Shown here: positions 1 through 36,618 of the stretch, in pieces
How the letters are laid out: each line of letters opens with the position of its first letter
Position numbering within the stretch: the stretch's first letter is position 1
Origin: Clostridia bacterium
GTDB taxonomy: Bacteria; Bacillota_A; Clostridia; Christensenellales; Aristaeellaceae
NCBI GenBank assembly: GCA_017430945.1
Contig: JAFRMB010000029.1
Coordinates: 1 to 36,618 of the forward strand
Reading direction: 5' to 3'
DNA length: 36,618 nt
Notes under the pieces: generated by a model
What the model was told of the DNA's origin: nothing
The model's database searches: none
Seen by the model: only the letters and a program-made list of their open reading frames with translations
Position numbers and translations under genes: made by a program

Positions 1-1
1 G

Positions 2-979
2 ACGGAGATGGACGGCTTCGACGGATCCAAGGGCGTCGTGATCCTGGCTGCCACCAACCGGCCCGAGAGCCTCGACCCGGCGCTCCTGCGCCCCGGACGT
101 TTTGACAGGAGGGTGCCCGTGGAGCTTCCGGACCTCCAGGGCAGGGAAGCCATATTGCGCGTGCACGCAAAAAAGGTCAATATGCAGCCCAATGTGGATT
201 TCGGCGCGGTGGCGCGCGCTGCGGCCGGCGCTTCCGGCGCAGAACTGGCCAACATCATCAACGAAGCGGCACTCAGGGCCGTGCGCGACGGGCGCAAGAT
301 CGTCACGCAGGCGGACCTTGAGGAAAGCGTCGAGGTCATCATTGCGGGCTATCAAAAGAAGAACCGCGTGCTGTCCGACAAGGAGAAGATGGTGGTGGCA
401 TACCACGAGATCGGCCATGCGCTGGTGGCGGCCAAACAATCATCCTCCGCGCCTGTTCATAAGATCACCATCATACCGCGCACGAACGGCGCGCTGGGCT
501 ACACCATGCAGGTCGAGGAGAACGAGCACTTCCTGCTGACGAAGGAGGAGCTTGAAAACAAGATCGCGACGTTTACCGGCGGCCGCGCCGCGGAGGCGCT
601 GGTGTTCAACCAGATCACCACGGGCGCGTCCAACGACATCGAACAGGCCACGCGGCTCGCAAGGGCGATGATCACCCGGTATGGCATGTCGGACGAATTC
701 GGCATGGTGGCAATGGAGCAGCTGACCAATCAGTATCTGGGCGGGGACACCACGCTGGCCTGTTCGGACGAGACTTCCAACCGCATCGACGAGGTGGTGC
801 GCAAACTCATTTCCGCGCAGTACGACAAGGCCTGCGCCCTGCTGAAGGAGAACGCGGCCCAGCTGCACGCGCTGGCAAAATACCTCTACGAGCACGAGAC
901 CATCACGGGCGACGAGTTCATGGATATCCTCCACAAAATGGAGTCCAGGCCGCAGCTCCCGGATGCAAAAGAGATCTGA
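2..979 (+). CDS. ftsH: ATP-dependent zinc metalloprotease FtsH, C-terminal part (5' end cut by window)
   Basis: This is the C-terminal part of the membrane-anchored AAA+ protease that degrades misfolded membrane proteins and short-lived regulators. The reading frame is open from base 2, so the transmembrane segments and Walker A and B lie outside the window; the ATG at base 8 is internal. The sequence starts in the AAA module with the second region of homology (ATNRPESLDPALLRPGRFDR). The peptidase domain follows, with zinc motif HEIGH at bases 404-418 and the conserved GASNDIEQAT segment about 70 residues later. Canonical FtsH has HEAGH, so Ile at the middle position is a mild variant. The frame ends at a TGA followed by a strong hairpin. 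Identity is very secure. Confidence 0.97.
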   Translation, partial: TEMDGFDGSKGVVILAATNRPESLDPALLRPGRFDRRVPVELPDLQGREAILRVHAKKVNMQPNVDFGAVARAAAGASGAELANIINEAALRAVRDGRKIVTQADLEESVEVIIAGYQKKNRVLSDKEKMVVAYHEIGHALVAAKQSSSAPVHKITIIPRTNGALGYTMQVEENEHFLLTKEELENKIATFTGGRAAEALVFNQITTGASNDIEQATRLARAMITRYGMSDEFGMVAMEQLTNQYLGGDTTLACSDETSNRIDEVVRKLISAQYDKACALLKENAAQLHALAKYLYEHETITGDEFMDILHKMESRPQLPDAKEI

Positions 980-990
980 GATCAAAGAAT

Positions 991-1012
991 GCAGCCCCTG
1001 CAAAGGGGCTGC
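991..1012 (+). terminator. Hairpin between convergent ftsH and ABC-F genes
   Basis: Perfect 8-bp stem GCAGCCCC / GGGGCTGC with a 6-nt loop, 12 bases after the ftsH stop. The T-tract after it is poor (ACTTATAT), so termination is inferred from position and stem strength. Confidence 0.65.
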
Positions 1013-1076
1013 ACTTATATCCATATCCACCCGGCACCGCACTTCGGAGCGGCGCGGCAGATCGCCGGAGATGGGA

Positions 1077-3002
1077 TCACGGCAGCTCGGCGACTGCCTC
1101 TGAAAGCATCTCCCAGTCCAGATACAGCTGATCGAGCGCGGCCTGAGCCTCGCGGTGCGCCCTTGCGACGCGGGTGGATTCCCCGGGATCGGCGTATACC
1201 TCCGGGGTGCCCATGGCGTCCTCCAGCCGGGAGATCTCCGCTTCTGTCGCGGAGATCCGGGCTTCGGTCTGGGCGAGCTTCTGCTTTAAGGCACGCGCGG
1301 ATTCCTTCCTGAGCCGCGCCAGCCGCTTTTCCTTGTCGAGCTGCGTGCGGGTCATGCCGGCCTGCGTCGGATCCTCTTCGCCGGCCTCCTCCAGGCGCTT
1401 TTTCTCGAGGTAATCGTCGTAATTGCCGAGGTATTCCCGCACGCCGTCGGGCGTCATCTCGATGACGCGGTCGGCGACCTTATTGATGAAATAGCGGTCG
1501 TGGCTGACGGTGAGGATGGTGCCGTCAAAGTCGTCCAGCGCGGCCTCCAGCACCTCGCGGCTGTCCATGTCCAGGTGGTTGGTGGGCTCGTCCAGCAGCA
1601 GAAGATTGTCCTGCCGGAGCATGAGCTTTGCCAGCGCCACCCGTCCGCGCTCTCCGCCCGACAGGGTGCCGACGCGTTGGTAAACGTCGTCCCCCGTCAG
1701 CAGGAACAGGGCCAGCACACCGCGCACGCGGTCGATCTCCAATCGGGGGAAGTCGTCCCAGATCTCATTGAGGACATCCTTGTCAGGGTGCAGACGCGAT
1801 TGCTGCTGGTCGTAGTAACCCAGATCCACATTGGCGCCAAAGATCACCTGTCCGCGATCCGGCGGCATCACACCGGCGATGATGTTCAGCAGCGTGGATT
1901 TGCCGACGCCGTTGGGGCCGATGATCGCCACGCGGTCGCCTGCGCGGATGTGCAGGTCGAAGTGTTCGAACAGCGTGCGGCCCTCGAAGCCCTTGGACAG
2001 CGACTTCACGATGAGCACATCGTCGCCGGTGCGGCGGCGCGCCTGAAAGTTGAAGCGCACCTTCTGTTCGCTGACGGGCTTCTCGATCCGCTCCATCTTT
2101 TCCAGACGCTTCTCACGGCTCTCTGCGAGCTTGATGGACTTTTCGCGGTTGTACATGCGGTAACGGGCGATGATGGCCTCCTGTCGGGCGATCTCGGTCT
2201 GCTGCAGCTTGTATTCCTTCAGCTGCCGCTCGAGGTTGGCCTGCCGCTGCGCGGCAAATTGATCGTAGTTGCCCGCGTACTGTGTCAGGCGCCGCATGGA
2301 AAGCTCGGCCATACAGTCGCACACGGCGTTCAGGAAATAGCGGTCGTGGCTGATGACGAGCACAGTGCCGCGATACTTTTTGAGCGTCTCCTCCAGCCAC
2401 TGTGTCGATGCCAGGTCCAGATGGTTCGTCGGCTCATCGAGCATCAGAAGATCCGGCTGCTGCAGCAGCAGCCGGGCCAGGCACAGGCGGGTCTTTTCGC
2501 CGCCGGACAGCAGGCTGGCCAGCTGCGCCTCGCGCCCGCGGGCAAAACCCAGCCCTGCCAGCACGCCCTGGATGCGGCTGGGCCACTCATAGCCGCCCGC
2601 GTCTTCAAAGCGATCGTTCAGCCGCTGATAGGCATTGGAGAGCTGGCGAAAGGCCTGGGGATCGGCGTGCGTATCGGCCATCTCATGCTCCATCTGGCGA
2701 AGACGCGCTTCCATTGCACGCACAGGCTCGAATACCCGCTCCAGCTCTTGCTGGATCGTCAGGTCGGTCTGTATGTCTGCGTCCTGCGTCAGCATGCCCA
2801 CCCGCGTGCCCTTGACGAGGGAGACCGTGCCGGAATCCGGCTCCATGGCTCCGGAGATGATGCGGAACAGCGTGGATTTGCCGCTGCCGTTCACGCCGAC
2901 CAGGCCCATGCGCGCGCCGGATTGCAGCGTCAGGTTCACGTCGCGGAGCACCTCGTTCATCACGAAGGACTTGTTGATGTTTTGAAGGGTCAAAAGTATC
3001 AT
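1077..3002 (-). CDS. ABC-F family ATPase (Uup/YdiF-like), ribosome-associated
   Basis: A soluble protein of 641 residues with two ABC domains and no membrane segment, as in ABC-F translation factors that act on stalled ribosomes. Visible motifs are Walker A GVNGSGKST and GPNGVGKST, signatures LSGGEKTR and LSGGERGR, and Walker B with LDEPTNHLD in both halves. A charged linker of the ABC-F type lies between the domains. A C-terminal charged helical tail (about residues 550-641) resembles the coiled coil of Uup-like members. The start is ATG at 3002, preceded by GAGGAA; a longer in-frame extension upstream has no family similarity. The start overlaps the upstream stop as ATGA, which implies translational coupling. 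The motifs do not separate Uup-like from EttA- or resistance-type members. Confidence 0.93.
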   Translation of the reverse strand: MILLTLQNINKSFVMNEVLRDVNLTLQSGARMGLVGVNGSGKSTLFRIISGAMEPDSGTVSLVKGTRVGMLTQDADIQTDLTIQQELERVFEPVRAMEARLRQMEHEMADTHADPQAFRQLSNAYQRLNDRFEDAGGYEWPSRIQGVLAGLGFARGREAQLASLLSGGEKTRLCLARLLLQQPDLLMLDEPTNHLDLASTQWLEETLKKYRGTVLVISHDRYFLNAVCDCMAELSMRRLTQYAGNYDQFAAQRQANLERQLKEYKLQQTEIARQEAIIARYRMYNREKSIKLAESREKRLEKMERIEKPVSEQKVRFNFQARRRTGDDVLIVKSLSKGFEGRTLFEHFDLHIRAGDRVAIIGPNGVGKSTLLNIIAGVMPPDRGQVIFGANVDLGYYDQQQSRLHPDKDVLNEIWDDFPRLEIDRVRGVLALFLLTGDDVYQRVGTLSGGERGRVALAKLMLRQDNLLLLDEPTNHLDMDSREVLEAALDDFDGTILTVSHDRYFINKVADRVIEMTPDGVREYLGNYDDYLEKKRLEEAGEEDPTQAGMTRTQLDKEKRLARLRKESARALKQKLAQTEARISATEAEISRLEDAMGTPEVYADPGESTRVARAHREAQAALDQLYLDWEMLSEAVAELP

Positions 3003-3607
3003 GGCTTTGATTCCTCGGTCGGGGGACGGTATTTGAACACGCGCATGCGAACGCCGGTGTCCTGGATCAGGATATCTCCATCCATGTGCGAAAGCGCCCA
3101 CACGCAGTAGATGTCGCCGGCCGAGCCGGAGAGATTCGAGATCTGAAGGATCCTGAAAAACCAGAACCACTCTCCGGGCAGCATGATCCACAGGGCTTCA
3201 AAGACGATCCCCCACAGGATCACCGGCATGAGCGCCGTGCATATGTGGCTGCGTCGATCGAACCATTCGGTGCTGCCGGCATAGGCATAGGGCAGCGAAA
3301 GACCGTAGGTGGGCCTGACGCCCGAGAGCGCATACATCGCGATGCCGTGGGTAAGCTCGTGCAGCGGTATGTAGGCGATGAGCGCAAGGATCAGCACAGG
3401 CCATCGCCACCAGCGCGCAAACATGAAGCGCCAGCAGGTGCTGACGGATGCGCCGGAGACGCAGAAGGACAGGATGAGTCCCAGGATCAGCGGCAGCATT
3501 ATCAGGATCGCCGACAGCTTCAGAATGGCGAGCATCTGCCTGCGGTCGCGCATGAAGTCCAGGGTCGCCGCATAGCGGTAGTGCGTTGGGAGCGTCTTGT
3601 GGTTCAT
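2999..3607 (-). CDS. DUF3267-type putative membrane zinc peptidase
   Basis: A 202-residue membrane protein with hydrophobic segments at about residues 26-50, 68-85, 118-140 and 145-160. The motif HELTHG falls at the start of the second segment and matches the HExxH zinc site of the DUF3267 (putative zincin peptidase) family. Family members are predicted integral-membrane metalloproteases of unknown substrate. The gene lies between a methyltransferase and an ABC-F ATPase on the same strand and overlaps the latter by four bases (ATGA). No good Shine-Dalgarno site precedes the ATG at 3607, so it may depend on coupling to upstream translation. Peptidase activity is a family inference only. Confidence 0.75.
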   Translation of the reverse strand: MNHKTLPTHYRYAATLDFMRDRRQMLAILKLSAILIMLPLILGLILSFCVSGASVSTCWRFMFARWWRWPVLILALIAYIPLHELTHGIAMYALSGVRPTYGLSLPYAYAGSTEWFDRRSHICTALMPVILWGIVFEALWIMLPGEWFWFFRILQISNLSGSAGDIYCVWALSHMDGDILIQDTGVRMRVFKYRPPTEESKP

Positions 3608-3660
3608 GATATCGATCCGGGCGCGGCCGGCGCCATTGTATCAGGCGAAGCCGGTGGGTT

Positions 3661-4518
3661 TCAACGGCTCCAGCGGCCGGATGCGCCGCAGGGGAGCACG
3701 CCGCCGGCAGTGACAGGCAGCACGATCTCATCGGCGTCCACTTCTCCGCCGCGAGAGCGGGCGACGGCCATGGTCAGCATATTGTTGAGTACGGCGGGCT
3801 GAAGACCTGTGGTATAGCTGTTGATGAGCATGAACAGCGCTTCATCGGCAAGGACCTTTTCACAGGCCTCGACCAGGCCGAACAGTTCATTTTCCAGCTT
3901 CCAGACCTCTCCGCCGGGACCGCGGCCATAGCTTGGCGGGTCCATCAGGATGCCGTCGTAGGCATTGCCGCGCCTGGCTTCGCGCTGAACGAACTTGAGC
4001 GCGTCGTCGACGATCCAGCGAACGCGGGTCTCATCGATCCCTGAGAGCCTTCGATTTTCACCGGCCCACTGCACCATGCCCTTTGCGGCGTCCACATGGG
4101 TGACCTTTGCGCCGGCCATCGCGCACGCGCAGGTCGCGCCGCCGGTGTAGCCGAACAGGTTGAGCACGCGAACGGGACGCCCCGCCCCGCGGATCAGGGC
4201 GGACATCCAGTCCCAGTTGACGGCCTGCTCCGGGAACAGACCTGTATGCTTGAAACCGGTGGGGTGCACGTAGAAGCGGAGCTCCCCATACCGCATGTTC
4301 CAGCGATCGGGCAGTTTTTTGAAGAATTCCCATTCGCCGCCTCCCTTGGCGGAGCGGTGATACCAGGCATCCATCCGATCCCACTTTGACGGGTCCTGTT
4401 TGGGCCAGATGGCCTGCGGGTCCGGGCGGCGGAGGATGACATCGCACCAGCGTTCCAGCTTTTCACCGTCGCCGGTATCGATGACCTCGTAGTCCTTCCA
4501 TTCTGATGCGATAAACAT
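3661..4518 (-). CDS. Class I SAM-dependent methyltransferase, RlmI/RlmL-like
   Basis: A 285-residue Rossmann-fold methyltransferase. Motif I is NLFGYTGG, followed by the acidic AAKGM region that binds the SAM ribose. The catalytic-type motif IV is DPPSYGRG, as in RNA cytosine or guanine methyltransferases of the RlmI/RlmL/RlmK group. It lacks the N-terminal PUA domain of E. coli RlmI, so its RNA target cannot be named. The start is ATG at 4518, with GAGGTG ten bases upstream; a GTG at 4536 is in frame but overlaps that site. It is the first gene of a three-gene leftward operon and has its own near-consensus promoter. Confidence 0.85.
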   Translation of the reverse strand: MFIASEWKDYEVIDTGDGEKLERWCDVILRRPDPQAIWPKQDPSKWDRMDAWYHRSAKGGGEWEFFKKLPDRWNMRYGELRFYVHPTGFKHTGLFPEQAVNWDWMSALIRGAGRPVRVLNLFGYTGGATCACAMAGAKVTHVDAAKGMVQWAGENRRLSGIDETRVRWIVDDALKFVQREARRGNAYDGILMDPPSYGRGPGGEVWKLENELFGLVEACEKVLADEALFMLINSYTTGLQPAVLNNMLTMAVARSRGGEVDADEIVLPVTAGGVLPCGASGRWSR

Positions 4519-4544
4519 GGGATCCAAACACCTCACTGTTTGAC

Positions 4545-4573
4545 ATTATAAACGAAAAGCGCCATCGATTCAA
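4545..4573 (-). promoter_or_regulatory. Sigma-A type promoter for the methyltransferase operon
   Basis: On the minus strand, -35 TTGAAT, a 17-bp spacer and a perfect -10 TATAAT lie 27 bases upstream of the ATG at 4518. It diverges from the nadD-yqeK promoter. Confidence 0.75.
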
Positions 4574-4622
4574 CCAACTTTACATGAAATGTGATTTGCA
4601 TATGGATTGTTGCGCTGTTTTG

Positions 4623-4631
4623 TGGTATAAT
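4623..4631 (+). promoter_or_regulatory. Extended -10 promoter for nadD-yqeK operon
   Basis: TGGTATAAT is an extended -10 element 40 bases upstream of the start codon. No convincing -35 was found, which is usual for extended -10 promoters. Confidence 0.65.
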
Positions 4632-4670
4632 GGCAACAGATGGAAGTGCGCTTGAGAGGGGGCGATGGCC

Positions 4671-5846
4671 ATGCGGACGGGTATCATGGGCGGCACCTTC
4701 GATCCGATCCATATGGGGCATCTGGCCATTGCCGAAAACATGCGCACGGCCCTTGGACTCGATCGCGTGCTGGTGCTGCCCACCGGACAGCCGCCGTACA
4801 AGCGTTGCCACGCGGAGCGGTCGGCGCGCCTGGAGATGGCCCGCCTGGCGATAGCAGGCCGGACCGGGATGGAGCTGTGCGATATCGAGATCGCAAGGCC
4901 GGGAGACAGCTATACCGTCGATACGATACGCGAGCTTCGCGCCATGTATCCGGACGATTCATTCACCTGGCTGCTCGGAGAGGATGCGCTTGCGCACCTG
5001 CACGCCTGGCGTGACATCGACGAGATCGCCGGCATGATGGACTTCGCGGTCGTCGCGCGGCCCGGCAGGCGCCGGGAGCCCGTCGATGCGGTCATCGCCC
5101 GGCTGTCGCAGCGATCGAAGGCAAGGGTCGCGCAATTGAGGTTCGATGTGCCGGACATCTCCTCCGGGGATATCAGGGCGCGTGTCGCCGAGGGGGTACC
5201 TGTCGAAGGGTTGGTACCTGCTGCCGTGGCGGACCACATCCGCATCCATGGGCTCTATCTGTGCGATTACACCGAAGCGGCGCTGCTGGACAAGCTCAGA
5301 TCGACGATCACGCTGCACCGCTACCACCACACCCTCGGTGTGGCGGACACGGCCTGCAGGCTGGCTTCCAGATTCGGCGTCGATCCCATGCGCGCGCGGC
5401 TGGCGGGGCTTTTGCACGACTGCGCGAAATCGCTGCCATACGGGGAGATGCGCACGCTCGTCGAACAGAACGTGCCGGATACCGACGCGCTTGAGCTGGA
5501 CGCGGAGCCGGTGCTGCACGCCCCCGCCGGCATGGTGCTGGCAAAGCGCGATTACGGCGTGAGAGACGCATCGATCCTTCAGGCGATCCGCCGCCATACG
5601 CTCGGCGGCGACCACATGACCGCGATGGACGCGGTGATCTACGTATCAGACTTCATCGAGCCGGGCCGCAGGCCCTTTGACGGGCTGGAGCGCGCCCGGG
5701 CAGCAGCGGAGACGGACATATTTGAAGCGATGCGCATTTGCGCAGATCTTACCATTGCTTACCTCGCAAGCCGCGGTCAGAAGCCGCATCCCAGGACATT
5801 GATGGTACTGGAAGCGTACGCGCAGGAAGCATCCGACCGGGCCTGA
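4671..5846 (+). CDS. nadD: Fused nicotinate-nucleotide adenylyltransferase (NadD) and YqeK-type HD hydrolase
   Basis: A bifunctional protein of about 391 residues. The N-terminal half (to about residue 195) is NadD, which joins ATP and nicotinate mononucleotide to make deamido-NAD. It shows the nucleotidyltransferase motif GGTFDPIHMGH and the later DISSGDIR motif. The C-terminal half is an HD-domain phosphohydrolase of the YqeK type (symmetrical Ap4A hydrolase), with HRYHHTLGV, HDCAKSLPY and a late HTLGG and DFIEP. In Bacillus these are adjacent separate genes. Start ATG 4671 sits 8 bases after GAGAGGGGG; an ATG at 4665 is in frame but too close to it. RsfS follows 59 bases downstream. Confidence 0.93.
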   Translation: MRTGIMGGTFDPIHMGHLAIAENMRTALGLDRVLVLPTGQPPYKRCHAERSARLEMARLAIAGRTGMELCDIEIARPGDSYTVDTIRELRAMYPDDSFTWLLGEDALAHLHAWRDIDEIAGMMDFAVVARPGRRREPVDAVIARLSQRSKARVAQLRFDVPDISSGDIRARVAEGVPVEGLVPAAVADHIRIHGLYLCDYTEAALLDKLRSTITLHRYHHTLGVADTACRLASRFGVDPMRARLAGLLHDCAKSLPYGEMRTLVEQNVPDTDALELDAEPVLHAPAGMVLAKRDYGVRDASILQAIRRHTLGGDHMTAMDAVIYVSDFIEPGRRPFDGLERARAAAETDIFEAMRICADLTIAYLASRGQKPHPRTLMVLEAYAQEASDRA

Positions 5847-5905
5847 GCGGCGAGGCGAGGGCGGTCAACACCGGAACACCCAAAAATCGACAGGAGGAGC
5901 AGCAT

Positions 5906-6280
5906 ATGATGGAACCCAGGGAACTGGCGACGAAGATCGCGGAGATTCTGGATAACAAGGGCGCGACCGACATACAGATCCTCGAGGTGGGTCACATGAC
6001 CTCCATCACGGACTTTTTCGTGGTCTGCAGCGGCCGCAACGTACAGTCTGTTCATACGCTGGCGGAGGATCTGGAGGATCGACTGGCAGAGGATGGCCTG
6101 ACGCCCCGTCGCAAGGACGGCGCCAACAATACGAAATGGATCGTGCTGGACTATGCCCATGTGATCGTACATATCTTCCATCCGGACGAACGGCAGTATT
6201 ACAATATCGAGCGCCTGTGGCAGGACGGCGAGAACCAGGTCACCTTTGCGCCGAAAGACGAAACACCGACGCAGCAGTGA
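5906..6280 (+). CDS. rsfS: Ribosome silencing factor RsfS
   Basis: A 124-residue protein of the RsfS/Iojap family, which binds ribosomal protein uL14 and blocks 30S-50S joining when nutrients are scarce. Typical family segments are visible: DIQILEVGHMTSITDFFVVCSG near residue 20, the WIVLDYAHVIVHIF core, and RQYYNIERLW. The start ATG at 5906 is 6 bases after AGGAGGAG; a second ATG follows directly. An in-frame extension to 5738 overlaps the upstream gene and has no family similarity. Its position after nadD-yqeK matches the conserved Bacillota order. Confidence 0.95.
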   Translation: MMEPRELATKIAEILDNKGATDIQILEVGHMTSITDFFVVCSGRNVQSVHTLAEDLEDRLAEDGLTPRRKDGANNTKWIVLDYAHVIVHIFHPDERQYYNIERLWQDGENQVTFAPKDETPTQQ

Positions 6281-6356
6281 TCGACCGGGCCCGAACGGCA
6301 TCGGCCATCAACGGGTATATGTGATCGAAAGGACTGAAAAAGGACCACGGGACTCG

Positions 6357-6392
6357 GCAGGGGCGTCCGCTGGGCGCTCCTGCGGTCGTTTT
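6357..6392 (+). terminator. Probable terminator after rsfS
   Basis: A 9-bp stem GCAGGGGCG / CGCTCCTGC (one G-U pair) with a 9-nt loop, followed five bases later by GTTTT. It ends about 20 bases before the rarA start, so it may attenuate rather than stop the transcript. Confidence 0.5.
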
Positions 6393-6412
6393 GACAGACA
6401 CGAGGGATCTAT

Positions 6413-7738
6413 ATGGACGAACAGGTCTCCATTTTTGAGCGCGATGTGCCGCGCCCCTTGGCCGCAAGGCTCAGACCGAATACGCTGGATGAGGTCGTCG
6501 GGCAGCAGCATTTGCTGGGGCCAGGGAAGATCCTCAGGCGCATCATCGAAACGGACGGCGTGACTTCGATGATCTTCTGGGGACCGCCGGGCGTCGGAAA
6601 GACCACGCTGGCGAATGTGATCGCCCGCAGGACGCGCTCCGGCTTCATCGAGTTCTCTGCAGTCACCAGCGGCATCCGCGAGATCCGCGCGGTGATGGAA
6701 AAGGCGGATCGCAATCGCGCGATGGGAGAGCGGACCATCCTCTTCGTGGATGAGATCCACCGCTTCAACAAGGCCCAGCAGGACGCCTTTTTGCCGTTTG
6801 TGGAAAAGGGGAGCATCATACTCATCGGCGCGACGACCGAGAACCCTTCCTTCGAGGTCAACGGTGCGCTGCTTTCACGCTGCCGCGTGTTCGTGCTCAA
6901 GCCGCTTTCTGAGGACGACATACGCGCGCTGCTGGAGCGCGCGCTCACGAGTCCTGAGGGCTTTGGAGACCAGCGCGTCGAGATCGGCGAGGATGCGCTT
7001 GGACTGATCGCGCGCTTTGCCAACGGAGATGCCCGCAGCGCGCTGTCCATACTTGAGATGGCGGTGCTCAACGGTGATCTGGACGGCGAGGTCATCCGCG
7101 TGACGATGGAAAATGTCGAGCAGTGCACCCAGCGGAAATCGCTGATGTACGATCGAAACGGCGAGGAGCACTACAACATCATCTCTGCGCTGCACAAATC
7201 CATGCGCAATTCTGATCCGGACGCCGCCGTCTACTGGCTGGCGCGCATGCTGGAGGCGGGAGAGGATCCCCTCTATGTGGCGCGTCGCGTCGTGCGGTTC
7301 GCCAGCGAGGATGTGGGTCTGGCCGACCCCCGCGCGCTGCAGATCGCCGTCGCAGCCTATCAGGCCTGCCACTATATCGGCATGCCCGAGTGCAGCGTCC
7401 ACCTCACCGAAGCCGTGGTGTACCTGTCGCTCGCGCCCAAGTCGAACGCGCTCTACATGGCTTACGAGGCAGCCAGGAGAGACGCGCTGGAGCAGCTCAG
7501 CGATCCCGTTCCGATGAATATCAGAAACGGTGTGACGGCACTCATGCGCGAAGTGGGCTATGGCAAGGGCTATCAGTACGCGCATGACACCGAGGCAAAG
7601 CTCACCGATATGCGGTGCTTGCCGGATCCGCTGCTGGACAGGACGTACTACCAGCCCACCGATCAGGGCACAGAGGCAAAATTCGCCGAGCGACTGAGCG
7701 CGATCAAGGCCTGGAAGGCGGCGCGCCGCGAGCGTTGA
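6413..7738 (+). CDS. rarA: Replication-associated recombination protein A (RarA/MgsA), AAA+ ATPase
   Basis: A 441-residue AAA+ ATPase of the RarA/MgsA/WRNIP1 family, which acts at stalled replication forks. It begins with the family-typical SIFERDVPRPLAARLRP. Walker A is GPPGVGKTT (about residue 57), Walker B is ILFVDEIHRFN and sensor 1 is IGATTENP. The C-terminal half carries the tetramerisation region with LARMLEAGEDPLYVARR and a YLSLAPKSN-type segment, and ends near YYQPTDQG. Length and domain order fit the family well. Start ATG 6413 has GAGGGAT upstream. No separate promoter was found, so transcription may come from the nadD operon by read-through. Confidence 0.95.
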   Translation: MDEQVSIFERDVPRPLAARLRPNTLDEVVGQQHLLGPGKILRRIIETDGVTSMIFWGPPGVGKTTLANVIARRTRSGFIEFSAVTSGIREIRAVMEKADRNRAMGERTILFVDEIHRFNKAQQDAFLPFVEKGSIILIGATTENPSFEVNGALLSRCRVFVLKPLSEDDIRALLERALTSPEGFGDQRVEIGEDALGLIARFANGDARSALSILEMAVLNGDLDGEVIRVTMENVEQCTQRKSLMYDRNGEEHYNIISALHKSMRNSDPDAAVYWLARMLEAGEDPLYVARRVVRFASEDVGLADPRALQIAVAAYQACHYIGMPECSVHLTEAVVYLSLAPKSNALYMAYEAARRDALEQLSDPVPMNIRNGVTALMREVGYGKGYQYAHDTEAKLTDMRCLPDPLLDRTYYQPTDQGTEAKFAERLSAIKAWKAARRER

Positions 7739-7759
7739 CCGACGGGGCCCGTTAGATGA

Positions 7760-7810
7760 TAAAAACAAATCGCCCGGAGAGAGCGGTCCGGGACCGCCTT
7801 CTCCGGGCGA
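7760..7810 (-). terminator. Terminator between convergent rarA and L,D-transpeptidase genes
   Basis: An outer 11-bp stem TCGCCCGGAGA / TCTCCGGGCGA encloses an inner 7-bp stem GCGGTCC / GGACCGC. On the minus strand it is followed by TTTGTTTTTAT, so it suits the leftward gene; the rightward side has no T-run. Confidence 0.8.
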
Positions 7811-7826
7811 TGCATCATTACGGACG

Positions 7827-9734
7827 TCAGCTGATCGTCTGACGGTCGTCGTATATGACCAGATCTTCGTCACGCATAAAGCCGGTGCGTCCCTTCACAC
7901 GGATGCGGCTCCAGTCTTCGAAGGACTCAAGCACCTCTACGGTCACGCCGTCGCGCAGATGGCCGATGACGGTGGCGTCATCCGAATCGAGGTTATAGAC
8001 AGGCGCGTCGGAGTAGCTGCTCTTGCGCACCACGGCCTGGAGCGGCTCCGCCTGTTCCATCTCCACGGCCTCGTCGACCATCGACTCATCATCTGCAGCG
8101 CGCGGTTCGGCACGATAGGTCAAATACCGGTTCATCAGGTATCCGGTGCCGTTCTCATACGCCACCTGCGTCCAGTTGGAAAGCCTCTGGACGACCTTCC
8201 ACTCGCTGCCGCGCTCGGCTGTCGTCAGAACGGAACCGTCCGCACTGGCCTTATCGCGCAGGTTCAGACTGACGCCGGGATCGGTGTTGACCGTGGCGTA
8301 GAGCTGAAGATCCGGATAGTTGTCGAGAGATCCGTCCGAAGCCAGGTACTCCGCAAAGGTCTCGGCGCAGGTCGAGGCGCCGTTCTGGTATTCTTCCTTC
8401 GTGTGTCCGATGGTGTAGGTCCTGTCGCTGCCGTCCTCCGTGATGCTGACGGCGGCCAGCGCCAGCGGTTCGTGGTTGAGCCTTGCCGTCGACACATAGC
8501 CCACACATTTCCCGGATTTGATCTTGGACCATTCCTTGCCGGGCTCGATGCACAGGACGAGCTTGCCGTCGCGCAGGCGATCGAGCGCCTTGCTGTCCGT
8601 GTCAGGCTTCTCGCGAATGCGCAGCCCGCTGGGCGCGTTCACACGTACGAAATCCAAATTGAAGTGCTCCACCGACGCGTGGCGTGCGGAACTGTCGGGG
8701 AACAGCACGTCCACACGGCCCGCTTCGTAGCAGATCGCCTTTTGCACCTCGGATTCCGCGATGCCGTCGGCCGTATAGCCGTAAATGTCCTCGAATGCGC
8801 GTACGGCTTCGCTCACGCGCGGATCATATACGTTGTTCAGATCTCCGGAATAGAGCCCCAGCGTTTGAAGGTTCTTTTGAAGTGCGCGCACCGCAGGGCC
8901 GTTGGAGCCGTTCTGGAGCTTCACGTTGGTGGCGGTCGGCACGTCCGATCCGAAGATGGTCTCCTGCAGCGCCTTTGAAGCGGTGCCGGTCTCTTCCAGA
9001 CCGAGCGCCGCCTGTACCTCGCGCACTGCGATGATGGTGTCGGTCATGTAGCTGCCGTTGGGATCGCCGGAAAAGTAGCCCAGGTCCCTCAGCCTGTACT
9101 GCAGATCTGCGACAGCCTGTCCGCTGCTCGTGCGGCCGAGCTCGTCGGGGTCCTTGGGCGTGGCCAGGAAGCGTTCATAGGAGATGCCCTTATCGATGGA
9201 AAAAGAGGATTGCAAAAGCAGATCCCGAAGCGCGGCATCGGGCTCTCCGCTTTGATAGATCCTGACGCGCGTGCCGGGCAGACAATTCATACATATGAAT
9301 TTTGCGTCCTGCCAGCGAAGGCGTATGCAGCCATGTGATGCGGGGCGGCCAAGCGCCTTCACGGCAGACATTTCGATGAACTCGTGTGAACGATGCAGGT
9401 AGGGAAGGGAGTGGAACAGTATATCGCCCCGGATGCGGGACGGATACTGGACGTAGCGGCGGAAGTCCCAGTACAGTACCCATTCCTTTCGATCCTTTTT
9501 CGTGTTTGAATTGGGCATCGTGAAGGTGCCGATGGGCGTGGTATTGTTTTTGCCGGTCGAGCAAAGCATCTGGCGCACGATGCTGTTGTCCGACGTCGAA
9601 TACACCGTGACGATCTGATTGGTCACGTCCACGCCGATATAATAGGGCATATTGTAGCTATTTTCTGACAGCGCCGCGGTGCTCGCGAAGATCATCAGAA
9701 GGAGCAGAGCCGCAAGTAAACGCTTGTAGTGCAT
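7827..9734 (-). CDS. Secreted L,D-transpeptidase with two peptidoglycan-binding and three SH3-like domains
   Basis: A 635-residue exported cell-wall enzyme predicted to form 3-3 peptide cross-links or attach proteins. A signal peptide covers residues 1 to about 22 (KR, then a long hydrophobic run and an AALS region). The YkuD catalytic domain spans about residues 30-160, with His108 in FHSLPY and Cys136 in SHGCIRLR. Two PG_binding_1 repeats lie at about 203-262 and 277-336. Three SH3-like repeats follow at about 362-420, 478-540 and 568-628. Start ATG 9734 follows GGAGGA by nine bases; an in-frame extension to 9788 runs into the promoter. The catalytic domain being N-terminal to the wall-binding modules is less common than the reverse. 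Confidence 0.9.
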   Translation of the reverse strand: MHYKRLLAALLLLMIFASTAALSENSYNMPYYIGVDVTNQIVTVYSTSDNSIVRQMLCSTGKNNTTPIGTFTMPNSNTKKDRKEWVLYWDFRRYVQYPSRIRGDILFHSLPYLHRSHEFIEMSAVKALGRPASHGCIRLRWQDAKFICMNCLPGTRVRIYQSGEPDAALRDLLLQSSFSIDKGISYERFLATPKDPDELGRTSSGQAVADLQYRLRDLGYFSGDPNGSYMTDTIIAVREVQAALGLEETGTASKALQETIFGSDVPTATNVKLQNGSNGPAVRALQKNLQTLGLYSGDLNNVYDPRVSEAVRAFEDIYGYTADGIAESEVQKAICYEAGRVDVLFPDSSARHASVEHFNLDFVRVNAPSGLRIREKPDTDSKALDRLRDGKLVLCIEPGKEWSKIKSGKCVGYVSTARLNHEPLALAAVSITEDGSDRTYTIGHTKEEYQNGASTCAETFAEYLASDGSLDNYPDLQLYATVNTDPGVSLNLRDKASADGSVLTTAERGSEWKVVQRLSNWTQVAYENGTGYLMNRYLTYRAEPRAADDESMVDEAVEMEQAEPLQAVVRKSSYSDAPVYNLDSDDATVIGHLRDGVTVEVLESFEDWSRIRVKGRTGFMRDEDLVIYDDRQTIS

Positions 9735-9776
9735 ACAGAAAGATCCTCCAAATACGTGTATATCTATACATATTAA

Positions 9777-9805
9777 ATGATATATCAAATGGCAACAGGT
9801 GTCAA
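9777..9805 (-). promoter_or_regulatory. Sigma-A type promoter for the L,D-transpeptidase
   Basis: On the minus strand, perfect -35 TTGACA, 17-bp spacer and -10 TATCAT, about 43 bases before the start codon at 9734. Confidence 0.75.
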
Positions 9806-9899
9806 GCGATTTGACGTTGTGGATAGATGGGATGGCGTGATTTTACCGTTTTGTCTTCACAGCATGACAGAAATGCGCCAAAAATACCGCAATTTACAC

Positions 9900-9928
9900 T
9901 TGTATAATATAGTTAATCGTGGTATAAT
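9900..9928 (+). promoter_or_regulatory. Promoter for the small membrane protein gene
   Basis: TTGTAT, 17-bp spacer, TATAAT, ending 28 bases before the ATG at 9957. A second TATAAT lies at 9903-9908 without a clear -35. Confidence 0.6.
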
Positions 9929-9956
9929 ACAAATATAACAGAAGGGAGGCGGGCAC

Positions 9957-10316
9957 ATGGAAGGTATCGCAGACCAACCGATGCATTTTAGCGGAACGAC
10001 CGACCAGGCTGGATCGCCTTCCGATCTTCGTGAAGAGCGCTATCAGCTCGCCAACCGGCTGGCAGACAATCTGTGGCTGGGCGAGGCGATCCGCGTGTTG
10101 GAGGCCCTGGGCGATTACCGGGACAGTTTGGCGCTTCTGAGCGAGTACCGGGCCATGAAGGCGTATTCCGACGACGTGGATGCCAGGCAGAAGGAAGAAC
10201 GGCGGCGGCAGGCCATGGAGCGGACGCGCAGGGAGAATGAACGTCGGCGCCGGCGCATCGCGATCGGCGCGGTGACGGCCATAGCGCTTGCGGTCGCACT
10301 GACTTTTATCAGGTGA
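9957..10316 (+). CDS. Small tail-anchored protein of unknown function with a helical repeat
   Basis: A 119-residue protein not assigned to a named family. The middle contains ALGDYRDSLALLSEYRAMKAY, which resembles the LGDYKDS-type helical repeat found in many clostridial proteins of unknown role. A strongly basic, Arg- and Glu-rich stretch (about residues 80-100) is probably helical. The C-terminus is one hydrophobic segment (IAIGAVTAIALAVALTFI), so a tail-anchored membrane protein with its body in the cytoplasm is likely. The Shine-Dalgarno site GAAGGGAGG is strong, a good promoter precedes it and a terminator follows, so it is a monocistronic gene. Function is unknown. Confidence 0.75.
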   Translation: MEGIADQPMHFSGTTDQAGSPSDLREERYQLANRLADNLWLGEAIRVLEALGDYRDSLALLSEYRAMKAYSDDVDARQKEERRRQAMERTRRENERRRRRIAIGAVTAIALAVALTFIR

Positions 10317-10323
10317 AGACGGC

Positions 10324-10361
10324 GAGATCGGCCCTGCCTGTGCGGTGGGGCCGATCTCTTT
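10324..10361 (+). terminator. Terminator after the small membrane protein gene
   Basis: Perfect 11-bp stem GAGATCGGCCC / GGGCCGATCTC with a 13-nt loop, followed by TTTG, starting 8 bases after the stop codon. Confidence 0.75.
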
Positions 10362-10550
10362 GCCGAAAGGCACGGGGCGGGCGGATGAGGCCTGTCCGGA
10401 ACGCTTCGGGAATGCGCGTCGGTGGTCACCGGCGCGGCTTCAGGCCGGCTCTAAGTCTGCCGGGGAGAAGGCAAACTGCACCGACCGCAGCCGGCAGAAC
10501 TTCGATGGATCGACCGCGTCTGCGTTTGCCTGACTTAATTTTGAATTAAC

Positions 10551-10579
10551 TTGACCGGCATCCGCGCCGGTGCTATGAT
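10551..10579 (+). promoter_or_regulatory. Promoter of the T-box operon
   Basis: -35 TTGACC, 17-bp spacer and -10 TATGAT with an upstream TGC (extended -10). The predicted start is near 10586, just before the T-box Stem I. The 190 bases between the previous terminator and this promoter (10362-10550) hold no gene that I can support. Confidence 0.75.
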
Positions 10580-10585
10580 GGTCAG

Positions 10586-10860
10586 GAAACGTGATGACGG
10601 AGACGAGTAGGCCGGTTCAAACGCGTCAGAGAGCCGCCGGATGGTGCGAGGCGGTCGCGGACATCGGTCGAATACACTCCCGAACGGTGCACCGAAAAGC
10701 GCATGGCGACGAGTAGGCTGCAACGGGTGCGCCCGTTAAGGCGCAAGGGACGCGCAAGTGTCCCGCAGAGGATGCAGCTGTGAAGCCGCATCGAACTGAG
10801 GTGGTACCGCGGGAATGCCCGCCCTCTGTCGTGAATGGACAGAGAGCGGTTTTTTATTTG
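10586..10860 (+). promoter_or_regulatory. T-box leader, tyrosine-type specifier (UAC)
   Basis: A T-box transcription antitermination leader. Stem I begins with GACGAGTAG (10602-10610). The specifier loop reads GAA-TAC-ACT, with TAC at 10673-10675, the usual placement for a tyrosine codon. A second GACGAGTAG, then ACGGGTGCGCCCGTTAA (10722-10738), matches the Stem IIA/B pseudoknot region. The T-box itself is GAGGTGGTACCGCG (10798-10811); its TGGT would pair with an ACCA tRNA end. The terminator is a 12-bp stem (10819-10830 / 10838-10849, one mismatch) with a T6 run. Uncharged tRNA-Tyr should permit read-through. The T-box class is certain; the amino acid call is likely but rests on reading the alignment by eye. 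Confidence 0.92.
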
Positions 10861-10882
10861 CAACATGAGAGGGAGAAGGACC

Positions 10883-12520
10883 ATGCCAATCACTGAGATC
10901 CTGAAGAAGAACGCAAGAAAATACAACGATGAGATCGCGCTGGTGGAGATCAATCCCGAAGTGCGCGAGGACCGCCGCGTGACATGGAAGGAATACGAGC
11001 TGATCGAGCGCGGCACATCGGACGAGTTCAGAAGAGAGATCACATGGGGCGTATTCGAAGAAAAAGCGAATCGCTGCGCCAACCTGCTCATCAGCAGGGG
11101 GATCAAAAAGGGCAATAAGGTGGCCATACTGCTCATGAACTGCCTGGAGTGGCTGCCGATCTATTTCGGCATACTCAAGACTGGGGCACTGGTCGTGCCG
11201 ATGAACTACCGCTATTCCTCCGACGAGATCGAGTATTGCGCAAAGCTGGCGGACGTCGACGCGATGTTCTTTGGACCTGAGTTCATCGGCCGCGTGGAAG
11301 AGATCATCGACAAGATCCCGAGGGTCAAGCTGCTCTTCTTTGTGGGTGACAACTGCCCGACCTTCGCGGAGAACTTTCTGCATCTCTCCGTCAATCAACC
11401 CAGCACCTGCCCGGACATCCCGCTGACCGACCAGGACGATGCGGCCATCTATTTCTCCTCCGGCACGACGGGTTTCCCGAAGGCCATCCTGCACAACCAT
11501 GAGAGCCTGATGCACGCCTGCCGCACCGAGCAGAACCACCACGGCCAGACCCATAAGGACGTCTTCCTGTGCATACCGCCGCTGTATCACACGGGCGCAA
11601 AGATGCATTGGTTCGGCTCGTTCCTGGTCGGCGGCAAGGGCGTTTTGCTCAAGGGGGTGAAGCCGCAGACCATCATCAAGACCGCGGCCGAAGAGAAGTG
11701 CACCATCGTGTGGCTGCTGGTGCCGTGGGCCCAGGACATCCTGGACGCGATCGATCGCGGCGAGATCGATCTGAAGGATTATGACCTGTCCGCTTGGCGG
11801 CTCATGCACATCGGCGCGCAGCCGGTCCCGCGCAGCCTGATCAAGCGCTGGAAGGAGAAGTTCCCGAACCACAAGTACGATACGAACTACGGGCTGTCTG
11901 AGTCGATCGGCCCCGGCTGTGTGCATCTGGGTGTCGACAACATCGACAAGGTGGGTGCGATCGGCATTCCCGGATATGGCTGGCAGACGAAGATCATCGA
12001 CGAGCAGGGTGAGCCGGTGAAACAGGGCGAGGTCGGCGAGCTGGCCGTGAAGGGGCCCGGCGTCATGACCTGCTATTACAAGGATCCCAAGGCCACGGCC
12101 GAGGTGCTGCACGGCGACTGGCTGTGGACCGGCGACATGGCCATGCAGGACGAGGACGGTTTCATTTTCCTGGTGGACCGCAAAAAGGACGTCATCATCA
12201 CCGGCGGCGAGAACCTCTACCCGGTGCAGATCGAGGATTTCCTGCGCAGCCATCCCGACATCAAGGACGTGGCGGTCATCGGCATCCCGCACGAGCGCCT
12301 GGGCGAGATCGCGGCGGCCATCATCGAGTTGAAGCCGGGTTCGAACGTCACAGAGGCCGACATCGATGAATTCTGCCGGAACGGGCTGCCGCGCTACAAG
12401 CGGCCGCGCCGCATCATATTTGCCGAAGTGCCGCGCAATCCCACCGGAAAGATCGAAAAGCCGAAGCTGCGCGCGAAGTACGGCGCAGCCCAGCTGGTCG
12501 CCGAACAGGTGAGCCGCTGA
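10883..12520 (+). CDS. AMP-forming acyl-CoA synthetase (class I adenylate-forming family)
   Basis: A 545-residue ANL-superfamily ligase that activates a carboxylate with ATP and joins it to CoA. The phosphate loop is SSGTTGFPK (about residues 192-200). Later motifs include YGLSESIGPG, the GDWLWTGDMA segment with the ribose-binding Asp, DRKKDVIITGGENLYP (hinge region) and the C-terminal catalytic lysine in NPTGKIEKPK. The substrate cannot be read from the sequence; the tyrosine T-box upstream and the phenylacetate-CoA ligase downstream suggest an aromatic acid such as 4-hydroxyphenylacetate. The start is ATG 10883 after GAGGGAGAAGG. Sixteen in-frame residues further upstream overlap the T-box terminator and are not used. 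Confidence 0.9.
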   Translation: MPITEILKKNARKYNDEIALVEINPEVREDRRVTWKEYELIERGTSDEFRREITWGVFEEKANRCANLLISRGIKKGNKVAILLMNCLEWLPIYFGILKTGALVVPMNYRYSSDEIEYCAKLADVDAMFFGPEFIGRVEEIIDKIPRVKLLFFVGDNCPTFAENFLHLSVNQPSTCPDIPLTDQDDAAIYFSSGTTGFPKAILHNHESLMHACRTEQNHHGQTHKDVFLCIPPLYHTGAKMHWFGSFLVGGKGVLLKGVKPQTIIKTAAEEKCTIVWLLVPWAQDILDAIDRGEIDLKDYDLSAWRLMHIGAQPVPRSLIKRWKEKFPNHKYDTNYGLSESIGPGCVHLGVDNIDKVGAIGIPGYGWQTKIIDEQGEPVKQGEVGELAVKGPGVMTCYYKDPKATAEVLHGDWLWTGDMAMQDEDGFIFLVDRKKDVIITGGENLYPVQIEDFLRSHPDIKDVAVIGIPHERLGEIAAAIIELKPGSNVTEADIDEFCRNGLPRYKRPRRIIFAEVPRNPTGKIEKPKLRAKYGAAQLVAEQVSR

Positions 12521-12573
12521 TGCGTGCGATTTGATACTTTAACACAATAAAGCTGTAAAACGGCGAACGCCCG

Positions 12574-12582
12574 TGTTATAAT
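12574..12582 (+). promoter_or_regulatory. Extended -10 promoter before the phenylacetate-CoA ligase gene
   Basis: TGTTATAAT at 12574-12582, 34 bases upstream of the ATG. It lies in the 95-base gap after the first ligase and could express the second ligase and the ACT gene independently of the T-box. Confidence 0.55.
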
Positions 12583-12615
12583 ACAGGCATGAATCCGCCG
12601 AAGGGAATGAAGCAT

Positions 12616-13935
12616 ATGAGTCAGAATGAGCGCCGGATCTGGAATCCGGCCATGGAATGCATCGATCGCGAAGTGCTTCGCGGGATCCAGGGCGAGCGGC
12701 TCGCGGCCACTGTGAAGCTCGAATACGAGAACGTGCCGGTCTATCGCGCGCGCATGGATGCCGCCGGCATCAAGCCCGAAGACATCCGCAGCGTCGACGA
12801 CCTGAAGTACCTGCCGTTCATGGAGAAGACCGACCTGAGGGATTACTATCCCTTCCAGCTACTGGCATCACCCAAAAAGGACATCGTGCGCATCCACGGA
12901 TCCTCCGGCACCACCGGAAAGCCTATCGTGTCGGGCTATACCCAGAACGATGTCGATGTGTGGTCCGAGATGATGGCGCGTACGCTGACCGCGGCGGGCT
13001 GCACCTCGGAGGACGTGGTCCAGGTGGCCTATGGACTCGGCCTGTTCACCGGCGGCTTCGGCGGCTATCAGGGCGCCAACAGGATCGGCGCCATGGTGAT
13101 CCCCATGTCGAGCGGCAACACCCAGCGGCAGATCATGATGATGATGGATCTGGGCACGACGATACTGTGCTGCACGCCGTCCTACGCGACCTATCTGGGC
13201 GAGACGATCCGCGAGATGGGCATCGACCCGAAGCGCCATCTGAAGCTGAAGGCCGGCTGCTTCGGTGCGGAGCCATGGACCGAGGAGATGCGGCTGAAGA
13301 TCGAAGAGCTGCTCGGCATCGATGCCTGCGACATCTACGGGCTCACTGAGATCGCCGGCCCCGGCGTGGCTTTTGAGTGCCTGGAAAAGCACGGCATGCA
13401 CATCAACGAGGATCATGTGATCGCCGAGATCATCAATCCCGCCACCGGCGAGCAGCTGCCCTATGGCACGCCCGGCGAGCTGGTGTTCACGACCATCACC
13501 AAGACGGGCATGCCGATGATGCGCTATCGCACGCACGACATCTGCACCCTGACCGATGAGAAGTGCGCGTGTGGCCGCACGTTCGTTCGCATGGGCCGCA
13601 TCACCGGCCGCACGGATGACATGCTGGTCATTCGCGGGGTGAACGTGTTCCCCAGCCAGATCGAATCGGTGCTGGTGGGCGCAGAGGGAGTCGCGCCGTT
13701 CTATATGCTGGTCGTCGACCGCGTGAACAACTCCGATACGCTGGAGGTCCAGGTGGAGATGACGGAAGGCATGTTCTCGGATACGGTCAGCCATATCGAG
13801 AACGTGCGGAAGTACATCACCGATCAGATCAAGTCCGTGGTCGGCATCGCCACGAAGGTCAAGCTGGTGGCGCCCAAGTCCATTCCGCGCTCAGAGGGCA
13901 AGGCCAAGCGCGTGATCGACAATCGCAAGCTGTGA
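12616..13935 (+). CDS. Phenylacetate-CoA ligase (aryl acid CoA ligase)
   Basis: A 439-residue AMP-forming ligase of the PaaK group, which is shorter than general acyl-CoA synthetases. The phosphate loop is GSSGTTGKP (about residues 95-103). DIYGLTEIAGPG and RTDDMLVIRGVNVFPSQIE are typical PaaK motifs. Two cysteines in EKCACGRTF sit where many PaaK proteins carry a small metal-binding knuckle. It should make phenylacetyl-CoA or a close aryl-acetyl-CoA. The start is ATG 12616, nine bases after AAGGGA; upstream in-frame ATGs at 12589 and 12607 have no proper Shine-Dalgarno spacing. The ACT gene begins 13 bases after its stop. In anaerobes such ligases are often linked to indolepyruvate ferredoxin oxidoreductase, which is not in this window. 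Confidence 0.92.
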   Translation: MSQNERRIWNPAMECIDREVLRGIQGERLAATVKLEYENVPVYRARMDAAGIKPEDIRSVDDLKYLPFMEKTDLRDYYPFQLLASPKKDIVRIHGSSGTTGKPIVSGYTQNDVDVWSEMMARTLTAAGCTSEDVVQVAYGLGLFTGGFGGYQGANRIGAMVIPMSSGNTQRQIMMMMDLGTTILCCTPSYATYLGETIREMGIDPKRHLKLKAGCFGAEPWTEEMRLKIEELLGIDACDIYGLTEIAGPGVAFECLEKHGMHINEDHVIAEIINPATGEQLPYGTPGELVFTTITKTGMPMMRYRTHDICTLTDEKCACGRTFVRMGRITGRTDDMLVIRGVNVFPSQIESVLVGAEGVAPFYMLVVDRVNNSDTLEVQVEMTEGMFSDTVSHIENVRKYITDQIKSVVGIATKVKLVAPKSIPRSEGKAKRVIDNRKL

Positions 13936-13948
13936 GGAGGGATCGAAT

Positions 13949-14389
13949 ATGTTCATCAAGCAGATTTCCATATTCCTCGAGAACAACCCGGGCACGCTGC
14001 GCGAGATGACCGAAGTGCTGGGCAAGGGCGGCATCGATCTGTTGGCGTTGTCCATCGCCGATACGCAGAATTTCGGCATCGTTCGCGTGATCATACACAG
14101 TGACCAGATCGAAAACGCCATGAGGCTGCTGAAGGAAGCTGGCTACATCGCGAAGATCAACCATGTCATCTGCGCTGAGGTGCCGGATCGCCCGCTGGGT
14201 CTGTGCGAGCTGCTGGCGGTCATCGAGCAGGCGGGCCTGTCGGTGGAATACATGTACTCCTTCCTGCGCAAGTCCGGCGAGGGATGCGCGAACATGATCC
14301 TGCGCCTGAGCGACGGCCGCAAGGCCGCGCAGGTGTTCAGCATGCAGAACATCACCATGCTGAGCCAGGAGACGATCGACCAGCTGTGA
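13949..14389 (+). CDS. Tandem ACT-domain protein
   Basis: A 146-residue protein made of two ACT modules: residues 1-66 (FIKQISIFLENNPGTLREM, then VRVIIHSDQIENAMRLL) and 70-140 (VICAEVPDRPLGLCELLAVI). ACT domains bind amino acids and usually act as allosteric or regulatory modules. No catalytic or DNA-binding domain is attached. Stand-alone ACT proteins frequently accompany phenylacetate-CoA ligase genes, and here it follows one by 13 bases with a strong GAGGAGG site. A plausible inference is that it senses an aromatic amino acid and modulates the ligases; nothing in the sequence proves the ligand. Confidence 0.88.
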   Translation: MFIKQISIFLENNPGTLREMTEVLGKGGIDLLALSIADTQNFGIVRVIIHSDQIENAMRLLKEAGYIAKINHVICAEVPDRPLGLCELLAVIEQAGLSVEYMYSFLRKSGEGCANMILRLSDGRKAAQVFSMQNITMLSQETIDQL

Positions 14390-14434
14390 CACAAACGCGC
14401 CGGCGGTGCGGTCGCAAGCGCCGGCTCCATCAAG

Positions 14435-14485
14435 AACGACCAGAGACCCTGCACCCGCTGTGGCGTGCAGGGTCTCTGGTCGTTT
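14435..14485 (+). terminator. Very strong hairpin ending the T-box operon
   Basis: A perfect 20-bp inverted repeat (14435-14454 and 14465-14484) with a 10-nt loop, 45 bases after the ACT stop. The right arm ends in GTCGTTT, giving only a short T-tract. The following 200 bases up to the next hairpin contain no gene that I can support. Confidence 0.75.
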
Positions 14486-14692
14486 GACCAACGATTTTTC
14501 GACGATTGGGATGAACGCGGGGATCTGCGCGCTGGGCACATAGATCCCCTGACACGAAGGCAACCATGCCTGTCAGCAGTCACCGGCCTCTTCATATGGG
14601 AAATATCGACCCGGCATCCATGCCGCCGGGATCGATCGAAGATGGGGAGGCCAAGCGGCATCACAGTGTCCAAGTTCTGTGTTTGTCTGTGA

Positions 14693-14730
14693 AAAAGCGC
14701 TCCGGCTCGATGCTGAGCCGGAGCGCTTTT
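14693..14730. terminator. Bidirectional terminator next to the MsmX-like gene
   Basis: Perfect 16-bp stem (AAAAGCGCTCCGGCTC and its complement) with a 6-nt loop and A/T arms on both sides. It works for the leftward ATPase gene ending at 14740 and can also catch rightward read-through. Confidence 0.85.
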
Positions 14731-14739
14731 GATGCATGA

Positions 14740-15861
14740 TCAATAGCGGGACAGGATTGTATTCTCGGTCTCCACATCGAAGACGTGGAGGCGATTGACG
14801 TCGAAGCCGACCTTGATGGTATTGCCGGCACGGGAGGACGTGCGGGGGTCGACGCGCGCGATGAAGTTCTCCGCCTTGCCGCTGGTCTTGAGGTACAGAT
14901 AGGTCTCGGAGCCCATCAGCTCGATCAGCTCGACGGTCACGTCGATGCAGGCATCGGGGTAGGTGGAGGTGAAGGCGGAATCGTCAGAGATGTTCTCGGG
15001 ACGGATGCCCAGATAGACTTCCTTGCCGATGTAGTCGCCGGTCATGCGCTGTACCTTTCCCTCGGGAACGAGGATGCGGTTCTCGCCGAAGCACGCATAC
15101 ACGCCGCCGCCCATCTTCTCGAGCTTCGCCCGGAAGATGTTCATCTGGGGCATGCCGATGAAGCCTGCGACGAACAGATTGGCGGGGTAGTCGTAGAGGT
15201 TCTGCGGGCTGTCAACCTGCTGGATGAAGCCGTCCTTCATGACGACGATGCGGGTGCCCATCGTCATGGCCTCGGTCTGATCGTGGGTGACGTAGATGAA
15301 GGTGGTCTGCAGACGCTTGTGCAGCTTGGTGATCTCGGAACGCATCTGCACGCGCAGCTTCGCGTCCAGGTTGGACAGAGGCTCGTCCATCAGGAAGACC
15401 TTCGGCTCGCGAACGATGGCGCGTCCGAGCGCGACGCGCTGGCGCTGGCCGCCGGACAGCGCGGCAGGCTTGCGCTGCAGATAGGAGTCGATGCTCAGGA
15501 TGGCAGCTGCTTCCTTGACGCGGCGATCGATCTCGCTCTTGGCCATCTTGCGCAGCTTCAGGCCGAAAGCCATGTTGTCATACACCGTCATGTGGGGATA
15601 GAGCGCGTAGCTCTGGAACACCATGGCGATGTCGCGGTCCTTGGGCGGCACGTGGTTGACCAGCCGGTCATCGATGTAGAGCTCGCCCTTGGAAATATCT
15701 TCAAGACCGGCGACCATGCGCAGCGTGGTCGACTTGCCGCATCCGGAGGGACCGACCAGCACGATGAATTCCTTGTCTTCGATCTCAAGGTTGAAATCGG
15801 TGACGGCCGTCACGTCGCCGGGATAGATCTTGTAGATATGCTTAAGAGACAAACTTGCCAT
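14740..15861 (-). CDS. Sugar ABC transporter ATPase, MsmX/UgpC type (orphan)
   Basis: A 373-residue cytoplasmic ATPase of CUT1 (oligosaccharide or glycerol-phosphate) importers. Walker A is GPSGCGKST, the signature [14 protein letters not shown], Walker [13 protein letters not shown] and the switch His lies in THDQTEAM. The C-terminal 130 residues form the regulatory OB-like domain with LGIRPENI. No permease or binding protein gene lies beside it; in Bacillota one such ATPase often energises several CUT1 importers encoded elsewhere, and this is probably that shared subunit. The start has a good GGGAGG site. Its own promoter and a terminator make it monocistronic. The motifs do not settle msmX versus ugpC naming. 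Confidence 0.93.
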
Positions 15862-15897
15862 TCAAACTACCTCCCTGTAATGATTGTCAACGTAGGT

Positions 15898-15926
15898 ATT
15901 ATAGCACACGAGGAGAAAAATGTGAA
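15898..15926 (-). promoter_or_regulatory. Promoter of the MsmX-like gene
   Basis: On the minus strand, TTCACA, 17-bp spacer and TATAAT with an upstream TGC. It lies 36 bases before the ATG at 15861. Confidence 0.7.
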
Positions 15927-16062
15927 TCGTATGATTTCACAAAAAGCCTCGGTGATTTTCGACGCCATGGCGACAGCGCCAAAAAGGCGTCGGATGCTTT
16001 TGGCAGAATGACAAATTCGAATGAAGACATGTTCTTTTGTTCAGATCCCGACGTGACATATG

Positions 16063-16095
16063 AAAAGAGCGCCCGGGCTCGGGTCCCGGGCGCTC
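16063..16095 (-). terminator. Terminator of the hydrogenase operon
   Basis: Perfect 11-bp stem GAGCGCCCGGG / CCCGGGCGCTC with a 7-nt loop; on the minus strand it is followed by TTTTCAT. It lies 17 bases beyond the hndD stop. Confidence 0.85.
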
Positions 16096-16112
16096 GGTGG
16101 TTGATTGACGGA

Positions 16113-17879
16113 TCAGTTGAAGCCCTTTCGGGGAGCGTAGGAGGTGTGCAGCAGCTTGTGGCTCAGATGGGAATTGGGCTCGCCCAGGAACTTCTCATAG
16201 AGCTCGATGATCTGCGGATTGTTGTGGCTCTGACGGATCACCTGGCGTTCGTCCTCGGAGTAGAGGGCCTTGGCGCGCTTCTCCTTGTAGGTGTCCAGGA
16301 TATCGTCGTCCTCGTTGGGCAGGAGTGCGGGCCGCACATAGGGCTGACCGCCGCCGTTGATGCAGCCGCCGGGGCAGCCCATGATCTCGATGAACTGGTA
16401 CTTGGACTTGCCTGCGCGGATCTCATCGAGCAGCACCTTGGCGGACTTCATGCCGGAGGCGATGGCCACGCTGACGGACATGCCGTTGATGTCGATGGTG
16501 GCCTCGCGGATGCCCGCTTCGTGGCCGCGCACGGCAGTCAGCTCGATGGGATCGTGCTCTTTGCCGGTCAGCTTGAAGTAGACGGTGCGCAGGGCAGCTT
16601 CCATGACGCCGCCGGTGACGCCGAAGATGACGCCGGCACCGGTGTAATCGCCCATGATGTCCTGATCCCAGTCTTCATCGGGCAGGCGGGGGAACAGAAT
16701 GCCGTTGCGCTTGATCATGCGGGCAAGCTCGCGGGTCGTGATGACGGCGTCGACATCCGGGATGCCGTCGACCTTCTCCTGCTCGCGCTCCTTCTCGACC
16801 TTCTTGGCGACGCAGGGCATGACGGAGACCACGAAGATGTCCTTCGGGTCGATGCCGTTCTGCTGTGCCCACCAGGACTTGATGATTGCGCCCTGCATCT
16901 GATGCGGGCTCTTGCAGCTGGACAGATGGGGCAGCAGATCGGGATAGCAGCACTCGGCGTAGTTGATCCAGCCGGGAGAGCAGGAGGTGATCATCGGCAG
17001 CACGCCGCCCTCGGTGATGCGGTGCAGCAGCTCCGTGCCTTCCTCCATGATGGTCAGGTCGGCGCCGAAGTTCACGTCGTACACGCGCTCGAAGCCGAGA
17101 CGGCGCATCGCAGCGGCCATCTTGCCGGTGACGGGGGTGCCGATCGGATAGCCGAACTCCTCGCCCAGCGCCGCGCGCACAGCGGGGGCCGCCTGCGCGA
17201 TGACGTGTTTGCCGGCCTTGAAAGCGGCGTCGATCTTGTCGATCTCGGAATGCTCCATCAGAGCGCCGGTGGGGCAGACGTTCACGCACTGACCGCACTG
17301 GATGCAGGGGGAGTTGACGAAGCTGCGGTTCTCCGCGGGCGCGACGATGACGTTGAAGCCGCGGTTCTCGAAGCCGAGGATGCCCAGACCGTGCGCGTTC
17401 TTGCAGCGCTCGACGCAGCGGCCGCACAGGATGCACTTGGAGGTATCGCGGGTCAGCGCGGGCGCGAGCTGGTCGATGTAGCGCTCGGAGTACGCGCCTG
17501 CAAAGGCGTCATCCCGCGCGCCGGTCAGCTGAGCCACATACAGCAGCTCGCACTGGCCGTTCTTGTCGCACTGCTGGCAGTTCTTGTTGTGGTTGGAGAG
17601 CAGCAGCTCGACGCTGCGGCGGCGTGCTTCGATGGCCGCGGGAGAGCCGATGCGGATCTCCATGCCTTCAGATACGGGGTACACGCAGGCCGCCACAAGG
17701 CCGCGGGCGCCGGTGGCCTCCACCAGACAGACGCGGCAGGAACCCTGGTTGCACTCGCCGTGGTTGAACGTACACAGGGAAGGGATCTCATAGCCGCAGG
17801 ACTTGGCAGCCTCCAGGATGGTCTGGCCGGCTTCGACCTGATAGGGAATCCCCTCAATTTTGATATTGATCTTTGCCAT
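16113..17879 (-). CDS. hndD: NAD(H)-linked [FeFe] hydrogenase catalytic subunit (HndD/HydA type)
   Basis: A 588-residue catalytic subunit that makes or oxidises H2 at an H-cluster. Order: a NuoG-like [2Fe-2S] domain (C36, C48, C51, C65), a His-Cys [4Fe-4S] site (H97, C101, C104, C110), two ferredoxin clusters (C149-C159 and C192-C202), the H-cluster domain, and a C-terminal small-subunit domain. H-cluster motifs are TSCSPGW (C300), MPCVAKKVE (C356, with K359 and E362) and the C502/C506 motif MGCPGGC. The second Cys of the usual TSCCP motif is Ser301 here, the position of the proton-relay cysteine in well-studied enzymes. The start ATG is 15 bases after the upstream gene stop. It forms a complex with the next two subunits. 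Confidence 0.94.
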   Translation of the reverse strand: MAKINIKIEGIPYQVEAGQTILEAAKSCGYEIPSLCTFNHGECNQGSCRVCLVEATGARGLVAACVYPVSEGMEIRIGSPAAIEARRRSVELLLSNHNKNCQQCDKNGQCELLYVAQLTGARDDAFAGAYSERYIDQLAPALTRDTSKCILCGRCVERCKNAHGLGILGFENRGFNVIVAPAENRSFVNSPCIQCGQCVNVCPTGALMEHSEIDKIDAAFKAGKHVIAQAAPAVRAALGEEFGYPIGTPVTGKMAAAMRRLGFERVYDVNFGADLTIMEEGTELLHRITEGGVLPMITSCSPGWINYAECCYPDLLPHLSSCKSPHQMQGAIIKSWWAQQNGIDPKDIFVVSVMPCVAKKVEKEREQEKVDGIPDVDAVITTRELARMIKRNGILFPRLPDEDWDQDIMGDYTGAGVIFGVTGGVMEAALRTVYFKLTGKEHDPIELTAVRGHEAGIREATIDINGMSVSVAIASGMKSAKVLLDEIRAGKSKYQFIEIMGCPGGCINGGGQPYVRPALLPNEDDDILDTYKEKRAKALYSEDERQVIRQSHNNPQIIELYEKFLGEPNSHLSHKLLHTSYAPRKGFN

Positions 17880-17894
17880 AGCTCATTCTCCTGT

Positions 17895-19778
17895 CTATCT
17901 CTTCTCGATGGCGTTCTTCTTGCAGGTGCTGATGCATGCGCCGCACTTGACGCACTTGGAGGCGTCGATGGCGAACGAGGCCAGCTTGTGGCCGGGCGCG
18001 ATGTAGTCCGTGCGGGTGATGCAGCTCGTCGGGCAGCCCTTGGCGCACAGGCCGCAGCCGATGCACTTGTCGGGATCGATGTGATACTCCATCAGCTTCT
18101 TGCACACGTGGGCGGGGCACTTCTTGTCCACGATATGGGCAAGATACTCGTCCTTGAAGTGTGAAAGGGTAGAGGTGATGGGGTTGGCAGCGGTCTGGCC
18201 CAGAGCGCACAGGGAGTTGGCCTTCACGGTCTTGCTCAGCTCATCCAGGTCTTCCAGGTCCTGCATGGTGCCACGGCCTTCGGTGATCCGGGTCAGGATC
18301 TCGAGCATACGCTTGGTGCCGATACGGCAGGGAGAGCACTTGCCGCAGGATTCGTCGCAGATGAACTCCATATAGAACTTCGCGACGTCGACCATGCAGT
18401 TGTCCTCGTCCATGACGATGGCGCCGCCGGAGCCCATCATGGAGCCCTTGGCTACCAGGTTGTCGAAATCGATGGGCTCGTCCAGGAATTCGGTGGTCAG
18501 ACAGCCGCCGGAGGGGCCGCCGGTCTGGATGGCCTTGAACTTCTTGCCGCCGGGGATGCCGCCGCCGATGTCGTAGATCAGCTCGCGCAGCGTGGTGCCC
18601 ATCGGCACCTCGACGAGGCCGACGTTGTTGACCTTGCCGCCCAGCGCGAACACCTTGGTGCCCTTGGAGCGCTCGGTGCCCACGGATGCGAAGCTCTCGG
18701 CGCCCTCGCGCAGAATGAAGGGGATGCAGGCCAGCGTCTCAACGTTGTTGATGATGGTGGGCTTGCCCCAGAGGCCCTTCACGGCCGGGAACGGCGGGCG
18801 GGGACGCGGCATGCCGCGCTTGCCCTCGATGGAGTTCAGGAGCGCAGTTTCCTCGCCGCAGACGAAAGCGCCGGCGCCGAGGCGCAGATGGCAGTCAAAG
18901 CTGAAGCCGGTACCAAGGATGTTCTCGCCCAGCAGACCCAGCTCCTTGGCCTGACGGATGGCGATGCGCAGGCGGTTGACAGCGATCGGATACTCCGCGC
19001 GCACGTAGAAATAGCCGTTCTGCGCGCCGATGGCGTAACCGGCGATCATCATGCCTTCGATCACGGCGAGGGGATTGCCCTCCAGGATGGAGCGGTCCAT
19101 GAACGCGCCGGGGTCACCCTCGTCACCGTTGCAGACCACATACTTTTCTTCGCTCTGGGAATTGTAGGCGAACTGCCATTTGCGGCCGGTGGGGAAGCCC
19201 GCGCCGCCGCGGCCGCGGATGCCGGAGGCCAGCACCTCGTCGATCACCTTCTGGCGATCCATGGAAAGCGCCCGCTTCAGGCCCTGGAAAGCGCCCATGC
19301 CCAGCGCCTCTTCGATGTTCTCGGGATCGATGACACCGCAGCCGTGCAGCGCGACGCGCCGCTGCTTTTTGTAGAAGTTGATGTCGTCCTGCTTCTTGAC
19401 CTTCTCGCCGGTGGCGGGGTCTTCATACAGCAGCCGATCCACCACGACGCCGCCCAGGATGTCCGTTTCGACGATCTCCTCGACGTCAGTGATCTTCACC
19501 AGCCTGTACAGGGTATCCTCAGGATAGATCTTAACGAAAGGACCCTGGGAACAGAAACCGAAGCAGCCCACCTGATTGACGGTGGCCTTGTCCTCCGCGC
19601 CCTTCTCCTTGAGCACCTCGACGAAGCGCTCGCGGATCTCGGCGGAGTTGTTCGAGAGGCAGCCCGTGCCGCCGCAGAGCACGATGTGCCGCTTGCCGTC
19701 TGCACCGGCGATCTTGTCGTCCAGACACTTGGTGCACGCGGTGATTTTATCGTTCAGCTTGTCAACACTGTTAATCAT
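17895..19778 (-). CDS. hndC: Hydrogenase NADH-binding flavoprotein subunit (HndC/HydB, NuoF-like)
   Basis: A 627-residue subunit homologous to NuoF of complex I, carrying FMN and the NAD(H) site of a soluble bifurcating-type hydrogenase. An N-terminal thioredoxin-like [2Fe-2S] domain has C35, C40, C72 and C76. The NuoF core shows GRGGAGFPTGRKW (FMN and NADH binding) and GDEGDPGAFMDR. ESCGKCSPCR holds a [4Fe-4S] cluster. Two further [4Fe-4S] motifs end the protein (CIGCGLCAKGC and CVKCGACISTC), as in HydB of Thermotoga. Fifteen bases separate its start from the upstream hndA stop. The separate HndB gene known from four-subunit enzymes is absent; its thioredoxin-like domain is present here as the N-terminus. 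Confidence 0.95.
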   Translation of the reverse strand: MINSVDKLNDKITACTKCLDDKIAGADGKRHIVLCGGTGCLSNNSAEIRERFVEVLKEKGAEDKATVNQVGCFGFCSQGPFVKIYPEDTLYRLVKITDVEEIVETDILGGVVVDRLLYEDPATGEKVKKQDDINFYKKQRRVALHGCGVIDPENIEEALGMGAFQGLKRALSMDRQKVIDEVLASGIRGRGGAGFPTGRKWQFAYNSQSEEKYVVCNGDEGDPGAFMDRSILEGNPLAVIEGMMIAGYAIGAQNGYFYVRAEYPIAVNRLRIAIRQAKELGLLGENILGTGFSFDCHLRLGAGAFVCGEETALLNSIEGKRGMPRPRPPFPAVKGLWGKPTIINNVETLACIPFILREGAESFASVGTERSKGTKVFALGGKVNNVGLVEVPMGTTLRELIYDIGGGIPGGKKFKAIQTGGPSGGCLTTEFLDEPIDFDNLVAKGSMMGSGGAIVMDEDNCMVDVAKFYMEFICDESCGKCSPCRIGTKRMLEILTRITEGRGTMQDLEDLDELSKTVKANSLCALGQTAANPITSTLSHFKDEYLAHIVDKKCPAHVCKKLMEYHIDPDKCIGCGLCAKGCPTSCITRTDYIAPGHKLASFAIDASKCVKCGACISTCKKNAIEKR

Positions 19779-19793
19779 GCCGTCACACCCTCC

Positions 19794-20276
19794 TTACTTA
19801 GCCATCTCATAGTACTGGTCGATGACCTCGGGAACCTTGCCGGGCGTCATCTTGGGATACACCTTGCCGTTGATGCTTACCGCCGGGGCGATGCCGCAGG
19901 CACCGATGCAGCGAAGGGCATCCAGCGTGAACATTCCGTCCGGGGTGGTCTGACCGGGCTTGATCTTCAGGATCTCAGAGAACTTGTCGATCACGTTCTG
20001 CGCGCCCTTGACGTAGCACGCCGTGCCGAGACAGCAGCCGATCACATACTTGCCCTTCGGGGTCAGAGAGAAGAACGAATAGAAGGTTACCACGCCGTAG
20101 ATCTCCGCTACGGAAATGCCGGTCTCCTCGGATACGATCTCCTGGACCTCCAGCGGGATATAACCGTACTCATTCTGTATGTCACTCAGAATCATCATCA
20201 GCGGCGTCTTCTCGTCCTTGTAGCGACCGCAGATCTCTCGAATCATCGCGACAGCTTCAGCCTTCAAGCCTCCCAT
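19794..20276 (-). CDS. hndA: Hydrogenase [2Fe-2S] subunit (HndA/HydC, NuoE-like)
   Basis: A 160-residue NuoE-type thioredoxin-fold subunit that passes electrons between the flavoprotein and the catalytic subunit. The [2Fe-2S] ligands are C82 and C87 (CLGTAC) and C123 and C127 (CIGAC), in the family spacing. The N-terminal helical part (LMMILSDIQNEYGYIP) is typical. The start is ATG 20276 after GGAGGAG; an in-frame extension to 20336 covers the leader and promoter and is not used. It is the first gene of the three-gene hnd operon, with hndC 15 bases downstream. Confidence 0.94.
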   Translation of the reverse strand: MGGLKAEAVAMIREICGRYKDEKTPLMMILSDIQNEYGYIPLEVQEIVSEETGISVAEIYGVVTFYSFFSLTPKGKYVIGCCLGTACYVKGAQNVIDKFSEILKIKPGQTTPDGMFTLDALRCIGACGIAPAVSINGKVYPKMTPGKVPEVIDQYYEMAK

Positions 20277-20335
20277 ATAAATCTCCTCCGTTCTATAACT
20301 GTTGATGATCTGGCATAGCGTGCATGATGACCACA

Positions 20336-20344
20336 ACTATAGCA
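20336..20344 (-). promoter_or_regulatory. Probable extended -10 promoter of the hydrogenase operon
   Basis: TGC-TATAGT on the minus strand, 60 bases before hndA, without a clear -35. A second possible extended -10 (TGTTATCAT) lies further upstream near 20371-20379. Confidence 0.45.
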
Positions 20345-20402
20345 CAATACACCACAGTATTTACGTACATGATAACACAAAACGCGATGATTGGACAGGG
20401 AT

Positions 20403-20452
20403 TTGGTTAAAATTAATAATCTTTTTAGAAACGGTTAGGTATATATAACCAA
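20403..20452. promoter_or_regulatory. Cluster of GGTTA / TAACC motifs upstream of the hydrogenase operon
   Basis: TTGGTTA at 20403-20409 and TAACCAA at 20446-20452 form an inverted pair, and a further GGTTA at 20433-20437 makes a tight palindrome with TAACC. They sit 60-110 bases upstream of the putative hnd promoter in an AT-rich patch. A regulator site is possible; it does not match the Rex consensus. Confidence 0.35.
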
Positions 20453-20504
20453 AATGTGGGATCATGGCGTTCGACGATACGAAACGAAGGGCGGGAGGAG
20501 GCGT

Positions 20505-20557
20505 AAAAAAGCGCCACCGGCACTGCCATACCAAGTGTATGACCGTGCCGGCGGCGC
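20505..20557 (-). terminator. Terminator of the response regulator gene
   Basis: A 13-bp stem (20511-20523 / 20545-20557, one G-U pair) with an additional inner CATAC / GTATG stem. On the minus strand it is followed by TTTTTT. It lies 20 bases beyond the stop. Confidence 0.88.
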
Positions 20558-20576
20558 GCCAAAGCCGGGCGCCCCG

Positions 20577-21284
20577 TCATACGACGCAGGGTTCTTTTGC
20601 CCTGGGGACCTGCAGCCTGTAGCCGACGCCGCGGATGGTCTGGATGTAGTCGTAGTCCTCGCCGAGCTTCATGCGGATGTGGCGGATGTGGACGTCCACC
20701 GTGCGCGTCTCGCCGTAGAATTCATAGCCCCACACGCGGTCCAGTATGAAGTCGCGGGTCTGGACCCTGCCGTTGGCCTGAGCCAGCAGCTTGAGCAGTT
20801 CGAATTCCTTGAGCGTCAGGTGCAGCGGATCTCCGTTCCGGCTGGCTTCGTAGGTGTCGGTATCGATGACCAGGTTGCCCACATGCAAACGCGTGGGCTC
20901 CGGTCCCTTGGATGTGCGCCGCAGCAGCGCCTTGATGCGGGCCATGAGCTCCGGGACCGAGAACGGCTTGGTGACATAGTCGTCCGCGCCCATCTCAAGG
21001 GCGATGACCTTATCCACATCTTCGCCCTTTGCGGAGAGCATGATGATGGGGATCGATGCAGTCGCGGGCGAGGACTTCAGGCGCCGACAGACCTCGCTGC
21101 CGTCGATGTCCGGCAGCATGAGATCCAGCAGGACCAGGTTGGGATGCTGCGCACCGGCAACCGCGATGGCCTGTTCGCCGTCGCTGGCCGTGATCGCATT
21201 GAAACCGGAGGCAGCCAGGTTGAATTCGAGCAGTTCCAGGATGTTGGGCTCGTCGTCTACCGCGAGGATCAACGGCTTCGGCAT
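20577..21284 (-). CDS. OmpR/PhoB-family response regulator (orphan)
   Basis: A 235-residue two-domain regulator. The receiver domain (residues 1-120) has the acidic pair DDE at 10-12, the phospho-acceptor Asp in LLDLMLPDIDG, the LSAKG switch and Lys in TKPFS. The winged-helix DNA-binding domain (about 133-228) shows LTLKEFELLKLL, the recognition segment TVDVHIRHIRMKLG and the wing GVGYRL. No histidine kinase gene is adjacent on either side. The ATG at 21284 follows AAGGAGC. Similarity to PhoB and other OmpR-type regulators is clear; the signal and target genes cannot be read from the sequence. Confidence 0.93.
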   Translation of the reverse strand: MPKPLILAVDDEPNILELLEFNLAASGFNAITASDGEQAIAVAGAQHPNLVLLDLMLPDIDGSEVCRRLKSSPATASIPIIMLSAKGEDVDKVIALEMGADDYVTKPFSVPELMARIKALLRRTSKGPEPTRLHVGNLVIDTDTYEASRNGDPLHLTLKEFELLKLLAQANGRVQTRDFILDRVWGYEFYGETRTVDVHIRHIRMKLGEDYDYIQTIRGVGYRLQVPRAKEPCVV

Positions 21285-21775
21285 AGAATCAGCTCCTTAT
21301 CCTATTTTTACCTCGAAACCCCGCTTTGCTGCGTGCCCCGGATCGCGTTCGTCTGCCTGAACGGCGGTATTCGATGACGGGGAGGGACTGAAAACGACTT
21401 TTCGAAGCTGTGGTCGCAGGTGAACGGAGAGAGAGTGGCCAGAGCAGGGCATCGGTTCGGCTGTGCAGAGGGACAAAGTGGGAAACAGCGGTGCATCCTG
21501 AAGAACGGAACGCCGGCACTGGTCTTCGAAGGACGGGTCGTTCGCTTAACGGACAGAAGCAGAGGGCTCGGGCATTCCATCCTGGGCATCTCTGCTGACT
21601 TACGGTGATGTGGTAAAGCAATAACAATCGTTTATGCTGACCAATGATTTGATTTACTGCCTGCGATCGATCAGAGTATTGTCAGTCGTGAAAGCGATCG
21701 GAGAAGTCGTTCGTCGGGACGGCAAAATCAGATCAAGAGGGCATTTGCAAAGGTCGAAAGGAAATATGTAATGTT

Positions 21776-21804
21776 ATTATATAATAAAATAGGACGTATT
21801 TCAA
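21776..21804 (-). promoter_or_regulatory. Near-consensus leftward promoter far upstream of the response regulator
   Basis: On the minus strand, TTGAAA, 17-bp spacer and perfect TATAAT. The -10 overlaps a 14-bp palindrome at 21774-21787. Its start point near 21769 would be about 485 bases from the regulator ATG. Confidence 0.7.
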
Positions 21805-21856
21805 GGGATAAACAGGCTTTATATGAAATATAAATAATTATAATAAGTACATCACA

Positions 21857-21872
21857 GATGATTTGAATCATC
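21857..21872. promoter_or_regulatory. Palindrome upstream of the 21776 promoter
   Basis: GATGATT-TG-AATCATC, a perfect 7-bp inverted repeat, about 53 bases upstream of the -35. It is a possible operator; no matching regulator is recognised. Confidence 0.35.
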
Positions 21873-21938
21873 CCGTCCTACAGACCGGATGCATGATCCG
21901 ATGCAGACCGACGGGCGCGTTCAAAGGACAAAAAGAAT

Positions 21939-21965
21939 CGGAGCATCGCAAAAGTGCGTGCTCCG
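21939..21965 (-). terminator. Terminator of the PH-like membrane protein gene
   Basis: A hairpin with arms CGGAGCATCGCA and TGCGTGCTCCG (one bulged T) and a 4-nt loop; on the minus strand it is followed by ATTCTTTTTG. It starts 22 bases beyond the stop. Confidence 0.8.
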
Positions 21966-21986
21966 CTGATCGTGTGCGGGAAGGCG

Positions 21987-22457
21987 TCAACGGTGGACGG
22001 CCAGCGCCTCATCCAAAGCAGCCTTGATCTTCAGGGTCTTCGCTTCCGACCCGGCATTGAAGGCAAAAACTCCGTCGTCCGTCCTGACCATGACACAGCT
22101 TTGTACCTTTGGGTCGACGCACAGACGGTATGTCTGCCATTCCGCGTTACGCCAGGTACCGCTCCAGCATCGCGGCTTCTGCGTGCCGTGGGCGCAGGTG
22201 CCGTAGTCGGGCCCGGTGTAGAGCGCGACAGAGCGGATGTCTGCATACGCCACCGAGGTGACGCTGTGATCCGGTGCAGTGACAGCGAGCGCCGCATCGT
22301 CGAGTTCAAACCGGATGCCGCCTCGGCCCAGGTGCTGTGCCATGATCAGAGACAGGATCAACAGGATCACTGCGATCGCCGAGGGTATGAGCCAGTTGCG
22401 GTGGTGCTTCTGTACGGGTCTTCTGGAATAGGTGCCGAATCTGCTGCTTGCCTGCAT
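21987..22457 (-). CDS. Small membrane protein with a PH-like extracytoplasmic domain
   Basis: A 156-residue protein with one transmembrane segment at about residues 24-40 (WLIPSAIAVILLILSLIMA), preceded by basic residues, so the C-terminal part should be outside. That part (about 50-156) is beta-rich and includes FELDDAALAV, the YADIRSVALY turn and a final helix KTLKIKAALDEAL. This is the pattern of bacterial PH-like domains in small membrane proteins. Start ATG 22457 follows GAGGA by six bases; an upstream in-frame ATG at 22496 lacks a ribosome site. It is monocistronic, with its own promoter and terminator. No function is known. Confidence 0.65.
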   Translation of the reverse strand: MQASSRFGTYSRRPVQKHHRNWLIPSAIAVILLILSLIMAQHLGRGGIRFELDDAALAVTAPDHSVTSVAYADIRSVALYTGPDYGTCAHGTQKPRCWSGTWRNAEWQTYRLCVDPKVQSCVMVRTDDGVFAFNAGSEAKTLKIKAALDEALAVHR

Positions 22458-22514
22458 ATCCTGTCCTCGCGCATTCTGTCCGGGATCGCAGTCCATTCGA
22501 AGGGCTGCCCGACC

Positions 22515-22543
22515 ATTCTATCACAACAGCCGACCGGTGTACA
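22515..22543 (-). promoter_or_regulatory. Promoter of the PH-like membrane protein gene
   Basis: On the minus strand, TGTACA, 17-bp spacer and TAGAAT with an upstream TGA (extended -10), 57 bases before the ATG. Confidence 0.55.
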
Positions 22544-22860
22544 GCGTTCGGGGGTCATTGTCAGTGAAAAGTCGAATTGGGCAGAGATTGGATGGGCAGG
22601 TTACGTGGCGGCAGGTCAAAAACACGTCGAAACAGGGGCGTCCTATGGTAGGGCATCGGCCCGCGGCCGGTTTCGCAGTGAGGATCTGCGGGTGGATGAC
22701 CGCGAAGGCGCAGCGGTGCCTTTAGTTGACCTGTGCATTTGCGAGCATCGGCGATGGACAGGACCGACAGGACCGTCGGCGTCGCGCCTGAGCCGTTCGG
22801 CGATCCGGGGCGTGAGGGGAAGTGTTGCTGTAACGTACAGGGCGCAGGCGTGGGCGCCGT
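22544..22860. other. Gap without a recognisable gene
   Basis: About 320 bases of GC-rich sequence between the esterase stop and the PH-like protein promoter. I see no coding frame with a ribosome site, no strong terminator for the esterase and no RNA motif. Confidence 0.5.
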
Positions 22861-24141
22861 TTACACCGCGCGCTTGCGATGCGCCGCACACCACTCGTAA
22901 AGCGTGACAGGATCACCGCCGCGCGTGACGGGCCGGCCGTCGATATCTGTCCTGCAGAGATCGAGAAGCGCATACACCCACGCAAAATGGCCCATGTAGT
23001 GTGCGCCGCAGTCGGGATCGACGATCTCGTCGTACAGGGAAAAGTGGACATCCTCAGAGCCGGCATGCTTCAATCGCTCATGGATCGGCAGGGATGTCGT
23101 CCGGATGTCCACGATGGGATCCGAGGCGCAGTGCACGAACCAGAGCGGCATGTGTCCAAGCCGTCGGATGTCGTCGTCGACCAGCCAGTCGTTTTCGAAT
23201 GCCGCGCAGACCGGGAAGGCGGCGGCAAACCACTCCGGGTGATCCAGACAGAGGCGGAGGGTCATGTAGCCGCCGTTGGAGCAGCCGCCGACATAGATCC
23301 TCTGCAGGTCGACATTGGGGTGGCGGTCACAATAAACCTCGAGCAGCGCCATGACAGCGTCTGTATAGATGCTTCGCCCGTCGCGGCTGACGTGCGCGGG
23401 ACTGCCGTCGTCCAGCCACCAGGTCGGACACTGAGGCAGCAGTACATGCGCGCCGCCGAATTTCGATTGGACCGATGGGCTCAGAAAATGCGTGACGCGC
23501 ATGCTGCCCAAGAGAAAGCCGGGATCTGTGCCGCCGCTGCCGGCACCGTGGAGCCACAGCAGCAGGGGATGGGCGCGATCGTCGTCAGGCGCATACCAGG
23601 CATAGGTGAGCGCGTGCGATGCGCCGTCGAAGACACCCGTGGAAAAACCCGCGTCGTCCGGATGGAGGACGGCGCCCGCACGGTTCCAGACCTCGCCGGT
23701 GCGTTCGTTGCGCACTGTATAGGCGCAGTCTGCCCAGCATTTCAATTCTCCCTTGAAGGACTTCGGATCGGTGTAGTAGGGCTGGGCGAGCGCGAGCCTC
23801 GGTCCGACGGTCATCGACAGCGTCGTGAACCGGCCGGCATCGTCGGGAATGCCCTGAGCATCCGAAAGCCAGGCGGCCGTGACGGTGCGGTCGCCTTCAT
23901 CGATCCAGGCGCCGTCCGCATTGCAGCGGACGACGGAGACCGTATAGGCGGCCGCGTCATCGCACTGCGTGGGCAGGACGATCCGATCGTAGCTGCTGCC
24001 CCAGTTGAACACCGACCGTATGAGGGTATAAGGAGCGGCCGGCGCAAGGTCCCGGTAAGTCGCGCGTGTGCGGGGTGCAGCGATGCCGGTAGTCGGATCT
24101 TCTGCGCCGCCTTTGGATGTGCTCCAGTCGTGATGCAGCAT
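22861..24141 (-). CDS. Alpha/beta-hydrolase esterase with a beta-rich N-terminal domain
   Basis: A 426-residue serine hydrolase. The C-terminal half (about 185-400) shows the oxyanion segment HGAGSGG (198-204), the nucleophile Ser288 in GCSNGG, a likely acid at Asp341 or Asp345, and His385 in GHFAW. The order and spacing suit PHB-depolymerase-like or feruloyl-esterase-like enzymes. The first 180 residues are beta-rich, reminiscent of the Ig-like domain in front of some bacterial esterases. There is no signal peptide, so it should be cytoplasmic. Start ATG 24141 is five bases after GGAGG. It is the last gene of the leftward ABC transporter operon, 116 bases after a permease, so it may act on an imported ester. 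The natural substrate is unknown. Confidence 0.8.
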   Translation of the reverse strand: MLHHDWSTSKGGAEDPTTGIAAPRTRATYRDLAPAAPYTLIRSVFNWGSSYDRIVLPTQCDDAAAYTVSVVRCNADGAWIDEGDRTVTAAWLSDAQGIPDDAGRFTTLSMTVGPRLALAQPYYTDPKSFKGELKCWADCAYTVRNERTGEVWNRAGAVLHPDDAGFSTGVFDGASHALTYAWYAPDDDRAHPLLLWLHGAGSGGTDPGFLLGSMRVTHFLSPSVQSKFGGAHVLLPQCPTWWLDDGSPAHVSRDGRSIYTDAVMALLEVYCDRHPNVDLQRIYVGGCSNGGYMTLRLCLDHPEWFAAAFPVCAAFENDWLVDDDIRRLGHMPLWFVHCASDPIVDIRTTSLPIHERLKHAGSEDVHFSLYDEIVDPDCGAHYMGHFAWVYALLDLCRTDIDGRPVTRGGDPVTLYEWCAAHRKRAV

Positions 24142-24164
24142 GTTTGCCTCCATGTGTCCGGATC

Positions 24165-24196
24165 CCTGCCGATCCCCGTCGGATCCGATCGGCAGG
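24165..24196 (-). other. Hairpin just upstream of the esterase start
   Basis: Perfect 10-bp arms CCTGCCGATC / GATCGGCAGG with a 12-nt loop, ending 24 bases before the ATG. It could affect translation or mRNA stability. Confidence 0.4.
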
Positions 24197-24210
24197 ACAT
24201 CGATATGATC

Positions 24211-24244
24211 GCAAAGAAGCAAGGCGTTCGCCCTGCTTCTTTGC
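24211..24244 (-). terminator. Hairpin after the second permease (possible partial terminator)
   Basis: Arms GCAAAGAAGCA / TGCTTCTTTGC with an inner GGCG-TT-CGCC. There is no clean T-run after it on the minus strand, so partial termination between the transporter and esterase is inferred. Confidence 0.45.
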
Positions 24245-24257
24245 ATGGTCTCTTCGA

Positions 24258-25280
24258 TCAACCGTTCGAGCGCGCCTTTTTGAAGATGCGGCTGAACACG
24301 GAGTCGCGCTTCAGACCGCTCATCTTATAGCTGGAGTACATGTCGATGGCGACGGCGGCGATGATGATGAGGCCCTTGATGAGGTCGTGGTACACCGATG
24401 CCACGCCGAGCAGTTGCAGGCCGTTCGTCAGTATGCCGATCAACAGCGCGCCGAACATGGCGCCCTGGATGGTGCCCGAGCCGCCGCGCAGCGATACGCC
24501 GCCCAGCACGATGGCGGCCAGCACGTCGTTCTCGTAGCCCTGCGCCTGGTTCGCGGAGGCCTGCAGGTTCATGCTCGAGAGCACGAGGCCCGACAGCGCA
24601 CCCATGAAGCCGGAGATCACATAGGCGATGATGATGACTTTCCGCACATGGATGCCGGAAAGCTTAGAAGCCTCGCGGTTTCCGCCCACGCAGTAGAGAT
24701 GCCGGCCGTAGACCGTCTTGTTCAGCATGATGTAGGTGAACAGGAAGCACGCAGCGAGGATGTACACCGGCATCGGCACGCCCAGGGGACGCGCGCCGCC
24801 GATCCACTTGAAGGCGTCGGCCTTCATGACGTTGATCAGCTGGTTGCCGGTGACAGTCTGCACGAAGCCGTACAGGATCTGGGACGTCGCCAGCGTCAGA
24901 AGGAACGCGGGAATGTCGAACCGGCAGAGCACGAGACCGTGGAACAGGCCGCTGACCATGCCGATGAACAGCCCCAGTACGACGCCCAGCAGCACGCTTT
25001 GGGCAGAAAAGCCGCCATGCGCGATGGTGGTGCAGCACACGGCGCCGGCCAGCGCGGCCGTGCCGGAGACGGTGCGGTCGATGCCCGCCAGCAGGACGGG
25101 GAAGGTCGCGCCGCAGATCATGATGCCCTGGAGCGAAATGGCGTAAAGGATGTTCAGAAAGTTGTTCGCCGCAAGGAATTTGCCCGGCAGCGCGATGGTG
25201 AATACGAGGCACATGACGATCAGTATGATCAACTGCCTGAACTTATAGGCCTGCCTGAGCCAGCTCTTGTTCTCATTCAT
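24258..25280 (-). CDS. ABC sugar importer permease (RbsC/YjfF/YtfT-like), second permease
   Basis: A 340-residue membrane protein of the BPD_transp_2 (CUT2) family with about eight to ten hydrophobic segments. Typical features are AISLQGIMICGATFPVLLAGIDRTVSGTAAL near the N-terminus, the NREASKLSGI loop (about 200-210) that contacts the ATPase, and the AIVLGGVSLRGGSGTIQGAMFGAL segment. The start follows the ATPase stop within 3 bases, with a GGAGG site inside the end of that gene. With the other permease it probably forms a heterodimeric pore, as in the YtfT-YjfF galactofuranose importer. The substrate is unknown. Confidence 0.9.
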   Translation of the reverse strand: MNENKSWLRQAYKFRQLIILIVMCLVFTIALPGKFLAANNFLNILYAISLQGIMICGATFPVLLAGIDRTVSGTAALAGAVCCTTIAHGGFSAQSVLLGVVLGLFIGMVSGLFHGLVLCRFDIPAFLLTLATSQILYGFVQTVTGNQLINVMKADAFKWIGGARPLGVPMPVYILAACFLFTYIMLNKTVYGRHLYCVGGNREASKLSGIHVRKVIIIAYVISGFMGALSGLVLSSMNLQASANQAQGYENDVLAAIVLGGVSLRGGSGTIQGAMFGALLIGILTNGLQLLGVASVYHDLIKGLIIIAAVAIDMYSSYKMSGLKRDSVFSRIFKKARSNG

Positions 25281-25283
25281 GCG

Positions 25284-26791
25284 TCACGCCTCCTTTCCCT
25301 GTGCGACGATGCCCGAGGAGGTCAGCAGGATGTCCTCCTGAGTGGCGACGCCGTCGTTGAATTCGTGGATGATGTGGCCTTCCTTCATCACGATGATGCG
25401 GTGTGCCACGCGGAGCACTTCGGATACGTCCGAGCTGACCAGCAGTACCGCGACGCCCTGAGAGGCCAGTTCGTCGATGAAATTGTAGATCTCATCCTTC
25501 GCGCCGATGTCGATGCCCACCGTCGGCTCGTCGATCAGGATCATCTTCAGGTCGCGCGTCAGCCACTTGGCCAGTACGGCCTTTTGCTGGTTGCCGCCGG
25601 ACAGGTTGCCCACGGGCACCAGTGGGTTGGCGGGGCGCATGTCCACGAGCTGCAGGCACGCTTGCCGAGTTCCTTCTCCTTGGCACGCTGCACGAAGCCA
25701 TGGCTGCTCATCGTGTCGTAGTTGGTGCTGGCCACGTTCTTTTCTACGGAAAGCAGCGGTATGAAACCCTGTGTGCGGCGGTCCTCCGGGATCAGGCCAA
25801 AGCCCTTCCGGATGGTCGCGTCGGTACCGCTGGACAGCTTCTCGCCGTTGAACAGGATCTCGCCCGAGTCATACTTGTCCGCACCGAATATGGCGCGCAG
25901 GATCTCTGTGCGGCCGGAGCCGACCAGACCGGTCAACACCAGCACTTCGCCTGCCTTGACCTCGAAGGAGATGTCTTCGAACCGGCCGAGGCTTGAGAGG
26001 TGCCTGACCTCGAGCACGGTGGGGTTCGCGGAGACGCACAGGTTCCGGGAGGCGGTCGCGTCGCTGAGTTCTTTGCCGATCATCATGCGCACGATCCTGT
26101 CGGGCACGATGTCATCGTGCTCCACGACGCCCACGAGGCTGCCGTCCCTGAGCACGGTGATACGGTCGGACAGCGCGAAGACCTCCTCGAGGCGGTGGGA
26201 GATATAGATGATGGATACGTTGCGCTCCCTGAGCTGGTGGATGATCTTGTAGAGCATCTCGCTCTCCTTGGCGGAGAGGGAAGCGGTGGGCTCGTCCATG
26301 ACGATGAGCCGAGCGTTGGTCGAAAGGGCCTTCAGGATCTCGACCATCTGCTTCTGCGCCACAGACAGTGTTTCGATGATGTCATCCGGGTTCAGCGGGA
26401 AGTCAAAGCGCTTGATGAGCTCCTCGACCTCTTTGCGCATGGCTTTCTTCTGGAGCACGCCGAACCGGTGCTTTTCCTTGTTGAGCAGGATGTTCTGCGT
26501 GACGGAGAGCGTGGGGATCAGGGAGAATTCCTGGAAGATGCAGGCGATGCCCAGCTTGCTCGCGTCCTCGCGGGATTCGATCTCGACGGGATTGCCGTCG
26601 AACAGGATCTCGCCGCCGTCCTTCGGATAGACGCCCGTCAGGATCTTGATCAATGTGGATTTGCCCGCGCCGTTTTCGCCCAGCAGCGCGTGGACCTCGC
26701 CGGTGCGCACGCTGAAATCGACTTCCTTCAGCGCTTTGACATGGGAGAATACCTTGACGATGCCCTTCATTTCGACGATGTTTTCGCTCAT
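25284..26791 (-). pseudogene. Sugar ABC importer double ATPase (RbsA/MglA/YtfR type), frameshifted
   Basis: A CUT2 ATPase with two ABC halves that appears broken by a one-base loss. The first part (26791 to about 25660) has Walker A GENGAGKST, signature LSVAQKQ, Walker B IVMDEPTASL and the start of the degenerate second half (LTGLVGSGRTE, IPEDRRTQG). The frame then leaves the family sequence at about 25645-25665 and stops at 25559. The other frame carries on with LVDMRPANPLVPVGNLSGGNQQKAVLAKWL, ILIDEPTVGIDIGAK and the normal C-terminus to 25284. The span is 1508 bases; one added base gives 502 residues, the usual family length. The start overlaps the upstream permease stop as ATGA. All other residues look intact, so this may be a sequencing error or a recent mutation. 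Confidence 0.85.
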
Positions 26792-27804
26792 TTGATCACC
26801 GCCATTTCGCGCTTCATGGCGCCGCGCCTGCGCGTGCGCTCAGTCATGAATTCGTTGTAGAACGCGTCGAACACCAGCATCAGCACGATGACGATGCCCG
26901 AGAGCAGCTGCTGGGTCTCCGTGGGGAAGCCGAACTTCAGTATGCCGTTTTCCAGCACGCGCATGAACAGAACGCCGATCACGGTGCCGATGATGTCGCC
27001 GCGCCCGCCGGAGAAAGCGCAGCCGCCGATGACGGTCGCGGAGATGGCTTTGAACTCATAGCCGACGCCGCCGCCGGGCTCTGCGGAGCGGTTCTTACCG
27101 AGGAAGAACAGGCTGGCCACGAAGGCACACAGAGCGGTGATCGTGAAGGCAAACATCTTGGTCTTGACGAAGCTGATGCCCGTGACTTCCGCCGAATTGC
27201 GGTTCGCGCCGATGGCATACAGGTTCGTGCCCTGCTTGGTGTTCTTAAGGACGAACTGTACGATGACGGCCATCAGTATGAACGCGATCGTACAGTAATA
27301 CATACCGTCCAGCGGGCCGGAGCCGATCCTGCCGCCGAACCACTTCACGATGGGGTGTTTGATGGAGACGGTCGTCAGGCCGCCATACTTGTCGTGGATG
27401 GCGAAAAGGTACTGCGCGCCGACGAACACGAAGCGCGTGGACAGCGTGGCGATGAAGTCCGGGATCCTCAGCACGGCGACGACGAATCCGTTGAACAGGC
27501 CGCACACCAGGGATACTGCCAGCGTGATCACCAGGATGATCGGCATGGGCAGCTCGGTGTAGTACAGCATGTTGCAGATGAGCATACAGTTAAGGCCCAT
27601 CAGCGCGCCGCAGGACAGGTCGTTGCCGCCGGTGATGATGACCAGCGTGACGCCGATGGCCAGAAGGCCGACCAGCGAGCACTCCCTGAGCATGTTGTAG
27701 ATGTTCTGGGACGTGAAGAACTTGTCCGACGTCAGTCCGAACACCAGCAACAGCAAGATCAGCAGACCAAATGAGATCAGTCTGCGCAAGGTCTCTTGTC
27801 TCAC
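26788..27804 (-). CDS. ABC sugar importer permease (RbsC/YtfT-like), first permease
   Basis: A 338-residue CUT2 permease with about eight to ten membrane segments. It shows LLAIGVTLVIITGGNDLSCGALMGL near the N-terminus, the cytoplasmic NRNSAEVTGI coupling loop and ATVIGGCAFSGGRGDIIGTVIG, all typical of RbsC-like proteins. The start is probably GTG 27804, nine bases after GGAGG; a longer frame to 27855 begins with TTG and lacks a site. The stop overlaps the ATPase start by four bases. It lies after the binding protein gene and an intercistronic hairpin. It differs clearly from the second permease, which implies a heterodimer. Confidence 0.9.
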   Translation of the reverse strand: MRQETLRRLISFGLLILLLLVFGLTSDKFFTSQNIYNMLRECSLVGLLAIGVTLVIITGGNDLSCGALMGLNCMLICNMLYYTELPMPIILVITLAVSLVCGLFNGFVVAVLRIPDFIATLSTRFVFVGAQYLFAIHDKYGGLTTVSIKHPIVKWFGGRIGSGPLDGMYYCTIAFILMAVIVQFVLKNTKQGTNLYAIGANRNSAEVTGISFVKTKMFAFTITALCAFVASLFFLGKNRSAEPGGGVGYEFKAISATVIGGCAFSGGRGDIIGTVIGVLFMRVLENGILKFGFPTETQQLLSGIVIVLMLVFDAFYNEFMTERTRRRGAMKREMAVIK

Positions 27805-27872
27805 TTTCCCATTCCTCCCCTCGCGCGCACCGTTGCAGGCGACGCGCTTTTGCAAGCCGTTATATGAATAAT

Positions 27873-27895
27873 GGGTGGCGGCAGGGCCGCCACCC
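27873..27895 (-). terminator. Intercistronic hairpin between binding protein and permease genes
   Basis: Perfect 10-bp stem GGGTGGCGGC / GCCGCCACCC with a 3-nt loop, 23 bases after the binding protein stop, with only a weak T-tract. Such hairpins often lower expression of downstream transporter genes relative to the binding protein. Confidence 0.6.
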
Positions 27896-27918
27896 GAAAC
27901 GGGTCAGATCCGATCAGA

Positions 27919-28881
27919 TTACCAGCGCATGTCGGCCGTGATTTCGGCGACGTTCTCGGCGGTAACGGTGATCGGGGGCATCTTGATGACCGGAGTGGCC
28001 TCCCAATCGGAGATGTCGATGTCGGAGCCGATGTACATCATGAGCAGACGCAGAGCGGTCGCGCCCTGATCATACACGTTGGTGTACACAGTGCCGGTGA
28101 TGATGCCTTCCTCGATGAACTCCAGGGCCTTGGTCTCGCCGTTGGCGCCCCAGATCTGGATGCCTTCGACACCGGCAGCCTGGCAGGCCATGCCAGCGCC
28201 TTCGGCCATCTGGTCGTTGTGGGCGAACACGGCGTTGATCTGATCCGGATAGGCGGTCAGGAAGTTGGCCATGGTGGTGTTGGCCTTCTCCATGTTCCAG
28301 TCGGCAGCCTGCTCCTCGAGGATGGTGATCTCGGGATAGTTGGCCAGGGTATCCTGGAAGCCGGCTTCCAGGTTGATGCCGCGGGCTGCGCCGGGAGCAG
28401 CCTGGATGACGACGACGTTGCCCTTGCCGCCCAGAGACTCGGCGATGTTGTTCGCGATGACCGCACCGGCCTCGTAGTCGGTCATGGAGACCAGGCCGTG
28501 GCAGACCGCGTCAGAGTCCATGTTGATGCAGACGACCGGGATGCCGGCAGCCTCAGCATCCTCGATGGCAGGGGTCAGGCTGGCCTTGTTGTAGGTCTGG
28601 ATGATGATGCCATCATACTCCTGGGCGATGCAGTCGTTCACCAGGGTGATCTGCTTGTCAGCGCTCTTCTCACCGTCGTAGATGTCCACGGTGATGTTGC
28701 CCCAGTAGGCAGCCTCGTTCTTGATACCGTTGCCCCAGCCGGTGCAGTTGGCCTCGGTGGCGGCGGTGGCGATCCAGGCCACGCGCATCTCATCCTTGTA
28801 GGGATCCTTTTCGGCGGCAAAAGCAGAGAACATGCTCATCGCGAGGGTCAGAATCAGGACGAGTGCAAAGATCTTCTTCAT
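27919..28881 (-). CDS. ABC importer substrate-binding protein (RbsB/YtfQ-like, Peripla_BP_4)
   Basis: A 320-residue exported binding protein for a sugar or sugar-like ligand. The signal peptide is MKKIFALVLILTLAMSMFSAFA, with cleavage probably after AFA (residue 22). There is no lipobox cysteine, which is unusual for a Gram-positive binding protein, so it might be released or retained by the transporter. The mature part shows the type 1 periplasmic fold with DGIIIQTYNKASLTPAI, INMDSDAV, a VFAHNDQMAEGAG segment and IWGANGETKALEFI. Start ATG 28881 follows AGAGAGG; a longer in-frame start at 28911 is less likely. It is the first gene of the leftward operon and diverges from the FGGY kinase gene. 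Confidence 0.92.
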   Translation of the reverse strand: MKKIFALVLILTLAMSMFSAFAAEKDPYKDEMRVAWIATAATEANCTGWGNGIKNEAAYWGNITVDIYDGEKSADKQITLVNDCIAQEYDGIIIQTYNKASLTPAIEDAEAAGIPVVCINMDSDAVCHGLVSMTDYEAGAVIANNIAESLGGKGNVVVIQAAPGAARGINLEAGFQDTLANYPEITILEEQAADWNMEKANTTMANFLTAYPDQINAVFAHNDQMAEGAGMACQAAGVEGIQIWGANGETKALEFIEEGIITGTVYTNVYDQGATALRLLMMYIGSDIDISDWEATPVIKMPPITVTAENVAEITADMRW

Positions 28882-28963
28882 TCCAGTCAACCTCTCTATC
28901 ATTATTTCCACGCTGCGGCAGCCTGCAAAAGACAGTGCCTGACCGGCCGCGTGATCTGCTCCG

Positions 28964-28993
28964 ATATTAGCATAGCGACTTTTGGCTCGTCAA
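28964..28993 (-). promoter_or_regulatory. Promoter of the ABC importer operon
   Basis: On the minus strand, TTGACG, 18-bp spacer and TAATAT with an upstream TGC (extended -10), 82 bases before the binding protein ATG. Confidence 0.7.
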
Positions 28994-29003
28994 GCGAATG
29001 AGG

Positions 29004-29037
29004 GAAAAGTGCACATTTTCTCAAAATGCGCTTTTTC
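29004..29037. promoter_or_regulatory. Inverted repeat between divergent promoters, candidate operator
   Basis: GAAAAGTGCACATTTT, then CTC, then AAAATGCGCTTTTTC: an imperfect long inverted repeat with a perfect core CATTTT-CTC-AAAATG. It lies directly upstream of the importer -35 and about 70 bases upstream of the kinase -35, a fitting place for a site of the SorC-type regulator encoded nearby. Confidence 0.5.
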
Positions 29038-29106
29038 TTAAATACATGATCCTGACAGGAGACCGGGGACGGGACATGGGAATCTGTGCAAATTAGCGAA
29101 CGTGAA

Positions 29107-29135
29107 TTGAAATCCTGCCCGCTTCATGTTAATAT
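29107..29135 (+). promoter_or_regulatory. Promoter of the kinase-regulator operon
   Basis: TTGAAA, 17-bp spacer and TAATAT with an upstream TGT (extended -10), 42 bases before the ATG at 29177. Confidence 0.75.
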
Positions 29136-29176
29136 GGATGCAAATGATGGATGCCTGAACGGTCGGAGGAGAAGAC

Positions 29177-30646
29177 ATGCAGATCCTGGTCATCGATATA
29201 GGAACTACCAGTGCACGCGGCATACTCTACGGTCCGGGCGGCAGTGCTTTGGATATGCACAGCGTGTCCACGCCGCTGCTCCACGATCCCGACACCGGGT
29301 TCATCGAGCAATCGCCGGATGTCTACCGCAGGGCGATCTCGGTGATCTGCCGCAGGATCGCGCGGACACACCAGATCTACGCGATCTCGGTCACGGCGTT
29401 CCGCTCGGCGCCGACGCTGGTCGACCGTAGCGGCGAACCGATGACCAACTTCATCATGTGGCAGGATACCCGCAACAGCGAGATCTGCCGAAGGCTCCAG
29501 CCGATGGCACCGGCGATCTACGCGACCAGCGGTGCGCGCCTGAACACCGTGTTTACCGCCAGCAAACTCACATGGTTCCGCGAGCATCAGCCTGAGATGT
29601 GGTCGCGGGCCTACAAAGCGATGATCGTGCCTGATTTCGTGGTCAACTTCATGACGGGCGAATTCGCGACCGACTATACGTACGGCAGCCGGACACATCT
29701 CATGGATATCCGCTCGCTGCGGTGGGACGAGGAAATGTGCCGCGTGTTTTCGATCGACATGGACAAGCTTTGCGAGCTGCGCAGCCAGGGCACGGTCTTC
29801 GGAAAAGTCAATGCGGCCTTCGCCGGCATGACCGGCATACGGGAGGGCGTTCCGGTCATATCGGCCGGAGGAGACCAGCAGTGCGGCGCACTGGGCCTCG
29901 GCGTGATGGACGACTCGAAGATCGAGGTCAACTCCGGCACGGGATCCTTCATCATATCTCTGGCTGATCGGCCGATCCTCGAGAATGACGCGGTCATATG
30001 CAATGTGGCCAGTGTGCCCGGCATGTATACGCAGGAAATGAACGTCATCGCAAGCGCATCCGCTGTCAACTGGCTCATACGGGAGTTCTTTCCGGAGCAC
30101 TGGGGCAATCCGCCGGACTTCGATGCCGTCAACCGCATCGCGGAGAAGACGCCCGTGGGTGCCCGCGGGCTCTGCGCTGTGCCGCACTTCCAGGGCTGCG
30201 GCAGCCGGAGCTGGGACCCGGAGGCGCGCGCGATCTTTGCGGGCTTCTCTCTGAGCACCGAGCGGGGAGACATGATCCGGGCGCTTTACGAGGGGATCGC
30301 CGCGGAGATCGCCAAGAGCATCGACGCGCTGCCGGAGGCATGCCGTAAGGCATCGTCGATAGCGGTGGCTGGCGGCCTGTCCCGCTCCGACATCTACAAC
30401 CGGATCCTGTGTGACATGACGGATCGCACGCTCGTGCGCGGCGAAAACGAACAGGCCACCGCGCTCGGCGCTTACATCTCTGCGGCGGTGGCGCTTGGCG
30501 TTTACGGCGGATACCGGGAGGCGTACGATTCGGTCAGGCACCGGGAGGGCGATGTCATCTATGAGCCGGACGCCGGGAACGCCGCTTTCTACCGCGCATA
30601 CGGGGAGCGGGCGGAGCGGCTCTATCGCGCGGACAGCCGGGCGTGA
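29177..30646 (+). CDS. FGGY-family carbohydrate kinase
   Basis: A 489-residue sugar kinase of the FGGY family (xylulokinase, gluconokinase, L-xylulose kinase and others). The N-terminal phosphate-binding loop is IDIGTTSARG (about 6-15), the substrate region includes IMWQDTRN (93-100), the catalytic base is probably Asp233 in AGGDQQCGALG, and the second ATP motif is NSGTGSF. The C-terminal adenosine motif is IAVAGGLSRSDIYNRILCD. The start is ATG 29177 after GGAGGAG. The regulator gene follows 39 bases on. The neighbouring UlaG homologue suggests that the substrate is L-ascorbate, 3-keto-L-gulonate or a related sugar acid, but this is inference. Confidence 0.88.
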   Translation: MQILVIDIGTTSARGILYGPGGSALDMHSVSTPLLHDPDTGFIEQSPDVYRRAISVICRRIARTHQIYAISVTAFRSAPTLVDRSGEPMTNFIMWQDTRNSEICRRLQPMAPAIYATSGARLNTVFTASKLTWFREHQPEMWSRAYKAMIVPDFVVNFMTGEFATDYTYGSRTHLMDIRSLRWDEEMCRVFSIDMDKLCELRSQGTVFGKVNAAFAGMTGIREGVPVISAGGDQQCGALGLGVMDDSKIEVNSGTGSFIISLADRPILENDAVICNVASVPGMYTQEMNVIASASAVNWLIREFFPEHWGNPPDFDAVNRIAEKTPVGARGLCAVPHFQGCGSRSWDPEARAIFAGFSLSTERGDMIRALYEGIAAEIAKSIDALPEACRKASSIAVAGGLSRSDIYNRILCDMTDRTLVRGENEQATALGAYISAAVALGVYGGYREAYDSVRHREGDVIYEPDAGNAAFYRAYGERAERLYRADSRA

Positions 30647-30685
30647 AGATCTGACAGGAACGGACACAGAAGGGAGGCCATGCGG

Positions 30686-31645
30686 ATGGACAAGGGGCGG
30701 AGAGACCAGGAATTCATGAGTATCATCGCCTATCTGTATTACTATGCGGATATGAACCAGTCGGACATCGCCGACCGGCTGTTCCTGTCGCGCTCCACCG
30801 TGTCCAGGCTCATCAAAAAGGCGCGGCAGAGCGGGGTGGTCGAGCTCAAGATTAACGAGCCGTGGGACCGCGACCTGTCGATGGAGGACAAGCTGCGCAC
30901 TTGCTTTTCGATCAAGAGCGCCAGGGTGCTGTGTCTCCCCGAAAGCATGGGCAAGGAAGCGGTGCTGGATATGCTGGGCCAGGCGGCGACGTTCTACGTC
31001 AGCTGCAACGTTCAAAACCAGTCCATACTGGGCATGAGCTGGGGAAACACCATCTCTCACGTCAACAACACGATCACGACCATGCAGAACATACCGCTGA
31101 CCGTCGTGCCCATCATGGGGACGATGACCTATCCGGATACCAACCCGGAGAGCCTGAAGCTAAGCCAGCGCTTTGCGAGGATCTACGGCGGGCGCTTCTT
31201 CCCGCTGGATGCGCCGCTCTTCGCCTCGTCGAAGGAGCAGCTCGCCGAACTGCTGGCCGATCCCGGCATCGCGGAAGCCATCAATACGTCCCGCAACGCG
31301 GATCTCATCATCACCAGTGTCGGTTCCATCGAGGATCGCAGCTGGGACCGCGTATTCGGCATGGACCGCCTGTCCCGTTTGAAGGAGATCGGCTGTGTTG
31401 GCCATATCGGGGGGCATTTCATCGACATCAACGGGCATGAGATCGACGGCACCTATAAGGATCTGCACATCGGGCTGTCGCTCGACGAGATACGGGCCAA
31501 TGAATATGTGATGTGTGTGGCGGATTCGCCCAGGAAGGCGGAAGCTGTCTACGCTGCGCTGCGCGGCGGACTCGTCAACACGCTGATCGTCACCTATCCA
31601 CTGGCGCAGCGGATCATGGAGATCGTGCAGGAGCGCAGCCTGTAA
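30686..31645 (+). CDS. SorC-family sugar-responsive transcription regulator
   Basis: A 319-residue regulator. The N-terminal helix-turn-helix (about residues 23-53) reads NQSDIADRLFLSRSTVSRLIKKARQSGVVEL. The remainder is the SorC sugar-phosphate-binding domain, a relative of the DeoR/GlpR and sugar isomerase fold, with SWGNTISHV, VPIMGTM, LIITSVGSIEDRSW and a late GCVGHIGGHFID segment. Start ATG 30686 lies 8 bases after AGGGAGG; the in-frame ATG at 30680 has only a 2-base gap. It probably controls the two divergent transcripts beside it and the ulaG promoter, in response to a phosphorylated intermediate. Control of these genes is inferred from position and nearby palindromes. Confidence 0.88.
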   Translation: MDKGRRDQEFMSIIAYLYYYADMNQSDIADRLFLSRSTVSRLIKKARQSGVVELKINEPWDRDLSMEDKLRTCFSIKSARVLCLPESMGKEAVLDMLGQAATFYVSCNVQNQSILGMSWGNTISHVNNTITTMQNIPLTVVPIMGTMTYPDTNPESLKLSQRFARIYGGRFFPLDAPLFASSKEQLAELLADPGIAEAINTSRNADLIITSVGSIEDRSWDRVFGMDRLSRLKEIGCVGHIGGHFIDINGHEIDGTYKDLHIGLSLDEIRANEYVMCVADSPRKAEAVYAALRGGLVNTLIVTYPLAQRIMEIVQERSL

Positions 31646-31658
31646 CAGGCGCTCGTAA

Positions 31659-31678
31659 AATGAGAAATATTTCACATT
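31659..31678. promoter_or_regulatory. 20-bp palindrome upstream of the ulaG promoter, candidate operator
   Basis: AATGAGAAAT followed by ATTTCACATT; nine of ten half-site positions are symmetric. It lies 12 bases upstream of the ulaG -35. The TGAGAAA core also occurs (minus strand) in the inverted repeat at 29004-29037. Confidence 0.55.
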
Positions 31679-31690
31679 GGCGCGTCGATA

Positions 31691-31719
31691 TTGACAGGGC
31701 ACACGAAGGATCCTAAAAT
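31691..31719 (+). promoter_or_regulatory. Consensus promoter for ulaG
   Basis: Perfect -35 TTGACA, 17-bp spacer and -10 TAAAAT, 62 bases before the ulaG ATG. It shows ulaG can be expressed separately from the kinase and regulator. Confidence 0.75.
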
Positions 31720-31780
31720 ACGGGTATCAGCCGGGCATGGAGCGCGGCGATCCTGAAAAAGAGGAAGCGAGGAAAAAGAC

Positions 31781-32884
31781 ATGAGCAAGATTTCTGAGAT
31801 GACCCGGGAGAGCTGGATCATGAGCACCTTCCCAGAGTGGGGGACCTGGCTGAACGAGGATATCGAGAACACGGTGGTCCCCGAGGGCAATGTGTCTATG
31901 TGGTGGCTCGGCTGCACCGGCATCTGGATGAAGACGCCGGGCAATACCAACATCACCATCGATTTCTGGAATGGGAACGGCAAGCGTACGCACGGCGACA
32001 ACCGGATGAAGGTCGGACACCAGATGGCCAACATGTGCGGCGGTCGGCTGATGCAGCCCAATCTCAGGAACATCCCGTTCGTGTGCGATCCCTTTGCTTT
32101 CAAACATGTGGACGCCGTGCTGGCGACGCACTATCATCAGGACCACATGTCAGCCGAGTGGGCGGCGCATGTGATCAACAGCGGCATGACCACGACGGAT
32201 GAGAGCGGCAAAGAGATCCCCGTGCCATTCATCGGCCCGCTCAAGAGCGTGGAGACCTGGATGAAGTGGGGCGTGCCCGAGGAGCGCTGCCGCGTGGTGC
32301 GCCCGGGAGACGTCATCCGCATCGGCGATATCGAGATCGTGGTGCTGGATTCCTTTGATCGCACCTGCATCGTCACGACCGATTCGACCGGCCCCGACCG
32401 CGAGGAACTGACCGGGAAATGCCCGACAGATATGGATGACAAGGCGGTCAACTACCTCCTCAGGACGCCCGGCGGCAACATCTACCACTCCGGCGACTCT
32501 CACTTCTCCATATATTTTGCCAAGCACGGCAAGGATTACGACGTGGACGTCGCCTTCGCGTCGTTCGGCGAGAACCCGGTGGGCATGCAGGACAAGATGA
32601 CCTCCATCGACGTGCTGCGCATGGCGGAGAACCTCCGCTGCAAGGTCGTCATCCCGATCCACTGGGACGTCTGGACCAACTTCGCGCCGGACTGCGAAGA
32701 GATCCGCCTGCTCTACGATTTCAAGAAGGACCGCAACGAGTATCGCTTCCATCCGTTCTTCTGGCAGGTGGGCGGAAGCTATACCTACCCCCAGGATGCC
32801 GACAAGCGGTATTTCCATCATCGCCGCGGATTCGAGGATTGCTTCGAGCAGCCGCAGAACATCCCCTTCCGCAGCTGTCTGTGA
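31781..32884 (+). CDS. ulaG: UlaG-type L-ascorbate-6-phosphate lactonase homologue
   Basis: A 367-residue metallo-beta-lactamase-fold lactonase. It resembles E. coli UlaG as I recall it along nearly its whole length: an opening ITRESWI..STFPEWG type segment (here MTRESWIMSTFPEWGTW), MWWLGCTGIW, DFWNGNGK, the metal motif THYHQDH (H117, H119, D121, H122), a MDDKAVNYL segment, IYHSGDSHFS, GENPVGMQDKMTS and FWQVGGSYT near the end. UlaG opens the lactone of L-ascorbate 6-phosphate to 3-keto-L-gulonate 6-phosphate. The start ATG 31781 follows GAGGAAAAAG. In E. coli the substrate comes from a PTS; no PTS, UlaD, UlaE or UlaF gene is present in this window. Enzyme family is secure and exact substrate is likely but not proven. 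Confidence 0.9.
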   Translation: MSKISEMTRESWIMSTFPEWGTWLNEDIENTVVPEGNVSMWWLGCTGIWMKTPGNTNITIDFWNGNGKRTHGDNRMKVGHQMANMCGGRLMQPNLRNIPFVCDPFAFKHVDAVLATHYHQDHMSAEWAAHVINSGMTTTDESGKEIPVPFIGPLKSVETWMKWGVPEERCRVVRPGDVIRIGDIEIVVLDSFDRTCIVTTDSTGPDREELTGKCPTDMDDKAVNYLLRTPGGNIYHSGDSHFSIYFAKHGKDYDVDVAFASFGENPVGMQDKMTSIDVLRMAENLRCKVVIPIHWDVWTNFAPDCEEIRLLYDFKKDRNEYRFHPFFWQVGGSYTYPQDADKRYFHHRRGFEDCFEQPQNIPFRSCL

Positions 32885-32914
32885 TGTCAAAACATTGGGA
32901 AGAGAGGGATGACC

Positions 32915-33961
32915 ATGAAGGCGACCAAGCAGGTGATCGGGCACCTTGAAAAATGCTACGCGCTGGGTATGTTCCACTACGACGGCGTGGATCACGTGGC
33001 CGTGGCGGCAGAGAAAAAGGACCCCTGCTATACCTTTGATCTTCAGGGCAGGCAGTGCGATACCCTGTGGGAGGGGCCGGGCGGTGTGATGACCGTCACA
33101 CAGGTGCCGGGGCAGCCCATCGTGATGGCGACGGAGAAGTTCTATTCCCCGAACGATTCCGCCGAGGGAAAGATCGTCTACTATCGAAAGGCGGACGGCA
33201 GGTGGCAGCGCGAGCTGCTTTGCGAGCTTCCGTTCGTTCACCGCTTCGGGATCCTGAAGCGCGGCGGCGCGTGTTATCTGATCGCCTGTTCGCTCAAGAG
33301 CGCGCACGCGTTCAAGAACGACTGGACTTGCCCGGGCCGCGTGTGGGTCGCGCAGCTGCCGGAGGATGTGACGCAGTTCAACGCCGAGAATCCGCTGAAG
33401 CTCGAGGCGCTGGTCAGCGGCCTGACGCGGAACCACGGCTTTTCGATCTGCCATGAGAACGGTGCGGATTTTGCGGTGGTCGCCAGCGACAATGGCGTCA
33501 TCCGGGTCGACCCGCCCTGCGCCCCCGGCGGCGAATGGACGGTGGAGCAGCTGCTCGACGCGCCGACCAGCGACGTGCTATACCTGGACTTCGACGGCGA
33601 CGGCGAGCGCGAGCTTCTGACGCTCTCTCCATTCCACGGCGACACGCTGGCGATCCACAAGCGCATCGACGGCGCTATGCGGGAAGTGTACCGGCATGAA
33701 AAGGTGATGCCGTTCCTGCACGCCATCTGGGGCGAGGAGATCGACGGGCGCGTCTATGCCTTCATCGGCAATCGCGAGGGCGACCGGGATCTGATCGCGC
33801 TATACTGGGATGGCGAGCGGTATACCTTCGATACGCTCGATCAGCACGCGGGTGCTGCCAATGTGCTGTGCGTGCGCTCGGGAGAGAAACACCTGTTGTT
33901 TGCCGCCAACCGCGAAACGGACGAGATCGCCCTGTATACGCTTGAGAGCGGCGCGTGCTGA
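32915..33961 (+). CDS. Protein of unknown function, probable beta-propeller
   Basis: A 348-residue protein that I cannot assign to a named enzyme. It is made of repeated short beta segments of about 45-60 residues (for example FGILKRGGACYLIACSL, FSICHENGADFAVVAS, VLYLDFDGDGERELLTLS, HAIWGEEIDGRVYAFIG and NVLCVRSGEKHLLFAAN), as expected for a propeller. DFDGDGERE resembles the calcium-binding FG-GAP/VCBS loop. There is no signal peptide or membrane segment, so it is probably cytoplasmic, which is uncommon for FG-GAP proteins. Start ATG 32915 has AGAGAGGG upstream; an in-frame ATG at 32909 directly abuts that site. It follows ulaG by 30 bases and is the last gene of its transcript, so a role in the same pathway is likely. 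Confidence 0.75.
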   Translation: MKATKQVIGHLEKCYALGMFHYDGVDHVAVAAEKKDPCYTFDLQGRQCDTLWEGPGGVMTVTQVPGQPIVMATEKFYSPNDSAEGKIVYYRKADGRWQRELLCELPFVHRFGILKRGGACYLIACSLKSAHAFKNDWTCPGRVWVAQLPEDVTQFNAENPLKLEALVSGLTRNHGFSICHENGADFAVVASDNGVIRVDPPCAPGGEWTVEQLLDAPTSDVLYLDFDGDGERELLTLSPFHGDTLAIHKRIDGAMREVYRHEKVMPFLHAIWGEEIDGRVYAFIGNREGDRDLIALYWDGERYTFDTLDQHAGAANVLCVRSGEKHLLFAANRETDEIALYTLESGAC

Positions 33962-33989
33962 ACTTGTACGGACACGAACGGGATCTGCA

Positions 33990-34027
33990 GCCCGGCCTTT
34001 TCCACGGATCGGAAGAGGCCGGGCCTT
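33990..34027 (+). terminator. Terminator of the ulaG transcript
   Basis: A 14-bp stem (33990-34003 / 34011-34024, one T-G pair) with a 7-nt loop, followed by CTTTCT, 28 bases after the stop. The bases from here to the cca promoter (34028-34207) hold no gene that I can support. Confidence 0.8.
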
Positions 34028-34207
34028 TCTGTGCGCCGGTCTGCCCGGCGGTCCGGGCGGAAAACGGCGGTCGCCGATCATAGTTTGCTTTCGGGAGACA
34101 CGGGGCTTTGCCGAATGACCCTTAAAGAGGAGATGGGACGAGCGGCGGAAGACAGAAGAGATCCTGACGCCATTGAGTCCCGTTTGGGCAAAATTAATCT
34201 GTGACGA

Positions 34208-34237
34208 TTGTCAACGCGTTTGAAGAGATGCTATAAT
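34208..34237 (+). promoter_or_regulatory. Promoter of the CCA-adding enzyme gene
   Basis: TTGTCA, 18-bp spacer and TATAAT with an upstream TGC (extended -10). The -10 ends only 17 bases before the ATG at 34255, so the predicted leader is about 10 nt and the Shine-Dalgarno site would be at the very 5' end of the mRNA. Confidence 0.65.
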
Positions 34238-34254
34238 GGTCGAAGGTGATGCGC

Positions 34255-35661
34255 ATGAACACATACGAACAGGATCTGTCGCTCGCGCGCGAGCTCGCAA
34301 GCCGCGTATCGGCAGCGGGCGGGCGCGCCATGTACGTCGGTGGGATGGTGCGCGACCAGCTGACGGGCACGCCGTGCAAGGATATCGATCTTGAGATCTA
34401 TGGGATCGAGCCGGCGAAGCTCAGGACGATCCTGTCGGACCTGGGCAGGGTGGTGGAGAAAGGCGCGAGCTTCGGCGTCTTCGGGTTGGAACACAGCGGG
34501 CTGGACATCGCCATGCCGCGAAGGGAGCGGGCGATCGGCGCAAAGCACACCGATTTTGACATCGATGTGGATCCCGGCCTGTCCTTCAGGTCCGCCACCA
34601 TGCGCCGCGATCTGACCATCAACGCCATGATGCGGGATGTATTGACCGGCGAACTGATCGACCTGTGGGGCGGACGACGCGACCTCGAGGCCCGCGTGAT
34701 CCGCCACGTCAGCGACGAGACGTTTCCCGAGGATGCGTTGAGGGTCTTTCGAGCGGCCCAATTTGCCGCGCGGCTGGAGGCGACCGTCGCGCCGGAAACG
34801 CTGGCGCTGTGCCGGCGCATGTCTGTGGCGGGTCTGTCGCGCGAGCGCGTGTTCGACGAACTGGAAAAAGCGCTGCTCAAGGCGCGGCGGCCGTCGGTGT
34901 TCTTCGACGTGCTGCGCGAAATGCATCATTTGCAGGAGTTTTTTCCTGAGATCGCGGCGTGCATCGGCGTCCCCCAGAATCCGGTCCATCACCCGGAGGG
35001 AGACGTGTTCGATCATACGATGCTGGTGCTGGACTGCGCAGCCGGTCTGCGGGACCGCGCGCAGTGGCCCACGGGCTTTATGATCGCGGCGCTGACACAT
35101 GACCTGGGAAAGGTGGTGGCGACGCGCACGCTGGAGGACGGCAGGATCGTCGCCTACGGGCACGAGGTAGAGGGCATCGAACTTTGCGAGACCCAGCTGC
35201 GTCGGATCACCAGCCACCAGAAGCTGATCGACTATGCGCGGAACATGATGCTGCTGCATATGCGCCCGAACATACTGGCGAACGCGAAGTCCCGTCGAAA
35301 AAAAACACGGCAGCTGTTCGATTTGTCCGTATGCCCTGAGGATCTGATCCTGCTGTCGCGCGCGGACGCGTCCGGCAAGCGGGACAAGCCCTATGACGAG
35401 CGCTGCGAGGCATTTTTGAGGGAGCGGCTGGCGGATTATCGCAGGGTGCTCGCCCGCCCGATGGTCACCGGACAGGATCTGATCGACGCAGGGCTCAAGC
35501 CCGGCCCATCGTTTGCAAAGTGGCTTCAACGCGCGCGGATGCTGCATTTCTCCGGACAGGAGCACGACCGTGCGCTCGCCCAGGTGCTGACTGAGGCGCG
35601 GCGGGAGGCAGGCGTTGCAGATACCGTTGAAAGTGACAGCGCCCCTTCGGGAGGCGTGTGA
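34255..35661 (+). CDS. cca: CCA tRNA nucleotidyltransferase (class II) with HD domain
   Basis: A 468-residue enzyme that adds or repairs the CCA end of tRNA. The nucleotidyltransferase head (to about residue 140) has MYVGGMVRDQLTG and the metal-binding pair in KDIDLEIYG, then RRDLTINAM. The neck region EDALRVFRAAQFAARL follows the family pattern. An HD domain has HPEGDVFDHTMLVLD and ALTHDLGK. Length and order fit class II enzymes with HD domains; poly(A) polymerase is a less likely reading. The start ATG 34255 follows GAAGGTG; GTG 34246 and ATG 34249 are in frame but overlap that site. Transcription appears to begin only about 10 bases upstream. Confidence 0.92.
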   Translation: MNTYEQDLSLARELASRVSAAGGRAMYVGGMVRDQLTGTPCKDIDLEIYGIEPAKLRTILSDLGRVVEKGASFGVFGLEHSGLDIAMPRRERAIGAKHTDFDIDVDPGLSFRSATMRRDLTINAMMRDVLTGELIDLWGGRRDLEARVIRHVSDETFPEDALRVFRAAQFAARLEATVAPETLALCRRMSVAGLSRERVFDELEKALLKARRPSVFFDVLREMHHLQEFFPEIAACIGVPQNPVHHPEGDVFDHTMLVLDCAAGLRDRAQWPTGFMIAALTHDLGKVVATRTLEDGRIVAYGHEVEGIELCETQLRRITSHQKLIDYARNMMLLHMRPNILANAKSRRKKTRQLFDLSVCPEDLILLSRADASGKRDKPYDERCEAFLRERLADYRRVLARPMVTGQDLIDAGLKPGPSFAKWLQRARMLHFSGQEHDRALAQVLTEARREAGVADTVESDSAPSGGV

Positions 35662-35746
35662 TCGACCCCGTTCGGAGACGCCTGACGCGGCTTCGGCAAG
35701 CGTCCAAAGAGGCGCCCATCATAGGCTCGTTCAGGAAGGTTTTCAT

Positions 35747-35764
35747 TGACCGGCAAACCGGTCA
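35747..35764. other. Short hairpin after cca
   Basis: Perfect 7-bp stem TGACCGG / CCGGTCA with loop CAAA, 86 bases after the cca stop. It has no T-tract. Confidence 0.35.
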
Positions 35765-35782
35765 CAGTTGGAAAGAGACATG

Positions 35783-35815
35783 CCGCAGGGGCGCCATCAA
35801 CCGGCGCCCCTGCGG
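35783..35815. terminator. Probable terminator between convergent cca and amino acid ABC genes
   Basis: Perfect 13-bp stem CCGCAGGGGCGCC / GGCGCCCCTGCGG with a 7-nt loop; only a weak pyrimidine tract follows on the minus strand (ATGTCTCTTTCC). Confidence 0.6.
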
Positions 35816-35850
35816 TATGTTGATAGAGAACCTGTGAGAACAGAAGGACA

Positions 35851-36597
35851 TCAGGTATTCAATATCCTGGCCAGGAACTCGCGCGTGCGGGCCTGGGTGG
35901 GATGGGTGAACACGACCTCCGGGCTGTCGCTTTCGACGATGACGCCGCCGTCCATGAAAACGACCCGATCGGAAACGTCCCGCGCGAAGCCCATCTCGTG
36001 GGTGACGACCAGCATGGTCAGGCCGGAGGAGGCGAGGTCCTTCATAACGGCCAGCACCTCGCCGACCATCTCCGGGTCGAGGGCGCTGGTCGGTTCGTCG
36101 AAGAGCAGCACCTCCGGATTCATCGACAGCGATCGTGCGATGGCCACGCGCTGCTTCTGGCCGCCGGACAGCTGCCTCGGTTTGGCCTTGACATAGGCGG
36201 ACATGCCCACCTTTTCCAAAAACGCCATGGCGATGTTCTGGGCCTGTACCCGAGAGCGGTGCAGCACCTTCATCTGGCCCACCACGCAGTTTTCCAGCGC
36301 GGTCATGTTGGAAAACAGGTTGAACTGCTGGAACACCATGCCCACGCGGGCGCGGTAGGTCTGCAGGTTGAAGCCGGGTGTGCGGATGTTCTCTCCGTGG
36401 AACAGGACCTCCCCGCTGGTGGGCTTTTCCAGCAGGTTCATGCAGCGCAGCAGCGTGGATTTGCCCGAGCCGCTGGAGCCGATGATGCAGGTCACTTCGC
36501 CGCCCCGGGCGGTGAAATCAATGTCCCGCAGCACTTCATGCGCGCCGAAGGATTTGCGCAGATGGCTGATCTCGATGACCTTATTCGCTTCATTCAT
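35851..36597 (-). CDS. Polar amino acid ABC importer ATPase (GlnQ-like)
   Basis: A complete 248-residue ATPase of the PAAT importer family. Walker A is GSSGSGKST, the Q-loop [15 protein letters not shown], the signature [15 protein letters not shown], Walker [16 protein letters not shown] and the switch His in [11 protein letters not shown]. The C-terminus is the usual short ending ([15 protein letters not shown]). The PAAT type is clear, but the amino acid carried is not readable. The ATG at 36597 has GGAGG upstream. It is probably the last gene of a leftward operon whose permease and binding protein genes lie beyond the right edge. Confidence 0.93.
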
Positions 36598-36618
36598 GGG
36601 CTTCCGCCTCCCCGTCCA

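Follow-up and report, generated by a model that had tools for sequence, protein, structure and literature searches.

A candidate PTS-independent L-ascorbate pathway in a divergent UlaG locus of Clostridia

The described route of ascorbate breakdown through UlaG is fed by a PTS and depends on UlaD. How, then, is UlaG supplied in a locus with neither, and what acts after it? The locus lies in a 36,618-nucleotide stretch of DNA from a Clostridia bacterium (contig JAFRMB010000029.1), here called the window. A CUT2 ABC importer, an FGGY kinase, and UlaG form a single divergent locus, at the ORF positions of the initial annotation. The same locus also holds a SorC regulator and a protein that we call HYP. 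A search of the window at 1e-6 found no homologue of ulaA–F, UlaD, UlaE, and UlaF included, or of yia. We consider it somewhat probable that the locus encodes a PTS-independent version of the L-ascorbate (ula) pathway, in which importer, kinase, UlaG, and HYP (in the place of UlaD) would be followed by UlaE and UlaF.

Genes of the window locus

UlaG (31781..32884, plus strand) is the near full-length match that had been proposed: NF008688 gives 587.3 bits (cutoff 306), with residues 1–367 on model positions 1–355. It scores 480 bits against the E. coli UlaG structure 2wyl, and enterobacterial UlaG is approximately 55% identical to it. The previously noted HxHxDH metal motif, HSGDS, and His281 (E. 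coli numbering throughout) are conserved in all 98 aligned UlaGs, among them those of the window and E. coli. The metal residues His117, His119, Asp121, His122, Asp226, and His281 are likewise kept in 98 of 98. Its sequence places the window protein in the lactonase family, with a predicted action on L-ascorbate 6-phosphate.

The importer genes are on the minus strand. The extracytoplasmic sugar-binding protein (27919..28911; PF13407, 179 bits), permease 1 (26788..27855; PF02653), and permease 2 (24258..25280; PF02653) pass the Pfam cutoffs and match the relative locus L009 at 85, 77, and 72%, respectively. To this extent the CUT2 importer named in the initial annotation stands. Its ATPase (25284..26791) is split over two overlapping frames, 25559–26791 and 25284–25646, with PF00005 in each piece. 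The L009 ATPase is intact (502 aa), which indicates that the window gene is frameshifted, either by an assembly error or in reality. The YtfQRT-YjfF galactofuranose importer is also of the CUT2 type with two permeases, and a likeness to it had been suggested. This likeness did not hold up, as the components score far below the NCBIfam cutoffs: YtfQ 81 bits (cutoff 510), YtfR 362.5 for one piece (850), YtfT 104 and 132 (535), and YjfF 111 and 139 (363). Higher scores come from other CUT2 models, although for the ATPase piece AraG (368 bits) is almost level with YtfR. The sequence of the binding protein gives no call on its substrate, and numerous CUT2 relatives score alike.

An esterase-like protein is encoded next to permease 2 (22861..24153, minus strand). 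It has an EstA Ig-like domain and an alpha/beta hydrolase domain (PF18435 and PF02230, both over cutoff) and resembles the esterase 3doh. The start at 24153 is that of the home-made gene caller used for unannotated loci; the longest ORF reaches 24261. No such gene was found beside permease 2 in the relatives L178 and L177, and the protein is accessory. The regulator (30680..31645, plus strand) is of the SorC/DeoR type with a sugar-binding domain (PF04198, 171 bits) and is similar to 8r7y and LsrR structures. Inverted repeats are found near the promoters.

Kinase and PTS supply of UlaG

The FGGY kinase (29177..30646, plus strand) was correctly recognized as such: FGGY_N (PF00370, 187.4 bits) and FGGY_C (PF02782, 104.1 bits) both pass the Pfam cutoffs. 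None of the 12 listed NCBIfam FGGY equivalogs reaches its cutoff; the best is XylB, with 257 bits (cutoff 380). Genomes with an FGGY kinase labelled at the UlaG locus number 23, and 17 of these were picked for comparison. The UlaG-locus kinase was the best match to the window kinase in all 17 (126 matches in all). In an unrooted tree, 23 UlaG-linked kinases split from 13 paralogues and eight E. coli kinases with a branch support of 100/99. The 13 were taken from 109 other matches, one of the 23 (L122) is on a contig with HYP and without UlaG, and the L057 and G307 kinases were omitted as fragments. LyxK of E. coli yiaK-S, tried as an identity for the window kinase, lies on the opposite side of this branch. 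Judging by the sequences, a UlaG-linked group of FGGY kinases exists. In the family of G007, the window kinase was found in 2 of 150 genomes at 1e-90, a number too small for statistics.

Among 80 close UlaG loci, 61 have UlaA of the ascorbate PTS and 15 have the kinase, with both in one locus. The kinase-type and PTS-type loci interleave on the UlaG tree, which has 62 rows (27 kinase-type, 34 PTS-type, and E. coli). This tree omits odd-numbered PTS loci below L130, L060 with both types, L129, and the short loci L089–L118. A separate ascorbate PTS elsewhere in the genome was looked for in 17 relatives with a PTS-free locus. UlaA is missing from 16 of them; the exception, G017, has UlaA on another contig, an outcome of the sort that the initial annotation had listed as refuting. 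This set differs from the 17 genomes of the kinase comparison. A kinase or kinase fragment is labelled in 16 of its genomes (in G699 there is no UlaG on the contig), and G012 has neither.

L009 and L125 each repeat the set of importer, kinase, SorC, and UlaG, with kinase identities of 63 and 53%, as the initial annotation had led us to look for in related genomes. In the relative G546 the divergent layout is repeated, and UlaE and UlaF are added in the same locus. The importers of the kinase-type loci vary widely and include CUT2, CUT1 with GH3, Dpp-type, and TRAP systems; L004 has an apparent beta-glucoside PTS with GH1. The proposal that importer and kinase supply UlaG instead of a PTS is well supported by this comparison, through the interleaved tree, the UlaG-linked FGGY group, the lack of UlaA in 16 of the 17 relatives, and the UlaE and UlaF genes of G546.

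HYP and the missing UlaD

HYP (32909..33961, plus strand; 350 aa) is the most informative neighbour in the locus. It has no Pfam or NCBIfam match at 1e-3 and no match in the PDB by sequence. The commonest families across the 80 loci are UlaG, HYP, UlaE, UlaC, UlaA, a DeoR-type regulator, UlaB, and UlaF, and the family that ranks after them occurs in 27 loci. A full called HYP is missing from 12 of the 80, four of which are on stretches of at least 12.9 kb (L005, L054, L057, and L059). Within one family, HYP is present in 28 of 28 UlaG-positive genomes, which include the sample centre G029 and G049, both known beforehand. Of 34 genomes with HYP, six have no UlaG hit at 1e-50. The contexts of HYP in these six are varied and some look unrelated, and HYP may therefore have a wider role. 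In the class of G029, where HYP alone was searched, it is in 7 of 245 genomes.

UlaD was found by HMM in none of the 80 loci. One study (PMC3219644) reports ulaABCDEF in all UlaG genomes compared, Gram-positives included; the loci sampled here do not bear this out. Weak UlaD matches occur in 5 of 50 locus genomes, drawn from those of the 80 loci, and each of the six proteins scores above the cutoff for 3-hexulose-6-phosphate synthase. The 28 UlaG genomes yield ten matches, nine of them best as 3-hexulose-6-phosphate synthase (seven above the cutoff of 200, two at 185 and 188). Only the remaining one, in G358, scores best as UlaD (47%; 248 bits, cutoff 250), and we rejected the others as true UlaD. 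As G358 holds HYP as well, the two are not strictly exclusive. In a plasmid collection, UlaD is present in at least 25 of 26 UlaG-bearing records, and HYP in no record. These 26 have a UlaG identity of at least 37%; two are fragments and several are chromosome-sized. NZ_CP149363.1 is a UlaG record without UlaD among the matches listed (60 of 193 UlaD records). The distributions of HYP and UlaD are thus nearly opposite. UlaE matches were found in 27 of 27 relatives and UlaF matches in 17 of 17, in a search that cannot separate UlaF from AraD.

The predicted model of HYP is an all-beta propeller, and its nearest fold is aldos-2-ulose dehydratase (AUDH; PDB 4a7k, 4a7y, and 4a7z), with the same fold over the propeller. 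Other fold matches are mostly generic propellers, and AUDH alone stands clear among the families listed. The two proteins are 12% identical, with no detectable sequence relation (a HYP profile, A1, fails to detect AUDH at E up to 10), and their presumed reactions differ. HYP is a single domain, whereas AUDH has about 880 aa. In the model, the invariant residues His111, His176, His271, Asp222, and Asn318 are at or adjoining strand starts. We also considered HYP as a UlaD or other member of the OMP decarboxylase suprafamily. It has no match to NCBIfam or Pfam models, and the all-beta model has no TIM barrel.

Proposed pathway and alternatives

In the pathway that we propose, the CUT2 importer would take up L-ascorbate, or a compound very close to it, in unphosphorylated form. 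The kinase would phosphorylate the terminal hydroxyl, giving the 6-phosphate otherwise made by the PTS. UlaG would open the lactone to 3-keto-L-gulonate 6-phosphate, and HYP may decarboxylate this to L-xylulose 5-phosphate, replacing UlaD. UlaE and UlaF, whose genes presumably lie outside the window in the same genome, would lead to D-xylulose 5-phosphate, and SorC would regulate the locus. The E. coli ula regulon (UlaABC PTS, UlaG, UlaD, UlaE, and UlaF) has UlaG in common with this locus, has UlaE and UlaF in common with relatives, and runs through the same presumed intermediates. Here, however, an ABC importer and a kinase stand for the PTS, UlaD is missing, HYP is added, and SorC stands for UlaR. 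Taken on its own, HYP as a decarboxylase in UlaD's place is the least certain step, a tentative assignment leaning slightly to the doubtful side.

HYP could have another UlaG-linked role, with the kinase route still correct, to which we give a small, appreciable chance. It would then process, for example, dehydroascorbate or an isomeric or damaged form, and the decarboxylation would be spontaneous or carried out by an unrecognized or promiscuous enzyme. AUDH, its fold match, is an enzyme of zinc chemistry and is known as a dehydratase, not as a decarboxylase. The HYP genes away from UlaG and the UlaD-like protein of G358 point the same way, as do the 3-hexulose-6-phosphate-synthase-type relatives of UlaD in 6 of the 28 UlaG genomes; such a synthase could be promiscuous. 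Against this are the nearly opposite distributions of HYP and UlaD, and among the 80 loci no other family occurs often enough to account for this step. It is also conceivable, and we think unlikely, that the same scheme, with kinase, lactonase, and pentulose phosphate epimerases, serves not L-ascorbate but a lactone or keto-acid resembling it (an isomer, a glycoside aglycone, or an ester). The very different importers of the kinase-type loci and the window esterase, which hint at conjugates, are consistent with this. So is residue 282 of UlaG, which is Trp in 85 of the 98 sequences and His in just four. The window UlaG is, on the other hand, 85–88% identical to UlaGs from PTS-type loci, and the two types are mixed on the tree.

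The E. coli yiaK-S/sgb system (TRAP importer, YiaK, LyxK, SgbH, SgbU, and SgbE) is likewise PTS-independent, with an FGGY kinase and the same pentulose phosphate end. It enters at 2,3-diketo-L-gulonate and is not known to use UlaG. The window kinase might similarly have 3-keto-L-gulonate or L-xylulose as its substrate, in the manner of LyxK, with UlaG otherwise employed. We hold this to be quite improbable. In its favour, LyxK is itself a member of the FGGY family, and L002 and L140 encode TRAP components that resemble YiaN and YiaO. Yet the tree separates the UlaG-locus kinases from every reference, LyxK included, the window has no SgbH, YiaK is labelled in neither the window nor the 80 loci, and the kinase substitutes for the PTS while UlaG stays. 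It is highly improbable that the importer and kinase are there for an ordinary sugar and that UlaG and HYP adjoin them by accident. The window without UlaE and UlaF would fit such a chance arrangement, which is largely refuted by the repeated synteny of L009 and L125.

If our preferred reading, with kinase entry and HYP in UlaD's place, is right, these two steps are candidate novelties. No 'ascorbate kinase' or such a pathway was found in the literature searched, which excluded subscription papers. Neither protein is fittingly named today: the kinase is best as a xylulokinase, below cutoff, and HYP is without a family. The bacterium with this locus, from the gut or rumen, seems to take up vitamin C or a closely related compound. 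In the sister loci, the diversity of importers and glycosidases suggests conjugate uptake by some strains. Many gut and rumen Clostridia would, if the pathway is right, degrade vitamin C or close relatives through a decarboxylase of a new fold, and in some of them the entry step would differ as well. Predictions of microbial vitamin C loss from gene content would then change, because these organisms go undetected when UlaD is the query, and the kinase types when the PTS is.

Composition of the divergent locus

Two divergent gene groups occupy 22.9–34.0 kb of the window, which has a GC content of about 61%. The minus strand encodes a CUT2 sugar-binding protein (27919–28911), a CUT2 permease (26788–27855), the CUT2 ATPase in two overlapping frames (25284–26791), a second CUT2 permease (24258–25280), and an esterase-like protein (22861–24153). 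Across a gap of 265 bases, the plus strand carries an FGGY kinase (29177–30646), a SorC/DeoR-type regulator (30680–31645), UlaG (31781–32884), and, 24 bases further on, a 350-residue protein without a Pfam or NCBIfam match (HYP, 32909–33961). The ATPase frames overlap at 25559–25646, and the homologue in the related locus L009 is intact (502 amino acids). The split is either an assembly error or a recent defect. Short inverted repeats upstream of ulaG (31659–31678) and in the importer/kinase gap (29006–29036) are possible regulator sites. No homologues of UlaA–F or of Yia proteins were found within the window.

Translations read by eye show two further gene rows in the window. Three adjoining minus-strand genes at 16113–20246 resemble a bifurcating [FeFe] hydrogenase (HydA, HydB, HydC-like), and the row at 10883–14389 appears to hold an AMP-forming ligase, a protein like phenylacetate-CoA ligase, and a small ACT-domain-like protein.

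The initial annotation had placed a CUT2 importer with two permeases, an FGGY kinase, and UlaG in one divergent locus, and gene calls and matches confirm this. UlaG scores 587 bits against the NCBIfam equivalog (cutoff 306), which makes it a member by score, and the metal residues are kept in all 98 aligned UlaGs. According to PMC3219644, the substrate of UlaG in E. coli is L-ascorbate 6-phosphate. Residue 282 is Trp in 85 of the 98 sequences and His in four, E. coli being one of these; this counts against L-ascorbate 6-phosphate in these loci, whose UlaG may have a changed substrate.

Proposed kinase supply of UlaG in place of a PTS

The window UlaG was scanned against GTDB contigs, and the best 80 of 386 loci (85–94% identical) were kept. 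Record titles place most of them in Bacillota, and many come from rumen or gut. Clustering their proteins gave UlaG in 80 loci, HYP in 68, UlaE in 63, UlaC in 62, UlaA in 61, a regulator read by eye as DeoR-type in 60, UlaB in 59, and UlaF in 48; no other family exceeded 27. For most close relatives of this UlaG, the setting is thus an ascorbate PTS operon with HYP among its genes. UlaA is absent from 19 loci, 14 of which encode a kinase of the FGGY or PfkB type; in L060, PTS and kinase occur together. Neither UlaA nor a counted kinase is present in L001, L031, L036, L052, and L057; L057 has a kinase fragment at the contig edge, and in L031 UlaC adjoins a contig end.

The gene set of the window recurs in relatives. 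L009 matches the importer, kinase, regulator, and UlaG at 72–89%, except for the kinase (63%) and regulator (51%); its HYP-like protein (33% identity) lies between kinase and regulator. L125 and L177, both from genome G546, show the same divergent arrangement, with identities of 53% for the kinase, 28% for the regulator, 82% for UlaG, and 30% for HYP. Downstream of the G546 importer, on the same strand, are a class II aldolase, a metallo-beta-lactamase-fold protein, a UPF0261 protein, UlaE (57% to SgbU), and UlaF (66% to SgbE).

An FGGY kinase is labelled at the UlaG locus in 23 genomes. In all 17 of these that were searched (126 matches), the window kinase found its top match in that kinase, with a chance of about 1e-14 if every match within a genome is equally likely to be best. 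The UlaG-locus kinases scored at least 243 bits and the remaining 109 matches at most 210. In the kinase tree, a 100/99 branch sets 23 kinases of UlaG/HYP loci apart from 13 same-genome matches and the E. coli references AraB, XylB, GlpK, FucK, RhaB, LsrK, YgcE, and LyxK; a first tree without paralogues gave 96/97. One of the 23 comes from L122 (genome G699), whose short contig encodes HYP, UlaE, and UlaF and lacks UlaG. By sequence, the UlaG-linked kinases form a distinct FGGY group, which speaks against a LyxK-type activity and falls short of proving ascorbate kinase activity. L002–L005 have a PfkB-type kinase in place of the FGGY kinase, adjoining UlaG except in L004, where it lies a few kb off. 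That of L003, the one checked, is nearest to sugar-kinase and 2-keto-3-deoxygluconokinase models, below their cutoffs. Judging from these loci, kinases seem to have taken on this role two or more times, PfkB being a possible second kinase entry to UlaG.

On the UlaG tree, kinase-type and PTS-type loci interleave, with 13 label changes over 61 labelled rows, at least five of them forced by well-supported branches. The window UlaG is 85–88% identical to UlaGs of PTS-type loci. The simplest reading is that the two types supply the same substrate, which in E. coli is L-ascorbate 6-phosphate. The proposal that a kinase supplies UlaG in place of a PTS is favored by this interleaving, the 17 best matches, and the 100/99 group. 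Among 17 genomes whose locus has no PTS, UlaA was found in one, G017, and not in the other 16. In G017, UlaA and UlaE matches lie a few kb apart on contig C52, away from the contig with the kinase-type UlaG locus, and this genome probably holds a second, PTS-type locus. A UlaF match is present in all 17, in a search that does not separate UlaF from AraD, and a UlaE match in all 27 genomes searched.

Importers differ among kinase-type loci (CUT1, TRAP, and Dpp-type, one Dpp-type binding protein having been checked), and some are accompanied by glycosidases. A GH3 enzyme and a CUT1 importer lie beside the kinase–UlaG genes in L042, L044, and L057 (the L042 GH3 was checked), and L004 has an apparent beta-glucoside PTS with GH1, named by eye. 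This variety is a point against a single common substrate, as some kinase-type loci may take up conjugates or a related lactone; the glycosidases might mean that ascorbate glucosides or conjugates of that kind are imported. A small-protein pair lies near the UlaG–kinase genes in L002 (one SnoaL-like), L006, and L007, with a related small protein in L003; L002 and L003 also carry a large NADH:flavin oxidoreductase.

HYP and the absent UlaD

PMC3219644 gives UlaD as required between UlaG and UlaE in E. coli, and a ulaABCDEF unit in every UlaG genome compared, Gram-positives included. The present sample departs from that pattern. The UlaD HMM found none in the 80 loci. Matches occur in five of 50 locus genomes, and all six proteins pass the 3-hexulose-6-phosphate synthase cutoff. 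HYP accompanies UlaE in 61 of 63 loci and UlaF in 48 of 48.

We also examined 299 genomes drawn evenly from the family to which L026 belongs (Lachnospiraceae by its title). Of these, 28 have UlaG and 34 have HYP, including all 28 with UlaG (Fisher p 7e-34), and none has UlaD above cutoff. In the 14 control genomes of that UlaD search, seven matched, including E. coli, and one exceeded the cutoff. Seven of the 28 have a UlaD match. Only the protein of genome G358 scores best as UlaD (47%, 248 bits, cutoff 250); in the other six, nine proteins score best as 3-hexulose-6-phosphate synthase, seven above its cutoff. The plasmid collection shows the opposite: HYP matches none of its 72,556 records, and of 26 records with UlaG of at least 37% identity, 25 are among the 60 UlaD records listed, a Salmonella record of 37 kb being the one outside that list. 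These distributions leave HYP as the sole widely conserved protein of the loci without an assigned role, and decarboxylation as the step without an assigned protein. A non-orthologous replacement of UlaD by HYP, a predicted propeller protein, is probable.

Several observations count against this reading. In G358, HYP and the UlaD-like protein occur together, on separate contigs. Six HYP genomes have no UlaG, and their HYP loci vary: L184 (genome G445) has a SorC-like regulator, a UlaG-like protein with 35% identity to that of E. coli, CUT2 importer genes, and a divergent HYP in a row, perhaps a sister pathway for another lactone, and L186 has HYP and UlaF without UlaG. A full called HYP is missing from 12 of the 80 loci, eight of them on stretches below 9 kb. 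The G358 loci L134, L135, and L136 hold UlaA, a UlaG of the E. coli kind, and an esterase with 47% identity to the one in the window.

In the literature searched, with subscription papers outside its scope, we found no description of importer–kinase entry or of UlaD replacement. The sequence comparisons favor a new form of the ula pathway, with predicted functions, in which the substrate would enter through an importer and a kinase and HYP probably replaces UlaD.
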